Source: a virus. Taken from it: a stretch of DNA of 64,000 nucleotides. The DNA lies in the IMG/VR virus record IMGVR_UViG_3300027791_000007, positions 84,444 through 148,443 of that record; one strand, written 5' to 3'. The position numbers were made by a program, and so were the translations under genes. The notes under the pieces are model-generated. The model saw only the letters and a list, made by a program, of their open reading frames with translations, was not told the DNA's origin and searched no databases. This document shows positions 1-64,000 of the stretch, in pieces. The first letter of the stretch is position 1, and every line of letters begins with the position of its first letter.

Positions 1-767
1 CTTGATTTGTGATTCTTACAGTGAATAATATTACCGACAACATCTGTACCTTCTTTATCTTTTCTTTTAGATAAGAAGATAATTGATGAGGCTGCATACT
101 TCAATCCAGAACCACCACCCATTTCCTTAGTAGGAAACATAGAACCCATAGAGTCATATGTGTGATTTGTTACAATCATTGGGATACCAGCTTTACCAAG
201 TTTCAAAGTCAACACTCTAAATGCAGCCTTAAGAACTTGTGCTCGTGTCATGTCTCTAGTTTCTTTTCCTGCTTCTGTATCCTCTACTTCCTTTGTAGTA
301 GATAACATACCAAGTGAATCTAAACACATCATCATAGGACGTTTTACATCCACATCTTGCTGAGAAAATCTATCTGCAATTTTAATCGCTTGTGTTCTAA
401 ACTCTTGTACAGTAGTAACTGGCATCATAACCATCCTAGTTGGGTCAATACCCCTATCAACTACCATCTGTTTAGTAATAGCACTTTCTGATTCAAAGTA
501 AACTACACCACCATCTGGATTTGCATCCAAAAAGTTCTTTACCATTCCCATCAAAAAGAATGTCTTACCAGTTGCACTTTCACCAGCAAGAGCAGTAATT
601 TTGTTTGCAGGCAATCCACCATACAAACTACCACTCAATAGTGCATTGAAAATGTAACTACCAGTATCTACAAAGTTTTCTACGTCACCAGCGGCAACAC
701 CATCGGATACTAAATCAGCATACTCATTTCCAGTTATTTTAATTATGTCTTTTAAAAAATCATTCAT
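1..767 (-). CDS. uvsX: UvsX RecA-like recombinase (C-terminus beyond window)
   Basis: Strand-exchange protein of T4-type recombination-dependent replication; it forms filaments on ssDNA with help from UvsY (27306-27731). About 255 residues are visible. A Walker A loop GESATGKT lies near residue 63, and a segment reading [11 protein letters not shown] supplies the Walker B-like strand, followed by the RecA-type loop region ([11 protein letters not shown]). The ATG at 767-765 overlaps the stop of the MazG-like gene by 8 bp and has a GGAG ribosome site, so the two genes are translationally coupled. The C-terminal end lies off the left edge. Identification is firm from the Walker region and the T4-like context. 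Confidence 0.93.
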
Positions 768-1140
768 AAATCACTCCTTCTAAATTAGGTTCTTCATAAT
801 TTGGGCCTTTCATGACCTTACCATCTTTTCGATACATGGGTTGACCATCTTCACCTAATTTTGTCATATTAGATCGTTGAACCTCATCAAAACATTTGTC
901 TAAGTCTAATCCAAATGTATGTCCAGCACCATAAACGACATATAAAATATCAGTTAATGCATCTGCCACATCTACAAGTGTACCACTTTCGCAAGCTTCT
1001 TCTAGTTCATTCAGTTCTTCTCGTATTAAATCAATCCTCAAATCCACTTCTTCATCTGTTGGCCATTGAGGATTTTCTCGTATTTTCTGCTTGAAAGCAG
1101 ACATAAAGTTTTCGACTTTGTTAAAGTTTGTTTGATTCAT
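760..1140 (-). CDS. mazG: MazG-like nucleotide pyrophosphohydrolase
   Basis: Small all-alpha NTP pyrophosphohydrolase-type protein of 126 residues. The metal-binding signature is visible as EELNELEEA (about residues 41-49) followed by [15 protein letters not shown] (about 57-71). Marine T4-like phages commonly carry such a gene, and proposed roles are nucleotide sanitation or altering host (p)ppGpp-linked signalling; the substrate cannot be told from sequence. It is first in a two-gene unit with uvsX and has its own early-type promoter (1147-1175). The promoter -10 lies only 6 bp from the ATG; its TAGGAT could equally act as a Shine-Dalgarno sequence, so the message may be leaderless. Confidence 0.85.
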
Positions 1141-1146
1141 TTGTAG

Positions 1147-1175
1147 ATCCTATCATAATTAGCGTTGTTTGTCAA
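1147..1175 (-). promoter_or_regulatory. Early-type sigma70 promoter for mazG-uvsX
   Basis: On the minus strand TTGACA (1175-1170), 17-bp spacer, TAGGAT (1152-1147). The -35 overlaps the TGA stop of the Mom-like gene. It matches the other TTGACA-17-TAnnnT promoters in the window. The -10 is weaker than in the other copies. Confidence 0.6.
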
Positions 1176-1978
1176 GTAAAAAATTCACTTAATGTTGCAA
1201 CTCCGTGTTTGTCTGCAACTTTATTTACATTACTAGAGTTGTGGTTTGTTACAGTACCATCTATAAATGGTAGTGTCTTTGTGAGAGTATATTTTTCTTC
1301 GCCTGGTTTCTTTATTTTCCATTGTAAATCAACATCTTTGGGATAATTGATATTCCAATCCATAGTGGACTGTTTAAGATACTTCTTAGCCTTTTTATTT
1401 AGTGGGTAAATATATCTAAATTGTTTACCCCATACTCTACTAAATCCTAATTCACCCATCTTCTTATCACTTGGTCTTGGGCCATACTTAGTATCCATAC
1501 GATTCATTTCTTTTTTCATCTTTCTTTGGATAGTTCTGAAATGTACCTTTTCACCAGTTTCACTCAAATATATATCTGTCCAGATGAACCCACCAAATAA
1601 GAAGTTAGCGGCCTGATAAACATATCCTGGCTTACCAACAATTCCATCTGCCCATGTGTAAAGATATTTTATATTAGGTTTATTTTCTTTCAACCATTTA
1701 ATAGTTAAACTCTGCATTTGTGATTCTGAATTTCTGGGCATCTTATCATCCATACACATCTTACCTATTTCAAAATAATCAGCAGTTGTTAACTCTGGAA
1801 ACATCTTTCTTATTGTTCCCATAGGGTTCGTACCCCAACCCAAAGTTAGAACACCAACCAATTCTTCATCTACATATGTACCAAGATAATGTTTAGTTAG
1901 TTTGGGCATCACAGCACTATAGTGTCGTTCTTGAACGAATAGTGTTGCAACTCTCCAATCTATAGGTTTAATTATCAC
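1172..1978 (-). CDS. Mom-like GNAT-fold protein, putative DNA base modification
   Basis: A 268-residue protein resembling the phage Mu Mom/GNAT-like family. Visible signatures: HYS near residues 19-21, a beta-strand VGVLTLGWG (41-49) as in GNAT folds, NSESQ (83-87), and YTWADGIVGKPGYVYQAANF (107-126), which matches the Mom-type pattern of an aromatic, a D, then GYVYQA-NF. Mu Mom converts adenine to a methylcarbamoyl derivative that blocks restriction; whether this homologue does the same is inference. The C-terminal 80 residues are lysine-rich and unassigned. Neighbours are an HNH nuclease and two glycosyltransferases, which fits a DNA-modification or counter-defence island. It ends inside the mazG promoter. 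It could also be a general N-acyltransferase. Confidence 0.6.
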   Translation of the reverse strand: MIIKPIDWRVATLFVQERHYSAVMPKLTKHYLGTYVDEELVGVLTLGWGTNPMGTIRKMFPELTTADYFEIGKMCMDDKMPRNSESQMQSLTIKWLKENKPNIKYLYTWADGIVGKPGYVYQAANFLFGGFIWTDIYLSETGEKVHFRTIQRKMKKEMNRMDTKYGPRPSDKKMGELGFSRVWGKQFRYIYPLNKKAKKYLKQSTMDWNINYPKDVDLQWKIKKPGEEKYTLTKTLPFIDGTVTNHNSSNVNKVADKHGVATLSEFFT

Positions 1979-2418
1979 CCCTTATGTCTCCTCAAATAAG
2001 CGGCTCCCGCTTCTAAAACTTCTGGACGATCTAGTGAACGTCCTATCATAATATTACAATAGTCACAGATATATTCTCTTGGTGTTTCAGTTTCATGGTC
2101 ATGATCTAACACCCAAACAGTTTTTGATGTTGCAGACGATAATCCTTGAAATGCACCTCTACCTCTGATATATTCTTCATTGTCATTACAAATACCACAC
2201 TTATGATCCGACTCTGGTTTAGCTATTTCTTTTCTAACTTTATTAAGAATTTTTGTTTGGTGATTATTACACACTTTACAAATATTCTTAGTTTCTCTTG
2301 AACCATCTTTTCTGTGTCCTCTGTTTGCAAAGAGGTCTAAATGTTTTACCTCTTTACAAGAATAACACATCTTTGTATGCTCAACTTCTTCTGGGCCCCA
2401 TAATGTTTGAATAATCAT
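1975..2418 (-). CDS. Endonuclease VII-like HNH nuclease
   Basis: 147 residues with the recombination endonuclease VII (gp49) family pattern. Zinc-type Cys pairs occur at C18/C21, C47/C50, C74/C77 and C118/C121. The His-Me core is VWVLDHDHET (about 101-110), followed by YICDYCNIMIG and a C-terminal LEAGAAYLRRH helix. T4 endonuclease VII resolves Holliday junctions and debranches DNA before packaging; free-standing homologues can also be homing-type HNH nucleases, and this sequence does not decide between the two. It overlaps both neighbours by 4 bp, so it is part of a translationally coupled string with the Mom-like and glycosyltransferase genes. Confidence 0.75.
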   Translation of the reverse strand: MIIQTLWGPEEVEHTKMCYSCKEVKHLDLFANRGHRKDGSRETKNICKVCNNHQTKILNKVRKEIAKPESDHKCGICNDNEEYIRGRGAFQGLSSATSKTVWVLDHDHETETPREYICDYCNIMIGRSLDRPEVLEAGAAYLRRHKG

Positions 2419-3182
2419 ATTGGTAACTTTCCAACTTGACTATCTGTATACATTTTCTTCCACTTGATTTTAATCTTCTTGAAATCTCCACCCATAACAT
2501 TCTCTTTAATGCCATTCCATGATACATGGTTAGGATACATCTCAATAAGTTTTGCATGAGTATCATTAATTAAATCTAAAGTTCTCCATTCGTTACATCC
2601 ACCCTCAACTAGAATCTTAGAAATATAACCAAACTCATCCCATATACGATTTGTATGTCCTTTTTCAAACAACTGTAATACCATATGAATATCTTCACAT
2701 ACTGGTAATGACCAATCTAGTTTTGTCTCATCAGGCATTTTATTACCATTGAAAAAGAAACCACAGTTTACAGCAGCGATATCAATAAATGGTTTTCCTG
2801 CTGGTGGTAGATTACCTTGACGAAAACCAGCGAAATCAACTTCATCTAACCATCGACTAGTTTCTGATAACATATAATCCCAATCCTTAGCGTCCATAAA
2901 TCTTTTAGATTTTTCTTTACCAGGCGTTCTACGAATGAATTTTAAGTCATCGTCAAACACTCCGTATTTGATATTCATAGATTTCATATATATCCAGCGC
3001 CTAGTCTCCGTGATCCCAATATCATCATCAGGCAAAACCATTATGGGATAATTTGGGTATAAATGTTTTTCCTTCGGTTGCACTACAAGAGTAGTAATAG
3101 ATTGTGTAGGGCCTGACAAATTATCAAAAGTAATTTGGTTGTGAGATCGGCCTAAGGTCGGTATATAAATCTGATCTATCAT
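2415..3182 (-). CDS. GT-A-type glycosyltransferase, candidate DNA base glycosyltransferase
   Basis: 255 residues with a nucleotide-diphosphosugar (GT-A) layout: N-terminal strand and IPTLGR loop (7-12), MVLPDDDIGITETRRW (about 48-63) and the metal-binding acid cluster FDDDL (76-80). This order (IP-x-x-GR, then P--GI--TR, then DDDL) resembles the TET/JBP-associated glycosyltransferases described in phages that decorate hydroxymethylated bases. No TET/JBP dioxygenase is visible in this window, so a DNA substrate is inference from neighbours (Mom-like, HNH). Alternative: glycosyltransferase acting on cell-surface or virion sugars. Overlaps both flanking genes by 4 bp. Confidence 0.6.
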   Translation of the reverse strand: MIDQIYIPTLGRSHNQITFDNLSGPTQSITTLVVQPKEKHLYPNYPIMVLPDDDIGITETRRWIYMKSMNIKYGVFDDDLKFIRRTPGKEKSKRFMDAKDWDYMLSETSRWLDEVDFAGFRQGNLPPAGKPFIDIAAVNCGFFFNGNKMPDETKLDWSLPVCEDIHMVLQLFEKGHTNRIWDEFGYISKILVEGGCNEWRTLDLINDTHAKLIEMYPNHVSWNGIKENVMGGDFKKIKIKWKKMYTDSQVGKLPI

Positions 3183-4165
3183 ATCGCAGTGTCCATTCTA
3201 TTTGTAAATTCGTGATAGTAAGCGTCCAGAGATAACAATACTTGTTTGTAGTTGTTTCTATATTCTTCTAACTTACTGTTAAAGAAATCTTCATCTCTTA
3301 ATTGTAAAATCTTTTCTTCTAGTTCTTCAAACTCTTGTACTCGTTGCCATTCATCAATTCTGTATGTATTATTCTTATCATAGTCTCTCCATACAAATGG
3401 CACCATTCCAATTGAAAGTGCTTCTGGATACCTACTAGTTGTGGCATATGGGTCAATCCAGTTAAAACAAAGTGTACTTCTTGCTGGTTCTAACATTGGA
3501 TATAATTGTTTCCAATCTTTAATCCATGCGGCTTGTCGTTTTACCCCACTAGGAAAACCACCCACCATTACAGTAGATAGTTGTGAACGATAGATTTTAC
3601 GAATTGTTTTCTCTCTATCGTTACCATGTTTCATACGACCCCAGTAGGCCCAATCAACAGTTTTACCTTCACTCATCATATCATAAAGAGGATTTTTTAA
3701 AGTCTGAATAAAATGATATTTCATACCGTGGATATTTCCACTAAAATCTATTTCATCTATCGTAGTAAATCTTGTAATTGTAGTACCCTTTAAAGTATGC
3801 ACTCTATACAACTCTTCTGTGTCACCCCTATCTGAACGAAACATAATCACCTTTTTATCTCTAAAGAACGGGCGAATAGTTTCCATATGACTTTCAGACT
3901 TTGCAAGGTCTTTTGGATTCATCTGTAACTCACCATGATACCTAAACTCTGAATCACTAGGTATGACAATTACATCGGCCCACTCAATATTCTCTGGTGT
4001 TCGTTTGGGTCTACTTTCATCAAACGATACGTTATATGTTCTGTATTCATGTTGTGGGTTTGCTTTCATCCACTTGACATAGTTTTCAAAGAAACTATCT
4101 AGGACAGTTTCTAATGGGCCATTATACTTTACGTTACTTCGTAATCTTGCAATTGTTATTTTCAT
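3179..4165 (-). CDS. Putative GT-B-like glycosyltransferase
   Basis: 328 residues without a clear database-level signature by eye. Residues 1-10 form a Rossmann-like first strand (MKITIARLR), an internal strand reads ADVIVIPSDSE, and near residue 245 the segment TTSRYPEALSIGMVPFVWRDYD resembles the C-terminal donor-site region of GT-B enzymes (E in a P-E-A-L-S-I-G-M-V-P pattern). The C-terminus is helical and charged. It lies between the GT-A enzyme and the GIY-YIG/ParB-like protein with 4-bp and 1-bp overlaps, so it belongs to the same operon. Role as second sugar transferase of a two-step modification is inference only. Confidence 0.4.
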   Translation of the reverse strand: MKITIARLRSNVKYNGPLETVLDSFFENYVKWMKANPQHEYRTYNVSFDESRPKRTPENIEWADVIVIPSDSEFRYHGELQMNPKDLAKSESHMETIRPFFRDKKVIMFRSDRGDTEELYRVHTLKGTTITRFTTIDEIDFSGNIHGMKYHFIQTLKNPLYDMMSEGKTVDWAYWGRMKHGNDREKTIRKIYRSQLSTVMVGGFPSGVKRQAAWIKDWKQLYPMLEPARSTLCFNWIDPYATTSRYPEALSIGMVPFVWRDYDKNNTYRIDEWQRVQEFEELEEKILQLRDEDFFNSKLEEYRNNYKQVLLSLDAYYHEFTNRMDTAI

Positions 4166-5376
4166 TACATATCTTCTAAAGAGTTTTTGATCTTATATTC
4201 TAATGAAATCACCTCTACATTAAAACCCTTAGGCGCAATCCAAAACTCAATGTCATCCATCACCTTAGGCAACCACTTCTTGTTCCACTCTTGCATGGTC
4301 TTCCAATTGGGATGGGTGATGTAAATAGTTGCATACTTCTTCTTTGACTTTGCCTTTACAAGTAACTTTAACTCATCTTGTAACGAATGTAAGTTAAACT
4401 TTCCAGATGAAGCGTGCATTGAAATTGAATCCTTATCAGTAGCATTTTCAAGAATAGTAGCTAATTCAGACTTGTATAGTGACCACTTCTTCCAAATCCA
4501 ACCATCAGGCAACTTATCATTTAGAGTAATCGTTGTCTGTGCCTTATTGATAATCCAGTTGATTTGTCTTGTGCTCCAATTCATATCTTCCAAGTATTTA
4601 ATATTATCTGTTGAGTCGGCCGGAACACCTTTCTTATTAAATGCAGCAACAATCCATGCTACTTGGTCGTCTGGATGACCAACCTTTGTAGCCTTTTTCT
4701 GCTGAGGATTTAACAGATTAGCAAGAATTTGTAACTGTGTGACATCAAACTGATTCCAAATCTTCTTTGAGATATACATAACTGGCACCTTAATTACATG
4801 AGAAACCCTCTTTGCGGCCGCAGTAGTGTGATTACCATCAAGAATGATATCATCACCATTCTTTCCATATCCCTTTAATACAATAATTGGATCAAAACTA
4901 TCAATCTTTCCATGTAAGTCAATCATAGCATCTGCAAGAACTCCAACATGATTAGTGTCAGTATTTTCTACCCTTGTCTGATACCTCGCAAGTTCAGTAA
5001 TTATTGACTTCTCAATCAACTCAATAGGTAATTCCTTAGTCTTAATCATTTGAGATAATTCCCTCAATTCTAAATTCTTACCTACTGTCTTGAGGTACTT
5101 ACCACCACCATTTGACTTGTTGTAGTATTCTTCATTGTTGTTCGCATCTACTTCTAATAACATATTTCTCTCCAATGTCGCCATATTAATTTTAGTTCCT
5201 TGTTTCACAATCTTGTATTCATTATCACCCTCAGCAAAATCTTCCATGAAAATAGGACACTTACTTGAATGAATATAATTAGAAATAGTTTCTCCTTTTT
5301 TTAAAACATGATAACCAATATACTTCTTTCCAGTTCCATTAACTGTGATTTCGTAAACATAAGCTTCTTGATTCAT
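4165..5376 (-). CDS. GIY-YIG-like / ParB-like domain fusion
   Basis: 403 residues with two apparent nuclease-type domains. Residues 1-95 look like a GIY-YIG module: YVYEIT (6-11), YIGYHV (19-24), a Glu-containing helix TLERNMLLEVDA (67-78) and an Asn/Gly segment YYNKSNGGG (84-92). Residues about 115-260 resemble a ParB/sulfiredoxin fold: the strand DDIILDGNHTTAAAKR (175-190) corresponds to the ParB -DG-HR-AA- motif, with Thr in place of the usual Arg. The rest is lysine-rich and unassigned. ParB-like domains recur in phage base-modification loci, but chromosome-partition or nicking roles are equally possible. It is the first gene behind a strong promoter (5409-5437). Confidence 0.55.
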   Translation of the reverse strand: MNQEAYVYEITVNGTGKKYIGYHVLKKGETISNYIHSSKCPIFMEDFAEGDNEYKIVKQGTKINMATLERNMLLEVDANNNEEYYNKSNGGGKYLKTVGKNLELRELSQMIKTKELPIELIEKSIITELARYQTRVENTDTNHVGVLADAMIDLHGKIDSFDPIIVLKGYGKNGDDIILDGNHTTAAAKRVSHVIKVPVMYISKKIWNQFDVTQLQILANLLNPQQKKATKVGHPDDQVAWIVAAFNKKGVPADSTDNIKYLEDMNWSTRQINWIINKAQTTITLNDKLPDGWIWKKWSLYKSELATILENATDKDSISMHASSGKFNLHSLQDELKLLVKAKSKKKYATIYITHPNWKTMQEWNKKWLPKVMDDIEFWIAPKGFNVEVISLEYKIKNSLEDM

Positions 5377-5408
5377 ATTTTTTCTTTCTCTTGATTGTTT
5401 ATACTAAT

Positions 5409-5437
5409 AGTATAACAGCCAAAAGTGCATTTGTCAA
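5409..5437 (-). promoter_or_regulatory. Early-type sigma70 promoter for the 1.2-5.4 kb island
   Basis: Minus strand TTGACA (5437-5432), exactly 17 bp, TATACT (5414-5409). The start codon of the GIY-YIG/ParB-like gene lies 33 bp downstream with a purine-rich leader (GAGAAAG). Drives the operon down to the Mom-like gene. Confidence 0.75.
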
Positions 5438-5483
5438 GTAGGGCAAAAATCTCCAGTAAAAACAAAGACTTAAATTTAACGTA

Positions 5484-5503
5484 AAATTTGTGTTTTAGCA
5501 CAA
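5484..5503 (-). terminator. Weak stem-loop downstream of the DruA-like gene
   Basis: Inverted repeat TTGTG/CACAA with a 6-nt loop (5488-5503), followed on the minus strand by a short ATTTT run. It lies between the stop of the 5511-6623 gene and the next promoter, the right place for a terminator, but the stem is only 5 bp and AT-rich. Confidence 0.3.
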
Positions 5504-5510
5504 CTGCGAA

Positions 5511-6623
5511 TCACCTTATTATATCAATCTTATCCATAGTATCTTTATTCCAGACTTCAAGTTCTTTTCTTAACTTGTCCTCTCTAATCATTTTAGTGTA
5601 TCTTTTAGTAGAAAGCTTCTTCCACCACTGTACTACATTTTCAAGTTCAAATCTATCATAGTTTTCTGCTTTTGTCAAGGTATTTGTTTCACCTAGTAAA
5701 ACATTTCTTGCATTTTCATATCCATATGTTGACATATAAAATCTTTTCTGTGTGGTCACTTCTCCTGCTTTATTCATTGCATCTGTAAATAACTGATAGG
5801 CCTTTGAGTCATGTTGTTTTAATGATGCCTTAACCGTTCCCACCATCTTGGTCTGCATCTTTAACTTTCTTGAACTTGCACCTTTATGTATTAGGTCTTC
5901 ACCACCGTTTCTTTCAGTAAACCAATCTCTCATCTCCATATAGATTTCTTCTCCAAGTGTCAATAGAAACTTAGATTGAGTATCACCTTTGTATCTTAGA
6001 TATGGGCGCATACCATCATACATACTACCACCTTTGATATTACCATAAAGACTTGTAGTTTCAAATAGACAGAACTTTGTATTATACTTCTTATTCAACA
6101 TACGTCTAGTTGCATGAGAACAACAAATAGCTGCAAGTAACTTACCACCAAGATAATTATACCCAAATGGTTGTGCAGGCACAATATTAAATCCCATGAT
6201 AGCACGTTTGTTAAAGATATCTAAATCTGGAACACCACCAAGAAAATCATTTCTAGGTTTAGAGTTAATTAGTGGACTACCATAACGTATAAATCCTACA
6301 ATAGTATTTGTAGTTGTTTCCTTAACAACTAGTTTCAAAGTCTTGCCTGGGTTTTCATCTGGACTGAATGATGCAGTCTTTTCTAATAGTGTATCATATA
6401 CCTTGTTTGGTATTTCTACAACTTGAAAGTTCATATCCTCTGGATGCATATCAAAGTCTTGAAACAAATCATCTTCAATTGACATGCCAGGCAGTGGTGA
6501 CGGAATATCTTTAACTCTTTCAATCTTTCTTACACGAAAGTAATCATCAATGCGATTAAAATCTTTGAAGTATTTCATCAATTTTGTAGCAGCGTATATT
6601 GAGTCTTGTCTGTCTAGTATCAT
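5511..6623 (-). CDS. DruA/DUF4338-like protein of unknown function
   Basis: 370 residues. The core (about 95-215) reads like the DUF4338 family of the Druantia defence protein DruA: a beta-hairpin IVGFIRYGSPLIN (108-120), then RNDFLGG, a strand IMGFNIVPAQPFG (142-154), a helix LGGKLLAAICCSHATRRM (158-175) and LFETTSLYGNIKGG (187-199). The same order of elements (substrate loop, strand, long helix with C/S/H, E-T strand) is shared by GNAT-like Mom proteins. In a phage the role could be anti-defence, base modification or an inter-phage exclusion factor. Starts 4 bp inside the gp43 reading frame end (ATGA coupling). Family assignment is tentative. Confidence 0.4.
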   Translation of the reverse strand: MILDRQDSIYAATKLMKYFKDFNRIDDYFRVRKIERVKDIPSPLPGMSIEDDLFQDFDMHPEDMNFQVVEIPNKVYDTLLEKTASFSPDENPGKTLKLVVKETTTNTIVGFIRYGSPLINSKPRNDFLGGVPDLDIFNKRAIMGFNIVPAQPFGYNYLGGKLLAAICCSHATRRMLNKKYNTKFCLFETTSLYGNIKGGSMYDGMRPYLRYKGDTQSKFLLTLGEEIYMEMRDWFTERNGGEDLIHKGASSRKLKMQTKMVGTVKASLKQHDSKAYQLFTDAMNKAGEVTTQKRFYMSTYGYENARNVLLGETNTLTKAENYDRFELENVVQWWKKLSTKRYTKMIREDKLRKELEVWNKDTMDKIDIIR

Positions 6624-9106
6624 AGAAAATCCATTAAGTTACCTTGTTGGCCATATGTGCGATCCACTGTCCATTTAAGTTTGGACACAATAAAGTTTAG
6701 TGGTTCAACAAATGACTTTTCAAATTGTTGTTCATAATCAATCATACTCTGTAATCCAAACTCATCAGGCATTTTTGTAATGAATGAAATAGAACTTGAT
6801 TGGTGAGCATTTGGTATTCGTAAGTGCAAGAATTTAATCTTATCCCCTTCTTGAATGTATGGGTATTTGTTTACTAGTTTCTTTTGTTTGAGAAGATGGT
6901 TGTATAGAATTGCTCCCTTACAATGAATAGGGGCTCCTTTAGCAAATAGGGAACTAGGATCACTCCATTTCGTCAAACCGTTTACACTTCTAGGATATGC
7001 AATCATCTCTGCTGGCATGTTCATAAACTCTTCTCTAAAGTCTCGTATAAACTTATTTAGCATTTTCTCATCACCACTCATGATGATTTTCAAACCTTCT
7101 TTAATTTTGTTTCTACAAGGTTCTGGCGTAGAAGATTTTACTGCTTCAATACCCATAATCTTTAGTTTAGGTTCTTGATAACGAACACCCTCATTATCCC
7201 ACACATTAAGAATATATCGTTTCTTAGCAGTCCATATACCCTTGTCAGCGATGACTTCTCTTGACATCTCCATCTTCTGTTGGTATGCTTTCATGTAAGT
7301 AGCGAGTTCTTCATAACATGAACTGATATATGGTTCTATCTTATCCTTTGCAATGCTGTCTAGAAAATCAATTGGACTAGATGGATTAAACTTTTCTACC
7401 AAAGAACCGAATGTAACATAGATGGAATCTGTATCAGAAGCAACCACATAATCTTGATTATCAGTTTTGAGTAAATTGTTCATATAACTATTAATCTTGT
7501 TTTCAATCCAACGAATAGATAATTGTCCAGAAGTTGTAACAGCCTCTGCCATTGCAAGGGAGTAGTATCTGAAATACTGATTACCGATAGCACCATAAGC
7601 ACTGTTCAATGCAATCTTTCTTGCCATCTGAATATTATCATACTTAGAAATCTTTTTAAGTAGTTTTGGTTCTTTGGTATCTTCATATTCTTGTTTTGCC
7701 TGTAACATCTTCTTCTTGAATACGACACGATCATTGTACATGTTTTCCATCAACTCTGGAAGAAAACCTTTTGTATCTGTTCTGAACAATGCACCGTTTG
7801 GTGTCATAGTGGTATCTTTGAAAATAGATGTATCAACTTCCTTGTTTAGAAGTTTGTCCACCTTCATACCTTTTACCGTATCCAGAGATTTTAATGTTTC
7901 TGGGGAAATATTATATTGCATCATTAAGTGTGGATACAAAGAGTTCAAGTCAAAAGACATAATCCATTTATGTTCACCGACTATAGGGTCTTTGACATAT
8001 GCACCCTCAAACTTCTCTGCCTTTTCTGAATGACGTTTCTGTGGAATTACAATATTCTTTTTCTTTAGATAATTGTAAATCAGAACATCCCAATATTTAA
8101 CCGAACCAAGAACATCCATGTAATTAACTTTGGCTTCATATGCCATAGTCAAACACAATTCAATAAGTCTCATCTTATCTTCAATACGATCAACTAGTTC
8201 CACATCAAGAATGTTATAGTCAATAAAAGATTGAAAGTCTTTTGTATACCACTCACTGAAAGTTTCATATGGATTTGTATCTTTCTTTTGTCCAAGTTCT
8301 ACATATGCGATATGAGTAAGTGCATATGACTCTTGACTTGTGTATGTAAACTTGTGATATAAGTCCAAGTAATCCAAGTGAGCAACACCTCTAATATCGT
8401 AGAGTTGATGATTCCTACCATTTCTGAAAACTTCTTTATCTTGAACCATACGCCATGGTGATAATCTTTTTAGTTCATCCTCACCAAACAAGTTCTTCAT
8501 ACGATTACATAGATAAGGAATATCAAAAAATTCTGTATTCCAACCAGTGATAATATCTGGTGGGCTGTTTTCCCAAAAGATAAGAAACTCTTTAAGTAAA
8601 TGTATTTCACTCTCACATTCAATGTAAGTTACATCGTCACGACTATTAGTATATTTACCAACACCCCAAACAATAATTTGTTTGTTAGAATGGTTCTTTA
8701 AAGTAATTGATAGAAAAGGTTCTGCAGCCTCTTGTGGATTAGGAAACCCATTCTCACATTTAACCTCAATGTCAATAGTGTATATTAGAATCTGATCTAA
8801 ATCCCAATTGACATCATTAGGATATTCTTCTGAAAGATAAGTATATGGATATTGGTTTAACCCCAATACCAACGATTTTTGATTCTCGTATGATTTTTGC
8901 CACTCTTTCGCATCTTTGATATTATCAAATTTGATTGGGGCAGCATTCTTGCCAGTAAGAGTTTTGAAACCGCTTACCTTTTCGCAGGGCGTGTACAAAG
9001 TTGGTTGGTATTTAACCTTACGAACTTGTCGTTTGCCGTTTACAACTTCTCTTAGAAAAAGTTGGTTTCCCCACTGTAAAATATTTGTGTAAAAGTTTAT
9101 CATCAT
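6620..9106 (-). CDS. 43: DNA polymerase gp43 (family B)
   Basis: Replicative polymerase with proofreading exonuclease, 828 residues in one uninterrupted frame. Exonuclease motifs: DIE (112-114), GWNTEFFD (188-195) and YNILD (297-301). Polymerase motifs: FDLNSLYP (385-392), KIALNSAYG (497-505) and SDTDS (557-561). It acts with the clamp gp45, loader gp44/62 and probably RegA-controlled translation. Translation can begin at either of two consecutive ATG codons (9106 or 9103). The upstream promoter -10 ends only 5 bp before the first ATG, which predicts a leaderless or nearly leaderless transcript. Confidence 0.98.
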   Translation of the reverse strand: MMINFYTNILQWGNQLFLREVVNGKRQVRKVKYQPTLYTPCEKVSGFKTLTGKNAAPIKFDNIKDAKEWQKSYENQKSLVLGLNQYPYTYLSEEYPNDVNWDLDQILIYTIDIEVKCENGFPNPQEAAEPFLSITLKNHSNKQIIVWGVGKYTNSRDDVTYIECESEIHLLKEFLIFWENSPPDIITGWNTEFFDIPYLCNRMKNLFGEDELKRLSPWRMVQDKEVFRNGRNHQLYDIRGVAHLDYLDLYHKFTYTSQESYALTHIAYVELGQKKDTNPYETFSEWYTKDFQSFIDYNILDVELVDRIEDKMRLIELCLTMAYEAKVNYMDVLGSVKYWDVLIYNYLKKKNIVIPQKRHSEKAEKFEGAYVKDPIVGEHKWIMSFDLNSLYPHLMMQYNISPETLKSLDTVKGMKVDKLLNKEVDTSIFKDTTMTPNGALFRTDTKGFLPELMENMYNDRVVFKKKMLQAKQEYEDTKEPKLLKKISKYDNIQMARKIALNSAYGAIGNQYFRYYSLAMAEAVTTSGQLSIRWIENKINSYMNNLLKTDNQDYVVASDTDSIYVTFGSLVEKFNPSSPIDFLDSIAKDKIEPYISSCYEELATYMKAYQQKMEMSREVIADKGIWTAKKRYILNVWDNEGVRYQEPKLKIMGIEAVKSSTPEPCRNKIKEGLKIIMSGDEKMLNKFIRDFREEFMNMPAEMIAYPRSVNGLTKWSDPSSLFAKGAPIHCKGAILYNHLLKQKKLVNKYPYIQEGDKIKFLHLRIPNAHQSSSISFITKMPDEFGLQSMIDYEQQFEKSFVEPLNFIVSKLKWTVDRTYGQQGNLMDFL

Positions 9107-9111
9107 GTTCC

Positions 9112-9140
9112 ATTGTATAGTAAATTGTTGGCATTGTCAA
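9112..9140 (-). promoter_or_regulatory. Early-type sigma70 promoter for gp43
   Basis: Minus strand TTGACA (9140-9135), 17-bp spacer, TACAAT (9117-9112). It shares the extended block AAAGACTTGACAATG with the 16825 site. Predicted start of transcription falls at the gp43 ATG itself. Confidence 0.75.
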
Positions 9141-9145
9141 GTCTT

Positions 9146-9394
9146 TTATTCAAATAATTCTATTTGTTTTTTCTTGTTAACTGGTTTCATTGGGAAATAA
9201 ATATTAATCATTTCTAGTCTATCATGTGCGGCAGATAGTTTATCTAGTTCAGCCATAACTGCTTCTGTTACATCTGAATGCTCTCCAATTCCTGCCGGCA
9301 TTGTTTGATACACTGCAATATTTGCCTTGTGAACTTCAATTTGTCCTTCTGCATGTTTTTTTGCAGCAAAAATAATTTGTTCGCCTACTTTCAT
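9146..9394 (-). CDS. Conserved-looking small helical protein, function unknown
   Basis: 82 residues, mostly amphipathic helix, with two histidine-containing segments and a lysine-rich C-terminus (KPVNKKKQIELFE). The ending QIELFE resembles a clamp-interaction tail (Q-x-x-L-F type), which would suit a gene wedged between gp43 and the RimK-like gene in the replication cluster; this is inference. Good Shine-Dalgarno (AAAGGAG) and ATGA overlap with the upstream RimK-like gene support that it is translated. Confidence 0.6.
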   Translation of the reverse strand: MKVGEQIIFAAKKHAEGQIEVHKANIAVYQTMPAGIGEHSDVTEAVMAELDKLSAAHDRLEMINIYFPMKPVNKKKQIELFE

Positions 9395-10863
9395 TTTGTA
9401 CTCCTTTTATTGAGTTTTTGGGGTAAATCGTCCTCATCTGTTTTATCGCCTCTTTCAATCCAATCGGATAGAACGAATCTCCTATTTGGATTGACACTTA
9501 CTTGAAACAAAGTCATAATATCTCTGTTAGCAAGAAAAGTACTTCTTGAATCTTTTTCAGTAAGTCCTATTGGTACATCTAAATATTTTCTATTATTAAA
9601 TGTTATGTTTACGTTAACAATAGGTCTTTCATCTATTTTTCCAACATGTTCTGGTTTGGAAACACCTTGTAAGGCACTTGTAAATTTCTTTCCGTCTTTT
9701 TCCCACTTAACTGTTCTGCCGTTAATATCTACTTTGTCAACAACAAACATTGATGCATGTGTTCCATTTCCAGTATCGAACTTTGCTCTTAGTGGGCCGT
9801 AACCATCTATTTCAATTCTTTCTACATATCCAGATTCAGTAGGAAATGAATGTCTACGATTATTTGGTATCATAATAAACTCTAATAACTTTTCTACAAT
9901 CTTAGATGGATTTGCATCACCAATATATGCATTGTTGTCTGATTCTGTATCAGTAGCATCATACAATGCAAAATTAGAACCAATACCAGCAGAACCATTA
10001 CACTCTAAAACGTAAACATCTCCACTTACAATAGCATGGTCAACACCAACAACATATGCACCAACTGAACGAGATGCCCTTAGAATCACTTCTCTTTCTC
10101 TATCATTCAATTTATATGGTTCTGTTGTAGCACCTCTATGTCTATTAGACCTAAAATCTTTCTTTGCAGAAATCCTCTTTGTTGATGCTAGTATTTTACC
10201 ACCAACTACAATTGTTCTTATATCACTATCGAATTTAAAATATTCTTGAATTAAAAGTTCAGCACCAAATTTCCATAATGACTGAACATTAGAAACTAAA
10301 CTCTCGTAATCTTTAGCAATAGAAACACCAATACCTTGTGTACCAGTAATTGTTTTAATGATAACTGGAAACTTACCACCAATTCTTTTTAATCCATCTT
10401 CTAGAGACTTTTCATTTGAAACTATTGATGTTCTAGGAGTCGGTATACTGTTTCTTTCAAAAGATAAGAACGCTGACATTTTATTATCACATGTCAACAT
10501 ACCTTCTCTATTGTTAATCATAAACGAACCAGACTTCTCAAAAGATGTTAGTAGTGCGAGTCCGATTTCATCTTCTAAAACTCCAGCACGAACAAAACAC
10601 ACAGTCTTTCTAGTGTTAAATTCTACATCATTATCGTTACCATCAAAATTAGATACTGTTATTATTCCAGTTTCTAAATCATTAGCAGCGATCCATGCAT
10701 CTCTAACATTAATGATGTGACATTTAATATTACGTTTTTCGCAAGCTTTCTGTAAAAGATTGCTTACTAGTTCTGGTTTTTTAGATTTAACTTTGGTTAG
10801 AATTGCTACTTCAATATCAGTGTCAACTTTGGCCTCAGTAAAAAAATCGGCAAATTTTTCCAT
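9391..10863 (-). CDS. RimK-like ATP-grasp ligase fused to RimB-like aspartic protease domain
   Basis: 490 residues in two parts. Residues 1-335 are ATP-grasp of the RimK type (which adds glutamates to the ribosomal protein S6 C-terminus): DNKMSAFLSFERNSIPTPRT (126-145), VIIKTITGTQGIGV (167-180), the lid region, and the metal-binding strand VLECNGSAGIG (285-295). Residues about 346-475 match the retropepsin-like ATP-dependent Zn protease/RimB family: VERIEIDGYGPLRAKFDTGNGTHA (split positions 348-370, catalytic-type DTG at 363-365), RPIV (413-416) and NRDIM. In bacteria RimK and RimB act together on S6. Phage targeting of the host ribosome is inference. Coupled by ATGA to the next gene. Confidence 0.75.
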   Translation of the reverse strand: MEKFADFFTEAKVDTDIEVAILTKVKSKKPELVSNLLQKACEKRNIKCHIINVRDAWIAANDLETGIITVSNFDGNDNDVEFNTRKTVCFVRAGVLEDEIGLALLTSFEKSGSFMINNREGMLTCDNKMSAFLSFERNSIPTPRTSIVSNEKSLEDGLKRIGGKFPVIIKTITGTQGIGVSIAKDYESLVSNVQSLWKFGAELLIQEYFKFDSDIRTIVVGGKILASTKRISAKKDFRSNRHRGATTEPYKLNDREREVILRASRSVGAYVVGVDHAIVSGDVYVLECNGSAGIGSNFALYDATDTESDNNAYIGDANPSKIVEKLLEFIMIPNNRRHSFPTESGYVERIEIDGYGPLRAKFDTGNGTHASMFVVDKVDINGRTVKWEKDGKKFTSALQGVSKPEHVGKIDERPIVNVNITFNNRKYLDVPIGLTEKDSRSTFLANRDIMTLFQVSVNPNRRFVLSDWIERGDKTDEDDLPQKLNKRSTK

Positions 10864-10880
10864 ACACCATCTCCAAGGCT

Positions 10881-11303
10881 TTATATTTCTTTAGTTTCTT
10901 CTTTTTTCTTTCCAATATTATATTTTGTCTCTAAAACCCACTCATTCTTTTCTTTGAATGAAATGATTTTGATTTGACTCAATGGTGTTATTGGTTCAGC
11001 CTCACCCTTTAGTGTTACCAGACCCCAATCACTTAATAGTTTACCGATTGTATTACGTCTTGCAACATCATTCTCACTTAAATTAGTTTCCTTACCATCT
11101 AGGGCAAAGAGTTCTTTAAAGTGAACTAAGTAATATTTACCTTGTTTATGTAGTATGTGGCAAGATTGATAGAGTTTCCTATCTTTTCTACTTGCAACAC
11201 CAATTCTGGATAATGTCTCTCTCACTTTTAGAAAATCATCCGGCTCTTTTAAGACGATTTCTAACATATCGTCTTGCTTCCAATTCAGTTTAACCTCTTC
11301 CAT
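10881..11303 (-). CDS. regA: RegA translational repressor
   Basis: RNA-binding repressor that in T4 blocks initiation of many early mRNAs, including clamp-loader genes. The body matches T4 RegA closely: EPDDFLKVRETLSRIG, LYQSCHILHKQGKYYLVHFKE and DVARRNTIGKLLSDWG. An upstream in-frame GTG (11312) exists, but the ATG at 11303 has the better spacing to AGGTGG and is chosen. A further ATG at 11267 would give the length of the T4 protein, so the N-terminal extension of about 12 residues is uncertain. Overlaps the end of gp62 by 14 bp. Confidence 0.93.
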   Translation of the reverse strand: MEEVKLNWKQDDMLEIVLKEPDDFLKVRETLSRIGVASRKDRKLYQSCHILHKQGKYYLVHFKELFALDGKETNLSENDVARRNTIGKLLSDWGLVTLKGEAEPITPLSQIKIISFKEKNEWVLETKYNIGKKKEETKEI

Positions 11304-11682
11304 TTTTTCCACCTTTATTCAAACTATCTTTAATAGTCTTTATCTGTTCATCATTAAGTATACTTAGAGCGGACTTTGCCTTTTCATTACTATATCCATA
11401 ATACTCTTTTACATACTCTAGATCTTTAAGTTTACTTGCTTTCAACCAAGGATTAAATCGTTTCCTTGGTCTTAGACTATTTAGTAAAAAGTCAAACTGC
11501 AACTTATTGTCTAGGTGATGTTGACGGTTCATCTCATTTGCGAGATGTATGGTTTCTTGGTCTAATAAACATTTATTTATAATGAATGGTGCATACTTCT
11601 TTTCCCAAGTTTCGTCACCACTATCCATAAGACGTTCTTTAGTATAGTTTATAGCATTTAGGTATTCTTTCAATTCATACAT
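11290..11682 (-). CDS. 62: Clamp loader small subunit gp62
   Basis: 130 residues, shorter than T4 gp62 (187) but typical of the short version in marine T4-like phages. The signature FDFLLNSLRPRKRFNPW is present in the middle. With gp44 it loads the gp45 clamp in an ATP-dependent manner. Sits between the oxygenase and RegA in the usual 45-44-62-regA order. The C-terminus is lysine/glycine-rich. Confidence 0.85.
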   Translation of the reverse strand: MYELKEYLNAINYTKERLMDSGDETWEKKYAPFIINKCLLDQETIHLANEMNRQHHLDNKLQFDFLLNSLRPRKRFNPWLKASKLKDLEYVKEYYGYSNEKAKSALSILNDEQIKTIKDSLNKGGKNGRG

Positions 11683-11684
11683 GA

Positions 11685-12236
11685 CTAATCTCTATAATCA
11701 TCTAGACGGTTTGGATTAGTTATTTCTCCACCCATGTCCATTGTTTTAAATACAATACAAGTCCTTAGTTTATGGCACATCCTTGAAACAGGCAAAGCAC
11801 CATGTGTAGTTTTCGCTGGGAAACAAATTAATCTATTACCCACATATTCTGCAACTTCATTACCCACGATTGTTCCACCCATGAAATCTTTTTCCCAATC
11901 CATTCTAGGATAATATATCAAGGTATAATCACCGTCATCTTTGTGTGTTAGTGGTTCTATACCATGAGTGTGGGCATTTAGGTAAACTCTTACCCATTCT
12001 AGTTTCAATTCAATCTTTCGCATGGCTGCATCCCAGATAGGTAAAAGCCAATCCATATTTGCTGAAAGTACCTCATCACGATTATGCATACCAGCAACAT
12101 GCCAGTGTTTACTTGCACCACCTTTTCTAGAATTATAATCATACTTCCATGAAAGAGAATTTACTTCTTGGTCTATAAGTTCAGCGATATGTGGTTCAAC
12201 CAGATTATCTACAATATTTAATTTATCATATCTCAT
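11685..12236 (-). CDS. 2OG-Fe(II) oxygenase inserted between gp44 and gp62
   Basis: 183 residues from the ATG at 12236, which overlaps the gp44 stop as ATGA; a longer frame to 12272 would run into gp44 and is less likely. The double-stranded beta-helix features are a metal HxD-type motif HKDDGDYTLIYYP (about residues 100-112), FMGGTIVG, and the distal His/Arg pair FPAKTTHGALPVS...RTCIVF. This matches prolyl-hydroxylase-like 2OG dioxygenases. Substrate unknown. Its position within the clamp-loader operon is an insertion relative to T4. Confidence 0.75.
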   Translation of the reverse strand: MRYDKLNIVDNLVEPHIAELIDQEVNSLSWKYDYNSRKGGASKHWHVAGMHNRDEVLSANMDWLLPIWDAAMRKIELKLEWVRVYLNAHTHGIEPLTHKDDGDYTLIYYPRMDWEKDFMGGTIVGNEVAEYVGNRLICFPAKTTHGALPVSRMCHKLRTCIVFKTMDMGGEITNPNRLDDYRD

Positions 12237-13168
12237 TTGAATTTCACAGCCCCCATAATCTCTGTTAGACAAGCCAACAAGTTAATCTCTTGATCTGCAA
12301 CAAAGGCAGACTTATATTGATAATCACCTAGAATAACCACAGCATGAGGAATAGTACTAGGATTAAGATAATCGTATAGCGCATCGTAAACCCTACGATA
12401 AATCCTAATAGGGTCATTATCGAGATTAGCAACAATCCATTTTCTGACATTTGTAAATTCCTTTCCTTTTAGTGATGACATCAAGTCACCAATATTCTTT
12501 TCAGATATATTGACTAGAACACCAGCATCAATTTGACCAGTAACAGAGTATCTTTGAAGTTCATTTATCACTCTACGCCAGTCTGGAAAGTGTTTGTTGA
12601 TTAATTCAGCAACAGCCTTAGGTTCATTTTTAATATCTTCTATTACTAGAATCTTTAGGATTCTTTCAAAGAACTGTTCTGCAAGTTTTACTTTGTCACT
12701 ATTATTAATAGAGAAATCAATACCAGAACACCTTGAGTGTAACGGTTCAATTAATCTATTCTTATAATTACAAGTAAGAATAAATCCACAGTTATTGTGA
12801 AACTCTTCCATAAACCCACGAAGGGCAGGTTGAGTTGATTGTGGATTTAGATAATCAGCCTCATCTAGAATGACGTATTTTCTACCACCCTCTAGACTTA
12901 CAGTTGAAGCAAAGTTTTTGATTTTTGTTCTAAGAACATCAATACCAGATTCTTCCGAACCATTTATCAACATATAAGTAGCACCGATTTCATTTAACAT
13001 CGCTTTTGCAACTGTAGTTTTACCCACACCAGCAGTACCAGATAATATTAGATTTGGTATTGATTTGTTCTTAACAAATTCTGTGAATGTATCTTGTAAA
13101 CCTTTTGGTAAGATACATTCAGCAATAGTCGTTGGGCGGTATTTCTCCACCCACAAGAAGTTTTCCAT
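12233..13168 (-). CDS. 44: Clamp loader large subunit gp44 (AAA+ ATPase)
   Basis: 311 residues. Walker A GTAGVGKTT (about 44-52), Walker B YVILDEADYLN, sensor-type TCNYKNRLIEPLHSRC with the SRC arginine finger motif, then the helical collar. Opens and loads the gp45 clamp together with gp62. Begins WVEKYRP, the usual RFC-box start. Followed by the oxygenase with a 4-bp overlap. Confidence 0.95.
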   Translation of the reverse strand: MENFLWVEKYRPTTIAECILPKGLQDTFTEFVKNKSIPNLILSGTAGVGKTTVAKAMLNEIGATYMLINGSEESGIDVLRTKIKNFASTVSLEGGRKYVILDEADYLNPQSTQPALRGFMEEFHNNCGFILTCNYKNRLIEPLHSRCSGIDFSINNSDKVKLAEQFFERILKILVIEDIKNEPKAVAELINKHFPDWRRVINELQRYSVTGQIDAGVLVNISEKNIGDLMSSLKGKEFTNVRKWIVANLDNDPIRIYRRVYDALYDYLNPSTIPHAVVILGDYQYKSAFVADQEINLLACLTEIMGAVKFK

Positions 13169-13183
13169 AATATAATTCCTAAA

Positions 13184-13852
13184 TTAAACTTTGTAAGAGG
13201 ATTCTGGTTCAAGAGCAATCCAATACTCAACTTTATTAGTTACGTTTTGAAAGTGACTAATATTTTGAGAAGATACTGTAACATCATAGTTACCAGATAA
13301 CAATTTCATATTTTCTACTTTGAAATAAAAATTATAGTCTGCACCCTCTGGAGCAGTACAATCAACATCCATAGAATAATTGTTAGCAGTATCGTTTTTC
13401 TTATCCTTTACTGTCAATGAATTATTTTTCAACGCCATATCTGGTGAAGAAATAACTCCAGCAGCACGTTTAAGTTGATTGATTGTATCTTCTTGTAAAG
13501 AAAATGTAACATCACTTGAAGGCATAGTTATCATTTTAGTAGGACTAGTTACTACACTAGGATCAGAATAGAAATACTTCAAAGATTTCTTTGGATTACT
13601 TTCTTCTGCCATCATTACAAACTGTTCTTGGAAATCCAAAACTGGTGTTGTAAATAAAGATAAAGCAGCAAGAAATTCATTCAAGTCATAGATTGCAACT
13701 TCTTGTGGAAATGATTGATCTACTTCTGCTTTTGCAACGATATTCTTCATCGCTGACATTGTTGTAAGTGTATTACCCTCTTTTATAATCAAGTTCTGAT
13801 TAATAGTTGAAAAGTTTTTTAGTACACTGATAGTTTGACTACTTAGTTTCAT
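13184..13852 (-). CDS. 45: Sliding clamp gp45
   Basis: 222 residues from MKLSSQTISVLKNF, the conserved start of T4-type clamps, with GGAG at good distance; an in-frame ATG at 13873 would overlap the upstream gene more and lacks a ribosome site. Further conserved parts are FSTINQNL, VAIYDLNEFLAALSLF and the C-terminal YWIALEPES. The trimeric clamp tethers gp43 and also activates late transcription through gp55. Confidence 0.95.
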   Translation of the reverse strand: MKLSSQTISVLKNFSTINQNLIIKEGNTLTTMSAMKNIVAKAEVDQSFPQEVAIYDLNEFLAALSLFTTPVLDFQEQFVMMAEESNPKKSLKYFYSDPSVVTSPTKMITMPSSDVTFSLQEDTINQLKRAAGVISSPDMALKNNSLTVKDKKNDTANNYSMDVDCTAPEGADYNFYFKVENMKLLSGNYDVTVSSQNISHFQNVTNKVEYWIALEPESSYKV

Positions 13853-14132
13853 TGGTTTCAATCTCCGTTTCATTAATATAAAGTGCTATTATACCATAAT
13901 GTATAATTTTAAGCAAGTCATTTCGGTCTTTACCGTTCTTTTTTCCATATCGTTGTGCATACTTTAGTATGTTACCCATACAGAAACCTTCACCGTGTCC
14001 ACCGTCTATAATAAACTCTGTCGCTTGGTACTTACCATCACTGTAGTGTTTATTATAAGTTTTGTCTACATAATCTTTAAGTTCATTTAATATTTTACCT
14101 TCCATAAACTTATATTCAATATTCTTTGCCAA
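13839..14132 (-). CDS. DUF3310-like (SaV-type) small protein
   Basis: 97 residues. The segment GFCMGNILKYAQRYGKKNGKDRNDLLKIIHYGIIALY matches the pattern of DUF3310/SaV-like phage proteins (G-x-x-x-GN-x-x-KY-x-x-R-x-G-KK, then D-LLK). Sometimes labelled nucleotide kinase in phages, without biochemical proof visible here. Overlaps the start of gp45 by 14 bp. Confidence 0.6.
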   Translation of the reverse strand: MAKNIEYKFMEGKILNELKDYVDKTYNKHYSDGKYQATEFIIDGGHGEGFCMGNILKYAQRYGKKNGKDRNDLLKIIHYGIIALYINETEIETNETK

Positions 14133-15101
14133 CTAAGACCTCCGTAGTGTTTTAATATATTTTGATTGATCTTCTGGACTAGTGATACCCAATTTCTTTA
14201 ATGTAAGTTTATCAACTACATTAATATTTGCAGAAAATGTTCTACGTTCACCTTCACCAAAAAATGGCATTACGGAATGTCTTAACCAATTAGGGAATAT
14301 ATACATAGCCCCAACTTCTGGTTTAACATATTCGTCTGTAGCAGGTCTAAGAATCTTAGTATCTGCCCTTCCATTATTACCCCATGAGAAATAAGTGAAA
14401 CCATCAACACCACCAGAATTATTATTCAAGTTGACTTGATCTCCACTAACCTTTTTCTCAATCGCCTCTGGAACTTTTAGATACAGAATACACGACAACC
14501 CATAAGGTGTAGCAACACCGTGGTCGTGTAAAGGATTATAATCTCCAGAGTAACTATGAACTGACCATGCTTCAAATGTATCTACTTCTGCATCAACTTC
14601 ATGTCCATTCTTTAAATAAGTTCTTGCACACTGGTCGATAATAGTTTTTACTTGTGATGGTATAGAAAGAGTCTCTGGTGTTTCTGGTTCATGAGTAATT
14701 GGAAAGACAAGTTGTGCTGATTTATTATCTTGTTTGATTTGTCCTACAAGTCCACCGGCCAAACTATTGTTTGCAGTTGTATTACCAGCAGTTTCACCAA
14801 ATGATTCGTCTTGTGTTACAATAGTTTCATCAATGTATCTATTAATTTCAGTTATAGCATCAACTGGAATTTCTACTCGCATCATATGTAGTGCAAGTTT
14901 AGTTTTCATAGAAATTCTTAAACCAGAATTTTTCTGTGTATGTTCTTCATCAGCATCAGCCATAGCCTGTCCATCTTCAATTGCTTTTTCAGCATCTGTT
15001 TTAGGAATTGGTTCGTTTGAAGTCCAATGATTTTTGTCTGTTTTTGCGACACCACCGTCTTTGAATTGGTCTGGTGCAACATCAAATGTTTTTAAACCCA
15101 T
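14133..15101 (-). CDS. 2OG-Fe(II) oxygenase (TIGR02466-like)
   Basis: 322 residues. The catalytic half shows AWSVHSYSGDYNPLHDHGVATPYGLSCILYLKVP and, 90 residues later, GAMYIFPNWLRHSVMPFFGEGERRTFSANI, the HxH...H...R arrangement of the TIGR02466/2OG-FeII_Oxy_5 family. The first 100 residues (charged, with an M-K-T-K-L helix) have no recognised domain. Substrate unknown. Follows a strong hairpin at 15129-15153 and heads the run into the clamp genes. Confidence 0.8.
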   Translation of the reverse strand: MGLKTFDVAPDQFKDGGVAKTDKNHWTSNEPIPKTDAEKAIEDGQAMADADEEHTQKNSGLRISMKTKLALHMMRVEIPVDAITEINRYIDETIVTQDESFGETAGNTTANNSLAGGLVGQIKQDNKSAQLVFPITHEPETPETLSIPSQVKTIIDQCARTYLKNGHEVDAEVDTFEAWSVHSYSGDYNPLHDHGVATPYGLSCILYLKVPEAIEKKVSGDQVNLNNNSGGVDGFTYFSWGNNGRADTKILRPATDEYVKPEVGAMYIFPNWLRHSVMPFFGEGERRTFSANINVVDKLTLKKLGITSPEDQSKYIKTLRRS

Positions 15102-15128
15102 AATATATCTCCTTGGATTAAGTGAATA

Positions 15129-15153
15129 GGGGTGGCGAATGACTCGCCACCCC
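15129..15153 (-). terminator. Perfect 10-bp GC-rich hairpin
   Basis: GGGGTGGCGA (15129-15138), 5-nt loop, TCGCCACCCC (15144-15153). It directly follows the stop of the winged-helix-like gene on the minus strand. No poly-U tract follows, so it may act as a processing or attenuation structure rather than a classical terminator. Confidence 0.6.
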
Positions 15154-15168
15154 AGAAATTAATACCGA

Positions 15169-15429
15169 TTAGGCTTCGTAACCTTGAGCACCAAATAGTG
15201 CAGTTTGTCCAGCTGCAATCACAGCTTTACTTGGAGTACCAACTCGATACGAAACACCAGCAGTTCCACGATTTTCATAAATCATCATACCTTCATTTCG
15301 TAGTTTACCAACCATCCCAGCTGGGGATGCAAGGTCAAATTTAGTTCGCAAACTTTTCCAAGTTACAGCATTGCCTTTTGCAAAAAGGTTTCGGATTTTT
15401 GCAGTCTTAGTCATTTTAGTCTTAGTCAT
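15169..15429 (-). CDS. Small winged-helix-like protein
   Basis: 86 residues. MTKTAKIRNLFAKGNAVTWKSLRTKFDLASPAGMVGKLRNEGMMIY reads as a helix-turn-helix followed by a wing (YENRGTAGVSYRVG), a layout found in small DNA-binding proteins. It has its own early-type promoter and its own downstream hairpin, so it forms a single-gene, probably abundant, unit. A regulatory role is inference. The repeated MTKTKMTKT start leaves two possible ATG codons. Confidence 0.6.
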   Translation of the reverse strand: MTKTKMTKTAKIRNLFAKGNAVTWKSLRTKFDLASPAGMVGKLRNEGMMIYENRGTAGVSYRVGTPSKAVIAAGQTALFGAQGYEA

Positions 15430-15477
15430 ATTGTATTATACCTTTCATAGTATATTTGGTAATTTGTTAGTATCTAT

Positions 15478-15506
15478 ATACTAACATAGATTAGAGGCAT
15501 TGTCAA
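15478..15506 (-). promoter_or_regulatory. Early-type sigma70 promoter for the winged-helix gene
   Basis: Minus strand TTGACA (15506-15501), 17-bp spacer, TAGTAT (15483-15478). It lies between the 3' end of the tRNA gene and the 15169-15429 gene. Confidence 0.7.
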
Positions 15507-15531
15507 CCCCTAAAATTCTTTTATTTGGATT

Positions 15532-15604
15532 TGGAGCGGGCAGATGGAATTGAACCACCTTCTTCAATTTGGAAATTGACATAATACCTTTATACGATGC
15601 CCGC
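15532..15604 (-). tRNA. tRNA-Gly (UCC) with short anticodon loop
   Basis: Acceptor stem GCGGGCA pairs with TGCCCGC, followed by T and an encoded CCA. A D-arm with GG, and a T-arm GGTGG-TTCAATT-CCATC are intact. The anticodon arm is TCAAT-TTCCAA-ATTGA: a 5-bp stem closing only 6 nt (or a 4-bp stem closing 8 nt), one base fewer than the expected 7-nt loop, giving a 73-nt gene. The overall sequence is close to bacterial tRNA-Gly(UCC). The missing base may be real or a homopolymer assembly error. It sits just 3' of CobS on the same strand. Confidence 0.85.
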
Positions 15605-15611
15605 ATTTTTC

Positions 15612-16790
15612 CTAGAATGATGGTTCTTCTTCATCATCACTATCCATATCAGATAACATATTATCCAATTCAGTTTCGTTGTTAGTAGAATCAATCTCGA
15701 TTCCACTGTCAATTTTGGTGTACAAGTCCATGAAAGAGTCTTTGGTCTCTTCATCGAATCTTGCAACACAAAGTTCGATAGACTTCATCTTGTCATTGAA
15801 AATGGCAAATGCCTTTACAATGTGGTCTAACCTTCTGGTCGAAATCACTTCATCGACTCCACCGTCAAAGAAAGTCTTTCTGATAACCTCGGCCCACTTG
15901 ACAAGATTATCTGCAAACACTTCATCAACAGTTCCATACTTTTTCATAGAACCGATAACAATCTTCTTTTCGGTTTTTGTGGTAGCGTATGGTTGTTCAA
16001 TAGTGATTGCAAATCTTTCGAGGAAGGCCTCATTCAATACGTTAGTACCAATAAATCTACCGTCATCAGAACCTTTACCTTTAGTGTTAGCAGTCGCCAT
16101 CACATTAAAACCAGTTTTAGGAGTAATCCACTTGTTTACTTTTTTCAAGTAAACACCTTTACCCTCAAGAACTGGTTGGAGTGCAAGTAACTTGTTTGAA
16201 CCCAAATCACACTCATCAAGCAAAAGAGTACAACCTCTTTGCATGGCCTCAATGACTGGCCCAGGAACAAACTTAGTTTCTCCATTCACCAATCTGAAAC
16301 CACCAAGTAAATCATCTTCATCAGTTTCGATTGTGATGTTCACTCTGATCAATTCTTTTTTCATCTCAGCGTGAATCTGTTCAATCATCAATGTTTTACC
16401 ATTACCAGATAATCCAGTAACAAATATTGGATAGAACAAACCAGACTTTACAATCTGTTTGATTGTAGTGTAATGACCCCAAGGTACGAAACCTACAAAT
16501 GTCTCTGGAACTAAATTTTGTTTTTCCATATTTGTTGCAACTAAATTCATAACAGTATTCTCCACTGGAGCAGTAGTATTAACTTGAACTGTCTCAGCAA
16601 CATACAAATCTTCATTAGGAAGTTTGAACTGATTATAACCAGTTTTACACTGACCTAGAAACCAACCAGCAAGTGGTAGTTCTAGTTTTTCACAAACCTC
16701 TTTTACTTGAGTCTTGTTTAGAATAGAACCAGCACCGAATTGTTCAGATGCAGAATCTACAAACTTCTGTTTTCTTGGACTTAAATACAT
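15612..16790 (-). CDS. cobS: CobS-like AAA+ ATPase (MoxR/cobaltochelatase type)
   Basis: 392 residues. Walker A TGLSGNGKT (125-133), Walker B LLLDECD (189-195) and sensor motif MATANTKG are clear; the N-terminal 90 residues form a separate small helical domain. CobS is the ATPase subunit of aerobic cobaltochelatase and is widespread in marine T4-like phages. It is followed upstream/downstream by a CobT-like VWA gene, forming an ATPase-VWA pair. No CobN is seen here, so a role as a general AAA-VWA chaperone is as likely as cobalt insertion. The C-terminus is very acidic. Confidence 0.85.
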   Translation of the reverse strand: MYLSPRKQKFVDSASEQFGAGSILNKTQVKEVCEKLELPLAGWFLGQCKTGYNQFKLPNEDLYVAETVQVNTTAPVENTVMNLVATNMEKQNLVPETFVGFVPWGHYTTIKQIVKSGLFYPIFVTGLSGNGKTLMIEQIHAEMKKELIRVNITIETDEDDLLGGFRLVNGETKFVPGPVIEAMQRGCTLLLDECDLGSNKLLALQPVLEGKGVYLKKVNKWITPKTGFNVMATANTKGKGSDDGRFIGTNVLNEAFLERFAITIEQPYATTKTEKKIVIGSMKKYGTVDEVFADNLVKWAEVIRKTFFDGGVDEVISTRRLDHIVKAFAIFNDKMKSIELCVARFDEETKDSFMDLYTKIDSGIEIDSTNNETELDNMLSDMDSDDEEEPSF

Positions 16791-16824
16791 AATATAACCT
16801 CTTTTTCAATTTTCATCATACCTT

Positions 16825-16853
16825 AAAGTAACACATCTTTAACCCATTGTCAA
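16825..16853 (-). promoter_or_regulatory. Early-type sigma70 promoter for cobS
   Basis: Minus strand TTGACA (16853-16848), 17-bp spacer, TACTTT (16830-16825). Contains the extended AAAGACTTGACAATG block. The -10 is imperfect. Confidence 0.6.
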
Positions 16854-16890
16854 GTCTTTTTTTAAGTCCTTGATTTTAAAGGGTTTTTCA

Positions 16891-19155
16891 TTAGGCAATC
16901 ATTCCCACAAACTTGTTTAATACTGGGCGATTCGCCATCTTATTATTCGCAGATTTCATGAAGGCCTTTTTCAATTCACCAACTTTAGCGTTTGGTGATA
17001 CTTCAAACTCCTCTGATTCTTTCATTGCACCAGCACCAGGCAAGATATAAAATTCATCATAACCTTCCTCTTTACAAACTACTACGTTTTCTTTCTTTAG
17101 TTTTCTGTAAATATCCTTTATAGCATTATAGTCTGTATAACTATGTAGATCGAATTTATCAGAAATAATATTCTTATGAACCATACCTCTTTTTCCAGAA
17201 CCAGCAATAAAGAAACCTACAATATTCATATTAGGCACTCTTTTCTTTAATAACTTGAACATGGCAACAGTTTGTTCATTCCTATATCCATTAGACTTAC
17301 CAATTACAATTTTTGCATTTGTAACTGGGTCAGTGATATGAGTAGTACTTCTACTCCAACCTTGCACTGGTCTAGTAGTTTCAATATCATTACCATCTCT
17401 ATTAGTTATGATTGTGAAAGCATCATCCATTCTGTGACTATATCCATCAGTAAGAAAAACGGTGTGTATTTTTTCAACACCATGTTTTTTCTGAAAGTCT
17501 GGAACAATTTTCATTGCAGCGACAATAGCGTGATTAAGTGGTGTACCACCTAACTGAAACTTGTATGGTGGTGAAATAGGATAACCCTCTTGACTCCAAT
17601 TCCTATAACCCTTCCAAGCCTCGGCCATCATAAACATATAATGCATCATCTCAAACTGTTCTTTTTTCTTCATTGAAGAACTCAAAAAGTTAAACAATTT
17701 CAAATCTTCAATTGATAAATCACCAGACTTAAATTCTTGTTTAAATTGTCCTTCTCTTTTATTTCTAGAACACCTATCTGAAAAAGCATAAACGTCAAAA
17801 GGAATTTTAGTTCTCATACAAAATTCAGTAAGATTAAACAACTGTTTCATAGTACCACTCATATTTTCTTGCATTGATCCAGACCAATCCAAAAAGAAAA
17901 CTAAACCGTGATTTGTCGCACCAGGCACTGTAGTGACTTTAGCGAATAAATCCTCATTGAATTTGTAAGTGTGTAACTTACCCATATCAAGAGTTCCAGT
18001 TTTTGAAGTAGTAGCACGATTATACTGACTTGCAGCTTTTTTCATCTCAAATTCTTTAGTAATATAAGAAACTGTCTTTTTAGAACTTGTAAGAAAATCT
18101 TTCAACTCATCTTGAGTATAAGAGAAAAACCTATCTTGATGATCATTTTTATATTCTTCTCTCAATTCTAGTAGAAGATCAGTTGGTGTTTCAATCAAAT
18201 CTTTAATATTGTTTAGTTTTGGTATCCAAGCATATGTTCTATCTGTTGCAGTACCATCTATAAATTTCTTAGATGCACTCTGATAAGCACTATCTGTAGA
18301 AGCAACAAATGGTTTATCATCAGACTTACCACCTTCTCGACCATTAGATACGACTTCTTTTTTATCGTCCTTTTTGTCCTCTGATTCATTGTCTGCACCA
18401 GAACTACCATTTGGAGTTTGTTCCTCTTGGTCGTCCTTCTGGTCGTCTCCAGCCTCACTCTGGTCATCAGATTCACCGTTTTCTTGGTTATCTTCTTTAC
18501 CTTCACCAGCGTCTGATTTCTGTGGAGTCTGTTCACCAGACTCATTACCGTCACTAGGCATCTGACTCATCTTACCGTCAGCACCAGCACCATCTTGGTC
18601 TGGATCACCTTGGGATTCTTCGTTTTGTTCAATATATTCATATAACTCTTGAGCAAGTTTTAATACTTGTTTAGGAGTCTTAGTTTCATTTGCTTTTTGA
18701 ACCCACTCCATCTCTGCATCAGAAAATGGAACATCAGACACATGTTTAAAATGAAGATTAATTCTATCAATCAAGTTCATTGATTTTAGATGTTTACCTT
18801 GGAGTTTGAAAAAATCCATTTGTAATAATTCAGTATATCCTAGATTGAAACACCTAACACCGCCTGGGTATCTAGATTGTATCATCTTTTCAATTCTAAC
18901 ATCTTCTAGGACATTGACAAAAGAAAAATCAATATTTTTCTTTCTAGCGGTTTCCAACATATCTAATGGAGTCCAAAATGCATGACCTACCTCATGAAGT
19001 GTAAATAAGTCTTGAACACTTTCACTCATATCTTTCCAGATAGGTAAAACCAATTCACGATTTTTAACGTCAAAAGCAGCAGTTTCTACTTTTTTATGAA
19101 CTACATGGATATCTTCTTCTGCAAGTAACTTCGCAAGTCTCGATTTATCTTTCAT
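16891..19155 (-). CDS. CobT-like VWA protein with N-terminal HExxH motif
   Basis: About 754 residues from the ATG at 19155, which has AGAGG in front; a TTG at 19170 is a poorer start. The N-terminal domain contains HEVGHAFWTP (about 54-63), a zincin-type HExxH. A long acidic, Gln/Asp/Gly-rich linker spans roughly residues 190-290. The C-terminal domain is von Willebrand A: FLDWSGSMQ supplies the DxSxS metal site and FLTDGYS the distal acidic site. This is the CobT architecture and pairs with CobS. Whether the HExxH site is a working peptidase cannot be judged. Confidence 0.8.
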   Translation of the reverse strand: MKDKSRLAKLLAEEDIHVVHKKVETAAFDVKNRELVLPIWKDMSESVQDLFTLHEVGHAFWTPLDMLETARKKNIDFSFVNVLEDVRIEKMIQSRYPGGVRCFNLGYTELLQMDFFKLQGKHLKSMNLIDRINLHFKHVSDVPFSDAEMEWVQKANETKTPKQVLKLAQELYEYIEQNEESQGDPDQDGAGADGKMSQMPSDGNESGEQTPQKSDAGEGKEDNQENGESDDQSEAGDDQKDDQEEQTPNGSSGADNESEDKKDDKKEVVSNGREGGKSDDKPFVASTDSAYQSASKKFIDGTATDRTYAWIPKLNNIKDLIETPTDLLLELREEYKNDHQDRFFSYTQDELKDFLTSSKKTVSYITKEFEMKKAASQYNRATTSKTGTLDMGKLHTYKFNEDLFAKVTTVPGATNHGLVFFLDWSGSMQENMSGTMKQLFNLTEFCMRTKIPFDVYAFSDRCSRNKREGQFKQEFKSGDLSIEDLKLFNFLSSSMKKKEQFEMMHYMFMMAEAWKGYRNWSQEGYPISPPYKFQLGGTPLNHAIVAAMKIVPDFQKKHGVEKIHTVFLTDGYSHRMDDAFTIITNRDGNDIETTRPVQGWSRSTTHITDPVTNAKIVIGKSNGYRNEQTVAMFKLLKKRVPNMNIVGFFIAGSGKRGMVHKNIISDKFDLHSYTDYNAIKDIYRKLKKENVVVCKEEGYDEFYILPGAGAMKESEEFEVSPNAKVGELKKAFMKSANNKMANRPVLNKFVGMIA

Positions 19156-19271
19156 AGTTTTTCCTCTCAATCATCATCATATATATAAGCTGACACACTT
19201 TTGAGGCAAAGTCAAGTCTTTTTTTCACTTTTTTTCAATTTAAATTTCGCTGTAAAATCAGTGGCTTACTA

Positions 19272-20138
19272 TCACGCCCACTGTTTATTCCATGCCTTAT
19301 ATAGGTATTCTGCCAGATATTTGTGGCCTGATTCGTTTGGATGCGAATCATCTACTCCCATTCTATACTTTTCATGGTGAATTATTGATGATGCTGTATT
19401 TCCACCAATATCTCCAAATATAGGCCAACCAACAAATGTTTCATTATTTATAGAAAGCATATAATCTGTAGTCATTAAATGATCTATTACTTTTCTTCTT
19501 TCTACATTATAATCTTGTTCATCAAACCAAGTAAAAAATGGATTAGTTCCCATAATCTGTAAATATGGTATTTTCTCATTTTCACAAATACTTTGAATTG
19601 CATACCAATATCGTAGACTTTGATTCCACGATGTTTCAATTTGCCATATACCTAACTTTAATGTATTATCTGCAAGGTGGTCAAAATCTGTTGGTGATCT
19701 TTGTAATTGTCTTTGAACTATGCCTGTTATGCCTGTTTCAAAAAATGTTCTATAATGCTGTTCTAGTGGCATATGTGTTTGTCTTTTATTACCAAGAGAT
19801 CGTCTAGGACTCCAATGGAAAAAAGCGCTGTCCGTTATTGAATTATAACCTTTTAAAGCTTTATTATTATGAACTTCAAAATCAATTCTATCTGGTTCAC
19901 TCCACATACAAACCACACCACCAATATTATCAGCATAATTTGTGACATCCACAGCTTTATTGAATATCTGTTGATTACCAGATCCAGATTGACCAAGATT
20001 TATTAAATCCATATCTAAATATTTAGCAAGATGTTCAGGCCATTTGGGCCAATTAGTATCCATATCTGGATAAACAGAACTGTTAAAATTATCATCTGTC
20101 CAGCTATCACCAATACAGACTAAAACTTTTTTCGCCAT
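19272..20138 (-). CDS. SGNH/GDSL-type hydrolase
   Basis: 288 residues. Block I is IGDSWTD (about 9-15) with the nucleophile Ser; LINLGQSGSGNQQI gives the Gly and Asn blocks; DDSHPNESGHKYLAEYL near the C-terminus gives the Asp-x-x-His pair. All four SGNH residues are therefore visible. Such enzymes deacylate lipids or sugars. No signal peptide. Overlaps the methyltransferase stop by 1 bp. Could modify sugars or act on host envelope; the substrate is unknown. Confidence 0.75.
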   Translation of the reverse strand: MAKKVLVCIGDSWTDDNFNSSVYPDMDTNWPKWPEHLAKYLDMDLINLGQSGSGNQQIFNKAVDVTNYADNIGGVVCMWSEPDRIDFEVHNNKALKGYNSITDSAFFHWSPRRSLGNKRQTHMPLEQHYRTFFETGITGIVQRQLQRSPTDFDHLADNTLKLGIWQIETSWNQSLRYWYAIQSICENEKIPYLQIMGTNPFFTWFDEQDYNVERRKVIDHLMTTDYMLSINNETFVGWPIFGDIGGNTASSIIHHEKYRMGVDDSHPNESGHKYLAEYLYKAWNKQWA

Positions 20139-20671
20139 TATTTTCTTCCCACAAATTGAATTAGTTGTGAATCACCCTTACTAAACAAATACCAACAACA
20201 ATTATCTTTGCCTGTGGAATTACTGTCTGGTATCCATTGCACTCTACCAATACTTACTATCTTTTTTAAAAGTGGTAGATATTGAACACTCTGTTTAGTA
20301 TGTATCCAATCAGCATCAAACAATAACCATGTAGGTCTAAATGCAGTAAAGTATTCAATCATAGGATGTAATAGTTTTCTATCCCAAGGCGGATTTGTAA
20401 TGATATAATCAGCTTCTAAAAACTCATGTTCACCTAAATCTCTAAAGTGTTTATTAATAATACTTTTTTTCTGTGGTTCAATATCTGATGCCCATGAACA
20501 CCAACCACCTTCCATCAAAGTTTCAATATGATTTACCAATGCACCATCACCAGCACAAGGTTCAGCAAATGCAAACTCCTCTGGTAAATGTGGAACAAGA
20601 GGTTCTACTGCTTGCCAAGGTGTAGGATAAAAATCCCTCTCGACTCTTTCAAAATCACTCCTCTTACCCAT
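20138..20671 (-). CDS. Probable DNA N6-adenine methyltransferase
   Basis: 177 residues. FYPTPWQAVEPL (about 14-25) and AEPCAGDGALVNHI form the SAM-binding motif I, SDIEP motif II, and DYIITNPPWDRK the catalytic NPPW motif IV of amino-methyltransferases. The order and length fit small phage Dam-like enzymes. Probable effect is adenine methylation of phage DNA against restriction. Lies at the end of the gp46 gene with a 1-bp overlap. Confidence 0.8.
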   Translation of the reverse strand: MGKRSDFERVERDFYPTPWQAVEPLVPHLPEEFAFAEPCAGDGALVNHIETLMEGGWCSWASDIEPQKKSIINKHFRDLGEHEFLEADYIITNPPWDRKLLHPMIEYFTAFRPTWLLFDADWIHTKQSVQYLPLLKKIVSIGRVQWIPDSNSTGKDNCCWYLFSKGDSQLIQFVGRK

Positions 20672-22377
20672 TAAGTAGCAACATGACTAAAGTTTCTTAT
20701 CTTTTCAAATCTTATTGAGTTTCTAAATTTGTCTGTTAATTGGTCACCCTTATGTGATATAACAAATATGTTTTCATTTTCTAAAGTTCCCAGTATTTTT
20801 AAGAACTCTTCTGTTCCAGTTCCATCTAGTGAACTATCAAATATTTCATCAAGTATTAATAGATTAGTATTCGTAGAGTTTTTCATTTTTGCAATTGCAC
20901 GCCAAGTAAATAGTAATGCGAGGTCTATTCGCATTTTCTCACCCTCACTAAATGAAGCATAATTAAAATCATCACGGAATCTAGACTTAATAGTTTCATT
21001 AAAGTTTTCATCTAAATTAAAGTTTACATAAAATTCCATAGATTGTAAGTAAGCATTAATTAGTTTATTCATGATAGGAAGATACTGTTTAATAATCTTA
21101 GTCTTGATTCCAGTATCTTGTAACATTGCTTTTGCAGCTTCATTATATTGTTGTTCATCTTTTAAAGATGATTGTTGTTTATCTAACTCATCTAATTTAG
21201 TCTGTAAATTATCTAGATTAGATTCATCTGCTGACTTTTCTTTGTTGTCCAGTTGTGTTAGTTCAGTTTCCAGTTTAATATTAAACTTCTCCAATTCAGA
21301 TTTAGAATATCCTATTGATGAAATCTCCACATCCAACTCTCTAATTTTATTAGAGTTAGACTCTATTTCTGATTGTCTCTTTTGTGTATTCTCCATCTCT
21401 ACTTTAAGCTGTTTCATACCATCTTCTAATTCTTCAAGTTGTCCTTGTTTATTAAACAGTACTTCGTCCTTAAACGATTGACTAATTTCTTGGTCACATG
21501 TTGGACAACTTTCATTATCTTTGAAAAATTGAGCAGAGTTACTATGACTTTTGTGTTTTTCTACTAATGTAGCCCGAATACCCAACATCTTTTGCAATTT
21601 TTGTTCTATCTTACTTGCATCTGAAATCTTTACTAGATATTCTTCTTTTGTAGATTTTAAACTATTAATTTGACTTTCTCTTCTAACTATCTCTTTTTCG
21701 TTTTGTTCTATCTGTCTCTTCTTATCAGTTCGTATCTTTGCTTTCTCGCTTTTACTTTCATTGATATACTTACTAGATAAATCAAATTCTGTTTGTGTAA
21801 CCTCAAACTTATGTGAAACTTCTCTAGTTTCATCTACAATATTCTTTATGTGTGTTTTTACAATCATATTCATCATTGAAAAGATTTTTATATCTAATAT
21901 CTCTTCAACAACTTCTCTTCTTTTCATTGCTTTAAGTTGCATAAACGGAGCCCATGATGCACTTCCAAGAATAACTACTTGTGTAAATGAACCATAGTTT
22001 AGTTTTAGAATTTGTTGTTCTAGTATCTTTTGATAATCTCTAGCATGCGCTTCTTGATTCACCATTACATCATCACAATAGATTTCAAACTTATTTGGTT
22101 TGATACTTCTAAATATTTTGTAGTTTTTTGTTCCGATTTGAAATGTAACTTCTACTTCTGTACCACTACCATTAATAGAATTAATCAATTGATTTTTACT
22201 AATCACTCTAAATGGTTTACCAAACAAACCAAAACATAGTGCATCCAGTATTGTAGACTTACCAGCACCGTTATCTCCAACAATAAGTGTTTGTGGGTTT
22301 CTGTCTAAATCAATACTTGTACTAGTATTGCCAGTTGATAAAAAATTCTTCCACTTCACATTCTTAAATATAATCAA
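20671..22377 (-). CDS. 46: gp46 recombination nuclease subunit (SbcC/Rad50-like)
   Basis: 568 residues. Walker A VGDNGAGKSTIL (about 33-44), long coiled coil with a zinc-hook CPTC in the centre, signature SFSEGEKMRIDLA, Walker B LLILDEIFD and a distal VISHKG histidine switch. Forms the Mre11-Rad50-like nuclease with gp47 that degrades host DNA and makes ends for UvsX recombination. Translationally coupled (ATGA) to the upstream nucleotidyltransferase. Confidence 0.96.
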   Translation of the reverse strand: MIIFKNVKWKNFLSTGNTSTSIDLDRNPQTLIVGDNGAGKSTILDALCFGLFGKPFRVISKNQLINSINGSGTEVEVTFQIGTKNYKIFRSIKPNKFEIYCDDVMVNQEAHARDYQKILEQQILKLNYGSFTQVVILGSASWAPFMQLKAMKRREVVEEILDIKIFSMMNMIVKTHIKNIVDETREVSHKFEVTQTEFDLSSKYINESKSEKAKIRTDKKRQIEQNEKEIVRRESQINSLKSTKEEYLVKISDASKIEQKLQKMLGIRATLVEKHKSHSNSAQFFKDNESCPTCDQEISQSFKDEVLFNKQGQLEELEDGMKQLKVEMENTQKRQSEIESNSNKIRELDVEISSIGYSKSELEKFNIKLETELTQLDNKEKSADESNLDNLQTKLDELDKQQSSLKDEQQYNEAAKAMLQDTGIKTKIIKQYLPIMNKLINAYLQSMEFYVNFNLDENFNETIKSRFRDDFNYASFSEGEKMRIDLALLFTWRAIAKMKNSTNTNLLILDEIFDSSLDGTGTEEFLKILGTLENENIFVISHKGDQLTDKFRNSIRFEKIRNFSHVAT

Positions 22378-22706
22378 ACTGGTATCCCCCTAATCTCTGT
22401 TGCAGATATACTTTCAATTTCTTCATCAAGTTTTTCTTGTTCAATCTTATAACCAACATCTCTGCCATATGTAATATTAACAATATTAGGAACATTCATA
22501 ATAATATAGTCAACATCATATAAGAAACCAGCATTAGATAGTTTGATTTTTACATCCACACTGTCATGATACCCTTCACCAGTATCACGAACCATTATTG
22601 CAACTTGGCCAGTCTTTGAATGAGCTCTTTTGAAAAGCTCTGTGTGTCCATCGTGCCAAGGCTGAAACCTTCCAAGCATTTGTACAGTTGGTTTTCGGCT
22701 ATCCAT
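22374..22706 (-). CDS. Cytidylyltransferase-like nucleotidyltransferase
   Basis: 110 residues. VQMLGRFQPWHDGHTELFKRA (split, about 8-28) contains the HxGH motif and the C-terminus has ISATEIR, the I-S-x-T-x-x-R motif of the nucleotidyltransferase superfamily. Related marine phage proteins join this domain to an APS kinase-like domain. Here it lies in the -1 frame relative to the kinase gene and overlaps it by 112 bp. The ATG is at an AAAATGG site where a -1 slip would fuse the two frames. Substrate unknown. Confidence 0.75.
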   Translation of the reverse strand: MDSRKPTVQMLGRFQPWHDGHTELFKRAHSKTGQVAIMVRDTGEGYHDSVDVKIKLSNAGFLYDVDYIIMNVPNIVNITYGRDVGYKIEQEKLDEEIESISATEIRGIPV

Positions 22707-23053
22707 TTTGTTATCCTTATGTCTGCTATTTTAATAGGTGGTTTGAACAGAGCATCAGTATCTTTATACGGTGATGCTTGTACGGTATCCATCCAGATCA
22801 ATATATCTGGTCTAAAGTTATTTCTTAATGCTGGTAGTGGACAAATAAATGCACTAATACTTACTGGGTCTAACTCTGCAAGTGTTCTCATCCTATTAGC
22901 TTGAATGGCTCTTCCTTGAATAGAAAAATCCCAATCATTGTATATTTTTCTTACTACATCAGCATCCCAAGTAGGAACAGATAACTCTTTTCCCAATCTA
23001 TTTGCTAACCAAGTTTTTCCACTATTGGGTAAACCCATAATCAAAATTTTCAT
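22595..23053 (-). CDS. Adenylylsulfate kinase-like P-loop protein
   Basis: 152 residues. P-loop GLPNSGKT (7-14), DADVVRKIYNDWDFS (30-44) and DILIWMDT (83-90) followed by FKPP match CysC/APS kinase-like proteins of marine phages. The last 36 residues are read from the same DNA as the start of the nucleotidyltransferase in another frame, so they may be a non-functional tail or may be replaced by frameshifting. True APS kinase activity is unproven; the family also includes other small-molecule kinases. Confidence 0.7.
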   Translation of the reverse strand: MKILIMGLPNSGKTWLANRLGKELSVPTWDADVVRKIYNDWDFSIQGRAIQANRMRTLAELDPVSISAFICPLPALRNNFRPDILIWMDTVQASPYKDTDALFKPPIKIADIRITKWIAENQLYKCLEGFSLGTMDTQSFSKELIQRLAKLQ

Positions 23054-23063
23054 AATATTTTTC

Positions 23064-24125
23064 TCATATTTCTAAGTCTTGTGCTTCTGTGTATAGTTGT
23101 TTCATAATGTATTTTAGTTTCTTTTTATTTAAGTCAATTGATAAGTCATCTACATACCTATCCAAAATTGTAAGTGTGTCTTGTGTTCCTTCTACAATTT
23201 CATCTGATACATTGTTAGCATTTAATTCTGAAAAATCTTCTACAATTTTTACTTCGTGAGCATCTGCTTTTAAAAGTTTCTCCGTAAACTTATCAAATGT
23301 ATACAAGTCTTTCTTATTTACAACAATCAATTTTACATACTTACTTGCATATTGTGTGAAATCGTGATTATCATAATCCTTCATAGAATCATCATAGTAA
23401 ATCTTTTGGAATATCTGAAAAGGGTTCTCTATTCTAGTTAGTTCTCTAGTTTCAGTATCAAAAATATGAAATCCTTTCGGACACCCATAGTCACTCCATG
23501 TCATCTGATATGGTGTTCCCAAATAAAATACTTGTCCATCATCTGATTTCTTGTGAAAGTGACCAGAAAATACAGTATCAAATTTCTTAAACTCTTTCTT
23601 TTCCCATCCAGTTTCCGATACATGTCCAGCATGCATTTCAAAACCTTTAAGTTCTAGATGAGACATACAAACTGTTGCTGGTGTTTTATCAATCATACCA
23701 AAAGAATATATTTCATTTTGTGGATTAATCCAAGGCAACATGAGAATAGGCATACCATCAAAGTCCACTGTTTCTGCTTCTGAATACATTTTAATATTTT
23801 TATAATGTGTGCCTATAAGTTCTTGTAAAGAATTTACTTCGTTTGTATTTTTGAAATAAATATCATGATTACCAACCAACATATGTAAGTTGACATCTAA
23901 AACATTGAATGGTAAAAGAAATCTCTCTCTAAAGTTCTTTGCAGTTCTATAAGAAATATATTTTCTTCTATCCATTACATCGCCGAGATGGATACAATGC
24001 TTTATGTTATGTTGTTGCAGATATGGGAAAAATATTCCTTCATAAAACTTGTAGAAATATTCATCAAAAAATATATTATCATTTCTTGCACCAAAATGAG
24101 TATCAGTTACTAAAGCGATTTTCAT
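23064..24125 (-). CDS. 47: gp47 recombination nuclease subunit (SbcD/Mre11-like)
   Basis: 353 residues. Metallophosphoesterase motifs are all present: DTHFGARND (7-15), GDVMDRRK, VGNHD, and SGHFHKK. Partner of gp46 in the end-processing nuclease. ATGA overlap with the small zinc-ribbon gene upstream. The order gp47, kinase/nucleotidyltransferase, gp46 interrupts the usual adjacent 47-46 pair. Confidence 0.96.
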   Translation of the reverse strand: MKIALVTDTHFGARNDNIFFDEYFYKFYEGIFFPYLQQHNIKHCIHLGDVMDRRKYISYRTAKNFRERFLLPFNVLDVNLHMLVGNHDIYFKNTNEVNSLQELIGTHYKNIKMYSEAETVDFDGMPILMLPWINPQNEIYSFGMIDKTPATVCMSHLELKGFEMHAGHVSETGWEKKEFKKFDTVFSGHFHKKSDDGQVFYLGTPYQMTWSDYGCPKGFHIFDTETRELTRIENPFQIFQKIYYDDSMKDYDNHDFTQYASKYVKLIVVNKKDLYTFDKFTEKLLKADAHEVKIVEDFSELNANNVSDEIVEGTQDTLTILDRYVDDLSIDLNKKKLKYIMKQLYTEAQDLEI

Positions 24126-24286
24126 ATATTGAAGGGCCCTTCTATTTCTTTTTTACGATATACTAATACAAATGCATCACAGTTTTTACATGAAAGATTT
24201 GTTTCCATATCATATTCATCCTCTAAATCATCCATATCATTATCTCCACCCCATATTAATTCGGTGTTACAGAAATAACACTTCAT
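24122..24286 (-). CDS. 54-residue zinc-ribbon-like protein
   Basis: Short gene between gp55 and gp47 with ATGA overlaps at both ends, which strongly supports translation. The protein starts MKCYFCNTELIW and later has LSCKNCDAF, giving two CxxC knuckles separated by an acidic stretch (GGDNDMDDLEDEYD). This looks like a treble-clef or ribbon zinc site. Similar small CxxC proteins occur at this place in other marine T4-like phages. Function unknown; a link to gp55 transcription is speculation. Confidence 0.7.
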   Translation of the reverse strand: MKCYFCNTELIWGGDNDMDDLEDEYDMETNLSCKNCDAFVLVYRKKEIEGPFNI

Positions 24287-24837
24287 ATCTGGGTTTCCTC
24301 TTCTTCATCCATAAAATTCTCTAATCCAACTCTTTTCTTATCAGATTCATCTTTTTTCTTCTTTGGTTTGTATACTGCTTCTTCTGGCACCATTACATTT
24401 GGGTCAAATCCTACAACGCTGTACTTTGAAGTATCTCCGTCAATAGTATCAAAAGGAACGTACTCTTGTTTTGAAATTAATTGGTGTTTAACATGTGTCT
24501 GTTTTTTTTCTTTTGCAATTCGTCTAAGAAATGCATAGTAGATAATTTGTGTAAAATATGCAAATGGGTTGCTTGATTTTTCTGGATTGAAATTGTGTAA
24601 ATATTGTAAACAATTTTCAATGCCGTCTGCAACCATTTCATCTTTATATGTGTAATTGATAAAGTTAGGACGATATGATAACCCTTGTGCTATCTTTAAA
24701 AAGCATGTTCCAATGTAATTGGATATTGCTGGTTTATCATCTGTTTCTTCCATCTCTAAACATAGTTGCTTATATTCCTTCATCGCTTGAAGAAACTTCT
24801 TATTGTCTACATAGTGTGGTTTTTGTTTTTTAATCAT
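24283..24837 (-). CDS. 55: Late-transcription sigma factor gp55
   Basis: 184 residues. SYRPNFINYTYKDEMVADGIENCLQYLHNFNP and PFAYFTQIIYYAFLRRI are the conserved region-2-like core of T4 gp55, which directs host RNA polymerase to TATAAATA promoters with the clamp gp45 as activator. Several exact TATAAATA boxes are present in this window in front of structural genes. A coactivator gp33 is not seen here. Shine-Dalgarno AGGATAT. Confidence 0.95.
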   Translation of the reverse strand: MIKKQKPHYVDNKKFLQAMKEYKQLCLEMEETDDKPAISNYIGTCFLKIAQGLSYRPNFINYTYKDEMVADGIENCLQYLHNFNPEKSSNPFAYFTQIIYYAFLRRIAKEKKQTHVKHQLISKQEYVPFDTIDGDTSKYSVVGFDPNVMVPEEAVYKPKKKKDESDKKRVGLENFMDEEEETQI

Positions 24838-24864
24838 CCTAATATATCCTTGTAGTTAGGTCTT

Positions 24865-24893
24865 ATACTACATCAATTTGGGGCTGTTGTCAA
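24865..24893 (-). promoter_or_regulatory. Early-type sigma70 promoter for gp55-gp47-gp46 operon
   Basis: Minus strand TTGACA (24893-24888), 17-bp spacer, TAGTAT (24870-24865); gp55 ATG is 28 bp downstream. Starts a tightly coupled operon to the methyltransferase. Confidence 0.72.
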
Positions 24894-24903
24894 GTCTTTT
24901 TTG

Positions 24904-25326
24904 TTAATGGAGTGTTTTTTTTGTGACTAAATCACCATACAAATCTTGCCACTCTTCTGTAGTATCAAACTCTTCAAAAGCTTCTTCTGCTAACAAGTCT
25001 GAATCTTTAGGGGGGCCCCATTCTTCTGGTTTCATATTATCCATTTTTGCTACAACATACTCGTAATACTTACTCAATCCAGCTGAGGCGTCTATTCGCA
25101 TAGTAACCGAATCACTTGGTATGATATGTGTTTTGTCATCTGAAAATGGTTGTAACCATCTAGACAATCCTAAAGTTTCCATGAATCCCTTTGGGGAATG
25201 TTTAGAAAATAAATCCATTTTCATTGGGTCAGAAATCTCATAATGATCGTCTGTAGTTTCGATTACTTTACATATTACATCTTCACCATTATTTAATTTA
25301 AAAATATGATATATCTCATTACTCAT
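24904..25326 (-). CDS. Sm-like-fold small protein, function unknown
   Basis: 140 residues. The first 45 (IYHIFKLNNGEDVICKVIETTDDHYEISDPMKM) read like an Sm/LSm beta-barrel: a strand, L-NGE, long bent strand, then Y-x-I-DP. The rest is helical and acidic. An Sm fold would suggest RNA binding, but no Sm2 motif is obvious. Overlaps the end of UvsW by 8 bp and precedes the gp55 promoter. Confidence 0.5.
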   Translation of the reverse strand: MSNEIYHIFKLNNGEDVICKVIETTDDHYEISDPMKMDLFSKHSPKGFMETLGLSRWLQPFSDDKTHIIPSDSVTMRIDASAGLSKYYEYVVAKMDNMKPEEWGPPKDSDLLAEEAFEEFDTTEEWQDLYGDLVTKKTLH

Positions 25327-26767
25327 GTAATTTTACCTTTTCTACTGTATAATTTAATTGTTCTGTCTTGTATATATTTAGTCTCTGTTGAAAATGTCTA
25401 TAAGTGAAATTCTGTCTGCTTAGATATGATATATCGTCTGCAATATCAAAGATTAAAACGGAATCTTTATTATCGCCCTTACGCAGCCCACGTCCAATTG
25501 ATTGGAGCACTCGTACCCTACTTTTACTTGGTGATGCGAACACGATGTTGTGAAGATTGCGAATATTGATGCCTGTAGAAAACGTACCATAAGAAGCAAT
25601 AATGATTGCGTTCTTTTCTTTTTCAACAATGCCTCGTATACTTTCTCTAGTTTTAGTTTCTGTATTACCATAAACAAAAAATACCTTCTTATCTCCATCC
25701 TTCATCATATCATAAAGAGGTTTACCGTGTTTCTCTACAAGTTGAAAAAGGATTAATGTGTTACCCTTTACAGTTTCGCCTAATGTTTTAATAAAATTAT
25801 TTCGTTTTGCATGTGAAACAATATAATTCATTTCTTCTTGATAATCGTATTTTTTAACTCGCTTACAATCTTCCTTATCATGTTTCAAGACAATACAGTT
25901 AATATTTAGTTGTGAAAGAGTTCCTTTATCAATTAATTCTTTAGTGGTAGTCACTTTATTAACAGTACCAAAAAGTCCTTCTAAAATTAATTGATGTGTT
26001 TCCATACCATCTAAAGTTCCAGTAAATCCAAATCTATATTTACATTCTGTAAGAAAAGTCATAATCTTAGTAAGACTTTTAGATTTAAACAAATGGGCCT
26101 CATCCCCTATCACACAACCAAATTGATTAAAGTAGGTTCTAGGCATCTTGTAAATTGACTGCCAAGTTGAAATAACTATAGGTAACTCTGTATCTTTATC
26201 GTGTCCAGAATATATCTTATGTAGTTTAGTTCTATCCATACCATAAGAAACAAAATCTCCATACATTTGTTCTACTAAAGATGTGGTTGGAACTATGATT
26301 AATATCTTCTTTTCTTGTAATAATTGATAATATCTAGTTAAGATATATATTATTAATGATTTGCCCGAAGCAGTAGGACTAACAAGAAAACACCTATTTT
26401 TTGATATAGCATGTTGGATAGCATCAAGTTGATAGTCTCGCATAACGATGGTCTTTGGTAGTATGGAGGTGGCAAATTTTCCCACATCCTCACGAATAAC
26501 ATTCCGTTCATTGTCGAATCCTTCCAATGTTAAATTAATTTGATTATTATCACAAAAGCGCTTGACATAGGCCACTAAGCCAGTATATAATGAACTTGTT
26601 CTTAGTTCATATAACCTTATCTTTCCATCCCATAACCTTCTTCTGTAATGTGGCATATACCTTGCGCCTGGTACGTCAAAGGTAAAAAAGTCTTTAAGGT
26701 TGTGTTCAACATCTTCATCAACTTCACTTACTTTCATAAACACTTCATTCTTTTTAATTAGTTTCAT
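25319..26767 (-). CDS. uvsW: UvsW RNA/DNA helicase
   Basis: 482 residues, superfamily 2. N-terminal UvsW domain followed by MRDYQLDAI (Q-motif-like, 109-117), Walker A SPTASGKS (130-137), DEAH (222-225), SAT-type FGFTGT, and the C-terminal QSIGRGLRKGD arginine finger motif. In T4 it unwinds R-loops and branched DNA and switches origin to recombination-dependent replication. Sits between UvsY/oxygenase and gp55. Confidence 0.95.
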   Translation of the reverse strand: MKLIKKNEVFMKVSEVDEDVEHNLKDFFTFDVPGARYMPHYRRRLWDGKIRLYELRTSSLYTGLVAYVKRFCDNNQINLTLEGFDNERNVIREDVGKFATSILPKTIVMRDYQLDAIQHAISKNRCFLVSPTASGKSLIIYILTRYYQLLQEKKILIIVPTTSLVEQMYGDFVSYGMDRTKLHKIYSGHDKDTELPIVISTWQSIYKMPRTYFNQFGCVIGDEAHLFKSKSLTKIMTFLTECKYRFGFTGTLDGMETHQLILEGLFGTVNKVTTTKELIDKGTLSQLNINCIVLKHDKEDCKRVKKYDYQEEMNYIVSHAKRNNFIKTLGETVKGNTLILFQLVEKHGKPLYDMMKDGDKKVFFVYGNTETKTRESIRGIVEKEKNAIIIASYGTFSTGINIRNLHNIVFASPSKSRVRVLQSIGRGLRKGDNKDSVLIFDIADDISYLSRQNFTYRHFQQRLNIYKTEQLNYTVEKVKLHE

Positions 26768-27306
26768 TTCATCTTAGGCCCTAATACCCAACCCACAAGA
26801 CTTCTTCTTATTCCGTTTGTAATTGGACGAACTCTGTGCCACTGGTCAGATTTAAAGAAGAGTGCTGTATCTGGTAATGAACGAAATGTTTCATATCTAT
26901 TTTCAACAGCAGGCGAGTATATTTCCAAATCAAACTCTCCACCCTCAAAAGTATCGTTTAAAAAAACAGAGAATGACATCTTTCTTACTCTACCATCTTT
27001 GTATGGTTTATCATGAACATCTTGATGCCAACCATATTCACCACCTATAGGATACTCTCCATATTGTAATGGTTCAATTGTATCTATATCAAATCCCCAA
27101 CCCACATCTTGATTAACTTTTTTAGCAATATGTAGAAAATGTTCTCGTATATCTGCATCTTCGATAAAAGAAACATAGGAGTCTCTTTGAGTTTTTCCAG
27201 TTTGGTTGTGAGTTTGAGCTGCTTTTACACCTCTAACTCTATCCATAGTCATTACTAATAAATATGATGGGATTTCTCTAGTTGTGTATGGCCATCCGTA
27301 AGACAT
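26764..27306 (-). CDS. 2OG-Fe(II) oxygenase, prolyl-hydroxylase type
   Basis: About 180 residues from the ATG at 27306 (TAATG overlap with uvsY stop); an ATG at 27324 is possible. The core is YGWHQDVHD (metal HxD), KMSFSVFLND, GGEFDLEIYSP, and LFFKSDQWHRVRPITNGIRRSLVGWVLGP (distal His, 2OG-binding Arg). The pattern is that of PKHD-type hydroxylases common in marine phages. Substrate unknown. Lies between uvsY and uvsW. Confidence 0.8.
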   Translation of the reverse strand: MSYGWPYTTREIPSYLLVMTMDRVRGVKAAQTHNQTGKTQRDSYVSFIEDADIREHFLHIAKKVNQDVGWGFDIDTIEPLQYGEYPIGGEYGWHQDVHDKPYKDGRVRKMSFSVFLNDTFEGGEFDLEIYSPAVENRYETFRSLPDTALFFKSDQWHRVRPITNGIRRSLVGWVLGPKMK

Positions 27307-27731
27307 TACATTCCATGCTCCCATTGTCTAAATGCAATAGCGTTTTTAATATCCCATCCTCTACCTTGGATTGATTTTAAAACACCATCAATATATTTGA
27401 CAATTGTTTCAAGGTACATAATCTTATGTTCCATCTTAATGATATCTTCATCGGATTCTATGTATATTGATAAGTCTGTTTTTAATACTTTTAAGTCAAA
27501 TGGTTTTGTTGCATAAATTTTTGCATCAGCTTTACCACCGTAATATTCCCATTTGTCTCTGTAAATAACTTTATACTCACCCTTTGATTTCCATAAGAGT
27601 AGTTCATATCTAGTTTTGTGATCTAGATATTTTGCATATAGTTCTTGGTTTTTGAGGGATTCGGTGTCTAACTTTTCATCATTTACTACCAAGTCACTTG
27701 CGACTTGAATCTTCAATTCATCTAGTGTCAT
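27306..27731 (-). CDS. uvsY: UvsY recombination mediator
   Basis: 141 residues that follow T4 UvsY in layout: an N-terminal D-LK-ELYAKYLDHKTRYELLLWK helical part, WEYYGGKAD, DLSIYIESDEDI and the C-terminal SIQGRGWDIKNAIAFRQWEHG. Loads UvsX onto gp32-covered ssDNA. A TATAAATA late box (27752-27759) and an AGGATAT ribosome site precede it. Confidence 0.93.
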   Translation of the reverse strand: MTLDELKIQVASDLVVNDEKLDTESLKNQELYAKYLDHKTRYELLLWKSKGEYKVIYRDKWEYYGGKADAKIYATKPFDLKVLKTDLSIYIESDEDIIKMEHKIMYLETIVKYIDGVLKSIQGRGWDIKNAIAFRQWEHGM

Positions 27732-27751
27732 AATATATCCTTTGTTAATAC

Positions 27752-27759
27752 TATTTATA
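27752..27759 (-). promoter_or_regulatory. T4-type late promoter before uvsY
   Basis: Exact TATAAATA on the minus strand, 21 bp before the uvsY ATG, overlapping the 3' end of the tube-like gene. Confidence 0.65.
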
Positions 27760-28336
27760 TCTTATTAATAGTATATATTTTGTATCTAAAACTTACGTCT
27801 GCTGTTAAATATTCCACATCTGTAGCACCTTGAGTAAATGATAGTGCTCCAACAGCTACTGGAAATATATCTTCAAATCTCACCTCTACGATTGGGTTAT
27901 TCTTATTTGACAAAATTGTTAATGTTGCATCAGAGTACATTGATTTATCAGCAACAGCACGTCCAACTTGATCAACTGATACATTACTTGGAGTAGATGG
28001 TGTCACAGAAGTACTATTTCTAAAAAATGCAAATTGGTCTCTTTGTTGTGGAAAACCAATACCAGTTAACCAACCGTGTATCTCTCTATAGTTATCTAAT
28101 TCTTCATCAACAATAAAAGTAATATCTAAATTACCATATGTTATATTTGTGCCTGGGATAGGAATATCTTTAAATGGTGTGGGTATGACTGCCTCACCTA
28201 AAGTCAAGTCTGGTATAGTTACTGCTGTAGTATTAAATTGCACCTTTGGAAGTTGCAAGATATTAAAAGCAAATTGTGTAGGACTTAGATAGTCCAAATT
28301 AGTTGGTTGTCTTGACAGTGGATTTGTTTCGGCCAT
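27755..28336 (-). CDS. Tail-tube-like (gp19-fold) protein
   Basis: 193 residues. The layout resembles gp19: F-x-x-x-I-L-LP, VTIPDLTLGEAVIPTPFKDIPIPGTNITYGNLDITFIVDEEL and a C-terminal ADVSFRYKIYTI strand, comparable to LPASTLGEIAVPFRGRTIYMAG...TWRYQHF in the gp19 gene at 34554. It is therefore probably a tube or tube-cap paralogue, perhaps a tail completion or baseplate-tube protein. Has its own TATAAATA promoter and follows a terminator after gp23. Confidence 0.6.
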   Translation of the reverse strand: MAETNPLSRQPTNLDYLSPTQFAFNILQLPKVQFNTTAVTIPDLTLGEAVIPTPFKDIPIPGTNITYGNLDITFIVDEELDNYREIHGWLTGIGFPQQRDQFAFFRNSTSVTPSTPSNVSVDQVGRAVADKSMYSDATLTILSNKNNPIVEVRFEDIFPVAVGALSFTQGATDVEYLTADVSFRYKIYTINKI

Positions 28337-28361
28337 TACAAACTCCTTACAGTTATATTTT

Positions 28362-28369
28362 TATTTATA
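28362..28369 (-). promoter_or_regulatory. T4-type late promoter before the tube-like gene
   Basis: Exact TATAAATA on the minus strand, 25 bp from the ATG at 28336, immediately behind the gp23 terminator. Confidence 0.75.
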
Positions 28370-28374
28370 ACGCT

Positions 28375-28399
28375 AAAAAAAGGGGGAGCGAACTCCCCC
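28375..28399 (-). terminator. Intrinsic terminator after gp23
   Basis: Stem GGGGGAG/CTCCCCC (28382-28388, 28393-28399) closing a UUCG tetraloop on the RNA, followed by a run of seven U. Textbook rho-independent terminator for the capsid message. Confidence 0.92.
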
Positions 28400-28420
28400 C
28401 TCTAATATTATTTTCAAATA

Positions 28421-29752
28421 TTACATTAAGTTTGAAACTTTAACTTTTCTGTAATACTGGTTAGTCGCAGAAGATACGGAAATCGCACCGTTAGCAGCAG
28501 CAGCAACCGTTCCAGTGTGGAATGGGTTAGCAGCAATACCGTAACGAGTTTTGAAACCAATCTTTGGTTGGAATGTATTTTCACCAACTGCACGAACCAT
28601 TTGTAGTGGAACGTAAGGGCAATAGAACATACCAGCGTCATAAGGTGATGTACCTTTATATCCAACAATGTAGTATTGTGAGGAAGATACGTTTGCAGAG
28701 TATGGGTCTACATAGACTTTAAATCTACCGTTCATAACACCAGCGAAAGTAGTTGATGTGTCATCTACGTTCAAGTTGTTATTTAGAGCAGGAGTATAGT
28801 CTAGAACACCAGCCATTTGAAGGGCAGATGCGACATCAGCGGAACAGATAATCATGTTACCTTTTCCTCTTCTTGTCTGTTGACCGATTGCGTTTGCATC
28901 TCTTTCAAGAGCGAACATCAAACCTTTAAACTTCTCAACACTCCAACGTCCGTTAGAATCTGTGTCTAAGTCAAAGATACCAGCGTTAGTTGTATTTGTT
29001 TGAGCACCTTTTACAGCAGAAACATAAATGTTTCTTACAACTTCTCTGTTGATTTCAGCAAGGATTTCAGCAGATAGGATGTTTGCAAGTTCTGTCTCAG
29101 CGTCTAAACCATGAATTGCTTTTAAGTCTTGTGCAAGTTCCATAGTGTATTCTGCTTTAAGAGCACGTGTTACAGCAGTAACAGTATGCTTCTCAATTGA
29201 GAACGCCATTTCAGCAAACTGATTTCCAGCAGCGTCACCTAATGCTTCTGCCTGTGCAGTTGTCATACCAGTTGCACTAGTATAAGTTCCAGCAGGACTG
29301 TCATTAAGAACAGATGGATTAGTTTCACTTGAACCAATATCTCCACCACCGACATCGCCAGCAGCATTTTGGTTTGAATGATCTGGTAGTGCTTCATCGA
29401 CAAGTGCTTCTGCACCGTCCATTGATGCAAATCTTGCTCTCATTGCAAAGATTAAACCAGTTGGCCCAGTCATAGGTTGCACACCACAAATGTCATATGC
29501 AATAAGATTAGGCATTGATCGTCTTACTAGGGAAATCAAGATCGGATCCCATGTGTCTAGAGAAGCGTTACCACCAACAAAGTTTGTTGGAGCGGCTTCT
29601 GTCATGAAGGCTTTATCTTCTTTTAAAGCTTTCTCTTGGTTCTCTAGGATAATTGTAGTAACGGCCCGTCTGTAACTATCCGAAATTTTTGGTAATTCTG
29701 GATGTTCTAGGACTGGCTGCCACTTTTCTTGTAAATGTTCTGTTTGAAACAT
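28421..29752 (-). CDS. 23: Major capsid protein gp23
   Basis: 443 residues. Characteristic N-terminal region and core: NASLDTWDPILISLVRRSMPNLIAYDICGVQPMTGPTGLIFAMRARF. A gp21-type cleavage site (pattern I/L/M-x-E) is plausible at FMTE-AAPTNF near residue 51-53, which would remove a scaffold-side propeptide. The protein forms the HK97-fold shell. Ends with a strong terminator. No exact TATAAATA lies directly in front; it probably reads from the gp22 and gp21 late promoters. Confidence 0.97.
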   Translation of the reverse strand: MFQTEHLQEKWQPVLEHPELPKISDSYRRAVTTIILENQEKALKEDKAFMTEAAPTNFVGGNASLDTWDPILISLVRRSMPNLIAYDICGVQPMTGPTGLIFAMRARFASMDGAEALVDEALPDHSNQNAAGDVGGGDIGSSETNPSVLNDSPAGTYTSATGMTTAQAEALGDAAGNQFAEMAFSIEKHTVTAVTRALKAEYTMELAQDLKAIHGLDAETELANILSAEILAEINREVVRNIYVSAVKGAQTNTTNAGIFDLDTDSNGRWSVEKFKGLMFALERDANAIGQQTRRGKGNMIICSADVASALQMAGVLDYTPALNNNLNVDDTSTTFAGVMNGRFKVYVDPYSANVSSSQYYIVGYKGTSPYDAGMFYCPYVPLQMVRAVGENTFQPKIGFKTRYGIAANPFHTGTVAAAANGAISVSSATNQYYRKVKVSNLM

Positions 29753-29784
29753 GTGTTCCTCCTTATTTAAACAATTTTACGTTA

Positions 29785-31083
29785 TTATTTCGTATTCGCA
29801 CTCTTGACACTTCTACCTATGGCAGACATGTAGACATTCATAGTATCAGTTGTGTCAATGTCCTTTACGGTGCCAGTTTCTACATCATCAAATGCGCCAA
29901 CCACCTCTTTAATGGTTCTTGGAAAGTAACTTTCTTTCAAAGTATCAATTTTCTCTCTAAATGATTCTTCGTCAGTGAAGTCAACTTCTCTAACCAGCGA
30001 TTGAAACTTTTCAATTTCAGTTTCAGCCAAATCAGTAACACTCTCTGATATGACCTTTTCCCTCACTAGTTTAGCATTCTGTTCTTTAGACTCGACTACC
30101 TTTTGGATAGTTTCGTCCAGTTTGCTTTCTAGTTTAGAAATCTTGTCTGATTGTGCCTCAAGTACATCGTACTTTTCGTCAGGCACGTCTACATAATGAT
30201 CTTCAAAGAGTTGTTTCAATCCAGAGATAAAGTCCTCAGCAATTTCACCTTTTAGTCCTCGTTCAATTGCAAGTGTATTCTCTTTCATCCATTCTTCGAC
30301 AACATAATTCAAGTAGTTGTCAACTTTTTCCGATAGGTCGTCTTTGGTTTCATTAATTTCAGAAGTAAGTTCGTTCTTATATTCTTCTTCAAGACGTTCT
30401 ACTTCTTCTCTTACCTTAGATTTAACTGCAGCTTCAAATACTGTTGCAGCTTTTTTCTTAAATTCATCTGTTAGTTCAGAATTTTCATCGTTCATAAGTG
30501 CATCGACATGTTCTTTAACATCTATGTCTGCAACTCTTTTCTCGATTTTTTCTGATTTTTCTTTAGAAGCTTCGTCCATGTCCATTTCGTCCATCTTATT
30601 GTACATGGCCATAAGTTTTTCCATCTTTGCCTTAGGCATAGATGCCATCGCATTAATCATCTTGTCTTTCATTTCCATTTTAGTCATTTCTGCGATTTCT
30701 TCTTCACCTTTTACGTTCTCATCGCCTGCAGCGAGAGACTTAGCAACTTTACCTTCTCCATCATTTGGTGTATCCATTTTATCTGCACCACCTTGTGATT
30801 TCTGTTGAGCGTCGCCTGAAACTTGTTTAGCTTTAGCAGCTGCTTTTTTACCAACATCTGCACCAGCAAGATTACTTGCTTTAACTGCATCTTTAGTTAC
30901 AGTTCCTTCTGGTTTTGCACCACCAACATCGTCTTTGCCAGTTGCACCATCAGTTGGAACAGATTCTTGTTTTTCTGCTTTCGCAGCGTTTTTCATAGGA
31001 GCATCGGCACCGTTGGCTTCTTCTAATTCACCAAGTACTTCAGCTTCCAATTCCTCAATGGTTTTGTCTAATTGATCAGCCAT
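29785..31083 (-). CDS. 22: Prohead core scaffold gp22
   Basis: 432 residues, longer than T4 gp22 (about 270). The C-terminal half carries the conserved block NYVVEEWMKENTLAIERGL...AEDFISGLKQLFEDHYVDVPDEKYDVLE. Residues about 20-140 are a low-complexity Ala/Gly/Lys/Asp region not in T4. The rest is coiled coil rich in Glu and Lys. Internal scaffold degraded by gp21. Own late promoter at 31126. Confidence 0.9.
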   Translation of the reverse strand: MADQLDKTIEELEAEVLGELEEANGADAPMKNAAKAEKQESVPTDGATGKDDVGGAKPEGTVTKDAVKASNLAGADVGKKAAAKAKQVSGDAQQKSQGGADKMDTPNDGEGKVAKSLAAGDENVKGEEEIAEMTKMEMKDKMINAMASMPKAKMEKLMAMYNKMDEMDMDEASKEKSEKIEKRVADIDVKEHVDALMNDENSELTDEFKKKAATVFEAAVKSKVREEVERLEEEYKNELTSEINETKDDLSEKVDNYLNYVVEEWMKENTLAIERGLKGEIAEDFISGLKQLFEDHYVDVPDEKYDVLEAQSDKISKLESKLDETIQKVVESKEQNAKLVREKVISESVTDLAETEIEKFQSLVREVDFTDEESFREKIDTLKESYFPRTIKEVVGAFDDVETGTVKDIDTTDTMNVYMSAIGRSVKSANTK

Positions 31084-31125
31084 GGGATTCTCTCCTTTTT
31101 ATTTAACTCTATGGTTATTAACTAT

Positions 31126-31133
31126 TATTTATA
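31126..31133 (-). promoter_or_regulatory. T4-type late promoter before gp22
   Basis: Exact TATAAATA on the minus strand, 42 bp before the gp22 ATG, just after the gp21 start region. Confidence 0.72.
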
Positions 31134-31135
31134 AA

Positions 31136-31780
31136 TTACAACATTTTGAGGAACTTAGCAAATTCTAATGCTTGATTTGCAGCTTTCCCCTTCTCAAGTC
31201 TTTGTTTCATCTCCACCAAATGTGGTTCAAGATAACTTCCATTATCCCACACCCACTCTTTTCCTTCCATGATACCTTCCACGAAAGCGGATGGAGCCGA
31301 TGGATCAGCAACGATATCAGCCGCAGTTGCGAGCATGAAATCTTTGTTTACATAGTTTGCACCACCTTTTGATACTAAACTACCCATACCTCTTGATGAA
31401 ACACCTAATGTAGCACCCTCATCCATAAGACTTTTTACAATCTTACCCATAGGGGTGTCCATTATTTTTGCCTCTCCGATAAAATTTTTACCTTCGGGCA
31501 CTAATGATGTTATCAAATGAGATGCTCTTTCGAGATTTACAGTCGGCCCTTCTGGGTGACCTAATTCTCCAAAAGCTCTCTTTTTCGCTATGAAGTTTTT
31601 ATTATACTTACCTACTTCATTAGTCAATACTTCCATAGGATAAACACGGCCATTTCGGTTCTTTATGTCCGCCTGCATGAAAACACCACGAATTTTATAG
31701 TTCTTCTTACCATCAGCAGCTTCTTCTGCGATAAAATGAACATCTTGGATATCTTCTGTAATTAATTTTACTAAGCGCAT
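31136..31780 (-). CDS. 21: Prohead maturation protease gp21
   Basis: 214 residues. Herpes-protease-like serine protease: GELGHPEG carries the catalytic His, and TLGVSSRGMGSL the catalytic Ser. NGRVYPMEVL is the conserved N-terminal strand. Cleaves gp22, gp23 and core proteins during head maturation. Late promoter at 31812. Confidence 0.94.
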   Translation of the reverse strand: MRLVKLITEDIQDVHFIAEEAADGKKNYKIRGVFMQADIKNRNGRVYPMEVLTNEVGKYNKNFIAKKRAFGELGHPEGPTVNLERASHLITSLVPEGKNFIGEAKIMDTPMGKIVKSLMDEGATLGVSSRGMGSLVSKGGANYVNKDFMLATAADIVADPSAPSAFVEGIMEGKEWVWDNGSYLEPHLVEMKQRLEKGKAANQALEFAKFLKML

Positions 31781-31811
31781 TTGTTTACCTTTTCCGAAAT
31801 CTTATTACTTT

Positions 31812-31819
31812 TATTTATA
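31812..31819 (-). promoter_or_regulatory. T4-type late promoter before gp21
   Basis: Exact TATAAATA on the minus strand, 31 bp before the gp21 ATG. Confidence 0.75.
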
Positions 31820-31842
31820 ATTATAAAATGTTCTATAATTAT

Positions 31843-32436
31843 TTAAATTCCAGTTTGTCCTAGAATGATTTCTTCTACATATATTTTGCTGTTAGAACCA
31901 GCAGTCTCGTTAATATGTGATATACTGTAACATGATCTTGCAGTAGCATCACCAGTAAATGTTGCAGTACTACTACCATCAACAGCACCAAGTGTGATTG
32001 TTGTAGAACCCACAGCAGATACATTAACATTTGTTAACAGTGTATTCCATGCAGCAACATCAGCATCCACTACAGATATTTGATCACCTACAGCAAAAGG
32101 ATGATTTACACCACCACCGCCTGGGGAGTTACCACCACCTTCTCCTCTTTGTGCAACTGTTAATACCACTGGATCAGCAGAAGTTGCAGACAAAATTTGA
32201 ATTGCGTTTGGTCTTTCTTCTGGTATCATAGTGATTACAGTACCCCCATCTATATAACTTCCGTTGGTTGCTGTAACTGTTGTACCCTCTTGTGTTATTT
32301 TGACAAAACCATTCTCTCCACCATGTTCCGAAATTCTGATAGCAGAACTTGGCCCTAATGGCCCCAGAACTAACGAAGCCGCGGCATTGTTGGCTTGAAC
32401 GATTTTACCAATGTGTCGTAACATTTTAAACGCCAT
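31843..32436 (-). CDS. Unrecognised beta-rich protein in the head gene cluster
   Basis: 197 residues, rich in Gly, Thr, Ser, Val and predicted mostly beta. A central glycine run (RGEGGGNSPGGGGVNHPF) separates two strand-rich halves. No T4 homologue recognised. Position between the gp68-like and gp21 genes and late timing suggest a virion or prohead protein such as a decoration or core component; this is inference from place and composition only. Confidence 0.5.
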   Translation of the reverse strand: MAFKMLRHIGKIVQANNAAASLVLGPLGPSSAIRISEHGGENGFVKITQEGTTVTATNGSYIDGGTVITMIPEERPNAIQILSATSADPVVLTVAQRGEGGGNSPGGGGVNHPFAVGDQISVVDADVAAWNTLLTNVNVSAVGSTTITLGAVDGSSTATFTGDATARSCYSISHINETAGSNSKIYVEEIILGQTGI

Positions 32437-32445
32437 TTTATTCTC

Positions 32446-32688
32446 CTATATGTCTAAAATCTCTCGTTCAAAGTACTTGATTAAATCTTTCTCTGGAACG
32501 CTATTTTTTTTCGCTACATTTTTAATTGTTTTTTCAAAAGTATTTAGGAAATCAGAAGGTTTGTCATCCATAACTTGAAAAATTCCGTCCACAGCTTTCT
32601 TCATCCTAGGCGACAATTTCTTGTACTCCTTAGATTTTTTGTGTTCGTCCTTTTCAAGAACTGTATTATACATACCTTCAAATATCAT
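32446..32688 (-). CDS. Small prohead-core protein, gp68-like by position
   Basis: 80 residues, charged and helical, with basic patches (KKSKEYKKLSPRMKKAVDGIF). In T4 the order is 20-67-68-21, and this gene lies second after gp20, so it is a positional candidate for gp68. Sequence alone does not prove it. Starts 1 bp from the preceding gene end. Confidence 0.45.
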   Translation of the reverse strand: MIFEGMYNTVLEKDEHKKSKEYKKLSPRMKKAVDGIFQVMDDKPSDFLNTFEKTIKNVAKKNSVPEKDLIKYFEREILDI

Positions 32689-32867
32689 TATTCTTCTGTC
32701 TCATCTGCATTTGGGAGTCCATCTCTAACAAAAGTCTTTGCAACTTCTTTTCTTTTTGCTTCAAGAGCATCCCCTACTTTGGTTTGAATAGCGGCCTTAA
32801 AAGCATCTTCTGCCTCAAGGTTATTCTTATTCACAACTGCATCAACAAACTCTTTACTTGTCGCCAT
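32688..32867 (-). CDS. Small prohead-core protein, gp67-like
   Basis: 59 residues from MATSKEFVDAVVNKN; longer in-frame starts would lie inside gp20. Repeated A-rich helix (AEDAFKAAIQTKVGDALEAKRKEVAKTFV) resembles the small prohead core proteins of marine T4-like phages and fits the gp67 place directly after gp20. Starts 14 bp inside the gp20 end. The C-terminus is acidic as in T4 gp67. Confidence 0.5.
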   Translation of the reverse strand: MATSKEFVDAVVNKNNLEAEDAFKAAIQTKVGDALEAKRKEVAKTFVRDGLPNADETEE

Positions 32868-34512
32868 TTTCATCTCCATTTGGTTTAGGTTTCGGTTTAT
32901 CTTTGGATTTATCATCCCCACCTTCTGGTGGCACCTCGCCTCTAAATTTCGCAACATCATCAGCAGGAAGAGCACCACCATCTACTTGTGGATATCTAGT
33001 AATACCATCTGTTGCAGTTGGAACATTAACTCCACCATCTTCAACATCCATACCAGCCTCTTTCTTAATTTGAAGTTGCATCTCATCTACTTCAGCATCA
33101 GTCATATTCAACACATTTCTCAATACATATTCTTTTGAAAAGAATGTGCCGATATAAGGTTCTATCGTTGATAAAGAGTTTAACCTACCCTCTAATAGTT
33201 CTGCTTTCTTTAGTTCTGCAAAATGTCCGTCTTGTAGAAAATCATATTGAATATGTTCTACCATTTTCGGCCAATCTTCTATACCAATTACTCCTTTTAA
33301 GAGTAGTTGTGTTTTTAGAAGATCTGTTAGTAGTGGTGTAAACCTCTTCCTCATTCTCTGAACAAACTTAGTAAATTTAAGTTCATCCCTTGTAATCTCT
33401 GTACTTCTACCTAAACTAAATCCTTCTTCTGCATTTAATCTAGCTTGTGGAACATTTAATGATTGATACAATTTCTTTTTAAAATATTCAATATCATCAA
33501 TCTCTCCAAGATTAGAACCGCCTGGTAATGTAGTAATTTCTGTTCCTCTACCACCTTCTCTTCGTGGCAACCAGAAATCTTCTAGCATTGACATGTGATT
33601 TCTATCATCTTTAATTTCACCAGTTTGAGCATCATATACCAGTTTGTTACGATATCTGTTCATAACATCTTTTAGGTATTGTTCTGCTTTAATTTTAGGT
33701 AAGTTACCCACATCAATATAGAATATACGTCTTTCAGGCGCCCTTGATATACGATAGATAACAAGTGCATCCTCAATCATTCTAAGTTGATTAACTGGTT
33801 TGATTGCTTTGTGTAAGTATGAAAGTACATGACCTTTGTTTTGGTCAATTAATCCAGATGGACAGTAAGCGATTGAATCTCCAGCGACTTTAATACCTTG
33901 ATTAGAACCACCTCCTACACCAATACCCTTTTCATTATACATGTAGTAATCTTCTACATCTGTAATGAGTTCCATTGATTGATGAGCGCCTTTGCCTTTA
34001 TCTTTTTTAATCTCTCTTACTTTTTTAATCTTTTTGGGATCAATGTATCGTAATTCTACAATACCTTGTCTGGGATTCTTTTTATCAATTACTTTATGAT
34101 AAAACAATCTTCCATCAACATACCAACGTCTGAATATGTCGTGACCTTTAGCTTCAAAGTCTAGTAGTTGTAAGACTTGTGAAAACTCTTCCCTAATTCT
34201 TCTTTTGATTTTGTCTGAATAACCAAGGTTATCAAGTGTGACTTGAATCGCTTGATCTCTTTCGTTAGAGACAATGGACTCGTTAACAATATCTTCAATC
34301 GCAGCATCGCACTCTGCCTGTTGGGCAATGTCTCGATATCTACGAATAAGGTCTTGTTCAGTCCGTTCTCTACCGTCTGTGTCTAAAATTTGAGCAAAAT
34401 GTCCACCACCAGCGACTTCAACAGTTCCGTCATCGGTTTTTGGTGGGGTAAATTTCTCTACCCCACCAGTATCTTTTATTTTCTCAAATTTAAATCCAAA
34501 TAGTTCCGCCAT
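32854..34512 (-). CDS. 20: Portal vertex protein gp20
   Basis: 552 residues. Conserved gp20 blocks include RYRDIAQQAECDAAIEDIVNE, LRMIEDALVIYRISRAPERRIFYIDVGNLP and WLPRREGGRGTEITTLPGGSNLGEIDDIEYF. Twelve copies form the portal through which gp16/gp17 package DNA. The C-terminus is a Pro/Gly/Lys/Asp tail. Confidence 0.97.
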   Translation of the reverse strand: MAELFGFKFEKIKDTGGVEKFTPPKTDDGTVEVAGGGHFAQILDTDGRERTEQDLIRRYRDIAQQAECDAAIEDIVNESIVSNERDQAIQVTLDNLGYSDKIKRRIREEFSQVLQLLDFEAKGHDIFRRWYVDGRLFYHKVIDKKNPRQGIVELRYIDPKKIKKVREIKKDKGKGAHQSMELITDVEDYYMYNEKGIGVGGGSNQGIKVAGDSIAYCPSGLIDQNKGHVLSYLHKAIKPVNQLRMIEDALVIYRISRAPERRIFYIDVGNLPKIKAEQYLKDVMNRYRNKLVYDAQTGEIKDDRNHMSMLEDFWLPRREGGRGTEITTLPGGSNLGEIDDIEYFKKKLYQSLNVPQARLNAEEGFSLGRSTEITRDELKFTKFVQRMRKRFTPLLTDLLKTQLLLKGVIGIEDWPKMVEHIQYDFLQDGHFAELKKAELLEGRLNSLSTIEPYIGTFFSKEYVLRNVLNMTDAEVDEMQLQIKKEAGMDVEDGGVNVPTATDGITRYPQVDGGALPADDVAKFRGEVPPEGGDDKSKDKPKPKPNGDENGDK

Positions 34513-34553
34513 TATATTACTCCAAATTTCCTACTACTATTTAGTAGGTTTCA

Positions 34554-35084
34554 TTATAAGATATTTGAGGGTTCAAAATGTTGATATCTCCAAGTAACCT
34601 CAAATGTTTCAATTTCTGTTGCTTCAGCAGTTGTTAAGTCAATCTGTGAAACAGTCAGTGGAAACGCATTTCTAAAAATGTAAGATTTAAGGATTGTATC
34701 ATCTCTGTCTAGTTGTTCAACTGTTAAATCAGTTTGATAACCAGCAGGGGTAATTAATCCAGTAGCATCGGCATAATTGTTAATACCGTTCTGCCATCTT
34801 TCCATTGCGTTTCTAATCATAAAGTCAGTATCATTATAAAAAGTAGTTGTCCAAGTTTCTGGAGCAGGTCTATCACCAGCCATATAAATGGTTCTACCTC
34901 TGAATGGTACAGCAATCTCACCTAAAGTACTTGCAGGCAAGTTAGTTGCAGTTACCAAGAATGAAGTTCTACGAACATCCAATCCAGTAGTAATTTCAGA
35001 AGGTGGAGTTAACGTCACTTTAAATTGGTTGGCACGAGCACCACCACCGATAAGATTTGCTTTGAAATCGTCTATTTTAGCCAT
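34554..35084 (-). CDS. 19: Tail tube protein gp19
   Basis: 176 residues. NLPASTLGEIAVPFRGRTIYMAGDR and FEVTWRYQHFEPSNIL are the typical gp19 blocks. Forms the inner tube surrounded by the sheath gp18, which lies directly upstream with a 2-bp gap. Strong ribosome site GGAGG. Confidence 0.94.
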   Translation of the reverse strand: MAKIDDFKANLIGGGARANQFKVTLTPPSEITTGLDVRRTSFLVTATNLPASTLGEIAVPFRGRTIYMAGDRPAPETWTTTFYNDTDFMIRNAMERWQNGINNYADATGLITPAGYQTDLTVEQLDRDDTILKSYIFRNAFPLTVSQIDLTTAEATEIETFEVTWRYQHFEPSNIL

Positions 35085-35086
35085 GA

Positions 35087-37261
35087 TTAACCTCCTACCT
35101 CTGTAAATGCGACACCAGTTCTTACGGCGACAAAGTTAAGAGTAATAAAGTTGATACTTCTGTTAGGTTTAACATAGATATCTGCAACAAACTCATTTCT
35201 GTCAATTACTTGTCCAGTATTATTAGTACCGTCAGCAACAACCTTAAAGTCTGTTATTCCTCTTCTTCCTTGTACATCTCTAAGGAATGGTTCTACTAAG
35301 TTTCTAAATTGTGCCCTCGTAAATTCATCGTTGAACTCAAAGAGTTGGAACTTAGCAGCAGTTGCGATTGCTTTTTCTAATACCAAGAACAACCTTCTAA
35401 CATTAATTCTGTCGAAAGCACTTGGTTTTGATAATGCAGTCTTATCACCGAATAGTACAACACCTTGGCCTGGGAAGTTAACAACTGGATTAATCCTTGC
35501 ACGATACAATATATCTCTTTGAGATTTACTTGGATTGTAAGCAAGTTTTACAGCGCCTCTAACATTTCCTCTATTGAAACCGCCTGGTGAAAACCAAGGA
35601 TCAGCAACATTGTCTGTGTTTGCACATAGTCCAGCAGTATCTCCGTTCAATGGAACGAATCTAAACTGGTCGTTGTATTTGTCATACATGTACTTGTAAC
35701 CACTGTCAAACACCATGTAAGATGATGATGGGCAGTTATCAAATGCAGATTTAACATTATCAGTTTGTGTTACCGAATCTGCAATACCAACTACAGCATT
35801 TCTGTGGGGTGATACAAATCCTACACAATCTTTTCTAAACTCAACCAAATCTGTAATCATAGTAACATGTGTGTCCATACCAGTTTCAGTATCAGCAGCG
35901 ATACTTGACGGCCCACCTAATACTAGGTTGATGTCAATACTCTCTACATCTTTGAACTTATCGTATGCAAGTGCAATTTCACCAGCAGATACACTAAAAT
36001 CATCTGCACCACCGTTAAGTTGTGATTCATATGCACTAGTAACAGCAGTGTATGCACCACCTTCTTCTAGTAGAATATCACTACCAGCATTAGTTGATGA
36101 ACCATCTGTACCGTCTAAGATAACATTGTCACCTTCGTTAGTACCAGAAGCATCTGTTCCGTTCAATAATATTTCGTTACCAGTTTGTAAATCTGTTCCC
36201 CAGTTAGTACCAGATGAAGTAATTTCTTCAGCTTTACTTGTTGGGATATCAGAAGTTACTGGATGATCCATCCAATAAATCAAAGTTGATTGTCTGTAGA
36301 CTACATCTGGATAATAGTTACTCTGTCCTTGAGCAGTTTTTCCATTTACGTTTTTAGAAAGACTTGCAAAAATTTCAAGCACACCTAGAGTTCTTTGTCC
36401 TGCTGTATCACTATCAAAACCAGCAATAGTTCCAGTTGTGTCGAAAACTACAATGTGTAGTTCATCGCCTGTACCTCTACCATTTTGAGTTGCCCAAGCA
36501 GATGTGCCTGGGGCACCATCAAACAAGTCATAAAATTTCCACCTACGTCTGATAAATGTACCAGTAGAAAGTGCGGCAACCAAACCAGTTCCGTTTACGT
36601 TGTCAAGTTCTCTGATTGTTGCAGTGTTGTTAGTAATATCAATTGCAGTCACTTCATATTGTTTATCTTCATGTCCACTTACTTGTGTAGTAAATGCAGA
36701 AGATGTGAAGAACGAAAGTATATCTCCAATATTAATTTCGTTATCTGCAACATCAACATCGTCTAGTGTAATTGAAGTTGCACCAGAAGCAGCCGGTGCA
36801 GCGACTTTATTTGCAGTAGTTAAATTTTGTTCGTAAGCACTTGCACTAGGACATACAGAAACAGCAATACTATTTCCTTCTGATCCAGAAGTTCTTGATG
36901 CCCACAAACCAACAGTTCCTTGCCCTTCAGCAAAAGATGTTGTATAGTGGTCAGTTGATCTTATTAGTAGTCCACTCGCCTTTGATGTTGCGTTTAAAAC
37001 ACCAGATTCGATACGAACCACTCTTAGAGCATCTGAATATTGTAAAAAGTTTGCGGCTGTAAACCAAGTTTCGTAGTTACTAGAATTAGGTTTTCCAAAG
37101 ATTTTTAATAGTTCTTCTTCCGATCCAATTGCAGTAACCTCACCGACAGGCCCCTTTTCAAATGGCCCAGCAATTGCACCAATAGATGTTGCAACAGCAG
37201 GAACTACATTTGTTAAGTCGACCTCTTTAACTTGGACGCCAGGTGATACTAGAAATGCCAT
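35087..37261 (-). CDS. 18: Tail sheath protein gp18
   Basis: 724 residues (T4: 659). N-terminal SPGVQVKEVDLTNVVPAVATSIGAIAGPFEKGP and C-terminal FLRDVQGRRGITDFKVVADGTNNT are conserved sheath blocks. In the middle (DNA about 36058-36178) lies an acidic repeat with units like LLNGTD, VILDGTD and ILLEE that recurs in two other structural proteins of this window. Own late promoter at 37324. Confidence 0.96.
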   Translation of the reverse strand: MAFLVSPGVQVKEVDLTNVVPAVATSIGAIAGPFEKGPVGEVTAIGSEEELLKIFGKPNSSNYETWFTAANFLQYSDALRVVRIESGVLNATSKASGLLIRSTDHYTTSFAEGQGTVGLWASRTSGSEGNSIAVSVCPSASAYEQNLTTANKVAAPAASGATSITLDDVDVADNEINIGDILSFFTSSAFTTQVSGHEDKQYEVTAIDITNNTATIRELDNVNGTGLVAALSTGTFIRRRWKFYDLFDGAPGTSAWATQNGRGTGDELHIVVFDTTGTIAGFDSDTAGQRTLGVLEIFASLSKNVNGKTAQGQSNYYPDVVYRQSTLIYWMDHPVTSDIPTSKAEEITSSGTNWGTDLQTGNEILLNGTDASGTNEGDNVILDGTDGSSTNAGSDILLEEGGAYTAVTSAYESQLNGGADDFSVSAGEIALAYDKFKDVESIDINLVLGGPSSIAADTETGMDTHVTMITDLVEFRKDCVGFVSPHRNAVVGIADSVTQTDNVKSAFDNCPSSSYMVFDSGYKYMYDKYNDQFRFVPLNGDTAGLCANTDNVADPWFSPGGFNRGNVRGAVKLAYNPSKSQRDILYRARINPVVNFPGQGVVLFGDKTALSKPSAFDRINVRRLFLVLEKAIATAAKFQLFEFNDEFTRAQFRNLVEPFLRDVQGRRGITDFKVVADGTNNTGQVIDRNEFVADIYVKPNRSINFITLNFVAVRTGVAFTEVGG

Positions 37262-37323
37262 GATTTACTCCTTGTCCTTTAAGTTATGCCCGTTTAGCAT
37301 TGTTCTTACTTAATCATTACTTT

Positions 37324-37331
37324 TATTTATA
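37324..37331 (-). promoter_or_regulatory. T4-type late promoter before gp18
   Basis: Exact TATAAATA on the minus strand, 62 bp from the gp18 ATG. Lies back to back with the plus-strand late box at 37375. Confidence 0.72.
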
Positions 37332-37374
37332 ATTTACCGTTTCTTAAAAACCCACATTTATATGTATTTAATCA

Positions 37375-37382
37375 TATAAATA
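37375..37382 (+). promoter_or_regulatory. Plus-strand T4-type late promoter
   Basis: Exact TATAAATA in plus orientation, ending 5 bp before the ATG of the only plus-strand gene. A start about 6 bp after the box would fall on the ATG, so the transcript may be leaderless. Confidence 0.65.
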
Positions 37383-37387
37383 GTAGT

Positions 37388-37687
37388 ATGACAACACACT
37401 ATGAAAAATACAAAGACACTATTAAAAAGGTTGCAAGAAGAAACTATCGCAAACGAGGCGTTTGGTTAAACAATATTCTAGCAAATCAGTCTTGTACACA
37501 CTGTGGTGAATCAGAAACAGTCTGTCTCAAATTCTATCCTCACGATAATGTAATTCGCTCTCAAACCAAAAGAAAAGGTATGAACGATGATAGCAGAGAA
37601 CAAATACAAGAATTGATTGATAACTCTAAGGTTGTTTGTTCTAACTGTTGGATTAAACTAGATAGTGATTTGATAGAATTTCTCTAA
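37388..37687 (+). CDS. HNH/zinc-knuckle-like small protein, only plus-strand gene
   Basis: 99 residues. Lys/Arg-rich N-terminus, then CTHCGESETVCLKFYPHDN and KVVCSNCWIKL, giving two CxxC knuckles with a His between, as in small HNH-type or zinc-finger phage proteins. The usual HNH His and Asn pair is not clearly complete. It runs against all neighbours and converges with the oxygenase gene, their stops overlapping by 4 bp. Antisense orientation inside the late tail region is the pattern of an inserted selfish or regulatory gene. No Shine-Dalgarno visible. Confidence 0.7.
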   Translation: MTTHYEKYKDTIKKVARRNYRKRGVWLNNILANQSCTHCGESETVCLKFYPHDNVIRSQTKRKGMNDDSREQIQELIDNSKVVCSNCWIKLDSDLIEFL

Positions 37688-38235
37688 TCAATATTTCCAG
37701 CAACCATTACTCTGTCATGTTCACATTCTTGTGGTGGTACACAATGCATGTTATATTGATATTTATCATTTGCAAGTATTCCATTCCAAAAAATTAAAGT
37801 ATCTTCTTCTGGTATAATTTCTAAATTTCTTTGTTCAAATACTAAGGGTGAACACTTAGGACAACATTCTGCATAGTAAGTCCATGCCCATACAACACTA
37901 TGTATATGTGCTGTCGCTTCATCACCCCTCTGATATATTGCACCCCAACAATCTTTTGTTTCCCATCTTCTAGCATGTCCAGTAAAATAGTTTAATACAT
38001 CTATTACTGAGTCTGATATTTCCCCAAAGATTGGATTAAAATGATTCATATGCCAACTAGTTCTGTGTTCAGCGACTATATTGGTAGACTTGCCTGGATG
38101 ATTTTTTAAATTAAATGCATCATCTTTTATTATACTTTTGATTAGAAGTCTTTTATCCGTAGGTATATTTAACTTAACTTTACCAATTGGATGAATAGTC
38201 TCTAACAATTGGAGCCCACTTTGTTCCATATTCAT
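37684..38235 (-). CDS. 2OG-Fe(II) oxygenase-like protein (HxH type)
   Basis: 183 residues. WGAIYQRGDEATAHIHSVVWAWTYYAEC (metal HxH near residues 109-111), PLVFEQRNLEIIPEEDTLIFWNGIL and the distal HCVPPQECEHDRVMVAGN match the TIGR02466/2OG-FeII_Oxy_5 pattern. The start (ATG 38235) has GGGGAG 7 bp in front and overlaps the gp17 3' end by 56 bp. Substrate unknown. Inserted between the terminase and the sheath gene. Confidence 0.65.
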   Translation of the reverse strand: MNMEQSGLQLLETIHPIGKVKLNIPTDKRLLIKSIIKDDAFNLKNHPGKSTNIVAEHRTSWHMNHFNPIFGEISDSVIDVLNYFTGHARRWETKDCWGAIYQRGDEATAHIHSVVWAWTYYAECCPKCSPLVFEQRNLEIIPEEDTLIFWNGILANDKYQYNMHCVPPQECEHDRVMVAGNID

Positions 38236-39817
38236 CTACCATCTCCCCAATATTTTCATCTTCTAAACCATCTACTATAAATCCGAAAGGAGCCATATCT
38301 TGTTCTATTTGGTTTTTATTTTCTTGTAACATGCGTTCTCGCATATCCATGTTAGTTAATTCTTTAAAATACGTTTGGTCAATCGACCATGCAAACATAA
38401 ACAAACATGCAACCAAATCATCGTTACATCCATCGTCTGCTTGAAAAGACGATCCTTTTACTATGAATGTTGATAATTCGTTTATCATATCATAATCTTG
38501 TACTATCATTTTATTATCTTCGATCATCTGTTTTAGATTAGAACAACCAATCTTCTTAACTGCTTTAGTTGTTCTTACCCCCAACTGTGCCTTACCACCA
38601 CTAAATCCACCACCCATGATTTGTCCAGCACGACCTCTCATAGATGCCATAACTAGATTATCATATTCTAAATCAAACTGTAATGTATTAGCAACTTGTT
38701 CACCGATATCATTTACCTCTACCAAAACAAATGCTTGATTATATGCTCTTGCAACATCATATATTTTTTGTGGGAACAATAGTGGTTTTATTTCGTTATC
38801 TCTGTACTTCGCACATATTTTATATGGTATCTGTGTTACGTCAAAAACAACAAAGGCAGAGTAATCACTCTCTACTCCTCTTGCAACGTCCACCGTCATA
38901 AAATAAGTATGATCTTTTTCTGGTGGATAATAAACATCCAAACCTTTATTAGATTGTATCGGAGTCTTATATGCAAGTTCTCTTAGTTTGCGTGGCGAAA
39001 TAAGTGTATCAATAGAACCTAAAAACTCACACTCAAACTCTGTGTTAAACTGTTGTTCACTTGTATTCGCAATAGTTTCTTTCTTCCATTTCTCATCTCG
39101 GCCTGGTACTTCTGACCAATGAACCTCAATAGGTATATAACTATTTCGTTTTTCTTCTGCTTCTGTCCATATCTTATAGAACATGTTCATACCGTGTGGT
39201 GTGGAAACAATCATAACCTTTGTTGTTTTACCAGAAGAAATGGTAGGATACACAGAACTAAAAAATTGTTCTGCTACGTTGCTGGGTACATATGCAAACT
39301 CATCCAAGAAAATAATATTATAAGAACCACCACGAACGGCAGATGCTGAAGTAGATGACGCCAAAATTTTAGAACCGTTTTCAAGTTCAAGACTCCCTTT
39401 GTTCCAAGACATAACTCCTTGTTGTAACCACTTGGGAAGATGTTCATACGCAAGTTGCAGTCTCCCCAATAAATCTCTCGCAGTTGCGGCCTTGTTTGCA
39501 AGTATAGCAATATTAACTGCTGGATTAAATAAAGCATAGTGTAACAAATACGACACCATTGTTGTGGACTTACCAGACTGTCTAGGTAATTTACATATAG
39601 TAAAACGATTACTGTGGAATGTACCAACCATTTCTTTTTGAAAAGGATACATCGTAAATGGTACTAAACCTTCATCAAGATTAATAATCTTCACATAGTT
39701 TTGAATAAAGTATAGTGGGTCTTCCATACAACTAGCATATTCTTGCAGTTCTTTCTTAGTCCAGTTCTGCTGTACATTGGCCTTTTTAAGATTTGGATTA
39801 CCTAGATAAGTTTCCAT
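38180..39817 (-). CDS. 17: Terminase large subunit gp17
   Basis: 545 residues. ATPase: Walker A CKLPRQSGKST (75-85), Walker B IIFLDEFAYV, coupling motif STPHGM. Nuclease: DVARGVESDYSAFVVFD, VEVNDIGEQV and CNDDLVACLFMFAW carry the acidic metal ligands. Packages DNA through gp20 and cuts the concatemer. Starts 20 bp inside the sulfotransferase-like gene. Confidence 0.97.
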   Translation of the reverse strand: METYLGNPNLKKANVQQNWTKKELQEYASCMEDPLYFIQNYVKIINLDEGLVPFTMYPFQKEMVGTFHSNRFTICKLPRQSGKSTTMVSYLLHYALFNPAVNIAILANKAATARDLLGRLQLAYEHLPKWLQQGVMSWNKGSLELENGSKILASSTSASAVRGGSYNIIFLDEFAYVPSNVAEQFFSSVYPTISSGKTTKVMIVSTPHGMNMFYKIWTEAEEKRNSYIPIEVHWSEVPGRDEKWKKETIANTSEQQFNTEFECEFLGSIDTLISPRKLRELAYKTPIQSNKGLDVYYPPEKDHTYFMTVDVARGVESDYSAFVVFDVTQIPYKICAKYRDNEIKPLLFPQKIYDVARAYNQAFVLVEVNDIGEQVANTLQFDLEYDNLVMASMRGRAGQIMGGGFSGGKAQLGVRTTKAVKKIGCSNLKQMIEDNKMIVQDYDMINELSTFIVKGSSFQADDGCNDDLVACLFMFAWSIDQTYFKELTNMDMRERMLQENKNQIEQDMAPFGFIVDGLEDENIGEMVDEYGTKWAPIVRDYSSNW

Positions 39818-40775
39818 AAAATTTATTTTCTCTTTCTATTCTTTCTTCTAATATATCAGTTGTTACTCTTTGGTAATAATTACTCTCTTTGCACCATTCA
39901 TTATATCTATCAACACATTCAGAAAAATTCTCTATCTTATTTCTTTTATCAAGTAAAGTATTCATTTTTAATGGAACACCCCACAAGAGTCTTTTCTGTT
40001 TTACTAGACTACTTATGTATTCTTCAAACCTTATAGATTTTAACAGTGAACCTAAACCAATATTATCAACACCAATATTACTAAGATTGTATGTTGTCTT
40101 ATTATATTCATCAAAACTTATACCTTTCATTTCATGTTCTATTCCAGTTAATTTCCAAAGCATATGGTCTGTATTGTATGCAAATTCATTATAATCAACT
40201 TCAATAGCTGTAGGAAAATACTTATCTACCCACCACTTATATCTAAGATACATTTTTAATTTTTTATTAAATAAATTTAAATCAACTTTGTAGTTTTCAT
40301 CTTTGACATTATTTCTATGTTCGTCTACACTAAAAACATTTCTAATCTTATTAGTATCCCTAATACCCCAACTTAAAGCGTATTCAAATGGATCTCTTGT
40401 ACAATAAAAAATCTTTTGATAATGTCTGTTTAAAAAAGGATACCACTCTCTTGTACCACCAGCTTTTTTACCAGCCATTACAGCTCTTTCTTTCATCACA
40501 TAATGTGCTAATCTAGAAACTAAAGAACTTCCAGTATTGTTTTCTAAAAGTTGTATAACTCTTTCTAGTGGTTGTCCATATCGTATATATGTGTAATCAG
40601 GGCCTCTAGGCACTTTGTGTACAATTTTTACAATATTATTATTGTATAATTCTAATCCTGCAGCTATTTCATGTGTATTAGTATAATCTAATCCAGCACT
40701 ATTTAAAAATACTGTAAGACTTCTTTGTAAGTAGGTTGAACCTACTCCATCTGGAGTCAATATCAAATAATTCAT
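39798..40775 (-). CDS. Sulfotransferase-like P-loop protein between gp16 and gp17
   Basis: 325 residues. LILTPDGVGSTYLQRSL (about 4-20) fits the PAPS 5'-phosphosulfate-binding loop, and YCTRDPFEYALSWGIRD (about 124-140) the 3'-phosphate-binding motif (R-D-P-x-x-x-x-x-S). The rest is helical. Could sulfate a host or virion component; substrate unknown. The two terminase genes are normally adjacent, so this is an insertion. An APS kinase-like gene elsewhere in the window could in principle supply PAPS, but that link is speculation. Confidence 0.6.
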   Translation of the reverse strand: MNYLILTPDGVGSTYLQRSLTVFLNSAGLDYTNTHEIAAGLELYNNNIVKIVHKVPRGPDYTYIRYGQPLERVIQLLENNTGSSLVSRLAHYVMKERAVMAGKKAGGTREWYPFLNRHYQKIFYCTRDPFEYALSWGIRDTNKIRNVFSVDEHRNNVKDENYKVDLNLFNKKLKMYLRYKWWVDKYFPTAIEVDYNEFAYNTDHMLWKLTGIEHEMKGISFDEYNKTTYNLSNIGVDNIGLGSLLKSIRFEEYISSLVKQKRLLWGVPLKMNTLLDKRNKIENFSECVDRYNEWCKESNYYQRVTTDILEERIERENKFYGNLSR

Positions 40776-40778
40776 GCA

Positions 40779-41171
40779 TCACTTTCCCTTTAACATCTTT
40801 TGTAATTCAGCAGTTGAACCAACAAACAATGCATTAGTAACATTCTTAGGAGCATTACTGGGTACTTCTTTAAGTTTTCTCATCTTCTCTTGTAAGTCGC
40901 CCAACTTCTCTGTTACTTCTGCTACTTGTTTTATAAGATTACCAGCAACTTCATATGCTCTTGGATGATCAGATTCCTTTGCAAGTTCTAATATACCATC
41001 AATTGCATGAGAACCCTTTTCTACAAGATTATAAAAGTTCTCTCGTTGATACTTGTAATCATTGTCAACGTCACCCCAATCTTCTCTTTGACTTTTCTTT
41101 GGTGTAACATCTATAAGGTCTTTACCTTCTTCGATAGGTATACCCAGAGATTCTGCTATTTCAATACTCAT
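40779..41171 (-). CDS. 16: Terminase small subunit gp16
   Basis: 130 residues. QRENFYNLVEKGSHAIDGILELAKESDHPRAYEVAGNLIKQVAEVTEKLGDLQEKM is the coiled-coil core of T4-type gp16; NALFVGSTAELQKMLKG is the conserved C-terminal end. Recognises DNA and stimulates gp17. Confidence 0.92.
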   Translation of the reverse strand: MSIEIAESLGIPIEEGKDLIDVTPKKSQREDWGDVDNDYKYQRENFYNLVEKGSHAIDGILELAKESDHPRAYEVAGNLIKQVAEVTEKLGDLQEKMRKLKEVPSNAPKNVTNALFVGSTAELQKMLKGK

Positions 41172-41173
41172 AA

Positions 41174-41968
41174 CTAACTACTAGGTTCGCCGTCCTCAAA
41201 GAATGAGGTCGTTTCATTAAATCCAAAATCATCATCATCTGCACTTGCAGTTGCTGGTGCTGGGGTAACACTATATTTCTGTTGTCTAGTTGGTGTATTC
41301 TCTGGTAAGTCAGTATACTGGTCAACTGTTGCAGTTTTGATAACTGCCTGTGACGTAACTGGGCCATATAAGTAAAATTTACATGTGAAAGATAAGTTAT
41401 AGATAACTGCCCTTCTCTCTGCAAAGTCTCCTTGATAACTATCCTCGTAACTGATATCGTTTAGAACAATAGGTACATCTCTTTTGATTCCCATATCAAC
41501 CATATCATTGATTGTCAATGTGTAGTCTGGTTGAAAGTATGGTAAAATTTGTTCTACGATTTGTAGTGCATCGTCTGATTGTTTTGCCATAATGTATAGT
41601 GTAAAATTCAAATTATATGGAACAGGCATATATTGCATATCCATTCTATTTGACTTATCATCACTACCACTATCTTTTACTCTTTTGAATTTCTGTACAC
41701 GATTTAATTTTCGTGTGGGATCATAAGTCATTCCAGTAATTTCAAATCCAATTCTAGGTAAAGTAATTGCAACCTTGGATGCTAAACTTGGGTCTTGATT
41801 AAGTCTAGATAAAAACTTTTGTTGTGGGCCATATGCCAATGGCACCTTCATTGATTGAGTCACTTTTCCGGCATTGTCTTTTCTAACAATACTAATATTA
41901 TTAAATAATGAACCGAAAGAGACTACCACTTTTCGCATACTTTCGTGGTAAAATTGTTGTCCTAACAT
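41174..41968 (-). CDS. 15: Tail sheath stabiliser / tail terminator gp15
   Basis: 264 residues. FYHESMRKVVVSFGSLFNNISIVR and PLAYGPQQKFLSRLNQDP plus TLPRIGFEITGMTYDPTRKLN are the gp15 signatures. Caps the tail and joins it to the neck proteins gp13/gp14. The C-terminus is acidic and low complexity. Confidence 0.94.
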   Translation of the reverse strand: MLGQQFYHESMRKVVVSFGSLFNNISIVRKDNAGKVTQSMKVPLAYGPQQKFLSRLNQDPSLASKVAITLPRIGFEITGMTYDPTRKLNRVQKFKRVKDSGSDDKSNRMDMQYMPVPYNLNFTLYIMAKQSDDALQIVEQILPYFQPDYTLTINDMVDMGIKRDVPIVLNDISYEDSYQGDFAERRAVIYNLSFTCKFYLYGPVTSQAVIKTATVDQYTDLPENTPTRQQKYSVTPAPATASADDDDFGFNETTSFFEDGEPSS

Positions 41969-41970
41969 AT

Positions 41971-42870
41971 CTAAGCTCCTGCATCACCAAATGGGTTTCT
42001 CTCACTGAAATCAAGAATATTCTCATTGGTTATTTGTTGTGTTATAAATTCATTTTGTGCCGACTTATCACTATCCATGTCACCTACTATATATTCTTCT
42101 GAAATTAAGTAACTGGTTGTTCCAGTATCAGCATCATTCTCTAACTGTAGAGAACCTATTTCATTCTCTAGTGTAAATTGATACACTAGAGCATCAGTAC
42201 TATTGACATCTTCGATAGAATCAATTGCTTCAATACCAGTATCTAATCTACTCATATCGTATTCGTACTGTCTGCATCTTAGTTTGTAAATAGGATTGTT
42301 ATCTAGTTGATGAAATGGAGCATCATGGTCAACAAAACCAATCTCAAACATTTTACCCAATACTGGATGATAAACCAAATCGCCTTCTAAAGGTCTATCT
42401 GCATCTGTAGCATCGGTTTCGTTTAGAAGATAATGATAATTTGATCCAAATGTTTCAAACTGTGTTCCATCGGTAATTGTTCTGGTTGCATCTTCCAGTT
42501 CGATTGAACCACCAGTAGTATCTGTACCATCTTCTATTGTAAACTGTTTAGTTAATTCTTGAAATCTTTCTTTATGGACAACAAATGTAATTTCATTTCT
42601 ATTGTCCAAACCAAACTGTGTCATTAATTCTTTATCACCAGCATATCCACTTTCGGCATCCTCAACATACATCTCTATGGGTTGTTGATTTCTATACTTT
42701 GCAAGAGAATCTTCACCAAGAACATTGTCTAAAGCTACAGCTGTTCTGTCCACATAATACACATCATGACCGTGTATTTGGATTGCTTCTTTTATCAAGT
42801 CTTTATATAGGTTTCTCTCACTTGCAATACTTGTTAAGTTACTCGTATGAAATGCCTTATTGACTGCCAT
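41971..42870 (-). CDS. 14: Neck protein gp14
   Basis: 299 residues. LYKDLIKEAIQIHGHDVYYVDRT is the conserved N-terminal block; later GDLVYHPVLGKMFEIGFVDHDAPFHQLDN and LRCRQYEYDMSRLDTG follow gp14. Part of the gp13-gp14 neck ring. Order 13-14-15 is as in T4. Confidence 0.93.
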   Translation of the reverse strand: MAVNKAFHTSNLTSIASERNLYKDLIKEAIQIHGHDVYYVDRTAVALDNVLGEDSLAKYRNQQPIEMYVEDAESGYAGDKELMTQFGLDNRNEITFVVHKERFQELTKQFTIEDGTDTTGGSIELEDATRTITDGTQFETFGSNYHYLLNETDATDADRPLEGDLVYHPVLGKMFEIGFVDHDAPFHQLDNNPIYKLRCRQYEYDMSRLDTGIEAIDSIEDVNSTDALVYQFTLENEIGSLQLENDADTGTTSYLISEEYIVGDMDSDKSAQNEFITQQITNENILDFSERNPFGDAGA

Positions 42871-42873
42871 AGT

Positions 42874-43686
42874 TTATCCTATCATATAGTTAACTGGAGT
42901 TTCAAACATTAACTGTATTGTTTCTTCGAGTTTATTGATTTCTTCTTGGGCTTGTGAATAAATTGTTTCGCCATTCATAGTTACACCACCCAACATTGCG
43001 ACACCACTAAATTTTGAGAGGTTTGCACCCCACTGCCTTTTTATCAAAGCCGTTGCATATCTTTTTAGATAGATGTCATCGAATATATCTGTATAGGTTG
43101 ATGGATCTAGTTTACGATAACACTCAATGATTAAAAACTCATCTTTTGTTACTGCCTGAACATCCATATCCAGATATAATCTATTCTGGTGTTGGTTAAA
43201 TCTAATTGGAACTTCTCCTACCAATATGTGTGATAGATGATCTAATTGTTGCATAGTCATTTCATATGATATAATAGAAGTAGAACTAAAATCAAAAAGG
43301 TCATTTAATCTCATTTGATATCTAATATCAAACATACTGTTTGTGGATGAATCATCAAATGGAAAGATGTTTAAAACTGAAACCACAGAAGATGGCATCG
43401 GTATAAAATTTTGGCCTTCTAGAAAAGAACTAGTAATAGTACTGTCTACTGAATCTGTTCCAGTAGTGCTTGCATTAGTTGACCATCTTGTGATATCAGC
43501 AGATGTAATTTTATATTTTAAATACATTCTTTCAATACCATCGTAATGATACTGTGCAAAAAATTGTAGTGCTTCGTCTATTCTATCATCGCCTTGGTCA
43601 TCACTAATATTAATATCAATTACACCCTTACCCAGATTTCTAAGGCAATATTCTTTAAATGTAGATTTACTTGTTGGTATTGCCAT
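42874..43686 (-). CDS. 13: Neck protein gp13
   Basis: 270 residues. FKEYCLRNLGKGVIDINISDDQGDDRIDEALQFFAQYHYDG and LFDFSSTSIISYEMTMQQLDHL are conserved gp13 blocks; the C-terminal half has NRLYLDMDVQAV and AALIKRQWGANLSKF-like text. Head completion. Confidence 0.93.
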   Translation of the reverse strand: MAIPTSKSTFKEYCLRNLGKGVIDINISDDQGDDRIDEALQFFAQYHYDGIERMYLKYKITSADITRWSTNASTTGTDSVDSTITSSFLEGQNFIPMPSSVVSVLNIFPFDDSSTNSMFDIRYQMRLNDLFDFSSTSIISYEMTMQQLDHLSHILVGEVPIRFNQHQNRLYLDMDVQAVTKDEFLIIECYRKLDPSTYTDIFDDIYLKRYATALIKRQWGANLSKFSGVAMLGGVTMNGETIYSQAQEEINKLEETIQLMFETPVNYMIG

Positions 43687-43688
43687 GT

Positions 43689-44045
43689 CTATTCCTCTAT
43701 ATTTAATATCTCTGTTACAGCATCATCAAAATGTGATGGATGCCCAGGGCCATCATGTCCATCTGGTTTTAACTTAAATGGTTGTGTTCCATTTGTCGCA
43801 GTTCTTCTAGCGGCTGTATCCCAAACTAGAGTACGCCACTCTTTTTTTTCATCTTCATCTCTGAACTTTATGACAATCCAAATGGCACCATTAGATAAAG
43901 TTTCAATACCCCATTTTACATAGTCATCGGATTTGCCATTCATAAAAGTAGTGGTTCTTCCTTTTTCAGCATCTGAAACAGCAGCATCTCCGCTCAATCC
44001 ACCTAAGTATCTGACCTGCATAGGATGAGTATATTTTTTTGCCAT
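43689..44045 (-). CDS. Small late protein upstream of gp13, function unknown
   Basis: 118 residues. An N-terminal beta segment (MQVRYLGGLSGDAAVSD), then YVKWGIETLSNGAIWIVIKFRDEDEKKEWRTLVWDTAARRTATNG. No family recognised. It has its own TATAAATA box and leads the neck operon, so it is probably a virion-associated or assembly protein. Confidence 0.6.
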   Translation of the reverse strand: MAKKYTHPMQVRYLGGLSGDAAVSDAEKGRTTTFMNGKSDDYVKWGIETLSNGAIWIVIKFRDEDEKKEWRTLVWDTAARRTATNGTQPFKLKPDGHDGPGHPSHFDDAVTEILNIEE

Positions 44046-44062
44046 GTAATTCTCCTTTATAC

Positions 44063-44070
44063 TATTTATA
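44063..44070 (-). promoter_or_regulatory. T4-type late promoter before the neck operon
   Basis: Exact TATAAATA on the minus strand, 17 bp before the ATG at 44045; directly follows a hairpin that ends the uptake operon. Confidence 0.75.
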
Positions 44071-44071
44071 A

Positions 44072-44092
44072 GAAAATATCACTCGTATTTTC
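44072..44092 (-). terminator. Stem-loop between the uptake operon and the late neck operon
   Basis: GAAAATA/TATTTTC inverted repeat (7 bp, 7-nt loop). It lies between the SDR stop and the TATAAATA box. No U-run of its own; could be a weak terminator or processing site. Confidence 0.35.
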
Positions 44093-44109
44093 TCCTACTG
44101 ATGGAAGTT

Positions 44110-44619
44110 TCATGGTTGTACACTCACTTCCCTTATTCTGTGTGGTTGTTTAATTATCCACTCAATAATATCAACAATATAATCTGGCGACATCTTTTTC
44201 TTTTCATTCCATTTTGGTTTGTCGACTCTAGGTGTGTCTACTAAACCCAATCTTAGATTCGTGATGTCGTGACCAAGGTGAAATAATTGTTCAGATGCTT
44301 TGTCTAATGCACCTTTCTCTACAGCATAAATATGTTTTTTATTTTTTATCCCATCACTAGAATTAGAACTTATATTAATAATTTTACCATCGTGTATATC
44401 CACAAGTTTATATAATAAGTTTACTTGTGAAAAACCATCATGTGCATTGTTAATAAAAATATCTGGTTCATATTCTTGTATTGCAAAAAGTATTTCCTCT
44501 CTATTATAATCATCTGATATGTCATGATCATTACTTCTTGAAAACCCCACAGTGTTTGGAAATCTTTTGCATATTGCTTTGCCTATGCCTGATGTATGTC
44601 CAGTTAATGCTATCTTCAT
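44110..44619 (-). CDS. Short-chain dehydrogenase/reductase-like protein
   Basis: 169 residues, shorter than typical SDRs (about 250). The cofactor motif TGHTSGIGKA (7-16), NNAH (in place of NNAG), the active-site Ser region ISSNSSDG and the catalytic YAVEK are all visible, so a Rossmann oxidoreductase with NAD(P) is likely; the C-terminal substrate part is reduced. Last gene of the operon with the transporter genes, start overlapping the preceding stop as TAATG. Might act on an imported compound; inference. Confidence 0.7.
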   Translation of the reverse strand: MKIALTGHTSGIGKAICKRFPNTVGFSRSNDHDISDDYNREEILFAIQEYEPDIFINNAHDGFSQVNLLYKLVDIHDGKIINISSNSSDGIKNKKHIYAVEKGALDKASEQLFHLGHDITNLRLGLVDTPRVDKPKWNEKKKMSPDYIVDIIEWIIKQPHRIREVSVQP

Positions 44620-45062
44620 TACAAAACTCCTACTATGTGTGTTCTTACTTTGTGTCTGTGGGCATTTACTGCCGTATGTTCTCTTGTTGTGTCTAAAATA
44701 TAATGATTACCATTTGCTGGCATTTGTATTATTTCTTTCATCTCTACTACGAAAAAACATTTCATATTTGTTTCTATGGGTAAGTGAAATCTTTTTGTGG
44801 GGTCTTTATGATACGAATAGTTCTCTTTTGGGTCTAATCTTAAAACTCTAGTTCTAACTAAACTATGAACTTTCATAATTTCATTTATAATTGGTAGGTC
44901 AAAGATAGGATATGTTAGTTCACTTTCTTCTATAGACATGTCTTTTATTTTACCACATCCTAACATATAATCTTTATTACCTTTGTAACTCTGTAAACAT
45001 ATTTGTTTATCCCACTCTGGTAATGTTGATAATTCTTTTTTTATCGATTCTAAATCATGCAT
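44619..45062 (-). CDS. Aspartyl/asparaginyl beta-hydroxylase-like oxygenase
   Basis: 147 residues. RVLRLDPKENYSYHKDPTKRFHLPIETN carries the HxD metal pair (YHKD) and the R-H-P-ET-N pattern of Asp/Asn hydroxylases; HTAVNAHRHKVRTHIVGVL carries the distal His and the co-substrate Arg. Compared with animal family members it is minimal. Coupled by an ATGCATGA overlap to the permease C-half gene, so it is in the uptake operon. Substrate unknown. Confidence 0.65.
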   Translation of the reverse strand: MHDLESIKKELSTLPEWDKQICLQSYKGNKDYMLGCGKIKDMSIEESELTYPIFDLPIINEIMKVHSLVRTRVLRLDPKENYSYHKDPTKRFHLPIETNMKCFFVVEMKEIIQMPANGNHYILDTTREHTAVNAHRHKVRTHIVGVL

Positions 45063-45915
45063 AATCTATCCTAGCGTTTTTATTTAGTAAACCAAATAAT
45101 ACAATACCTATTCCCACGATTATACAGATACTAAGTGTGGGATGGTTAAACCAAATGTCATTACTAAAGTATTTATTATTATAAAAATACATACCTTGTA
45201 GTTTTTCTACGCCAGATAAAAACTGATCGTATATGATAAAGGATAAAATAAATGCCGGTCTACTAAATTTATATGTCCTCATACCCCAACCAATTATGGA
45301 CAAAATAAACATCAAGAATAAATCCTCCTCCCATGTAATCCACCCACTGTACGACAATGCTGTGTAGATGGTCAGTAGTGTCAGAGGTAATATCCACCAA
45401 TATGGGTTTATATATAAAACTTTTGAAAGATACCTTGCACCCCATATTAATGCTATACCAGCGAATATAGTTCCAAGAATATATCCCCAGAAGATTGTTC
45501 TAAAAAACTCTTTATCTTCTAATAGAGATGTAGTACCTACATCAAAACCTAAGTATACCCATAGCGCAGTTAAGTATGCATACATTTTATTGCCTGGGAT
45601 ACCAAAAAATAATGTGGGAAGTAATGCACCGATCTTACCAGAATTATTTGCCCCCTCTGAGCCTATTACACCTTTGATATTACCATTACCAAACTTCTCT
45701 GTTTTGTGAATTGAGCGTGTGATTGAGTATGACATCCAATCGCCAGTTCCACCACCACCACCAGGCATGATACCACCAATGAAACCTACCCATCCACCAA
45801 TCATTGCTGTCCATTTATATTTCCAGACATCAACAATACCTTCCCAAGTTTGTTTATTATGTTCTTTAATTTCTATCTTTTTAAATTCATGTTTTACGAT
45901 AAGTGTTTCAACCAT
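45055..45915 (-). CDS. TctA-like permease, C-terminal half
   Basis: 286 residues with about 7 hydrophobic segments. The second TctA repeat signature is clear: GFIGGIMPGGGGGTGDWMSYS, FGNGNIKGVIGSEGANNSGKIGALLPTLFFGIPGN. Preceded by a hydrophilic stretch (residues 1-35) that corresponds to the central loop of a full TctA. Together with the N-half gene the total length is about 505 residues, that of a normal TctA. Overlaps the N-half by 22 bp in another frame. Large membrane subunit of tripartite tricarboxylate transporters. Confidence 0.75.
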   Translation of the reverse strand: MVETLIVKHEFKKIEIKEHNKQTWEGIVDVWKYKWTAMIGGWVGFIGGIMPGGGGGTGDWMSYSITRSIHKTEKFGNGNIKGVIGSEGANNSGKIGALLPTLFFGIPGNKMYAYLTALWVYLGFDVGTTSLLEDKEFFRTIFWGYILGTIFAGIALIWGARYLSKVLYINPYWWILPLTLLTIYTALSYSGWITWEEDLFLMFILSIIGWGMRTYKFSRPAFILSFIIYDQFLSGVEKLQGMYFYNNKYFSNDIWFNHPTLSICIIVGIGIVLFGLLNKNARIDYA

Positions 45916-46553
45916 CTCTGGTATAACAACAATCCTACACCCACAAGAACAAGTTTAACCCCATCGTTTAAATAAGTCCAACCAAGATTGTATGTTTCAT
46001 TTGTCCATTCGTTCAAACCAATTTGAGATAACCAACATCCAAATAGTACTGCAGCGATACTTCTCACTGTATACTTACTTGTTATGACAGCGACTAAACA
46101 AAAGGATAAGAATAAAATACCAGTTAACTCTGGCGTTCTTACAGCGTCATTGATTTCCATGTACAGAGGAAAGAATGAGAACCCTATAAGTCCAAAGATT
46201 AGTCCGTTCATCATTGATGTGAAGAGTGCAGAAGATAAAGCATAAGATGCTCTACCTTGTTTTGCAAGTGGATATCCATCCACCATTGTTGCAGCCGTTC
46301 CGTTTGCTCCAGGCACACCTAGTAGAACACTTGCATAAGAATCACCTATGGAACATGCAACAACTGTAACCATAGAAAAAAGGACAAAGAGATACTCTGC
46401 CCCATCAAAAAAATTTACTACACCGAATAGTAAGAGAATTGCTTTACCAGCACCAGCAGATGGTACAAGTCCAATAAGACCACCATAAACACAACCTAAT
46501 GTGATTATGATGGCCCATTGATAAACTTCTTCTAGTTGAAGAATGTACTCCAC
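45894..46553 (-). CDS. TctA-like permease, N-terminal half
   Basis: 219 residues, about 6 membrane segments. Signatures of the first TctA repeat: GGLIGLVPSAGAGKAILLLFG, and SYASVLLGVPGANGTAATMVDGYPLAKQGRASYALS, the strongly conserved GYPLA-GRA region. Start codon read as GTG at 46553, inside the TctC-like gene. Membrane part of a sodium- or proton-driven tricarboxylate uptake system; acts with a periplasmic TctC protein. TctB, the small third subunit, is not seen. Confidence 0.78.
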   Translation of the reverse strand: MEYILQLEEVYQWAIIITLGCVYGGLIGLVPSAGAGKAILLLFGVVNFFDGAEYLFVLFSMVTVVACSIGDSYASVLLGVPGANGTAATMVDGYPLAKQGRASYALSSALFTSMMNGLIFGLIGFSFFPLYMEINDAVRTPELTGILFLSFCLVAVITSKYTVRSIAAVLFGCWLSQIGLNEWTNETYNLGWTYLNDGVKLVLVGVGLLLYQRWLKHLS

Positions 46554-47608
46554 TTGATAGTCACCTTCTCACCAAAAACTTCTCTTGTAGTTTTGATATC
46601 ATTAAGCAATTCTTTACTGTTGATCGCACCAAAGATTGCAAGTTTAGAGTTGTTAGCATCAACACCAAGTGCCCATGGATATTTACCTAGTTTCTTATCT
46701 AATGACTTTCTACTAGTTTTGTTTTTCAACATAGCATCAAACGTCTTGATTAGAACATCAGTATGTGGATTATTTTTTGGAAAAAATACAGTTTTACCCA
46801 AACCACTTCTTGTCTTTAGAATAATTGCATATGCATCATAATAACGACCAGACGGTACTTGACCCCACTTCTCTTCATAGACAGTATTAAACCATTTCTC
46901 TGGCATAGCAGGATCTGGATTAATCTCTCCATTTAAAGAAACCCCATGAGTGTACCAGACTTGAGTTTTCCCAGATTTGATACCACCTTTATAGGTTTTA
47001 ATCATATGAGAAAACCCATCTCTTGTGACATCAATCTCACCGTTAAGAAATGCCTTTCGTCTATCTCCAGACCCTTTCCATCCCTTAACTTGTCTCATGT
47101 TAGACTTAGAACATTCGACTAACTTATCGAAATCCATCGGCCCACATAACATCATAGCAATTGACATTGCATCGACAATCGTTTCTGAACCACCACCAAT
47201 ATGAATGGCTGGTAACTCTGGAATAACTTTCTTTGCAAAAACAAAAGTTCCTTGGTTTTGTGCAATGATTGTTGCAAATGCTTTAGGGTCAAATCCACCC
47301 CAACCATTACCAGAAGTAATGTATTTAATCATACCACGACTTTGAATCATAGTCTTACCATTTTTTGCAAAGTTATTATTAAACTCAGCAAATGTTTTCT
47401 TTGGGTCACCAGGCATGTATCTAATCACAACCTTATGTCCTTCAGCTTTAAGAAATATGTTCCACTCTTTTACAACTCTTTGAGCCCATTTAGCATTACC
47501 ACCCTCTGGCCCTGCTGGAACGATGTATGTAAAGGTTTCTGCATGTGCCGTAAGAGACATAACAATCAACCCATAACAAAACAAAATAGATAATAGTAAA
47601 CTTCGCAT
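46532..47608 (-). CDS. TctC-like periplasmic substrate-binding protein
   Basis: 358 residues with an N-terminal signal peptide (RSLLLSILFCYGL core, AHA cleavage about residue 23). The mature part has the TctC-type layout: FTYIVPAGPEGGNAKWAQ, VRVVK-like strands, GSETIVDAMSIAMML and a later ALGVDANNSKLA region. Periplasmic binding component of a tripartite tricarboxylate transporter; the bound carboxylate is not predictable. Directly upstream of the permease N-half with 22-bp overlap. Confidence 0.68.
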   Translation of the reverse strand: MRSLLLSILFCYGLIVMSLTAHAETFTYIVPAGPEGGNAKWAQRVVKEWNIFLKAEGHKVVIRYMPGDPKKTFAEFNNNFAKNGKTMIQSRGMIKYITSGNGWGGFDPKAFATIIAQNQGTFVFAKKVIPELPAIHIGGGSETIVDAMSIAMMLCGPMDFDKLVECSKSNMRQVKGWKGSGDRRKAFLNGEIDVTRDGFSHMIKTYKGGIKSGKTQVWYTHGVSLNGEINPDPAMPEKWFNTVYEEKWGQVPSGRYYDAYAIILKTRSGLGKTVFFPKNNPHTDVLIKTFDAMLKNKTSRKSLDKKLGKYPWALGVDANNSKLAIFGAINSKELLNDIKTTREVFGEKVTIKWSTFFN

Positions 47609-47627
47609 TTTAAATTTTCCTTTTCAA

Positions 47628-48014
47628 TTAGAATGTATATTTAATTTCAACTTTTAGATTGTCTCTAGTCTTGTCACCAATACCACTGTCTTGTCCATCC
47701 CAACGTCTTGAAAATGAAGGAATGATTTTAAAAGAAGTTTTAGTGTCACCAACATTGAATTTAAAATCTCGATCAATCTTTAATTCGTTGAAGTTAGTTG
47801 TACTTGAAGAAGCATCTTGTGAGTGAGTTGCCTTAGTACGAATATCACCAAGTTGTTCCCACTTATGCGATATATATGCATAGTTGTAAGTTTTGGTTGT
47901 GCCCTCATTGGAACTATTATATTTGGTTTCACGGTCAATACCCATACCGATATCTGTAGCATTTGCCGTAGTTGTCATTGCCATTAGGGCAACTGCTGTT
48001 AGTACTTTTTTCAT
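47628..48014 (-). CDS. Small secreted or outer-membrane-type protein
   Basis: 128 residues. Clear signal peptide (MKKVLTAVALMAM..., cleavage after TANA near residue 20) and a mature part of alternating polar/aromatic strands ending in EIKYTF; a C-terminal Phe is the usual beta-barrel sorting signal. About 108 mature residues would make a small barrel or an incomplete one, so a periplasmic or surface protein is also possible. First gene behind a strong promoter and upstream of the TctC-like gene, so it may help nutrients cross the outer membrane; inference. Confidence 0.6.
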   Translation of the reverse strand: MKKVLTAVALMAMTTTANATDIGMGIDRETKYNSSNEGTTKTYNYAYISHKWEQLGDIRTKATHSQDASSSTTNFNELKIDRDFKFNVGDTKTSFKIIPSFSRRWDGQDSGIGDKTRDNLKVEIKYTF

Positions 48015-48046
48015 TCTTATATCTCCGTTAGTTAAAATGAATATAC

Positions 48047-48075
48047 ACTATAACATTAATTTTCATCATTGTCAA
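48047..48075 (-). promoter_or_regulatory. Early-type sigma70 promoter for the uptake operon
   Basis: Minus strand TTGACA (48075-48070), 17-bp spacer, TATAGT (48052-48047). The -35 and most of the spacer lie over the last codons of the AsnB-GNAT gene. ATG of the first gene is 33 bp downstream with CGGAGAT. Confidence 0.78.
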
Positions 48076-50422
48076 GTGTTTTTTTGTTTAAAATCACAAT
48101 ATAATTCTTATCTTGGGTAGTTACTATTTCATCACTCCTTTTGATAAATCCAATGCTTTCGTAAGATTTTATTGAAGCTGTTTTGGGAACAGACCATACA
48201 TATTGAGTATCAGCTGAATCCACAACGGCATTCAGTAACATCTTACTAATTCTTCTTCCTCTATAATCTGGATGTACCCACAGCCCTCTAGAGCGCCATG
48301 AGATTTGGCAGGTTTTATGTCCACTGTTCACACCGATTAACTTTTCGTTTTCATACACTCCATAGTAGTTGACATCTTCTGTTGTCTTTATATTTATATC
48401 ATGGTCAATCATGTCTTTTACAATAACTACATTGTCATAGAAAAAACATTCCTTCATCAAAGTCCAAGTACTTACATTTGGGGTATCTTTCCTATCAGGC
48501 CAGAGTTGTTTCCAACCCTCAAGTATATCCTCAAATGTTATTTCCTTGACAGTATATATAAGATCTGGGTCTACACCTAAAGATAAAATACTTTTCCAAG
48601 AAGGTTTAACTGTATTATATTTTCTATCATATTCCCACATATTAAAATTACCGTAAAGGTCATCATAAACTGGTAATGTTGTATTTTTTAAATGATCTGG
48701 GTCTTTAATATTTAATCCGATAAATTCTGCTAACACCATTAAGTTTTGTGGTGTAAGATTTAGATGAAATGAATCTTTCATTGATTGATTAATTATTTTC
48801 ATAGAATTAACAAGTGGTAAAGGAGTAGGTAGTTTTTTGTCACCTTCCTGCCAATCAGCATATCCAATCTGTGATTTTATTAAATTATTAAATACAGACA
48901 TTACATTTGGACTTTTTACATTGTTGAATAATTCTGTATTTGTTATACCAAGAGGTATTATCATTAATGTTTTATTTTCTCTAATTTCCTTCCACAACTT
49001 ATCTCTAAGTTTTTCATTTTTGGGAAACTCATAATCTTCTGATACGATATCAAATTTAGCATTTTGTATCCAAATGTTATTTGCAAAATACTGTGCTGTT
49101 TTAGCATCCTTTAAAATAAATATTCCTAGTGGGTTCATGCCACTATTCGTTACTCGTAATCCCTTTTCTTTTTTGGATGTGTATATTTTTCTTTGTAGCA
49201 TCTGTTCTGTATCAAATGGTATACCCATTCCTACAATATCATAATCCCACGAAAGTCCACTCCACTCTTTACCAAAATATTTTTCACCCATATTATACAA
49301 TTTCTTTTTCTTCATAGAATTTGAAAGATTAGATTGTCTAGTTTCTTTTTTGAAAATATTAATTTTTTGTAGTTCACGATCTGCAAATGGGGCAAACCAT
49401 TCGTTTCTATGGTCTTGCGACTCTTGATATAATCTTGAAGATTGATAAGATGGTATCCAAAAGATATTGTGTTTTAAAGGATGGTCTTTTAATTCTTTTA
49501 ATATTTTTCTATAGTATTCATAGATGTAATCCATAGATTCATCTTGTACTTTCCATACTTTTGTGTCAAAATTTTCCATACCTCTACCGTAATATGTATC
49601 ATTATTGAACATACGTTTGATATATTCTGTAATATAAATGTCATCATCTACAACACCCATGTCTTTCATCCATTGAATTTTTTTTGAATGATCTGATTCA
49701 CTGGATTCGCCAGACATTTTTATACCTTTGTGTTTTGATACTGAATGACTTTTAAGTGGATAAATTGAATCAGACCAAAACTCTGTAAACACTTTATCCT
49801 CTTCATCATAAACATCATGTATAAAGTCTACCTCAAAGTTTTCTATTTCCCAACCCATCTCTTTTCTATATCTATCACAGCATATGTCATCTATTCCGTT
49901 ATAATTATTAGGACTTGTGATATGAATTAAATTAGGATTGAATCCTCTGTGTTTTAAAAACATAACTAACCAAGCGCTATCTCTACCACCACTTAGTCCA
50001 ACTGTTATTTCCTTACCTTTGTGTAAATCTAACAGATAACAAAATCTTTCATACTCCTCTTCTATATCATACTCAATCAAATCTTGATTTAGAAAAGGTT
50101 TCCAATTCTCCTCAACTCTTTTGATTTGATTATAGATTGTGCCTGGGCCTACTGTATGTCGTTTAAGATATTTTAATTGTCCAGTTGTAATTCTGTCAGT
50201 AGTTAGTTTTGTTCCCAACTCTTTTTCTGCATCAACTATCTCTTTAAAAGATGGTGATATAAAATTGTCTGAATAGAATAATTGTGTGGTAGCAAAATGA
50301 TCTACAGTTGCTGACCACCTACCGTCTTTCATAAAGACAGAAGCAGATTGACCATCATACCCATAAGTATAATAGTTTCCTTTCTTAACAAACTTTCTAA
50401 TACCATTATTTAAAAATTTCAT
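48056..50422 (-). CDS. Asparagine-synthase-like / GNAT acetyltransferase fusion
   Basis: About 788 residues from the ATG at 50422; a longer frame to 50470 would run into the upstream gene. The PP-loop VGLSGGRDSAWLV lies at about residues 141-153 and is the ATP-pyrophosphatase site of AsnB. The N-terminal part is glutaminase-domain-like but starts MKFLNN, so the usual N-terminal catalytic Cys is absent and ammonia must come from elsewhere. The C-terminal 120 residues are a GNAT: GLWVHPDYRGRRISKMLLNAV and SIKSYESIGF. Ends the 48-56-kb cluster. May amidate or acylate a sugar or peptide intermediate. Confidence 0.7.
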   Translation of the reverse strand: MKFLNNGIRKFVKKGNYYTYGYDGQSASVFMKDGRWSATVDHFATTQLFYSDNFISPSFKEIVDAEKELGTKLTTDRITTGQLKYLKRHTVGPGTIYNQIKRVEENWKPFLNQDLIEYDIEEEYERFCYLLDLHKGKEITVGLSGGRDSAWLVMFLKHRGFNPNLIHITSPNNYNGIDDICCDRYRKEMGWEIENFEVDFIHDVYDEEDKVFTEFWSDSIYPLKSHSVSKHKGIKMSGESSESDHSKKIQWMKDMGVVDDDIYITEYIKRMFNNDTYYGRGMENFDTKVWKVQDESMDYIYEYYRKILKELKDHPLKHNIFWIPSYQSSRLYQESQDHRNEWFAPFADRELQKINIFKKETRQSNLSNSMKKKKLYNMGEKYFGKEWSGLSWDYDIVGMGIPFDTEQMLQRKIYTSKKEKGLRVTNSGMNPLGIFILKDAKTAQYFANNIWIQNAKFDIVSEDYEFPKNEKLRDKLWKEIRENKTLMIIPLGITNTELFNNVKSPNVMSVFNNLIKSQIGYADWQEGDKKLPTPLPLVNSMKIINQSMKDSFHLNLTPQNLMVLAEFIGLNIKDPDHLKNTTLPVYDDLYGNFNMWEYDRKYNTVKPSWKSILSLGVDPDLIYTVKEITFEDILEGWKQLWPDRKDTPNVSTWTLMKECFFYDNVVIVKDMIDHDINIKTTEDVNYYGVYENEKLIGVNSGHKTCQISWRSRGLWVHPDYRGRRISKMLLNAVVDSADTQYVWSVPKTASIKSYESIGFIKRSDEIVTTQDKNYIVILNKKTLDNDEN

Positions 50423-51113
50423 AATCAATCCATTCGTGAGGTTTGTTTGAAGAATGTGTAAAGTGAACAAATTTTATATCTTCGTGAAACTCTCCCCCCA
50501 TGTATGCAAATTCATTTCCAGTTAGTTCTGTATATTTCTCTGTCATTTTTATCATAAACAATTTTTCTGATTGGTATTCTTGCAACGGTTTTGTGCTTGC
50601 AACCCATCTAATAAACCATGCTTTTGGTAAAAGTTTTAGTTTTAATTTTTCCTTAACACTATCCTCAACAAAGTATTGTTCTCCGTTTACAGGCCCACTT
50701 GTAACTCCATTATCAATGTAGTGTCTCTGCCATTTACGAATATCAGACATAAACTTATCATAGATGTATCTACAATCTTTTGGATAGTATTTAAAGAACC
50801 CACCATTAATTTTATAGTTCTCTGAATTAGTATCTCTCCACCAACCAGGCATTGCAAGAAACTCACCTTTCTCTATAGGATAGTCAAACACTTTCTTATA
50901 ATCATTTGTAAGTAATATGTCAATATCCATAACACAGATAGGTTCATCAATGTCGAGTTGCATACCCCACATTTTATTCCACTGTAAAGTAACCTTATCG
51001 TGATACGGTTGTCGTATCCAGATAAATTCATGTTCTGGTAATTTATTCTCTAGATATGTTTCATACTCTGGGCCGTACTTTTCACCTATTCGTACACATA
51101 ATATTTTTGCCAT
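50406..51113 (-). CDS. Glycosyltransferase-like protein (GT-A, DxD)
   Basis: 235 residues. ILCVRIGEKYGPEYETYLENKLPEHEF, ICVMDIDILLTNDYK with a DxD metal site, YKINGGFFKY and a final VHFTHSSNKPHEW. A paralogue at 55479-56291 shares the opening (LCVRWGDKY--TYVKKL) and DIDIL block. Such proteins occur in marine phage surface or small-molecule clusters. Sugar and acceptor unknown. Confidence 0.65.
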   Translation of the reverse strand: MAKILCVRIGEKYGPEYETYLENKLPEHEFIWIRQPYHDKVTLQWNKMWGMQLDIDEPICVMDIDILLTNDYKKVFDYPIEKGEFLAMPGWWRDTNSENYKINGGFFKYYPKDCRYIYDKFMSDIRKWQRHYIDNGVTSGPVNGEQYFVEDSVKEKLKLKLLPKAWFIRWVASTKPLQEYQSEKLFMIKMTEKYTELTGNEFAYMGGEFHEDIKFVHFTHSSNKPHEWIDYEIFK

Positions 51114-52648
51114 TATTTTACCTTTATAGTTTCACCTTTTGGATTTTTTATATATCCATCTTTACCCATTAATACTGGTATTTTATTTGGATATGCCCCC
51201 TTAAAAATATATCCCTTTGTTGAATCTTGTAGAAAATTCTGTAGGAGATTATATCTTGTCATGATTTGAGGTAGTCTATAAATTATATGAGTTTTCACAA
51301 ATGAAAATATGTTACTAGCGTTCCACAACACTTTTTTACCATCTGTATATTTTGAAAACTCACTAAAATGATCCTCTAGTAAATCAAACTTTATATAATC
51401 TATTCTACAATTATTTCTTGCCCATTCTAAATTTTCAAGTTGCTGTTCTAAAGTTCCATTCCTTATTGTAAGTTCTCCCTCAGCACCGTATAATTGTTCA
51501 CCTTGTTCGTTAGGATTTTTAATAGTTTTCCTTGGCACTAGACCATCTTTTGGTGGTAATTGAGATATTATCTTCGGCCGAGTGCCAATGTGTTCAATAG
51601 CAGAAGGATCTATTTGTGTTTTTGACTTCCAGTTTTTTACCCACCATTCAAATTCATCAGCAGAAGTAATAAGTTCAACTATTTGTTTCTTTAGTTCTAT
51701 GTGCATATCTGTTATATCATAGAATACTATATGTTTAATGTCAAGTTCTTTTGCTAAAAATTCTGTGATGAGACCAGCAGTTGGTGATACAATAACATCA
51801 AACCCACCCAACTTTCGTTTATATTCTTTAATGTCTCCTATAAATGAGGACATAGTTTCTGTATTTACTGGATAGTATTTGTCACTATTTCTCACATCGT
51901 TAAAAGATGTATATCTTTGAGGTATTCCAGTTTTTTTTGTCACTGGTTCGTTAGGATATCTATTATAAGAAAACGCCTTTATCTTTCTTTCTTCTTCTGA
52001 AAAGTTTCTAATTATTGGATAGTCTTTCGGTTTTAACCAATGTGGTGTATAGTCATCATGAAAGTTTGTATCTGCTCTTTCGTAGTCTGTAAATCTCAAT
52101 TTAAATATGTTAGGCGAACCAAGTTTGTTCCACCATTCTCTATTAAGAACTATATCTTGGTCATGTAAGTTTGCTGGTTTATCTGGTTTTGCAATTATAT
52201 GTCCTTTAACCCAATAGTCATTTTCATTTCTCTCCCATCTTGCAATGTCCTCAAAGAAATATGACATTGGTGTTTTATCTGCATGTCCAGCAAAGTTCAT
52301 TCCACATCTAAGTATTCTAATATATTTAATATGACTAGGTAAATTTAATATCGTGTCATGAACTTCATCTTTCCAACAACATACAGTAAAAGCACCACTA
52401 CCACATCCAGTAAGTCCACCACCAGTATTAAACCAAGTGGTGTGAGCATTCTCATGAATATTCCAATCCCATTTAATATTTTTAGGAAGATGAACTATGT
52501 GACAAAAGATATTTCCCCCACCCCTATCTTTATCACCAAAAACTATTTCTGGATATTTTTTATGCCTGAATCCACTAACATACCGTTTTTGAATGCTGAT
52601 CTCATTTACAAATTTACAAAAATCATCGTAACTTTCAAAGTCATTCAT
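51113..52648 (-). CDS. Large protein of unknown function in the 48-56 kb cluster
   Basis: 511 residues. Residues about 50-130 are rich in Cys, Gly and Trp (NTGGGLTGCGSGAFTVCCW). The second half has Rossmann-like strands (VIVSPTAGLITEFLAKELDIKHIVFYDI) and a C-terminal KVLWNASNIFSF, features of methyltransferase-like folds without a clear SAM motif. Not recognised further. Coupled to its neighbours by short overlaps. Confidence 0.5.
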   Translation of the reverse strand: MNDFESYDDFCKFVNEISIQKRYVSGFRHKKYPEIVFGDKDRGGGNIFCHIVHLPKNIKWDWNIHENAHTTWFNTGGGLTGCGSGAFTVCCWKDEVHDTILNLPSHIKYIRILRCGMNFAGHADKTPMSYFFEDIARWERNENDYWVKGHIIAKPDKPANLHDQDIVLNREWWNKLGSPNIFKLRFTDYERADTNFHDDYTPHWLKPKDYPIIRNFSEEERKIKAFSYNRYPNEPVTKKTGIPQRYTSFNDVRNSDKYYPVNTETMSSFIGDIKEYKRKLGGFDVIVSPTAGLITEFLAKELDIKHIVFYDITDMHIELKKQIVELITSADEFEWWVKNWKSKTQIDPSAIEHIGTRPKIISQLPPKDGLVPRKTIKNPNEQGEQLYGAEGELTIRNGTLEQQLENLEWARNNCRIDYIKFDLLEDHFSEFSKYTDGKKVLWNASNIFSFVKTHIIYRLPQIMTRYNLLQNFLQDSTKGYIFKGAYPNKIPVLMGKDGYIKNPKGETIKVK

Positions 52649-52718
52649 CGTATATCACACCCTTTTCTTGTCGTTCTTTTTTAGTTTTAAATGTTGATAG
52701 GAATAAAAGGAATCTCAT
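52641..52718 (-). CDS. Possible 25-residue peptide gene
   Basis: ATG to TGA in the 80-bp gap upstream of the 51113-52648 gene, with stop overlapping the next ATG. Sequence MRFLLFLSTF then basic and charged. Only a weak GGAA precedes it. The tight stop/start overlap favours translation; length and context leave it doubtful. Confidence 0.25.
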   Translation of the reverse strand: MRFLLFLSTFKTKKERQEKGVIYDE

Positions 52719-52728
52719 TTTCCATTTA

Positions 52729-54075
52729 CTAAAAAACTTTAACTTTTGTTTCTTTTTCAAAATCATTAGCGTGTTCCCATGTGTTAACCATTGGTTTTCC
52801 TCTTATATTTAGGGATGTGTTTAACAACATAGGACAACCAGTTTTATCATACCACTCTTCTAGAATAGGTCTAATTACAGATACACAATCTTTTTCTACG
52901 ACTTGAACTCTTGAAGTTCCATCTACATGTGTTACTGATGTGTAATCATGTTTGGATTTCGATACAAATTGCATGTAGCGATTCATTGGGCCTTCAAAGT
53001 ATTCCTCTGCATATTCTTCTAGTATTGCTGGAGCAAAAGGTCTGAACTTTTCTCTTCGTTTTATTTCATTAACTGTATCTTTAATTGGTTCTCTTGGGTC
53101 AGCAATGAGTGAACGATTACCTAACGCTCTTGGGCCGAACTCTGCCCTACCATTTGCCACACCACACATTTTATGTTTAAGTAAATGTTTGACAACTTCT
53201 TTAGGATTTATTTCTCTTTTTATATCATATCCTAAATATGGGTGCCTCCAGTTTAGTTTCTGTTGAAACACCATTGCAGCCGCACCTAAAGAAGACCCAG
53301 CATCACTTGGGGATGGCATTATCCATATATTCTTACCTTGTATTTTACTATTTGCAACACAGTTTAAAGCACAACCACCCATTATAACAAGGTTTGGTTC
53401 TGGACACTTATCTACAAGTTTTAGTAATTCCTCTTCATATACTGCTTGAACTGATGCAGCCAAATCTTCTGGTTTACCAGTAAACTTTATATCTAACCCA
53501 TAGTGATTATTGTTGTTGTCTAATCTTCTTTTTAACATTGTCTTGTGTTTAGGTTCTCCAAATGCAGCCATACCCATAACAATATATTCTTCTTCGTTTG
53601 GTTTATATCCCAACATTTCTGTAACGGCTGAATATAACAATCCTAAAGACCAAGGATATCTACGAGAATATATCTTCTTTAGTGTTTTATATTTGGAAAG
53701 ATTACCTTGATCAGCGTACCATATTGAAGTAGTATCCCATTCCCCTATTGCATCTACAACTATAACATTTGCTTTTCTGAATGGTGATGTGTAGAAACCA
53801 GCAGCTGCATGTGTTTTGTGGTGGGGGAAACACATATCAAACTTTGGTTTTTTGGTTATCCATTTCTGTCCAGCATACAATCTTCTAGTATTTTTCCAGA
53901 AAGGACTTTCAAAGTAACTTCTCACATCTGAAACACGACTCATGCTTGGGTGTATTCTACTATCACCTTTTATTTGTGAATATCGCTCACTGTGTGATGC
54001 AAAGATAATTTCTCTATCTTCTATGAGACAATAGGCAGCATCATGACTACCTTCACTAATTCCTGCTATTCTCAT
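52729..54075 (-). CDS. Carbamoyltransferase (NodU/CmcH-like)
   Basis: 448 residues, shorter than NodU-type enzymes (about 550-600). ISEGSHDAAYCLI (6-18), FPHHKTHAAAGFYTSPF (83-99), GGCALNCVANSKI and the C-terminal GRAEFGPRALGNRSLIADPR are the diagnostic motifs. These enzymes move a carbamoyl group from carbamoyl phosphate to a hydroxyl of a sugar or small molecule. Carried by some marine phages. Fits a cluster that decorates a glycan or other metabolite with carbamoyl, methyl and hydroxyl groups. Confidence 0.88.
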   Translation of the reverse strand: MRIAGISEGSHDAAYCLIEDREIIFASHSERYSQIKGDSRIHPSMSRVSDVRSYFESPFWKNTRRLYAGQKWITKKPKFDMCFPHHKTHAAAGFYTSPFRKANVIVVDAIGEWDTTSIWYADQGNLSKYKTLKKIYSRRYPWSLGLLYSAVTEMLGYKPNEEEYIVMGMAAFGEPKHKTMLKRRLDNNNNHYGLDIKFTGKPEDLAASVQAVYEEELLKLVDKCPEPNLVIMGGCALNCVANSKIQGKNIWIMPSPSDAGSSLGAAAMVFQQKLNWRHPYLGYDIKREINPKEVVKHLLKHKMCGVANGRAEFGPRALGNRSLIADPREPIKDTVNEIKRREKFRPFAPAILEEYAEEYFEGPMNRYMQFVSKSKHDYTSVTHVDGTSRVQVVEKDCVSVIRPILEEWYDKTGCPMLLNTSLNIRGKPMVNTWEHANDFEKETKVKVF

Positions 54076-54802
54076 TTCCGAACTTCTCTAAATCTTTTTC
54101 AACATCGTTACCAACTAATTTTTTCAATGCATATAACATCAAGTCATGTCTTTGTTGATTACCACCACCGTGAATAATAAAATGAAATCTATTTTCTTTT
54201 GAACCATTGTATGCTTCATGTGCTACACCGTTGTCAAACCAGTAGCCTGTACACTCCTCAAAAGGCAATTCTTCTTTTGTATCTGCTCTTCTTAGATAAC
54301 ATCCTTTTGGTTGTGTTATCGCAATATTAATTGCTGATGCAATAGTCCGTGTTCTACCCTCTGAATCTCTTTTAGCATTTGAATCGTTGTGGGCCGTAAT
54401 AACACCTTCAGGCTCTAATAACATAAATCTACATCTTCTATAACCGCCAGGCTTATGTGGAAATCTATCCCTCAACCATCTTTTCATCTCTGGAGCGTAT
54501 TCATTTACTTCTGTCCACCCCCACCAAGCATCTTCCTCTCGGCAACCATGTCCATCTGGATTCATAGTGTGATGCCAACCCATGTTTTTATCTTCACCCC
54601 TCTTAACCCAACTATGTATAGCTGCAGATTTCCAACCACCAGTTTCAGCAGTGTCTCCGTATCTGTGTTCTACAAAAAATCCATTGTCATACACATCATG
54701 AACTTCTTTGATAATTTCTTTTGGAATATCTAAAGGTATCTTTAAATACCATATATCGTGATGAGCACAATACTGTCTTATTTGATGTTGTATACCCTTC
54801 AT
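54056..54802 (-). CDS. Aspartyl/asparaginyl beta-hydroxylase-like oxygenase
   Basis: 248 residues. RCRFMLLEPEGVITAHNDSNAKR has the metal HxD pair (HND), GCYLRRADTKEELPFEECTGYWFDNGVAHEAYNGSKENRFHFIIHG the distal His and Arg. Matches PF05118-type hydroxylases. Overlaps the carbamoyltransferase start by 20 bp. Likely adds a hydroxyl to a peptide or small molecule of the cluster. Confidence 0.78.
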   Translation of the reverse strand: MKGIQHQIRQYCAHHDIWYLKIPLDIPKEIIKEVHDVYDNGFFVEHRYGDTAETGGWKSAAIHSWVKRGEDKNMGWHHTMNPDGHGCREEDAWWGWTEVNEYAPEMKRWLRDRFPHKPGGYRRCRFMLLEPEGVITAHNDSNAKRDSEGRTRTIASAINIAITQPKGCYLRRADTKEELPFEECTGYWFDNGVAHEAYNGSKENRFHFIIHGGGNQQRHDLMLYALKKLVGNDVEKDLEKFGNENSRN

Positions 54803-55485
54803 CTTCCTATCACCATAAACCTTTCTAATCCGTTATCTAATATTTTACTACCAGAGAATAACACATCCATAAGATTACCTTGTTCTGCAAGTTCGTCAGC
54901 AGATTGAACAGTATTGATATGATCTTCAAATCTTTCATCACTAGTTGATTGTAAAACAATAAGTGGATTCTCAACAAATCCTACATGATTTTTTAAACCC
55001 TCTTCATTTCGTTTCTTCCATTGTTTCATAGGAAACATGTGTTCGCATGAAGTATTTATTATTGTGTCAAAGTCTATTAGTTTGTCATCTAAATGAAATC
55101 CTTTTGAACCACCAGTTTTTTCTGTCAATACATTTTTTCTTTGACATCTAAATTTATTATTATCTTTATAGTGTCGATTAAATTTAAATGATGCCCATTT
55201 TACATCCTCATCTATTTCATAGTTCATAACAAACTCTGCACCCATACCATCTATCAAAAGGTTGGTTGCAATGTGTCCAAACCACCCACCTAGTAAAACA
55301 CAATTTTTTGGTTGGTGTCCAATATTGATAAGTTCATTTATCATCCAAAGTTTTGTCTGTACTTGTGATGTAGTAAAAGAATCTACTAGTCTTTTTACTA
55401 ACCAAGGACGATACCTTGATGCTTCATACCAACCCCTAGACCAGTTATTTGATATTTCTGGCGTGTAGATTACATTGTCTACCAT
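54799..55485 (-). CDS. SAM methyltransferase-like protein
   Basis: 228 residues. CVLLGGWFGHIATNLLIDGMGAEFVMNYEIDEDVKWASFKFN is a Rossmann SAM-binding start (with the acidic residue of strand 2), and INTSCEHMFPMKQW resembles the motif IV region. A known type in marine phages of unproven substrate. Lies between the hydroxylase and glycosyltransferase with 4- and 7-bp overlaps. Confidence 0.65.
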   Translation of the reverse strand: MVDNVIYTPEISNNWSRGWYEASRYRPWLVKRLVDSFTTSQVQTKLWMINELINIGHQPKNCVLLGGWFGHIATNLLIDGMGAEFVMNYEIDEDVKWASFKFNRHYKDNNKFRCQRKNVLTEKTGGSKGFHLDDKLIDFDTIINTSCEHMFPMKQWKKRNEEGLKNHVGFVENPLIVLQSTSDERFEDHINTVQSADELAEQGNLMDVLFSGSKILDNGLERFMVIGR

Positions 55486-56291
55486 AATTTTTTTATCTCT
55501 TCTATATCAGGCATTTCATCATCATCACTTTTGTAACTATTATTAAATAAACATATCTTCAAGTCTTTTCTTAGTTTCTTAGTTTCCATGTCATCTGGAA
55601 AGATATTCCCTTTGTACCAAGAATATATCCATCCTTTTGGAAATGATTGTAATAGGTTTGGTGCATAGTGTTCATGAGGAAGTTCATGAGTTTTACTGCT
55701 TTGTTTTACATGACATCTTTCTTGATACTCTATATCCTCTTCCCAGATATTATACCAGAAGTGATTAAAATAATTATCTATAGTTCTGTAGGAAAAAAAT
55801 ACCACCTCTCTATTCTTATGAATATGCCTCTCTATTATATCTAACTGTCCTCTATTCCATCTTATGCAAGAAGAATTTAGTGGTGTTGATTTTACAGTAC
55901 CAAAATTTTTTCTACAGTTAGTGATGTCATTCCACCATCCTCTTACAATGTAAGGACGATACATATCTAATTCAAACATACAATCTATATTATTATGAAT
56001 AAGAATATCTATATCAAAATATAAAAAATTAGTTCCTTTTATTTGTGGAAAATGTTTATCTATGTTAAACATGTAACATTTACGATATGCCCAGAACATA
56101 TTCTTATCTGCTCTATAATGTTCATCCCACACTGTAGGAAGTTGTATATCATACTCTTCTTTTGGATTATCTGTAAGACAGTAAAAATTAAAAGGAACTG
56201 TAAGGTGTCTTTCTAATTGTTCTTTAAGTTTTTTAACATAGGTGTCATCATACTTATCACCCCAGCGTACACACAGTACTGTGTTTTCCAT
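55479..56291 (-). CDS. Glycosyltransferase-like protein (GT-A, DxD)
   Basis: 270 residues. VLCVRWGDKYDDTYVKKLKEQLERHL, then FLYFDIDILIHNNIDCMF with the DxD-type metal site and RWNRGQLDII. Paralogue of the 50406-51113 gene. First gene of the cluster behind a perfect-consensus promoter (56316-56344), ATG 25 bp from the -10. Confidence 0.7.
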   Translation of the reverse strand: MENTVLCVRWGDKYDDTYVKKLKEQLERHLTVPFNFYCLTDNPKEEYDIQLPTVWDEHYRADKNMFWAYRKCYMFNIDKHFPQIKGTNFLYFDIDILIHNNIDCMFELDMYRPYIVRGWWNDITNCRKNFGTVKSTPLNSSCIRWNRGQLDIIERHIHKNREVVFFSYRTIDNYFNHFWYNIWEEDIEYQERCHVKQSSKTHELPHEHYAPNLLQSFPKGWIYSWYKGNIFPDDMETKKLRKDLKICLFNNSYKSDDDEMPDIEEIKKLW

Positions 56292-56315
56292 AATATCCTC
56301 ACTTTAAATAATATA

Positions 56316-56344
56316 ATTATAACAGAATTATTTGCCGTTGTCAA
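56316..56344 (-). promoter_or_regulatory. Perfect-consensus sigma70 promoter for the 48-56 kb cluster
   Basis: Minus strand TTGACA (56344-56339), 17-bp spacer, TATAAT (56321-56316): all 12 consensus bases. It overlaps the end of the 56328 gene. Confidence 0.88.
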
Positions 56345-56930
56345 GTATTAATTTGTAATAGTAAAAAACATCTAACGGATTATCAGCCTTACGAATACCA
56401 GACTTTAATTTTCTATCATCACTATCTTTTACTATTTGTAATTCAAAAACCTTTAGTTTTAGTTTAAATAGGTCTTCTTTATCTTCCTTAGAACTACCAT
56501 CATATTCAAAAATCATTTGGTTAATATTAGACGTAATGACTTCACTTTTAGTTAATGGATTTTCTGCATAGTTATATAAACCATTTTCTTTCGCATATTT
56601 GTCAAAAGCAAATCTAAATTCTTCTCTAACTGCTTCATGGTTTTCTAAAGTTCTTCGTTCTAAATCCTCATAGGAAACTTCTTTAAGTAAATCTTGAAAC
56701 TGTTGATCATTTTCATCTACTACAACATAGTGTGAAACAACATGAGTTTTTATCTTATACGTTTCGATATTACCTTTTTTTAGATAAAATTCTTTTTTGA
56801 TTTCAGCATCTGTTCCAGAAGGTTCATCTGGAGCTACTTTTCTGTATAGAACTTCTACAGTATCATGCTCTGGATTAGTATATGCTGCATCGCATATTCT
56901 TCCAGAAAAAATTGAGTTACCTATTGACAT
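56328..56930 (-). CDS. Late protein of unknown function
   Basis: 200 residues, charged and helical in the second half (DLERRTLENHEAVREEFRFAFDKYAKENG). No domain recognised. Follows an exact TATAAATA box and the structural genes above 57 kb, so probably a virion or assembly protein, perhaps of the tail or baseplate. Its 3' end is overlapped by the strongest early promoter in the window. Confidence 0.5.
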   Translation of the reverse strand: MSIGNSIFSGRICDAAYTNPEHDTVEVLYRKVAPDEPSGTDAEIKKEFYLKKGNIETYKIKTHVVSHYVVVDENDQQFQDLLKEVSYEDLERRTLENHEAVREEFRFAFDKYAKENGLYNYAENPLTKSEVITSNINQMIFEYDGSSKEDKEDLFKLKLKVFELQIVKDSDDRKLKSGIRKADNPLDVFYYYKLILDNGK

Positions 56931-56947
56931 TTGTTTTCCTTTATCAT

Positions 56948-56955
56948 TATTTATA
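56948..56955 (-). promoter_or_regulatory. T4-type late promoter before the 56.3 kb gene
   Basis: Exact TATAAATA on the minus strand, 17 bp before the ATG at 56930. Confidence 0.7.
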
Positions 56956-56959
56956 CGTT

Positions 56960-57955
56960 CTAACCTTTGGCTATTCGCAGATTATTTGTTGTGATTGTAG
57001 CAGCAGAACCGTTAGGAAATTCTTGTGAACGATAATCGTTACCAACTTGTAATGTTTGGTAGTTACCAGCTCCATTTAATCGTGTATCTACGACAGCACT
57101 TCCCCTAGTGCTTCCACCAGAGCCTGCAAAGGTGTAAATTATCTTGTGAGAATTGGAGTTACTTCCACCACCAGCAGCGACATATTGAATAGCGTTTTTA
57201 AGTATTGCCTCAATGTCAACACCACTACCCTCTGCATATTCTCTTAAATTATTATCACCGTCAATGTACAAAAGATTTGTTGATGGATTAGTATCAACAG
57301 CATCTCTTTGATGTAAAAAATAACTTGTTATTGTAGTAGGTTGGTCTACTGTTTCTGGAATACCACCAGCAGCATATGCACCAACATTTGCCCTTGTATC
57401 TAAAAAGAAAGCTGCACCACTTGAAACTTGTGTATAGTTACTTGCGGCAGTTGCTGAAGTTGTAACGGTATAAGTTCCACCAGTTGTAGCACTCTCTGTT
57501 GCAGTAACTAGCAAGTCAATTGCTGGTTTACAGAATGTGTCTACCAAATCTTGTGCTGTCATTGATCGAATTGTTCCACCAGTATCCTCTTGGTATACTG
57601 GAAAAGCTTTACTATTGGTATCAGCAGTAAAGGTTGGTATAGTATATGCGAGATTAATTTTATCGTATGCCACTGTAACAGTGCCTGGTTCAGCAGTACT
57701 ACCTTCTGCAACAAAGTCAGCAGCGTCCGTTGCACCACTTTCGTTACCATCACTGGTTGAAGCAGCACCAGCCGTTTTTCTAGTATCATTCATGCCTGTC
57801 ATGTTTGCACCACTAGATGATACAACCGTTAGAACAGCAGATGGTGCTGTTGCGTATTGAAAGGCAGTTTGTGTTACCCATTCAGTAATTTCAGTGGAAG
57901 TCATCTCTTGTAGATTTCCACTACCATCATATTTTAAGGGTGTTCTTGCTGTCAT
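56960..57955 (-). CDS. Putative virion structural protein
   Basis: 331 residues, Thr/Ser/Ala/Gly-rich and beta-like throughout (VTVAYDKINLAYTIPTFTAD, TTITSYFLHQRDAVD). No motif assigns it. Composition and neighbours (fibre-like gene and DUF4815-type giant) indicate a tail or fibre structural protein of marine T4-like phages. Confidence 0.6.
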   Translation of the reverse strand: MTARTPLKYDGSGNLQEMTSTEITEWVTQTAFQYATAPSAVLTVVSSSGANMTGMNDTRKTAGAASTSDGNESGATDAADFVAEGSTAEPGTVTVAYDKINLAYTIPTFTADTNSKAFPVYQEDTGGTIRSMTAQDLVDTFCKPAIDLLVTATESATTGGTYTVTTSATAASNYTQVSSGAAFFLDTRANVGAYAAGGIPETVDQPTTITSYFLHQRDAVDTNPSTNLLYIDGDNNLREYAEGSGVDIEAILKNAIQYVAAGGGSNSNSHKIIYTFAGSGGSTRGSAVVDTRLNGAGNYQTLQVGNDYRSQEFPNGSAATITTNNLRIAKG

Positions 57956-57957
57956 AA

Positions 57958-59139
57958 TTAAGCTCCTGCGCCGTGTACCGTTTTTAGAGTTGATCCAGCA
58001 CTATTTTTAATTAACAGAGTTGACAATGTTTTTAGTTGTACCGAACCAACTGAATCATCTGCCATCATTGCCTCTGCTACTAAATCAACTGATCCAGTAG
58101 TTATTATTGTACCAGTATTATCTTGGAATGTCAAGGTTCTATTTGCAGTGGGTTCATTAAAAGTTATTGTACTTGAAAATTTAGTGTTTGCAGCTGTATC
58201 ATTTGTTTCACGAAAAACGATATTACCTTGTGTAGTAATATTTCCCACAGAGGTTACTGAATTAAAATCTGTGTTCTGTCCGAATGTACCATCTTCTAGT
58301 TCTATACCTTCATCATTTGCAAAGGTAAATTCTAGTTCATTTGTACCATTAACTCTATTTGCATTTTCTACTATAATTCTTGATTTCTTTTCTACATTAT
58401 CAAACTTCGTAAATGGAAATTCTTGTTCGGCAAAAATATCAGACGTTCCATCTTCCATAAGAATGTCGTCAAATTGTTCTCCAATTAAATATAATGCTCT
58501 ATCTTGTGTGGATCTTTCTGCTAAAAATCTATGAACTTTTTGTAACTGTCCATCTATACTTGGTAAAAATCTATATGAGAATACATCCTCTGTAGTATCT
58601 TCTAAGTTAATTTTATCGTCAGCATTAGCTGCAGTATCTTGAACAACATTATCACCAGCGTTTGCACTACCGTTAGTACTGTCTAACACAACTGAACCAA
58701 CAACTGCGATACCATTAACACCGTTATTAAAAGTTACAAGACCATCTGAAGCGATAGTCATTGAAGTATTAGCAGATGCCGAACCGATATTACCATCGTC
58801 AGCAACAATAAGATCTTGGCGTTGTAACTGAATCGTACCAGACAAGTCTGGAATTGTAACAGTTCTATCAGCAGTAGGGTTGGTGGCACGAATAGTTGTT
58901 TCAAATGCATCAGCAACAGAACCTTCAAAAATAAGGTCTGAACCGTTGATTTGGAAAGTAGACACAGCAAATGTACCAGTAACAGCAAGAGAACCGAAAG
59001 AACCAGTTGTTGCAGCTAAGGCCGTATAGTTAATCGTTCCTGCTTCTAGACTAGAAACGTCATTTCTTAATTTGTTAAATTCTACTCTAAATTGTTCTAG
59101 AGTATTATTTGTTCCGACTTGATTAGACGTTATTGCCAT
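57958..59139 (-). CDS. Tail-fibre-like structural protein
   Basis: 393 residues. Repeated units of the form FEGSVADAFETTIRATNPTADRTVTIPDLSG and EPTANRTLTFQDNTG, the shallow beta repeats of marine phage fibre proteins. A segment NGSANAGDNVVQDTAANADDKINLED is the acidic repeat also found in gp18 and the 59373 gene. Likely receptor-contact or collar/tail fibre; host range role is inference. Confidence 0.65.
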   Translation of the reverse strand: MAITSNQVGTNNTLEQFRVEFNKLRNDVSSLEAGTINYTALAATTGSFGSLAVTGTFAVSTFQINGSDLIFEGSVADAFETTIRATNPTADRTVTIPDLSGTIQLQRQDLIVADDGNIGSASANTSMTIASDGLVTFNNGVNGIAVVGSVVLDSTNGSANAGDNVVQDTAANADDKINLEDTTEDVFSYRFLPSIDGQLQKVHRFLAERSTQDRALYLIGEQFDDILMEDGTSDIFAEQEFPFTKFDNVEKKSRIIVENANRVNGTNELEFTFANDEGIELEDGTFGQNTDFNSVTSVGNITTQGNIVFRETNDTAANTKFSSTITFNEPTANRTLTFQDNTGTIITTGSVDLVAEAMMADDSVGSVQLKTLSTLLIKNSAGSTLKTVHGAGA

Positions 59140-59371
59140 CTGCGTTTCCTACTAATTGTTTCAACATAGATTTTATCTCATGTATTTCGCACTTTAAAGT
59201 ATTTATCTCCCTTTGAGCATTGCGAAATTCATCTCTTTGTTGTTGTGCTTCATTTGATCTAGCGACTGCTTTATCATAAGCAGTCTTGTTAGTATTAATT
59301 ATAGCACCACTGTTGGGGTCTCTTGCAAGATTATTATATCCTTCTACTTTTTGATATGTTTGTTCACTCAT
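59123..59371 (-). CDS. Small coiled-coil protein of the structural cluster
   Basis: 82 residues. EAQQQRDEFRNAQREINTLKCEIHEIKSMLKQLVG is a long heptad-like helix. Overlaps the next gene by 17 bp, and the giant structural gene ends 1 bp upstream, so it is part of the structural operon. Could be an oligomerisation or chaperone protein of the fibre; function unknown. Confidence 0.6.
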   Translation of the reverse strand: MSEQTYQKVEGYNNLARDPNSGAIINTNKTAYDKAVARSNEAQQQRDEFRNAQREINTLKCEIHEIKSMLKQLVGNADGNNV

Positions 59372-59372
59372 T

Positions 59373-62300
59373 TTATGTTGCCAATGCTAATGCTCTAAAG
59401 TCTTTAAGTCTTGGTGGTTCAGCAGCATTTGTTCCTTGTATTACAACCTTAATTGCAAACTGAATAAATGATGGTAATGGTTCACCAATTCCATCGTCTG
59501 TTACACCAGCAGTATACTTATACTCTTGAAAGTCATCATCATCCAATGAAGCGCCCACAGTACTATCTGGTGAACCGTCTGTGTTAAAGAAGTCAAACGC
59601 TATTTCGTCAAAGTCAGAAGCATCATCTGTTCTCAATACTTTAAATAATACTTTAATTTCTGCACTAGAATGTCTGTGTGCCGCAAAGATAACTTTCAAT
59701 GCAGTAGCAGGATTTTCTAATGCAACTTTTTTAGTAATATAAATTGCAGCGTTCTGATCACCCTCTGGACTTGTCATAGGATTATAATCAGTAGTTGGGT
59801 GAACATCACTTGAACTGTCAATATTATTTATTGAGTTTGCAACACAAACTATTGATGCCCTATCTAAATCAACTACTGGTGATAAAGTATCTGTATCAGA
59901 AGTCATTCCTAAAGTTAGGAAAGTTGATTTAGTTGCATCCATTTCATTTGTCTCATTGACAGTTGATGCAATCATTCTAGTACTATCAAACTTAAAATTC
60001 TCATTTAAAGAAACTTGTTGTTCATTACCAGCAGCAGTTATTATGAAAGAACTTTCACTACCACTTGGACTTCTAGAAGAAGTTGTTCTTGAGTTTGCTA
60101 CAATCTTTGTTCTAGGTAATTCTAGTGTTGATACAACTGGTTTCATTAATTCAAATCTATAGTTTTCTGTTGCGAATACTGATACCCCACCAACATCAGC
60201 AGTTGTCGAGTCTCCATCAATTGCGGCGTTGGTTGATAAGGCGACAGTAAAAGTATTCAAACCTATATTTGCAATTGCAGTGTGTGTCTTATTAATTTCC
60301 GTTAATGGAACAGAGTGTATCATATATAATTCAATTACAACCCCAGCGTTATGTACAGTTGCAGTACCCTCTACACCCCTAGTGACAGAAGTTACATTTG
60401 TTCCACTTATTGAACCACTTAAAATCTCACTACCAATCTTCAAGAAAACTGTACCACTAGATGGGAAGTTTGATGAAGAAGCAAGAACCACTGTAGTATC
60501 TTCAGCCGTTAGAGCAGTATTCAATGTAGTTTCAATACCAGAGTCTACACCAGTTACAGTAACATTATTTGTAGATTGATACATACCATGATCTTGATGT
60601 TTTATTATTGCAATAGCAGAACTGTTTGTTAGTGTAATAGGATTTGGTTTTAATCTCTTGCTATCTAGTCCAGTGTTGTGTAAAGTTACATTTCCTTTAT
60701 TTGCAAAATCAAACTTTGCACGATACATAGTAAATTTAGCATCTTGCATAGGTGTAGGTGACCAAGCACGATTGTTTTGTGACTTGAATAATACACCCAG
60801 TGATGGTTGTTTAGATACAACTCTATTAGAACCAGAAACATCCAATTCACCCAATTGTGATATCCACATCAAGTAATCTAAACTTGCTGTTTGAACTACG
60901 AAACAATATTCTACACTTGGTTTAAGAAAAACTGGACTATCAAATGTAAATTGGGTTGCTGTTGTAGCATTATCAGATACATTTACCTCTGATGAATTTA
61001 ATACTTTTCTACCAAAGGGTAAAATCTTACCGCCTGGATAACCATTTACAACATTTCTAACTTCTATCCATACTGGTAAATCTGTATCTTTCTTTTGAAA
61101 ATATAAATCTATCTTAGTCAAGAAACATCCAGTGTCTTTTAAACCATCATGATTAATCATGATTGTCTGTGCAAGTGGATCACCACTGTTACCATCATCA
61201 CCTTCATCTGGTCTCATTGATCTACTGGTTGTAGTTGATGTAGAATTTCTACTTGTTGTTTGTGAAACGCCTTGTTGAACAACAATAGCATTTCTAGTTG
61301 CAATAATAGTTTCTTGTTCAGTTTCTAAAATACCTTTTGCACTGTAAATTGATTGTCCAGCAGTTATAGGTAGAGGAATTTTAGTATTCGTATCACTGGC
61401 AGTTAACCTAAATTCTAGTTCACCAGTTTTAAATCTTGGGTTAGAACCTTGTCCAGCAAATCTAGATTCTGGAATACCAAATGTTCCTTCTACAGAACCA
61501 ACGGCATCTGTAAATAATGGTGAACCAGCAATTGGTGTGACAGCTGTAGTAAAGTTTGTATTCTTTGGTGTAATAAATTTACTTACATCTACACCATCAA
61601 AGAAAGCATAAACTCTAGTCTTTGGTTTAAATGCTTTACCCTCAAACTCAACAGCGTTGGCTCTCAACCAAGGAATCATTGCCCTTGATATAACTTTAGT
61701 TCCTTGTGATTCTTCATCAATTTGTTCAACCACATTTGTAGTCAAACCAGTTCTTCTTAAATCTGTTCTTGTTGTTTGAATTGTTCTTGTAACATCAAAG
61801 TTATTGTTTCTCCAACCATCTGTTCTTGTAGCAACAACACCACTCCATTGAGTTTCCCATGAGTTCCAAATAGTTCCCAATGCATTTCCTACACCAGCAA
61901 GAATTGTATCATAGTTACCCTCAACATTAACGATTAATGGTGGAGTAAGTTCTGTTTCAAACCATTCGTCACCAGATGGCGAAAGAACAACTTGTCCTAC
62001 CCACTGATATACTAAGTGTGGTTGTACATTTTCAACTCTTGTTGCATATGGGTTATCTGTAAATGCAACACTAGTATAAGGAAGAGTAATTAAGTCACCA
62101 GTTTTTTGATAATTAGCGGCTGATCTTTCAGCGTCTGTAGATACTGATTCAGATAACTTTGCATTTCTCATAACACATTTAGGTCTCAATTCATTGTTTT
62201 CTTGATCTACTGCAATTTTATAATCTTGATGTTTTGCATCTCCAACTCTGTGTCCACCAAAGTTATCAACTACAAATCCAGACTTAAATCTATTCAATCC

Positions 62301-63998
62301 GTTTTTATCTGTAATCTCAAATGACTCTGCATCCCTTTCTAAAAGAGATAATGCAGTATAATATTCTACAGTTTCAAGTCTCTTCTTCAATCTACCAATA
62401 TCAGTCATGGTAAATCTCTGTGTCTTGTGTCGAACTATTATGGCATCTTCTGGTGTAAACGTATATGGATTTAATGTGATAGTTGCAAGTTTCAATGCAT
62501 TTTCTAATGGTTTTGGTTCTTGTGGTCTTTCAGCAGACACACCATTTTGTATTCTAAAACTACCTTGGTCATCTAAGAAAATCAAAGCCATCCTTCCAAG
62601 ATAATACTCAAAATCTATAGAGACATTACTAGCTGGTTTTGGTGTATCAATAGGTGATGCACCAGTTCCGTCATACTGTCTTGAAAAGAAATCAAATGAG
62701 TTACCAGTAATTTCATCTACAGCAGCAACTGATTCGGATGTTCCAGCAATATTTTCTACAGTAGGTCTAAAGTCAATTGAATCTGTTAATGGAAACAAAC
62801 CAGTTGGTTCTGGTTCATCTGGATCAACTCTTGTTGCAGTATAAGATGGAATATTTCCATAACCCATTTGAGCAGAAGCATCTGAATATGAATCTACACT
62901 GAAAAATTCGCCTGCACCGTGACCAAAGAAATCATATACTACAAGTAGTTTACCTCTTGGTGACGATACTCCTACTTTTCTTACAATTCTAGAAATATCA
63001 TAAAAGTTATCTCTCTGTCCAGTATCAAGAACATAGTTTGAAGTAATAACTTTATCACCAGCAGATATAGTTCCTACGGTTGCAGTAGCACCACTACTAT
63101 CTCCAGTAACAATTTCACCACTTGTAAAATCTGTTGCACCGACACCTTGTATTAGTACATATTGTATTGGTGAAGATGTACTTATATTTCTTGCGACAGC
63201 ACCACTAAGTTTACCTCTAATAATTTCACCCCTAGTAAAGTTTCCTACCGTTGCAGTAATTGTCATTTGTGGAGCAACAGCATCATCAGTAGTTTCTGAG
63301 TCATACACAGCAACTAATTTAAATGCATCGGCACGTCCTAGTGAAATTTCTTTATCACCCGGCCTTGTTCCAAATGCATCTGTTCCTCCAGTTACAACTT
63401 TAACTTGTTTCATTAAGTTAGTTGTTTTAATTCTTTGGTTAACATTTGATTTAAATATGGTTGCAGTAATTTTTACTTTTGCACCGTTACCTAAAACTGT
63501 ATTATCTGTAACTGTTATTGAAGCAGTTCCAGTTCCAGCAATGTTACCGTCAACACTTACTATTTGTCCTTGGACACCACTTCCAGCACCAGCAGTAAGA
63601 ATTGATAGTGTGTAATCTTTTTCGGCAAAAGCAGCAAAGGTTTCATTTGAACCAGCAGTAAATGACACAGCACCAGACGATGAACAAGTTCCTATAAACT
63701 GTCTACGAACTGTCAACGAGGTATCCGTTGCACCATTATTTGATGTGGTTAAAAGAGTTTTAATAACTCTCTTTGGTAGTTTAAATATTGAAATATTTTT
63801 TTCTGTATTTTGTAGAGTTGCAATCTTTTCAACTTCCAATGCAATTGTAGTTGAGTTATCTTCTTCTAGAACGATATTGTCGTTAGAGTCTGCACCATTA
63901 GCATCCGAAGCATTAAATACAATTTGTCCAGTTGAAATTTCTGATGGTATCAAAACAGCATCTGCTGTAAAATCTTGTCCAGCATCTGCATCATCCAT
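59373..63998 (-). CDS. Giant virion protein with DUF4815-like region (N-terminus beyond window)
   Basis: At least 1541 residues; the frame stays open to the right edge, so the true start is outside. The middle has GYGNIPSYTATRVDPDEPEPTGLFPLTDSIDFRPTVEN and YLGRMALIFLDDQGSFRI...LKLATITLNPYTFTPEDAIIVRHKTQRFTMTDIGRLKKRLETVEYYTALSLLE, which fit the DUF4815 structural family of marine T4-like phages. Many beta-like repeats surround it. Probably a large tail or baseplate fibre protein. First visible block contains the acidic repeat SDANGADSNDNIVLEED. Confidence 0.75.
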   Translation of the reverse strand: MDDADAGQDFTADAVLIPSEISTGQIVFNASDANGADSNDNIVLEEDNSTTIALEVEKIATLQNTEKNISIFKLPKRVIKTLLTTSNNGATDTSLTVRRQFIGTCSSSGAVSFTAGSNETFAAFAEKDYTLSILTAGAGSGVQGQIVSVDGNIAGTGTASITVTDNTVLGNGAKVKITATIFKSNVNQRIKTTNLMKQVKVVTGGTDAFGTRPGDKEISLGRADAFKLVAVYDSETTDDAVAPQMTITATVGNFTRGEIIRGKLSGAVARNISTSSPIQYVLIQGVGATDFTSGEIVTGDSSGATATVGTISAGDKVITSNYVLDTGQRDNFYDISRIVRKVGVSSPRGKLLVVYDFFGHGAGEFFSVDSYSDASAQMGYGNIPSYTATRVDPDEPEPTGLFPLTDSIDFRPTVENIAGTSESVAAVDEITGNSFDFFSRQYDGTGASPIDTPKPASNVSIDFEYYLGRMALIFLDDQGSFRIQNGVSAERPQEPKPLENALKLATITLNPYTFTPEDAIIVRHKTQRFTMTDIGRLKKRLETVEYYTALSLLERDAESFEITDKNGLNRFKSGFVVDNFGGHRVGDAKHQDYKIAVDQENNELRPKCVMRNAKLSESVSTDAERSAANYQKTGDLITLPYTSVAFTDNPYATRVENVQPHLVYQWVGQVVLSPSGDEWFETELTPPLIVNVEGNYDTILAGVGNALGTIWNSWETQWSGVVATRTDGWRNNNFDVTRTIQTTRTDLRRTGLTTNVVEQIDEESQGTKVISRAMIPWLRANAVEFEGKAFKPKTRVYAFFDGVDVSKFITPKNTNFTTAVTPIAGSPLFTDAVGSVEGTFGIPESRFAGQGSNPRFKTGELEFRLTASDTNTKIPLPITAGQSIYSAKGILETEQETIIATRNAIVVQQGVSQTTSRNSTSTTTSRSMRPDEGDDGNSGDPLAQTIMINHDGLKDTGCFLTKIDLYFQKKDTDLPVWIEVRNVVNGYPGGKILPFGRKVLNSSEVNVSDNATTATQFTFDSPVFLKPSVEYCFVVQTASLDYLMWISQLGELDVSGSNRVVSKQPSLGVLFKSQNNRAWSPTPMQDAKFTMYRAKFDFANKGNVTLHNTGLDSKRLKPNPITLTNSSAIAIIKHQDHGMYQSTNNVTVTGVDSGIETTLNTALTAEDTTVVLASSSNFPSSGTVFLKIGSEILSGSISGTNVTSVTRGVEGTATVHNAGVVIELYMIHSVPLTEINKTHTAIANIGLNTFTVALSTNAAIDGDSTTADVGGVSVFATENYRFELMKPVVSTLELPRTKIVANSRTTSSRSPSGSESSFIITAAGNEQQVSLNENFKFDSTRMIASTVNETNEMDATKSTFLTLGMTSDTDTLSPVVDLDRASIVCVANSINNIDSSSDVHPTTDYNPMTSPEGDQNAAIYITKKVALENPATALKVIFAAHRHSSAEIKVLFKVLRTDDASDFDEIAFDFFNTDGSPDSTVGASLDDDDFQEYKYTAGVTDDGIGEPLPSFIQFAIKVVIQGTNAAEPPRLKDFRALALAT

Positions 63999-64000
63999 GA

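What the first reader, a model, noticed from the sequence alone, without database searches (positions are those of the whole stretch)
1172..5376. Candidate DNA hypermodification island: Mom-like, HNH, two glycosyltransferases and GIY-YIG/ParB-like fusion
Five coupled genes under one promoter combine types seen separately in phage base-modification loci: a Mom-like GNAT, a DDD-type glycosyltransferase similar to TET-associated enzymes, a second glycosyltransferase and a ParB-like domain. Mom and sugar decoration on one DNA would be a new combination. No TET, hydroxymethylase or thymidylate-type enzyme is visible in this window, so the base to be modified is unknown and a surface-sugar role for the glycosyltransferases remains open.
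Basis: partly seen in the sequence, partly recalled or inferred. Interest (0 to 1): 0.78.

Follow-up and report, generated by a model that had tools for sequence, protein, structure and literature searches.

The report
Likely DNA-sugar island in marine phage
A marine relative of phage T4 carries, between its DNA polymerase and recombinase genes, a set of enzymes that looks built to decorate its own DNA with sugars, but with a DruA/Mom-type transferase standing where T4 has its hydroxymethylase; the chemistry is untested.

Summary
The five genes exist as described: Mom (PF25680, E 8e-51), an endonuclease VII/HNH-type nuclease, TAGT (PF20691, E 5e-15), a second glycosyltransferase ("GTx") and a GIY-YIG/ParB-like fusion. 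The window is part of a 148-kb HTVC008M-like phage record.

GTx has no Pfam hit, but its predicted structure matches T4 DNA beta-glucosyltransferase best (Z 17.2; best other enzyme 14.3). It accompanies GTx in 73 of 80 viral loci, in several genomic positions; in a second GTx subfamily another DruA-like gene does so (27 of 31 loci with room). No thymidylate-synthase-type hydroxymethylase was found in the own record or in 12 of 12 other GTx-bearing records. A 2026 paper notes many phages with TAGT but no known partner; GTx is a candidate.

Best reading: a T4-like DNA glycosylation locus whose acceptor is made by a DruA/Mom-type transferase, with Mom as a separate add-on. Shown: genes, linkage, fold. 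Inferred: substrate, order of steps, product. Main rival: 2OG oxygenases make the acceptor. A glycan role is less likely but not excluded.

The parts
1..767 (-). uvsX recombinase (cut by the window edge), landmark at the downstream end
   Evidence: 69% identical to HTVC008M UvsX (G000 84194-85210)
760..1140 (-). MazG-like nucleotide pyrophosphohydrolase, overlaps uvsX by 8 bases; belongs to the uvsX end of the locus
   Evidence: PF01503 E 2e-22, phrog_671 E 2e-41
1147..1175 (-). promoter-like site (10/12, TG before -10) ahead of MazG-uvsX
   Evidence: number of sites in the region not above shuffles
1172..1978 (-). Mom DNA-modification protein, GTG start
   Evidence: PF25680 E 7.7e-51; profile of 23 relatives hits PDB 8bv8 Mom E 1.1e-26
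1975..2418 (-). endonuclease VII/HNH-type small nuclease
   Evidence: Endonuclease_7 E 8.5e-11, phrog_2633 E 6.8e-18; PADLOC REase_II E 4.2e-10
2415..3182 (-). TAGT-family glycosyltransferase (DDD motif)
   Evidence: PF20691 E 5e-15, phrog_842 E 1.2e-20; D77-D78-D79 invariant in 12 of 12 aligned
3179..4165 (-). GTx: GT-B glycosyltransferase resembling T4 DNA beta-glucosyltransferase
   Evidence: AlphaFold2 model pLDDT 76.9; Foldseek E 6.1e-7 and VIA Z 17.2 to T4 BGT
4165..5376 (-). GIY-YIG / ParB-like fusion, probable mobile nuclease
   Evidence: alignment of 17 relatives with GIY-YIG and ParB-like motifs; weak HMM hits
5409..5437 (-). promoter-like site (TTGACA-17-TATACT, TG before -10) ahead of the five-gene unit
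   Evidence: number of sites in the region not above shuffles
5511..6623 (-). DruA-like GNAT-fold transferase (PHROG 19197), overlaps DNA polymerase gene by 4 bases
   Evidence: Pfam DruA hit at E<=1 in 45 of 45 family members, best E 6.7e-12; model pLDDT 87.3, first structural match phage Mu Mom Z 9.0 over 183 residues, tied with other GNATs
6620..9106 (-). gp43 DNA polymerase, landmark at the upstream end
   Evidence: 49% identical to HTVC008M DNA polymerase

Best explanation
The locus is the counterpart of T4's 42/b-gt region: a DNA hypermodification locus inside the replication block. A DruA-like, GNAT-fold transferase (5511-6623) makes an acceptor group on phage DNA bases, in place of T4's hydroxymethylase; GTx (3179-4165), a beta-glucosyltransferase-like GT-B enzyme, puts a first sugar on it; TAGT (2415-3182) adds a second sugar, as in T2/T6. 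Mom (1172-1978) is an independent extra modification of the same genome, and the EndoVII-like and GIY-YIG/ParB-like genes are nucleases carried along (cutting unmodified DNA, or homing). Shown here: gene identities, conserved linkage, predicted fold of GTx, no TS-type hydroxymethylase found. Inferred: that DNA is the substrate, that DruA-like acts before GTx, the sugar, the base and the purpose (escape from restriction).
For: Linkage: DruA-like gene in 73 of 80 GTx loci, same strand in all 73, within 1.6 kb in 70, with flanking landmarks of at least four kinds. Repeat: in a second GTx subfamily, 36-41% identical to the window's GTx, 27 of 31 loci with >=1.5 kb downstream have a DruA-like ORF; the one tested is a Pfam DruA hit above cut-off (E 2e-19). 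Fold: the best matches of GTx are T4 BGT entries (Z 16.7-17.2); T4 AGT reaches 13.2; the best other enzyme 14.3. BGT R269 and E272 fall on R245 and E248 in 32 of 32 sequences. Synteny: T4 43-imm.1-imm-42-b-gt-segA-uvsX against 43-DruA-GIY/ParB-GTx-TAGT-HNH-Mom-MazG-uvsX. Of 22 TAGT loci 19 hold GTx; in the other 3 the contig ends at TAGT. No PF00303 in the own record nor in 12 of 12 other GTx-bearing records, including complete HTVC008M, with T4 as positive control in the same call. Cargo in the same slot includes an N6/N4 DNA methylase, a cytidylyltransferase-like gene and a second GT.
Against: Sequence comparison alone does not link GTx to BGT (hhalign probability 1%) nor DruA-like to Mom (0.5%). 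MAFFT did not align BGT D100, D258, R195 or E22 with like residues of GTx. The GTx model has three stretches under pLDDT 50. The window's DruA hit is below Pfam's cut-off (22 against 27 bits); its Mom match is tied with other GNATs, and Foldseek gives no match below 1e-3. DruA-like genes occur without GTx: six cyanophage records that carry the gene had no GTx match. GTx lacks a DruA-like gene, with room to see one, in L106, L108, L240, L241, L242 and L245; L106/L108 have 2OG oxygenases beside GTx and L241 lies in what looks like a glycan cluster. The 80 loci hold 53 distinct GTx products, so they are not 80 independent cases. The chemistry of DruA is not known to me.
Confidence: 0.5

Rival explanations
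1. DNA is glycosylated, but the acceptor is a hydroxylated pyrimidine made by one of the phage's 2OG-Fe(II) oxygenases (as in base J) or by its ThyX-type enzyme; the DruA-like protein does something else.
For: Six 2OG-Fe(II) oxygenase-like proteins among those of the record that I scanned, one of them below cut-off, and a ThyX. In L106/L108, where no DruA-like gene is near, 2OG oxygenase-like genes precede GTx (one tested by Pfam). HTVC008M has a 2OG oxygenase two genes before its GTx.
Against: No TET/JBP match in the record. The steady neighbour of GTx is the DruA-like gene, while the 2OG genes of this record lie elsewhere in the genome.
Confidence: 0.25
2. GTx and TAGT decorate a surface glycan or another small acceptor, not DNA; their place in the replication block is accidental.
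For: GT-B enzymes of bacterial glycan and other pathways also match the model (Z 11.7-14.3 in the rows shown). In L241 GTx is followed by Glyco_transf_8-like genes and a 2OG oxygenase. A cytidylyltransferase-like gene occurs in 26 of 80 GTx loci, directly before GTx in 19 (one member tested by Pfam).
Against: T4 BGT leads the ranking by nearly 3 Z units; TAGT is known from DNA glycosylation in T2/T6 (PMC13216743 and PMC13390438, passages seen); DNA methylase, Mom, nucleases and replication genes are neighbours. A pattern scan of 84,980 species genomes found one relative, beside phage-type genes (two short peptide patterns only).
Confidence: 0.12
3. A hot spot of unrelated cargo: Mom protects DNA by itself, the nucleases are homing genes, and the glycosyltransferases have no joint pathway with DruA.
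For: Contents vary strongly from phage to phage: TAGT 22, GIY-YIG/ParB-like 34, Mom 5 of 80 GTx loci; different genes lie between DruA-like and GTx.
Against: DruA-like and GTx keep together across several genomic positions and in two GTx subfamilies with different DruA-like genes.
Confidence: 0.13

Closest known systems
T4 DNA beta-glucosyltransferase locus (43-42-b-gt-uvsX)
   Same: Same place between DNA polymerase and uvsX; GTx model has the fold of BGT and keeps the R..E pair of the nucleotide site (role recalled); a GIY-YIG gene also sits there in T4 (segA).
   Different: No PF09198 match, 12-14% identity in the structural alignments; no TS-type hydroxymethylase found; a DruA-like gene stands in the place of gene 42.
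T2/T6 TAGT (beta-glucosyl-HMC-alpha-glucosyltransferase, PF20691)
   Same: 2415-3182 is a family member above cut-off with invariant DDD motif and a GT-B partner gene.
   Different: Partner is GTx and not a recognisable alpha- or beta-GT; no hydroxymethylase of the known type found in the record.
Phage Mu Mom (PF25680, PDB 8bv8)
   Same: 1172-1978 is a clear member; the residue changed in the inactive S124A structure corresponds to S86, Ser in 22 and Thr in 1 of 23 relatives.
   Different: Sits in a T4-like phage next to glycosyltransferases; no com-like regulator was looked for.
DruA of Druantia (PF14236, DUF4338, GNAT)
   Same: 5511-6623 belongs to a family of which all 45 scanned members hit the DruA model; Phold authors reported DruA-like proteins in Synechococcus phages, showing S-PRM1, a phage that carries this gene (very likely the same gene, not checked).
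   Different: Phage gene in a replication operon, paired with GTx; the other Druantia genes were not searched for.

Membership tests
Mom (PF25680) | family HMM above curated cut-off | tested here: met
   173.1 bits against 27.1
Mom (PF25680) | residue S124 of Mu Mom (inactive mutant S124A in 8bv8) conserved | tested here: met
   maps to S86, S in 22 and T in 1 of 23; the numbering offset of 9 rests on a recalled length of 241 for Mu Mom
Mom (PF25680) | modifies adenine in DNA | not testable with these tools
   needs nucleoside LC-MS
TAGT (PF20691) | family HMM above curated cut-off | tested here: met
   56.4 bits against 27.5
TAGT (PF20691) | GT-A type DDD motif | tested here: met
   D77-D78-D79 invariant in 12 of 12; the fold itself was not predicted
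TAGT (PF20691) | acts on an already glycosylated base | not testable with these tools
   reported for T2/T6 (PMC13216743 passage)
T4 DNA beta-glucosyltransferase (PF09198) | match to family HMM | tested here: not met
   no PF09198 hit among 31 GTx members at E<=1
T4 DNA beta-glucosyltransferase (PF09198) | BGT-type GT-B fold | tested here: met
   BGT entries are ranks 1-4, Z 16.7-17.2, rmsd 3.7-4.2 over 280-293 residues; predicted model, pLDDT 76.9
T4 DNA beta-glucosyltransferase (PF09198) | nucleotide-site R269 and E272 (roles recalled) | tested here: met
   R245 and E248 in 32 of 32
T4 DNA beta-glucosyltransferase (PF09198) | catalytic D100 and E22 (roles recalled; a D100A mutant is named in a PDB title) | tested here: inconclusive
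   MAFFT puts gaps at D100 and L (M in one) at E22; by eye D112 follows strand 4 as D100 does
T4 DNA beta-glucosyltransferase (PF09198) | hydroxymethylcytosine made by a TS-family hydroxymethylase | tested here: not met
   no PF00303 in the own record nor in 12 of 12 other GTx-bearing records, most of them partial
DruA (PF14236) | family HMM above curated cut-off | tested here: inconclusive
   window member 22.0 against 27 bits; 45 of 45 family members hit at E<=1, best 6.7e-12; PADLOC DruA E 4.4e-4
Druantia defence system | accompanied by the other Dru proteins | not tested
   only seven window proteins and one relative were scanned against PADLOC
GIY-YIG homing endonuclease | GIY-YIG catalytic residues | tested here: met
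   Y8, Y19, G21, H23, E69, N86 invariant in 17 of 17 (motif recalled); Pfam SegE only E 0.059

The most novel reading that the evidence does not exclude
A route to sugar-decorated DNA that needs no hydroxymethylated precursor: a DruA/Mom-type GNAT adds a small group to a base in finished DNA, and BGT-like GTx and then TAGT build a sugar chain on it. By extension DruA of Druantia would be a DNA-modifying transferase, and GTx the unrecognised partner of some of the TAGTs now called solitary.
Probability: 0.35. Interest if true: 0.92.

Novelty: new variant of a known kind. Interest (0 to 1): 0.74.

Why it matters
T-even phages are the model for glycosylated DNA, and their scheme starts with hydroxymethyl-dCMP. 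Here glycosylation-type genes persist in marine T4-like phages (one of them, HTVC008M, from a SAR11 host) in which no such starting enzyme was found, and mostly beside a transferase family (DruA) best known from a bacterial defence system. The 2026 NAR paper on T4 glucosyltransferases (PMC13216743, passages seen) counts 288 of 753 phage genomes with a TAGT but no alpha- or beta-GT and suspects unknown transferases; GTx is a concrete candidate. HTVC008M carries GTx plus two DruA-like genes and has a named laboratory host in its record, so nucleoside LC-MS of its DNA can test the idea.

Tried and rejected
Profile comparison of the DruA-like family with the Mom family gave nothing (probability 0.5%), and of GTx with T4 BGT only a short local match (1%); the case for both rests on predicted structure and, for DruA, on Pfam. 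PDB sequence searches with the GTx, DruA-like and TAGT profiles found nothing at E<=1. NCBIfam gave no credible hit for any of nine proteins. The structural match of the DruA-like model to Mom is no proof of kinship: Mom (9.0) and SpeG (8.8) are tied. A leader structure in the stretch 5377-5525 is not supported (z -0.15). A Mom-centred reading of the island was rejected: of 80 Mom loci 4 contain GTx and 7 contain TAGT (many contigs are short). The BFVD search lists mostly GT-B-type proteins, one named DNA beta-glucosyltransferase at rank 5.

Papers: ten searches. No listing showed a paper on DruA together with a phage DNA glycosyltransferase; one review (PMC12926258) holds all four words searched and was not opened. 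bioRxiv and most subscription journals are not held. Of the papers cited I saw passages only, none as a whole.

Limits of the counts: several contigs are near-identical copies of one virus (53 distinct GTx products in 80 loci), so counts are of contigs, not of independent events. The tool kept the best 80 of 194 GTx relatives and the best 80 of 85 Mom relatives. One of the 22 TAGT loci (L188) holds only the first 33 residues of TAGT. No rows were dropped. In one search the count covers the 31 of 45 loci with 1.5 kb after GTx (GTx was recognised in 44 of 45); two loci with less room also have the DruA-like gene, eleven with less room do not show it. First versions of two numbers were mended after a recount: the cytidylyltransferase-like gene (26 loci, 19 directly before GTx; one search had clustered 20), and the set of GTx-free cyanophages.


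Full report
What the window is. The window is bases 84444-148443 of an unnamed 148,443-base virus record. Many of its genes have homologues in Pelagibacter phage HTVC008M (Kyanoviridae; 147 kb) in similar order, among them polymerase, UvsX, clamp, terminase, capsid and baseplate genes. It is therefore a T4-like marine phage. Its Mom is 80% identical to that of Methylophilales phage Melnitz, annotated there as DUF465 or hypothetical.

The observation. The five genes at 1172-5376 are open frames on the minus strand, each overlapping the next by 1-4 bases. Family searches identify Mom, an endonuclease VII/HNH-type nuclease and TAGT clearly, leave the second glycosyltransferase without a match and give only weak hits for the GIY-YIG/ParB-like protein. 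An alignment of 17 relatives supports the latter as a GIY-YIG domain followed by a ParB-like domain (motifs recalled). The two best promoter-like sites of bases 1-9200 lie just ahead of this unit (5437-5409) and of the polymerase gene (9140-9112); as a class such sites are no more common than in shuffled sequence.

The neighbour left out. Scanned one by one, 45 of 45 members of its family hit DruA at E<=1, the best at 6.7e-12. Its AlphaFold2 model (pLDDT 87.3) has a GNAT fold by its matches; by VIA-align the first chain is phage Mu Mom (8bv8, Z 9.0, 183 residues), tied within one Z unit with polyamine acetyltransferases that align over 140-150 residues, and Foldseek has no match below 1e-3. 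One deposited homologue is named 'methylcarbamoylase mom'. In print, the Phold paper (PMC12774648, passages seen) reports DruA-like proteins in six Synechococcus phages and shows one of S-PRM1, a phage that one search lists with this gene; and PMC10853773 (passage seen) calls the DUF4338 domain a GNAT.

GTx. The 328-residue product of 3179-4165 has one homologue among the phage records at E<=1e-5, HTVC008M gp104 (40%, under two accessions), yet 194 relatives in IMG/VR. Its model (pLDDT 76.9, low-confidence stretches at 73-82, 140-166 and 204-208) is GT-B by its matches. Against the PDB the leading Foldseek hits are T4 beta- and alpha-glucosyltransferase (best E 6e-7), and VIA-align puts four T4 BGT entries first (Z 16.7-17.2), ahead of BshA (14.3) and other GT-B enzymes. 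A fold alone shows no function. In a MAFFT alignment BGT R269 and E272 match R245 and E248 in 32 of 32 GTx sequences and R191 matches Lys in 31; R195, D100, E22 and D258 are not matched. By eye D112, invariant, sits two residues after strand 4 as D100 does in BGT; that is a reading, not a result. No PF09198 or PF11440 hit appears among 31 GTx members; one member has a weak hit to a glycosyltransferase model (PF13524, E 0.024).

Conserved linkage. I took the 80 GTx loci and searched them with HMMs of the island families: DruA-like in 73, always on the same strand, within 1.6 kb in 70; TAGT in 22; GIY-YIG/ParB-like in 34; Mom in 5. Of the 7 without DruA-like, L109, L117, L154 and L163 have under 750 bases before GTx, L160 ends inside GTx, and L106 and L108 have room and lack it. 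Landmarks around the pair are of several kinds: polymerase and/or uvsX, a stretch upstream of the polymerase, gp3/uvsY and gp23, phoH/exonuclease, and gp44/62/regA. The 80 loci hold 53 distinct GTx products. A second search started from HTVC008M gp104: its relatives are 36-41% identical to the window's GTx; of 45 loci, 31 have at least 1.5 kb after GTx and 27 of these have a DruA-like gene; the exceptions are L240, L241, L242 and L245. The one tested here (L221) is a DruA above the Pfam cut-off. HTVC008M itself has two DruA-like genes, one two genes after its GTx and one next to its polymerase. So two GTx subfamilies are each paired with a DruA-like gene. Against this: in L241 GTx stands before Glyco_transf_8-like genes and a 2OG oxygenase, with a similar set in L245, and in L106/L108 beside 2OG oxygenase-like genes; and of eight cyanophage regions that I opened with the DruA-like gene, seven have it beside clamp-loader genes and one beside gp47/46, with no GTx (GTx search of six of these records, and of all phage records).

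No hydroxymethylase. PF00303 (thymidylate synthase and dCMP hydroxymethylase) is not found in the own record nor in 12 of 12 other GTx-bearing records, among them the complete HTVC008M and contigs of 145 and 140 kb; T4, searched in the same call, shows td and gene 42. Most of the contigs are partial, so absence there is weak. TET/JBP is not found in the own record (other records not tested). The own record has a ThyX and six 2OG-Fe(II) oxygenase-like proteins among those scanned.

T4 comparison. In T4 the order is 43, imm.1, imm, 42, b-gt, segA (GIY-YIG), uvsX. In the window it is 43, DruA-like, GIY-YIG/ParB, GTx, TAGT, HNH, Mom, MazG, uvsX. GTx thus holds the place of b-gt, and the DruA-like gene that of 42. 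This may reflect replacement or a shared hot spot; it is suggestive only.

Cargo. Around GTx relatives carry a cytidylyltransferase-like gene (26 of 80 loci, 19 directly before GTx; one member tested, PF01467 E 6e-14), a second GT-B-type gene (9 loci, one tested), and in single tested cases an FkbM methyltransferase, an N6/N4 DNA methylase and a GmrSD_N-like protein (below cut-off); MazG-like genes stand next to uvsX in several loci, by eye. Genes that act on DNA and genes that could supply activated sugars thus share the slot.

How it most likely works. Step 1, a DruA-type transferase attaches a small group to a base (inferred). Step 2, GTx transfers a sugar to it (inferred from fold and linkage). 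Step 3, TAGT extends the sugar, as reported for T2/T6 (PMC13216743, passages; T6 also in PMC13390438, passages). Mom adds its own group to adenines (recalled chemistry), as a separate layer present in few of these phages. The nucleases may cut unmodified competitor DNA or spread the island. I put DNA glycosylation at about 0.75 and DruA as acceptor maker, given that, at somewhat over half.

Relation to the literature. PMC13216743 counts 288 of 753 phage genomes with TAGT but neither alpha- nor beta-GT and suspects novel transferases (passage). GTx fits that gap for the phages seen here; whether it does for the 288 was not tested. PMC8670742 (passages) shows that enzymes of unexpected families, there a carbamoyltransferase acting with a hydroxymethylase, can build new bases; it also lists PF01503, the family of the window's MazG, among the frequent neighbours. 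None of the ten literature searches listed a paper seen to join DruA to a phage DNA glycosyltransferase, within the limits of the held library and with one four-word match, a review, left unopened.

Noticed in passing
window 45055-46553: A TctA-type tricarboxylate transporter gene split over two overlapping frames (219 and 286 aa; PF01970 halves), unusual cargo for a phage.
   Followed up: no
window 52729-54802: NodU/NolO-type carbamoyltransferase (PF16861, PF02543) followed by an Asp/Asn hydroxylase-like gene; a carbamoyltransferase of this kind acts on hydroxymethylcytosine in PMC8670742 (passages).
   Followed up: no
window 9391-10863: RimK-like ATP-grasp ligase of 490 aa near the polymerase.
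   Followed up: no
window 15532-15604: ARAGORN reports one odd tRNA with a two-base anticodon.
   Followed up: no
L005 1760-10223 (record bases 20760-29223): Cluster outside the window with three radical SAM proteins, ThyX, three pentapeptide-repeat proteins and a 2OG oxygenase.
   Followed up: no
L104 7615-8004: Small cytidylyltransferase-like gene wedged by 4-base overlaps between the DruA-like gene and GTx: a hint that the sugar donor may be made on site.
   Followed up: partly
L101 5465-6921: Possible restriction-modification pair between GTx and TAGT: a 213-aa protein without Pfam hit followed by an N6/N4 DNA methylase.
   Followed up: no
L241-L245: GTx after the ribonucleotide reductase small subunit; in L241 followed by RuvC-like and Glyco_transf_8-like genes, and no DruA-like gene seen.
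   Followed up: partly
window 48056-50470: 804-aa protein with a C-terminal GNAT domain, far from the island.
   Followed up: no

What the first reader, a model, noticed from the sequence alone, without database searches (positions are those of the whole stretch)
9391..10863. RimK-like ligase fused to RimB-like protease domain
RimK adds glutamates to ribosomal protein S6; RimB trims them. Here both are on one phage polypeptide next to the polymerase. It could set the glutamylation of host ribosomes (or another protein) and so favour phage translation. ATP-grasp and DTG motifs are directly visible; target is inference. DTGN replaces the usual DTGA.
Basis: partly seen in the sequence, partly recalled or inferred. 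Interest (0 to 1): 0.72.

Follow-up and report, generated by a model that had tools for sequence, protein, structure and literature searches.

The report
Phage glutamate ligase-protease with capsid-targeting tag
A marine virus of bacteria carries one protein that probably both adds and trims chains of glutamate, a chemistry bacteria use to tune their ribosomes, and its first ten residues look like the label that phage T4 uses to pack proteins into its head and inject them into the host.

Summary
The 490-aa ORF at 9391-10863 (-) is a RimK-family alpha-L-glutamate ligase followed by a RimB/RloA-type retropepsin domain, between regA and PolB of a T4-like marine phage. PF05618 misses this copy, but two homologues pass its cut-off, a family profile hits the solved RloA/DUF785 structures, and the predicted fold matches them. 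Catalytic and most poly-glutamate-contact residues are kept; DTGN marks the phage lineage. The fusion and its possible use on ribosomes were published in 2008 (Monier et al.); a bacterial RimBK hybrid (opposite domain order) is an active protease.

What I did not find in print is the N-terminus. Residues 1-10 match T4's capsid-targeting sequence (CTS) at the positions that matter for targeting (4, 7) and, less exactly, cleavage (8, 10). The exact pattern is at 1 of 1344 in-frame ATGs of this phage record (this gene) and 3 of 1326 in T4 (ipII, ipIII, 61.1; it misses ipI and alt). All 35 non-redundant marine sequences keep the motif in an otherwise variable stretch, often two residues further in. 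A Yersinia phage homologue, without the motif, is listed in purified particles.

Best reading: an internal head protein injected with the DNA that edits poly-glutamate tails. Chemistry well supported, packaging fairly, target (S6) inference.

The parts
9391..10863 (-). RimK-RimB fusion gene, 490 aa
   Evidence: families; fold
10871..10874 (-). GGAG Shine-Dalgarno-like site, 7 nt before the ATG
   Evidence: read
10834..10863 (-). Residues 1-10: T4-type capsid-targeting-sequence-like N-terminus; predicted cut after Glu10
   Evidence: window numbering: F4 and E10 in 35 of 35 rows, F/Y at 7 and I/L/F/V at 8 in 35 of 35; exact pattern at 1 of 1344 ATGs in G000; T4 IPII/IPIII for comparison
9853..10815 (-). 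Residues 17-337: RimK pre-ATP-grasp and ATP-grasp fold
   Evidence: 7qys Z 27.9, 288 residues, rmsd 2.7
9982..10488 (-). PF08443 RimK ATP-grasp match, residues 126-294
10129..10158 (-). Residues 236-245, RimK loop DFRSNRHRGA beside the ATP/glutamate site
9466..9831 (-). Residues 345-466: RimB/RloA-type retropepsin domain
9766..9777 (-). Residues 363-366 DTGN, active-site Asp363
9781..9783 (-). Lys361, equivalent of RloA K46 (poly-Glu contact)
9625..9627 (-). Arg413, equivalent of RloA R114 (poly-Glu contact)
9553..9555 (-). Lys437, equivalent of RloA R137 (Lys in 22, Arg in 13 of 35 rows)
10881..11312 (-). regA translational repressor, immediate upstream neighbour
   Evidence: PF01818 2.5e-43; synteny
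9146..9394 (-). 82-aa phrog_1811 gene; its ATG overlaps the fusion's stop codon by 4 nt
6620..9106 (-). Family B DNA polymerase (T4 gp43 homologue)
   Evidence: synteny
31136..31780 (-). Head maturation protease (T4 gp21-like), the enzyme expected to cut the tag
   Evidence: phrog_207 4.2e-77

Best explanation
A bifunctional poly-glutamate enzyme that is packed into the phage head and delivered with the DNA. Step 1 (motif shown, function inferred): the first ten residues act as a T4-type capsid-targeting sequence that draws the protein into the prohead core, where the gp21-like protease cuts after Glu10. Step 2 (inferred, by analogy with T4 IPs and Alt): the mature enzyme is ejected into the cell with the genome; copies made after infection may act too, since the gene lies in the replisome operon behind regA. 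Step 3 (domains and residues shown, activity inferred): the ATP-grasp half joins alpha-L-glutamates to a carboxyl end and the dimerised retropepsin half cuts poly-glutamate runs, so the two set a tail length. Step 4 (inference only): the acceptor is the C-terminus of host ribosomal protein S6 (bS6), where tail length affects S1/mRNA handling, on the 30S platform where the phage's own bS21 would also sit.
For: Ligase half: PF08443 2.8e-35; TIGR00768 over its cut-off; RimK is the top fold match; K170, D275, E287 and N289 and the equivalents of RimK glutamate contacts R64/R189/N262 (PMC10092738, section read), here R92/R216/N289, are each 35 of 35. Protease half; Asp363 35 of 35; RloA poly-Glu contacts K46, R114 and R137 (PMC12239564, passages) are K 35 of 35, R 35 of 35 and K or R 35 of 35. 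No run of 5 or more Glu is encoded in 182 predicted genes of this phage record, so the protease's substrate would have to be made by a ligase or lie in the host. Packaging: T4 mutagenesis put CTS targeting mainly at residues 4 and 7 and processing at 8 and 10, with cleavage after L/I-X-E (PMC9026906, passages); the family has, in window numbering, F4, F/Y7, I/L/F/V8 and E10 in 35 of 35 non-redundant rows, with 11-15 variable, although residues 1-14 have pLDDT under 50. Exact pattern M..[FY]..[FY][ILVMF].E: 1 of 1344 in-frame ATGs in G000 (this gene); 3 of 1326 in T4 (ipII, ipIII, 61.1). 169 of 173 scored loci have the motif within 30 residues of the start; 3 of the other 4 are cut off by a contig end. 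The phage has a gp21-like protease. YerA41 g112 'Ribosomal protein modification protein' is starred as LC-MS/MS-identified in particles (PMC7354516 Table 3); gene order suggests it is the fusion homologue YerA41_066, annotated 'structural protein'. bS21 is encoded in G000, Mosig and Melnitz (3 of 4 records searched).
Against: Residue 8 of the window protein is Phe, not the L/I of T4's cleavage motif (I or L in 31 of 35 rows). Spacing from the start is loose: the first motif residue is at 4, as in T4 IPII/IPIII, in 17 of 169 loci and at 6 in 115, and 26 of the 169 have no Met at the start the script chose. The pattern misses two of T4's four known tagged proteins: IPI keeps F4 and F7 but has no Glu10, Alt differs. 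The motif was defined after seeing this protein and T4's, so the counts measure specificity and are not a blind test. The Yersinia homologues, the only ones with particle MS that I found, lack the motif, and that particle list also holds replication proteins, so carry-over is possible. The gene is in a replication operon, not a head cluster. S6 as target: equivalog cut-off not reached; the MptN (tetrahydromethanopterin ligase) model scores as well as the S6 model on this protein and better on Mosig and GN1; RimK contact S68 is not kept (S in 1 of 35), R8 is Lys in 22 and Asp in 11 of 35. I found no measured activity for any phage member.
Confidence: 0.45

Rival explanations
1. Same enzyme, not packaged: it is made after infection from the replisome operon and edits host or phage proteins then. 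The N-terminal motif is a docking peptide for something else (clamp, polymerase, ribosome).
For: Locked position between regA and PolB: regA is the nearest recognised upstream gene in 149 of 150 loci with over 700 nt upstream, PolB lies within 3 kb downstream in 129 of 134 with over 1500 nt. Loose spacing of the motif from the start. Monier et al. 2008 suggested action on translation during infection.
Against: The motif matches the T4 CTS at its targeting positions and Glu10 in the window protein and is otherwise rare; a YerA41 gene product that gene order identifies as the homologue is reported in particles.
Confidence: 0.36
2. Poly-glutamate chemistry on another acceptor: a phage protein, a cofactor, or free poly-glutamate. 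S6 is not involved. (Independent of whether the enzyme is packaged.)
For: S6-ligase equivalog not reached while the MptN model scores about equally or better; RimK can make free poly-alpha-glutamate in vitro (PMC11957791, passages); four of 182 predicted G000 proteins have acidic or EE-ending tails, one of them the 392-aa ATPase at 15612-16790.
Against: The fused protease keeps residues that in RloA bind poly-Glu peptides; RimB's characterised substrate is glutamylated S6.
Confidence: 0.45
3. The retropepsin half is catalytically dead and only regulates the ligase, as RimB stimulates RimK; DTGN marks the loss.
For: DTGN in 175 of 176 phage rows against D(T/S)GA in the six cellular sequences seen here; Melnitz RimK does without the domain.
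Against: Asp, Thr and Gly are invariant and the poly-Glu-contact positions are K, R and K/R in 35 of 35 rows, although the clades are only about 30% identical, which is unlike a decayed active site.
Confidence: 0.12

Closest known systems
Marine phage RimK(-DUF785) of Monier et al. 2008 (PMC2530865; passages read)
   Same: RimK next to regA in T4-like marine contigs, some with C-terminal PF05618: apparently the same gene in the same place
   Different: No residue-level study of the protease domain and no N-terminus analysis in the passages read; packaging not mentioned there
Bacterial RimBK hybrid, Desulfotalea psychrophila DP2392 (PMC11957791; passages read)
   Same: RimB and RimK domains on one chain; protease activity on glutamylated S6 shown
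   Different: Protease first, ligase second. Two bacterial hybrids read here have that order too, with DTGA and DSGA (Thioclava, Aureibacter). Monier et al. name Halobacteria with the phage-like order
Pseudomonas RimK/RimB pair and RloA peptidases (PMC10092738, PMC12239564; section and passages)
   Same: Fold, catalytic Asp, most poly-Glu-contact residues, RimK FRSN loop
   Different: Separate genes; RloA is secreted; DTGA in RloA and RloA2
T4 internal proteins IPII/IPIII, IPI and Alt (PMC9026906, PMC5694885, PMC9958956; passages)
   Same: N-terminal tag with aromatic 4 and 7 (IPI-III), hydrophobic 8 and Glu10 (IPII, IPIII); gp21-type protease present
   Different: T4's tagged cargo is anti-restriction (IPI), of unsettled role (IPII, IPIII), or an ADP-ribosyltransferase (Alt); none is a glutamate ligase-protease

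Membership tests
RimK-family alpha-L-glutamate ligase (TIGR00768 / PF08443) | Score over the curated cut-off | tested here: met
   150.5 bits against 143.4; PF08443 122.1 against 21
RimK-family alpha-L-glutamate ligase | ATP-grasp catalytic residues and glutamate contacts R64, R189, N262 | tested here: met
   35 of 35 rows each; contacts. S68 not kept, R8 only partly, S14 not scored
Ribosomal protein S6--L-glutamate ligase (NF007764 equivalog) | Score over the equivalog cut-off | tested here: not met
   104.2 bits against 331
Ribosomal protein S6--L-glutamate ligase | Adds Glu to the S6 C-terminus | not testable with these tools
   needs biochemistry
RimB / PF05618 retropepsin-like peptidase | PF05618 over cut-off in the window protein | tested here: not met
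   no hit at E<=10; homologues Mosig and GN1 pass; 20 of 36 family members match at E<=0.1
RimB / PF05618 retropepsin-like peptidase | Profile similarity and fold shared with solved members | tested here: met
RimB / PF05618 retropepsin-like peptidase | Catalytic DTG and poly-Glu-contact basic residues | tested here: met
   the fourth motif residue is N instead of A; the Yersinia sequence lacks the Lys
T4-type internal head protein with CTS | Targeting positions 4 and 7 of the N-terminal peptide | tested here: met
   F4, F7 in the window protein; in most relatives the motif starts at residue 6
T4-type internal head protein with CTS | gp21 cleavage motif L/I-X-E | tested here: not met
   window copy has F-T-E; I or L in 31 of 35 rows
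T4-type internal head protein with CTS | gp21-type prohead protease encoded by the phage | tested here: met
T4-type internal head protein with CTS | Present and cleaved in mature virions | not testable with these tools
   only indirect: YerA41 homologue in particles, which lacks the motif

The most novel reading that the evidence does not exclude
Widespread marine T4-like phages inject a ready-made enzyme that both writes and erases poly-glutamate tails, carried in the head by a T4-type capsid-targeting peptide, so that host ribosomes (or another target) are re-tuned from the first minute of infection, as T4 Alt does with RNA polymerase.
Probability: 0.37. Interest if true: 0.78.

Novelty: new variant of a known kind. 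Interest (0 to 1): 0.6.

Why it matters
If the tag works, the delivery route of T4's Alt and internal proteins extends to post-translational glutamylation, and to phages of abundant ocean bacteria (Mosig's host is Pelagibacter). It would make two open questions testable at once: what S6 glutamylation does, and what marine T4-like phages inject. The enzyme is widespread: a scan with the window protein found 163 relatives in viral contigs and one with Mosig's 221; the two sets were not checked for overlap.

Tried and rejected
PF05618 directly on the window protein: no hit, resolved by homologues, family profile and fold. Looking for the solved structure that Monier et al. mention (3BY7, the grey hypothetical gene of their Figure 5) with the 82-aa neighbour: no hit. 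The 82-aa gene as a partner or substrate: it belongs to phrog_1811 and has relatives in 150 phage records, 130 of them named as Synechococcus, Prochlorococcus or cyanophage, so it is not specific to the fusion. A genome-encoded poly-Glu substrate in the phage: none among 182 predicted genes. Cellular ancestor with the ligase first, by genome scan: 15 loci, 14 matching only within the ATP-grasp part and one (L181) a phage-type full fusion in an archaeal MAG contig. PF05618 in six of those genomes: 0 of 6. Relatives of the Yersinia phage protein in viral contigs: none. RloA2 against phage records by tblastn: no match. Two cyanophage RimKs (S-CAM8, S-RIM32) lack the N-terminal motif. Host assignment: not done; the nearest isolate by PolB is Methylophilales phage Melnitz at 62%. 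ArgX ties with RimK in the fold comparison, so the fold alone does not pick the acceptor. Literature: the search RimK + capsid + phage listed all 12 papers that hold the three words; by title two concern phages or marine viruses, and I read their RimK passages (PMC2530865; PMC7412058, one mention of a 'RimK-related lysine biosynthesis protein'). RimK + phage + auxiliary metabolic listed one paper (passage read). One search listed 25 of 73 papers, none, and the two capsid-targeting searches listed 15 of 118 and 10 of 31. None of the listings or passages joins RimK with capsid targeting.

I lowered the best explanation from 0.5 to 0.45 and the novel case from 0.4 to 0.37, and raised the unpackaged rival from 0.33 to 0.36.

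Full report
What is there. The ORF at 9391-10863 on the minus strand is 490 codons long, starts with ATG and has a GGAG seven bases upstream. The window is 64 kb of a 148,443-base virus record. Upstream lie regA, gp62, gp44 and gp45 homologues; a gene between 62 and 44 has a below-cut-off oxygenase match in Pfam and is in phrog_274, labelled DNA endonuclease V. Downstream an 82-aa phrog_1811 gene overlaps the fusion's stop codon by four bases, followed by PolB. The nearest isolate by PolB is Methylophilales phage Melnitz (62%).

Ligase half. PF08443 matches at 2.8e-35 and NCBIfam's RimK-family model TIGR00768 passes its cut-off. An AlphaFold2 model (mean pLDDT 77, 35 sequences) aligns best with RimK of P. 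syringae (Z 27.9, 288 residues, rmsd 2.7); ArgX is tied at 27.2. K170, D275, E287 and N289, which I read as the ATP and Mg positions from the RimK alignment and general knowledge of ATP-grasp enzymes, are 35 of 35 in a set of sequences under 90% identical (alignment A2: the window protein plus 34 relatives; 24 rows of the window's clade and 11 of Mosig's). Five loci cut off at a contig end were left out of A2 by hand, and the Yersinia homologue is not in it. Of the poly-Glu contacts seen in P. aeruginosa RimK, R64, R189 and N262 correspond, by counting along the alignments, to R92, R216 and N289 and are 35 of 35; S7 is T or S; R8 is Lys in 22 and Asp in 11; S68 is not kept (the S7 and R8 positions were placed by eye, S14 was not scored). 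The RimK loop FRSN: R238, S239, N240 are 35 of 35, the following H and R 24 of 35. The S6-specific equivalog model is not reached (104 against 331 bits), and the MptN model scores 103 on this protein and 144 on Mosig and GN1. So: a RimK-family alpha-L-glutamate ligase, acceptor open.

Protease half. PF05618 misses the window protein but passes its cut-off in Mosig and GN1 and matches 20 of 36 C-terminal domains at E<=0.1. A profile of the 36 hits RloA2, RloA and 2pma. The domain folded alone (mean pLDDT 70.7) has these three entries as its first six Foldseek chains, then HIV-1 protease; VIA gives Z 12.3, 12.0 and 11.5, against 8.3 for the next entry. RloA K46, R92, R114 and R137 contact poly-Glu in a published model, R92 is not conserved in RimB, and R114A and R137A had the strongest effects. 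The equivalents of K46, R114 and R137, by the alignment and by counting, are K361, R413 and K437: K 35/35, R 35/35 and K22/R13; the Yersinia sequence lacks the Lys. DTGN is in 175 of 176 phage rows, the remaining one being Melnitz RimK without the domain; the six cellular sequences seen have D(T/S)GA. The active site therefore looks used, with a lineage-specific fourth residue.

Distribution. In 149 of 150 loci with over 700 bases upstream the nearest of the queried genes is regA; in 129 of 134 with over 1500 bases downstream PolB lies within 3 kb. The Yersinia phage is the upstream exception and one of the five downstream. Melnitz has RimK of 349 aa without the protease.

The N-terminus. Residues 1-14 have pLDDT under 50, yet in window numbering F4 and E10 are invariant, 7 is F/Y and 8 is I (24), L (7), F (2) or V (2) in 35 rows, while 11-15 vary and carry gaps. 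T4 IPII and IPIII begin with ten residues of the same pattern followed by Ala, read from the T4 record. Mutagenesis summarised in PMC9026906 (passages) places CTS targeting mainly at 4 and 7, processing at 8 and 10, and cleavage after L/I-X-E. The exact-spacing pattern occurs at 1 of 1344 in-frame ATGs (50 or more codons open) in G000, which is this gene; at 3 of 1326 in T4 (ipII, ipIII, 61.1); and at 0 of 1019 in Mosig. It misses T4 IPI, which has F4 and F7 but no Glu10, and Alt. With a free offset and the first start of each predicted gene, G000 has 2 hits, Mosig 1 and T4 3, against 0.24, 0.38 and 0.72 expected from internal positions; allowing later in-frame starts adds one each in Mosig and T4. 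Of 173 loci scored (176 rows less two second fetches and Melnitz), 169 have the motif within 30 residues of the start the script chose, 3 begin at a contig end, and the Yersinia phage lacks it. The first motif residue is at 6 in 115 of the 169 and at 4 in 17; 26 do not begin with Met and would need GTG, TTG or another start. T4 propeptides of 10-20 residues are described (PMC5694885, passages), so the longer spacing is not excluded. Melnitz RimK also has the motif. Many loci are near-copies, which is why the 35-row count matters more. The pattern was set after seeing the protein and T4's, so this is a measure of specificity.

Particle evidence. In YerA41 (PMC7354516; Table 3 and passages) g112 'Ribosomal protein modification protein' is marked as LC-MS/MS-identified in particles and as middle-expressed. 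It follows the ribonucleotide reductase genes g109 and g110, as the fusion homologue YerA41_066, annotated 'structural protein', follows YerA41_063 and _064. The identification by gene order is mine. That list of 63 proteins also contains polymerases and helicases, which the authors think are injected.

How it would work. T4 record notes say Alt is in the capsid and enters with the DNA. By analogy the fusion is cut by the gp21-like protease, ejected, and sets poly-Glu tail length. RimB needs about six contiguous Glu to cut and no run of five or more is encoded in 182 predicted genes here, so a ligase would have to make the substrate unless it lies in the host. S6 and S18 tails contact S1, and loss of RimK shifts translation in P. 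fluorescens (PMC7343187, passages). Three of four records examined, G000, Mosig and Melnitz, encode bS21; that bS21 sits near S6, S18 and S1 on the 30S platform is recalled. The S6 step is inference.

Known or new. Phage rimK beside regA, some with C-terminal DUF785, and its possible use on ribosomes were published in 2008; the bacterial B-K hybrid and its protease activity in 2025. The tag and the injection reading appear in none of the listings or passages seen in searches, whose limits are told under Tried and rejected. I file the finding as a new variant of a known kind.

Noticed in passing
Phage T4 NC_000866 18966-19130 (gene 61.1; L210): The 54-aa gp61.1 has the same tag-like N-terminus as IPII and IPIII: possibly an unrecognised internal head protein.
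   Followed up: no
window 51113-52648 (-): A 511-aa protein with the same motif starting at residue 10; no PHROG match at E<=0.001.
   Followed up: partly
L181 (CALCXY010000050.1): A contig filed as a Woesearchaeota MAG holds a phage-type fusion at 47% identity over 4-474; probably a mis-binned phage contig.
   Followed up: no
G000:C1:56651-56809 (-), outside the window; L180: The phage record encodes ribosomal protein bS21; so do Mosig and Melnitz.
   Followed up: partly
L086 82-1131 (Methylophilales phage Melnitz): RimK without protease domain, still with the tag-like N-terminus, between the translational regulator gene and PolB.
   Followed up: partly
window 5511-6623 (-): 370-aa phrog_19197 protein with a weak, below-cut-off Pfam match to DruA of the Druantia defence system.
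   Followed up: no
window 1172-1978 (-): Mom-like DNA modification protein, phrog_1384 5.4e-41.
   Followed up: no
window 15532-15604 (-): ARAGORN reports a tRNA with an odd two-base anticodon.
   Followed up: no
window 11685-12272 and 14133-15101 (-): The second is a 2OG-Fe(II) oxygenase-family gene; the first has only a below-cut-off oxygenase match and is in phrog_274 (DNA endonuclease V), and sits between gp62 and gp44, where Mosig has a putative Fe2OG dioxygenase.
   Followed up: no

Follow-up and report, generated by a model that had tools for sequence, protein, structure and literature searches.

Most auxiliary genes carried by phages encode an isolated enzyme or one component of a transporter, and the question raised by the locus described here is whether a virus can encode an uptake pathway of its own, which is what this locus would be if the reading given below is true. 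The window analysed, a stretch of 64,000 nucleotides, covers positions 84444 to 148443 of a virus record of 148,443 bases. An earlier note, made from the letters of the window, had proposed a carboxylate uptake operon comprising an outer-membrane-type protein, a TctC-like binding protein, a TctA-like permease in two ORFs, a hydroxylase and an SDR. For this T4-like phage, the analysis upholds a TctA permease, a binding protein of the TctC type as judged by its predicted fold, and the sigma70-type promoter ahead of them, whereas the split permease is not supported.

Layout of the locus and its promoter

Six co-directional ORFs fill positions 48014 to 44110 on the minus strand, as seen from ORF positions and translations, and each lies where it had been placed before. 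From 5' to 3' they encode a secreted protein of 128 aa, a secreted protein of 358 aa, two membrane ORFs, and proteins of 147 and 169 aa. The features of the locus are:

48047–48075, minus strand: sigma70-type promoter, TTGACA-17-TATAGT with TG before the -10 box, located within the 3'-terminal part of the gene upstream
47628–48014, minus strand: 128-aa secreted small all-beta protein with terminal Phe, candidate outer-membrane barrel (sequence and AF2 model)
46532–47608, minus strand: predicted periplasmic solute-binding protein, divergent TctC/Bug type (AF2, Foldseek, hhalign, gene pairing)
45894–46553, minus strand: TctA permease, N-terminal part, same gene as 45055–45915 (PF01970)
45055–45915, minus strand: TctA permease, C-terminal part (PF01970)
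44619–45062, minus strand: Asp/Asn beta-hydroxylase-like protein, recurrent optional neighbour (PF05118, motif)
44110–44619, minus strand: short SDR, recurrent optional neighbour of the hydroxylase (PF00106 just below the cut-off, motifs)
44063–44070, minus strand: TATAAATA, a box like a T4-type late promoter at the operon boundary, before the next structural gene (count not above chance)

The proposed promoter is real, matching its sigma70-type pattern exactly, and close relatives retain it. Three near-consensus sites of this type were observed in the window where 0.29 would be expected, and in five contigs of related phages the -35 box is invariant and the -10 box reads TATAGT or TAAAGT. As a mark of late promoters, the 8-mer TATAAATA was found 11 times, compared to 9.7 by chance, and is not commoner than expected.

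Positions 48056 to 50470 encode a protein of 804 aa in which a PP-loop region like that of asparagine synthases can be recognized by eye and a GNAT domain (PF13508, 9.6e-9) lies at the C-terminus; relatives of this protein are encoded near the binding protein/TctA pair in loci L097 and L036. The protein encoded at 52729–54075, NodU-type carbamoyltransferase-like by eye, has 41–45% relatives near TctA in L034, L043 and L053. A tRNA-like gene lies at 15532–15604, its anticodon unreadable to ARAGORN (tRNA-???).

Permease and binding protein

Both membrane ORFs fall within the TctA family to which they had been assigned, with matches to PF01970 well over the cut-off for 45894–46553 (model positions 3–202, E 1.2e-32) and for 45055–45915 (model positions 218–423, E 4.5e-39). 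The intact TctA of the relative L004, a single ORF of 499 aa, matches the same model with an E of 1.7e-77.

The binding protein required another approach. No match to PF03401 (TctC) was obtained in 33 records or with individually scanned binding proteins, even at E 5–10, and a sequence search with the binding protein against the PDB gave none, so that structural and profile-profile evidence was used. In an AF2 model built from a 42-sequence alignment (pLDDT 91, pTM 0.88), the top 17 PDB fold matches obtained with Foldseek were all TTT binding proteins, ahead of ABC-type proteins. Among them are TBP 8hk9 (the best, 1.7e-9), BugD, MatC, Bug27, TphC and TctC 4x9t, as well as 2dvz and 5oei, which we take to be members of the TTT family, in part following PMC5812351. 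TM-scores to the TTT matches amounted to 0.46–0.56 over the whole chain, which may reflect domain motion or divergence. In profile comparisons with hhalign, the binding protein scored 98.6% against a PF03401-positive TctC and 99.9% against the bacterial family encoded adjoining TctA, and the 42-sequence alignment shows that a glycine-rich N-terminal loop (GGG) is kept. From the fold matches and the profile comparison we infer that it is a divergent TctC-type protein by fold and remote homology; the earlier label of TctC-like thus holds at this level, although the Pfam model itself misses the protein.

The phage pair shares with tripartite tricarboxylate transporters (TctABC, TC 2.A.80, with the binding proteins Bug, TphC and MatC) a full-length TctA, the TctC-type fold with its N-terminal GGG loop, and co-directional adjacent genes. 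Unlike those systems, the pair has no detected TctB, its binding protein lies outside Pfam TctC, and it is encoded by T4-like phages. Viral proteins annotated as PBP2_Bug_TTT or Bordetella uptake proteins are predicted to have the same fold in uncultured Caudovirales (BFVD A0A6J5L7K0 and others), with just 12–13% identity to the binding protein studied here.

The pair among phages and its bacterial relatives

Scans of IMG/VR yielded 373 TctA-like matches, the best 80 of which were analysed and, together with one locus on a genome contig, reduced to 28 sequences at 90% identity. Binding protein and TctA are both encoded in 26 of the 28 non-redundant loci, and the two loci without a binding protein end at a contig edge, L033 upstream and L083 downstream. 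The gene pair is therefore kept in every locus that is long enough, and the association that the earlier note had suggested seeking in related genomes is not lost. A single search round starting from the window protein recovered the binding protein in contig after contig that had been selected for TctA. The binding protein gene precedes TctA in the window's group, and the order is often reversed in the 39–41% group. At least about 80 viral loci, from diverse uncultured phages, carry a TctA of one clade, with a cognate binding protein in almost every locus of sufficient length.

The sequences indicate that the carrier is a T4-like phage. The window's contig encodes a phrog_2 terminase, a phrog_138 head protein and a phrog_23 sheath protein, all of T4 type, and its TerL is 70.5% identical to that of Melnitz and 69% to that of HTVC008M, the nearest cultured phages, isolates which suggest that the carriers are probably marine. 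Other proteins of the window phage are encoded in 62 of the 67 loci checked, and terminase in several. A search of genome collections gave one match, locus L097 (PBDY01000027.1) on a gammaproteobacterial MAG contig, and since this contig also encodes relatives of the window phage's other genes, it is probably phage DNA that was mis-binned. Among 50,697 annotated phage records there was no match to the binding protein and no close relative of TctA, the TctA matches in them being only 23–34% identical.

Uptake genes are known from marine phages, among them cyanophage pstS. A tctA gene was reported from SUP05 viral contigs, recognized by its protein domain only and of unknown role (PMC4164917), and tricarboxylate transport genes were found on a viral norB/nirK scaffold (PMC8115048). 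These may belong to the same family as the phage TctA described here, for which a cognate binding protein, the pairing and a phage clade are now reported in addition. In a literature search mostly outside subscription journals, neither the paired system nor the phage clade was found described, and mentions of phage TTT systems were few and brief.

In a TctA tree of 28 phage and 22 bacterial sequences, the bacterial set being drawn from one phylum, all phage sequences form one clade (100/100) on a long branch. The nearest bacterial TctAs are four proteins of 653–678 aa with an extra C-terminal stretch, in which one of the four shows a weak TctB match; as long branches meet at this point, the phage clade as such is better secured than the identity of its sister group. 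All four corresponding loci encode a member of the binding-protein family nearest to that of the phages, although that of L120 was not recovered by blast and is indicated by a profile match, and all four contain PrpF. PrpF-linked loci such as L118, L119 and L121 resemble the phage pair in that their TctA belongs to the sister clade and their binding protein is the best bacterial match of the phage protein; they differ from it in the extra C-terminal region of TctA. Among the ten bacterial loci with the strongest matches, TctA is present in 10 and PrpF in at least 7, the rest being short stretches. PrpF was not seen beside the phage pair, whereas the bacterial PrpF-linked loci have this isomerase gene alongside. 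PrpF-family isomerases act on aconitate-like tricarboxylates, and since PrpF genes accompany the bacterial TctAs closest to the phage ones, one might guess that the cargo is perhaps an aconitate-like di- or tricarboxylate.

A possible importer, its broken frame and its optional neighbours

TctB is normally part of TTT systems, and none was visible in the window on first reading. Within detection limits this is correct: across 36 virus and MAG records, PF07331 matched nothing above its cut-off, with a single sub-threshold match (E 0.11) in a MAG genome. The three phage TctAs scanned contained no TctB match, the rest of the phage record yielded none either, and among the 28 non-redundant loci no family of small membrane proteins was widespread next to the pair. 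According to PMC5812351, TctB shows little conservation and has no known function, and in some archaea TctA occurs without it. A divergent TctB could therefore be missed by PF07331, and on the grounds given in that paper a two-part transporter is plausible. A small membrane protein with similarity to DUF6552, encoded beside the binding protein in some phages, was considered as a TctB substitute and rejected, as it occurs in a minority of loci only and weakly resembles MtN3/SWEET. In L080 and L088 its gene comes immediately after that of the binding protein or overlaps it, and the window phage also encodes a DUF6552-like protein far from the pair (L098, about 17335–17650; same coordinates in G000).

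We consider it probable, on sequence and model evidence, that binding protein and TctA form a phage-specific, TctB-less, two-component TTT-like importer of a small carboxylate. The binding protein would catch the carboxylate in the host periplasm and pass it to the permease, and TctA would symport it into the infected cell without a recognizable TctB. Expression of the pair probably starts at the host-type (early) promoter, ahead of that of the late structural genes. What sequences and models establish is gene identity, the predicted fold, the pairing, the clade and the conserved promoter; transport activity, symport, the cargo and any gain for the phage are inferred from them. If active, such an importer would mean that the choice of dissolved organic acid imported by an infected bacterium is made by these viruses, and it would provide a minimal TTT transporter for testing if TctB is required.

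Alternatively, the phage proteins might assemble with a host TctB and so boost or retarget a host TTT transporter. The lack of a TctB over the cut-off in the 36 records and the extended C-terminus of the nearest bacterial TctAs, with its weak TctB match in one case, are consistent with this view, which we nevertheless regard as unlikely, though still to be reckoned with. The phage TctA forms its own long-branched clade and is accompanied by a cognate binding protein in two gene orders, which suggests self-sufficiency, and the archaeal TctAs that occur without TctB point the same way.

Several points weigh against the two-component importer: besides the lack of a TctB match, the binding protein is missed by the Pfam TctC model and its whole-chain TM-scores are modest, the bacterial comparison set comes from one phylum, and in the window TctA is broken into two ORFs. 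Compared to the five relatives that could be aligned there, one base is absent in the window (TTT to TT, at about 45929); all five keep the base and the deletion is confined to this contig. TctA is a single frame in relatives that are 94–99% identical as well as in more distant ones, complete genes encoding 499–503 aa and phage TctAs in general being about 480–520 aa long. The idea of two TctA subunits can therefore be discarded in favour of a frameshift in this contig, which arose through faulty assembly or sequencing or through a recent loss of the base. Is the module then decaying in this phage, with a TctA pseudogene in the remnant of a recently acquired cassette? Besides the deletion itself, differences between close relatives in the genes beside the pair would fit such a scenario. 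However, TctA is intact in relatives about 99% identical over the C-terminal part, and one-base indels in a T run of a single metagenomic contig are a common assembly or sequencing error, which makes decay rather unlikely. In a comparison of L004 with L006 by the Nei-Gojobori method, dN/dS for TctA was about 0.07 (0.028/0.390), indicating that the permease is under purifying selection; between the window and L006, the ratio was 0.25 in the binding protein and 0.10 in one structural gene.

The remaining genes had been proposed to act with the pair as one uptake-and-conversion pathway. The 147-aa protein is indeed Asp/Asn hydroxylase-like, matching PF05118 with 25.6 bits (cut-off 22.6, E 1.2e-5) and keeping the iron-binding motif HxD...H...R (H85, D87, H129, R140). 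The 169-aa protein stays just under the cut-off for PF00106 (25.3 versus 26.6 bits, E 1.2e-5) and contains TGxxxGIG and YxxxK; it has 42–43% relatives beside TctA in L031/L032/L038 and L097. For the 128-aa protein, a signal-like N-terminus and the terminal Phe were read from the sequence, and its AF2 model is all-beta with seven strands (pLDDT 76, pTM 0.63). A fold search with this model gave no significant match (best E 0.07). A 47% relative is encoded at L033:1507–1863, immediately after another phage TctA.

Such neighbours recur: the hydroxylase in 5 of the 28 loci, the SDR in 3, always together with the hydroxylase, and the small beta protein in 2. Three divergent lineages (the window group, the L031 group and L097) have both hydroxylase and SDR next to the pair, at 38–43% identity. 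The 50,697 phage records gave one hydroxylase match (Pelagibacter phage Mosig, 37%) and none for the SDR or the small beta protein. In another phage, positions 4693–9569 of L036, a 73.6-kb viral contig, encode one after another a Gram-negative porin (2.2e-22), a tandem pair of binding proteins and TctA. A similar logic of inner and outer membrane is seen in viral amtB with the porin ompL (PMC8115048). The recurrence of these genes, their near-absence from the phage records and the porin locus would favour a single pathway, which we nonetheless hold to be doubtful: most phages with the pair lack hydroxylase, SDR and beta protein, the close relatives L005, L006 and L013 have two other genes in place of the two enzymes, and phage hydroxylases may act on proteins. 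Absent from most loci and yet recurrent, these genes are optional additions around a core formed by binding protein and TctA. In some lineages, the small beta protein, a candidate for the outer-membrane entry step on the basis of its model, or the porin in the other phage, might let the solute through the outer membrane, and hydroxylase and SDR would be possible added enzymes. Whether a large clade of marine T4-like phages has its own minimal, TctB-less, early-expressed importer of one carboxylate, complemented in some lineages by an own outer-membrane entry protein and converting enzymes, is a tentative extension of the two-component reading, with chances somewhat short of even.

Phage-encoded membrane proteins often serve sensing, exclusion or lysis-related roles. 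A non-nutritional role of the pair, be it as a sensor, in keeping superinfecting phages out at the cell surface or in controlling membrane energy before lysis, would be in line with this tendency and with the outer-membrane curli pores proposed to time lysis in related phages (PMC9004378), but is improbable in view of a full-length TctA under purifying selection, the conserved glycine-rich loop of the binding protein and the strict pairing.

Further genes were observed around the pair in individual phages. After TctA, PP-loop (QueC-like by eye) and oxygenase-like genes replace hydroxylase and SDR at L006:8839–10247 and L030:3482–4863. Secreted proteins encoded after TctA at L034:8344–9641 and L043:10874–12363 resemble the curli-pore proteins CsgF/CsgG by eye. 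In L047, L062 and L083 (for example L083:6310–7359), a second secreted protein, by eye like an amino-acid ABC binding protein, is encoded upstream of TctA.
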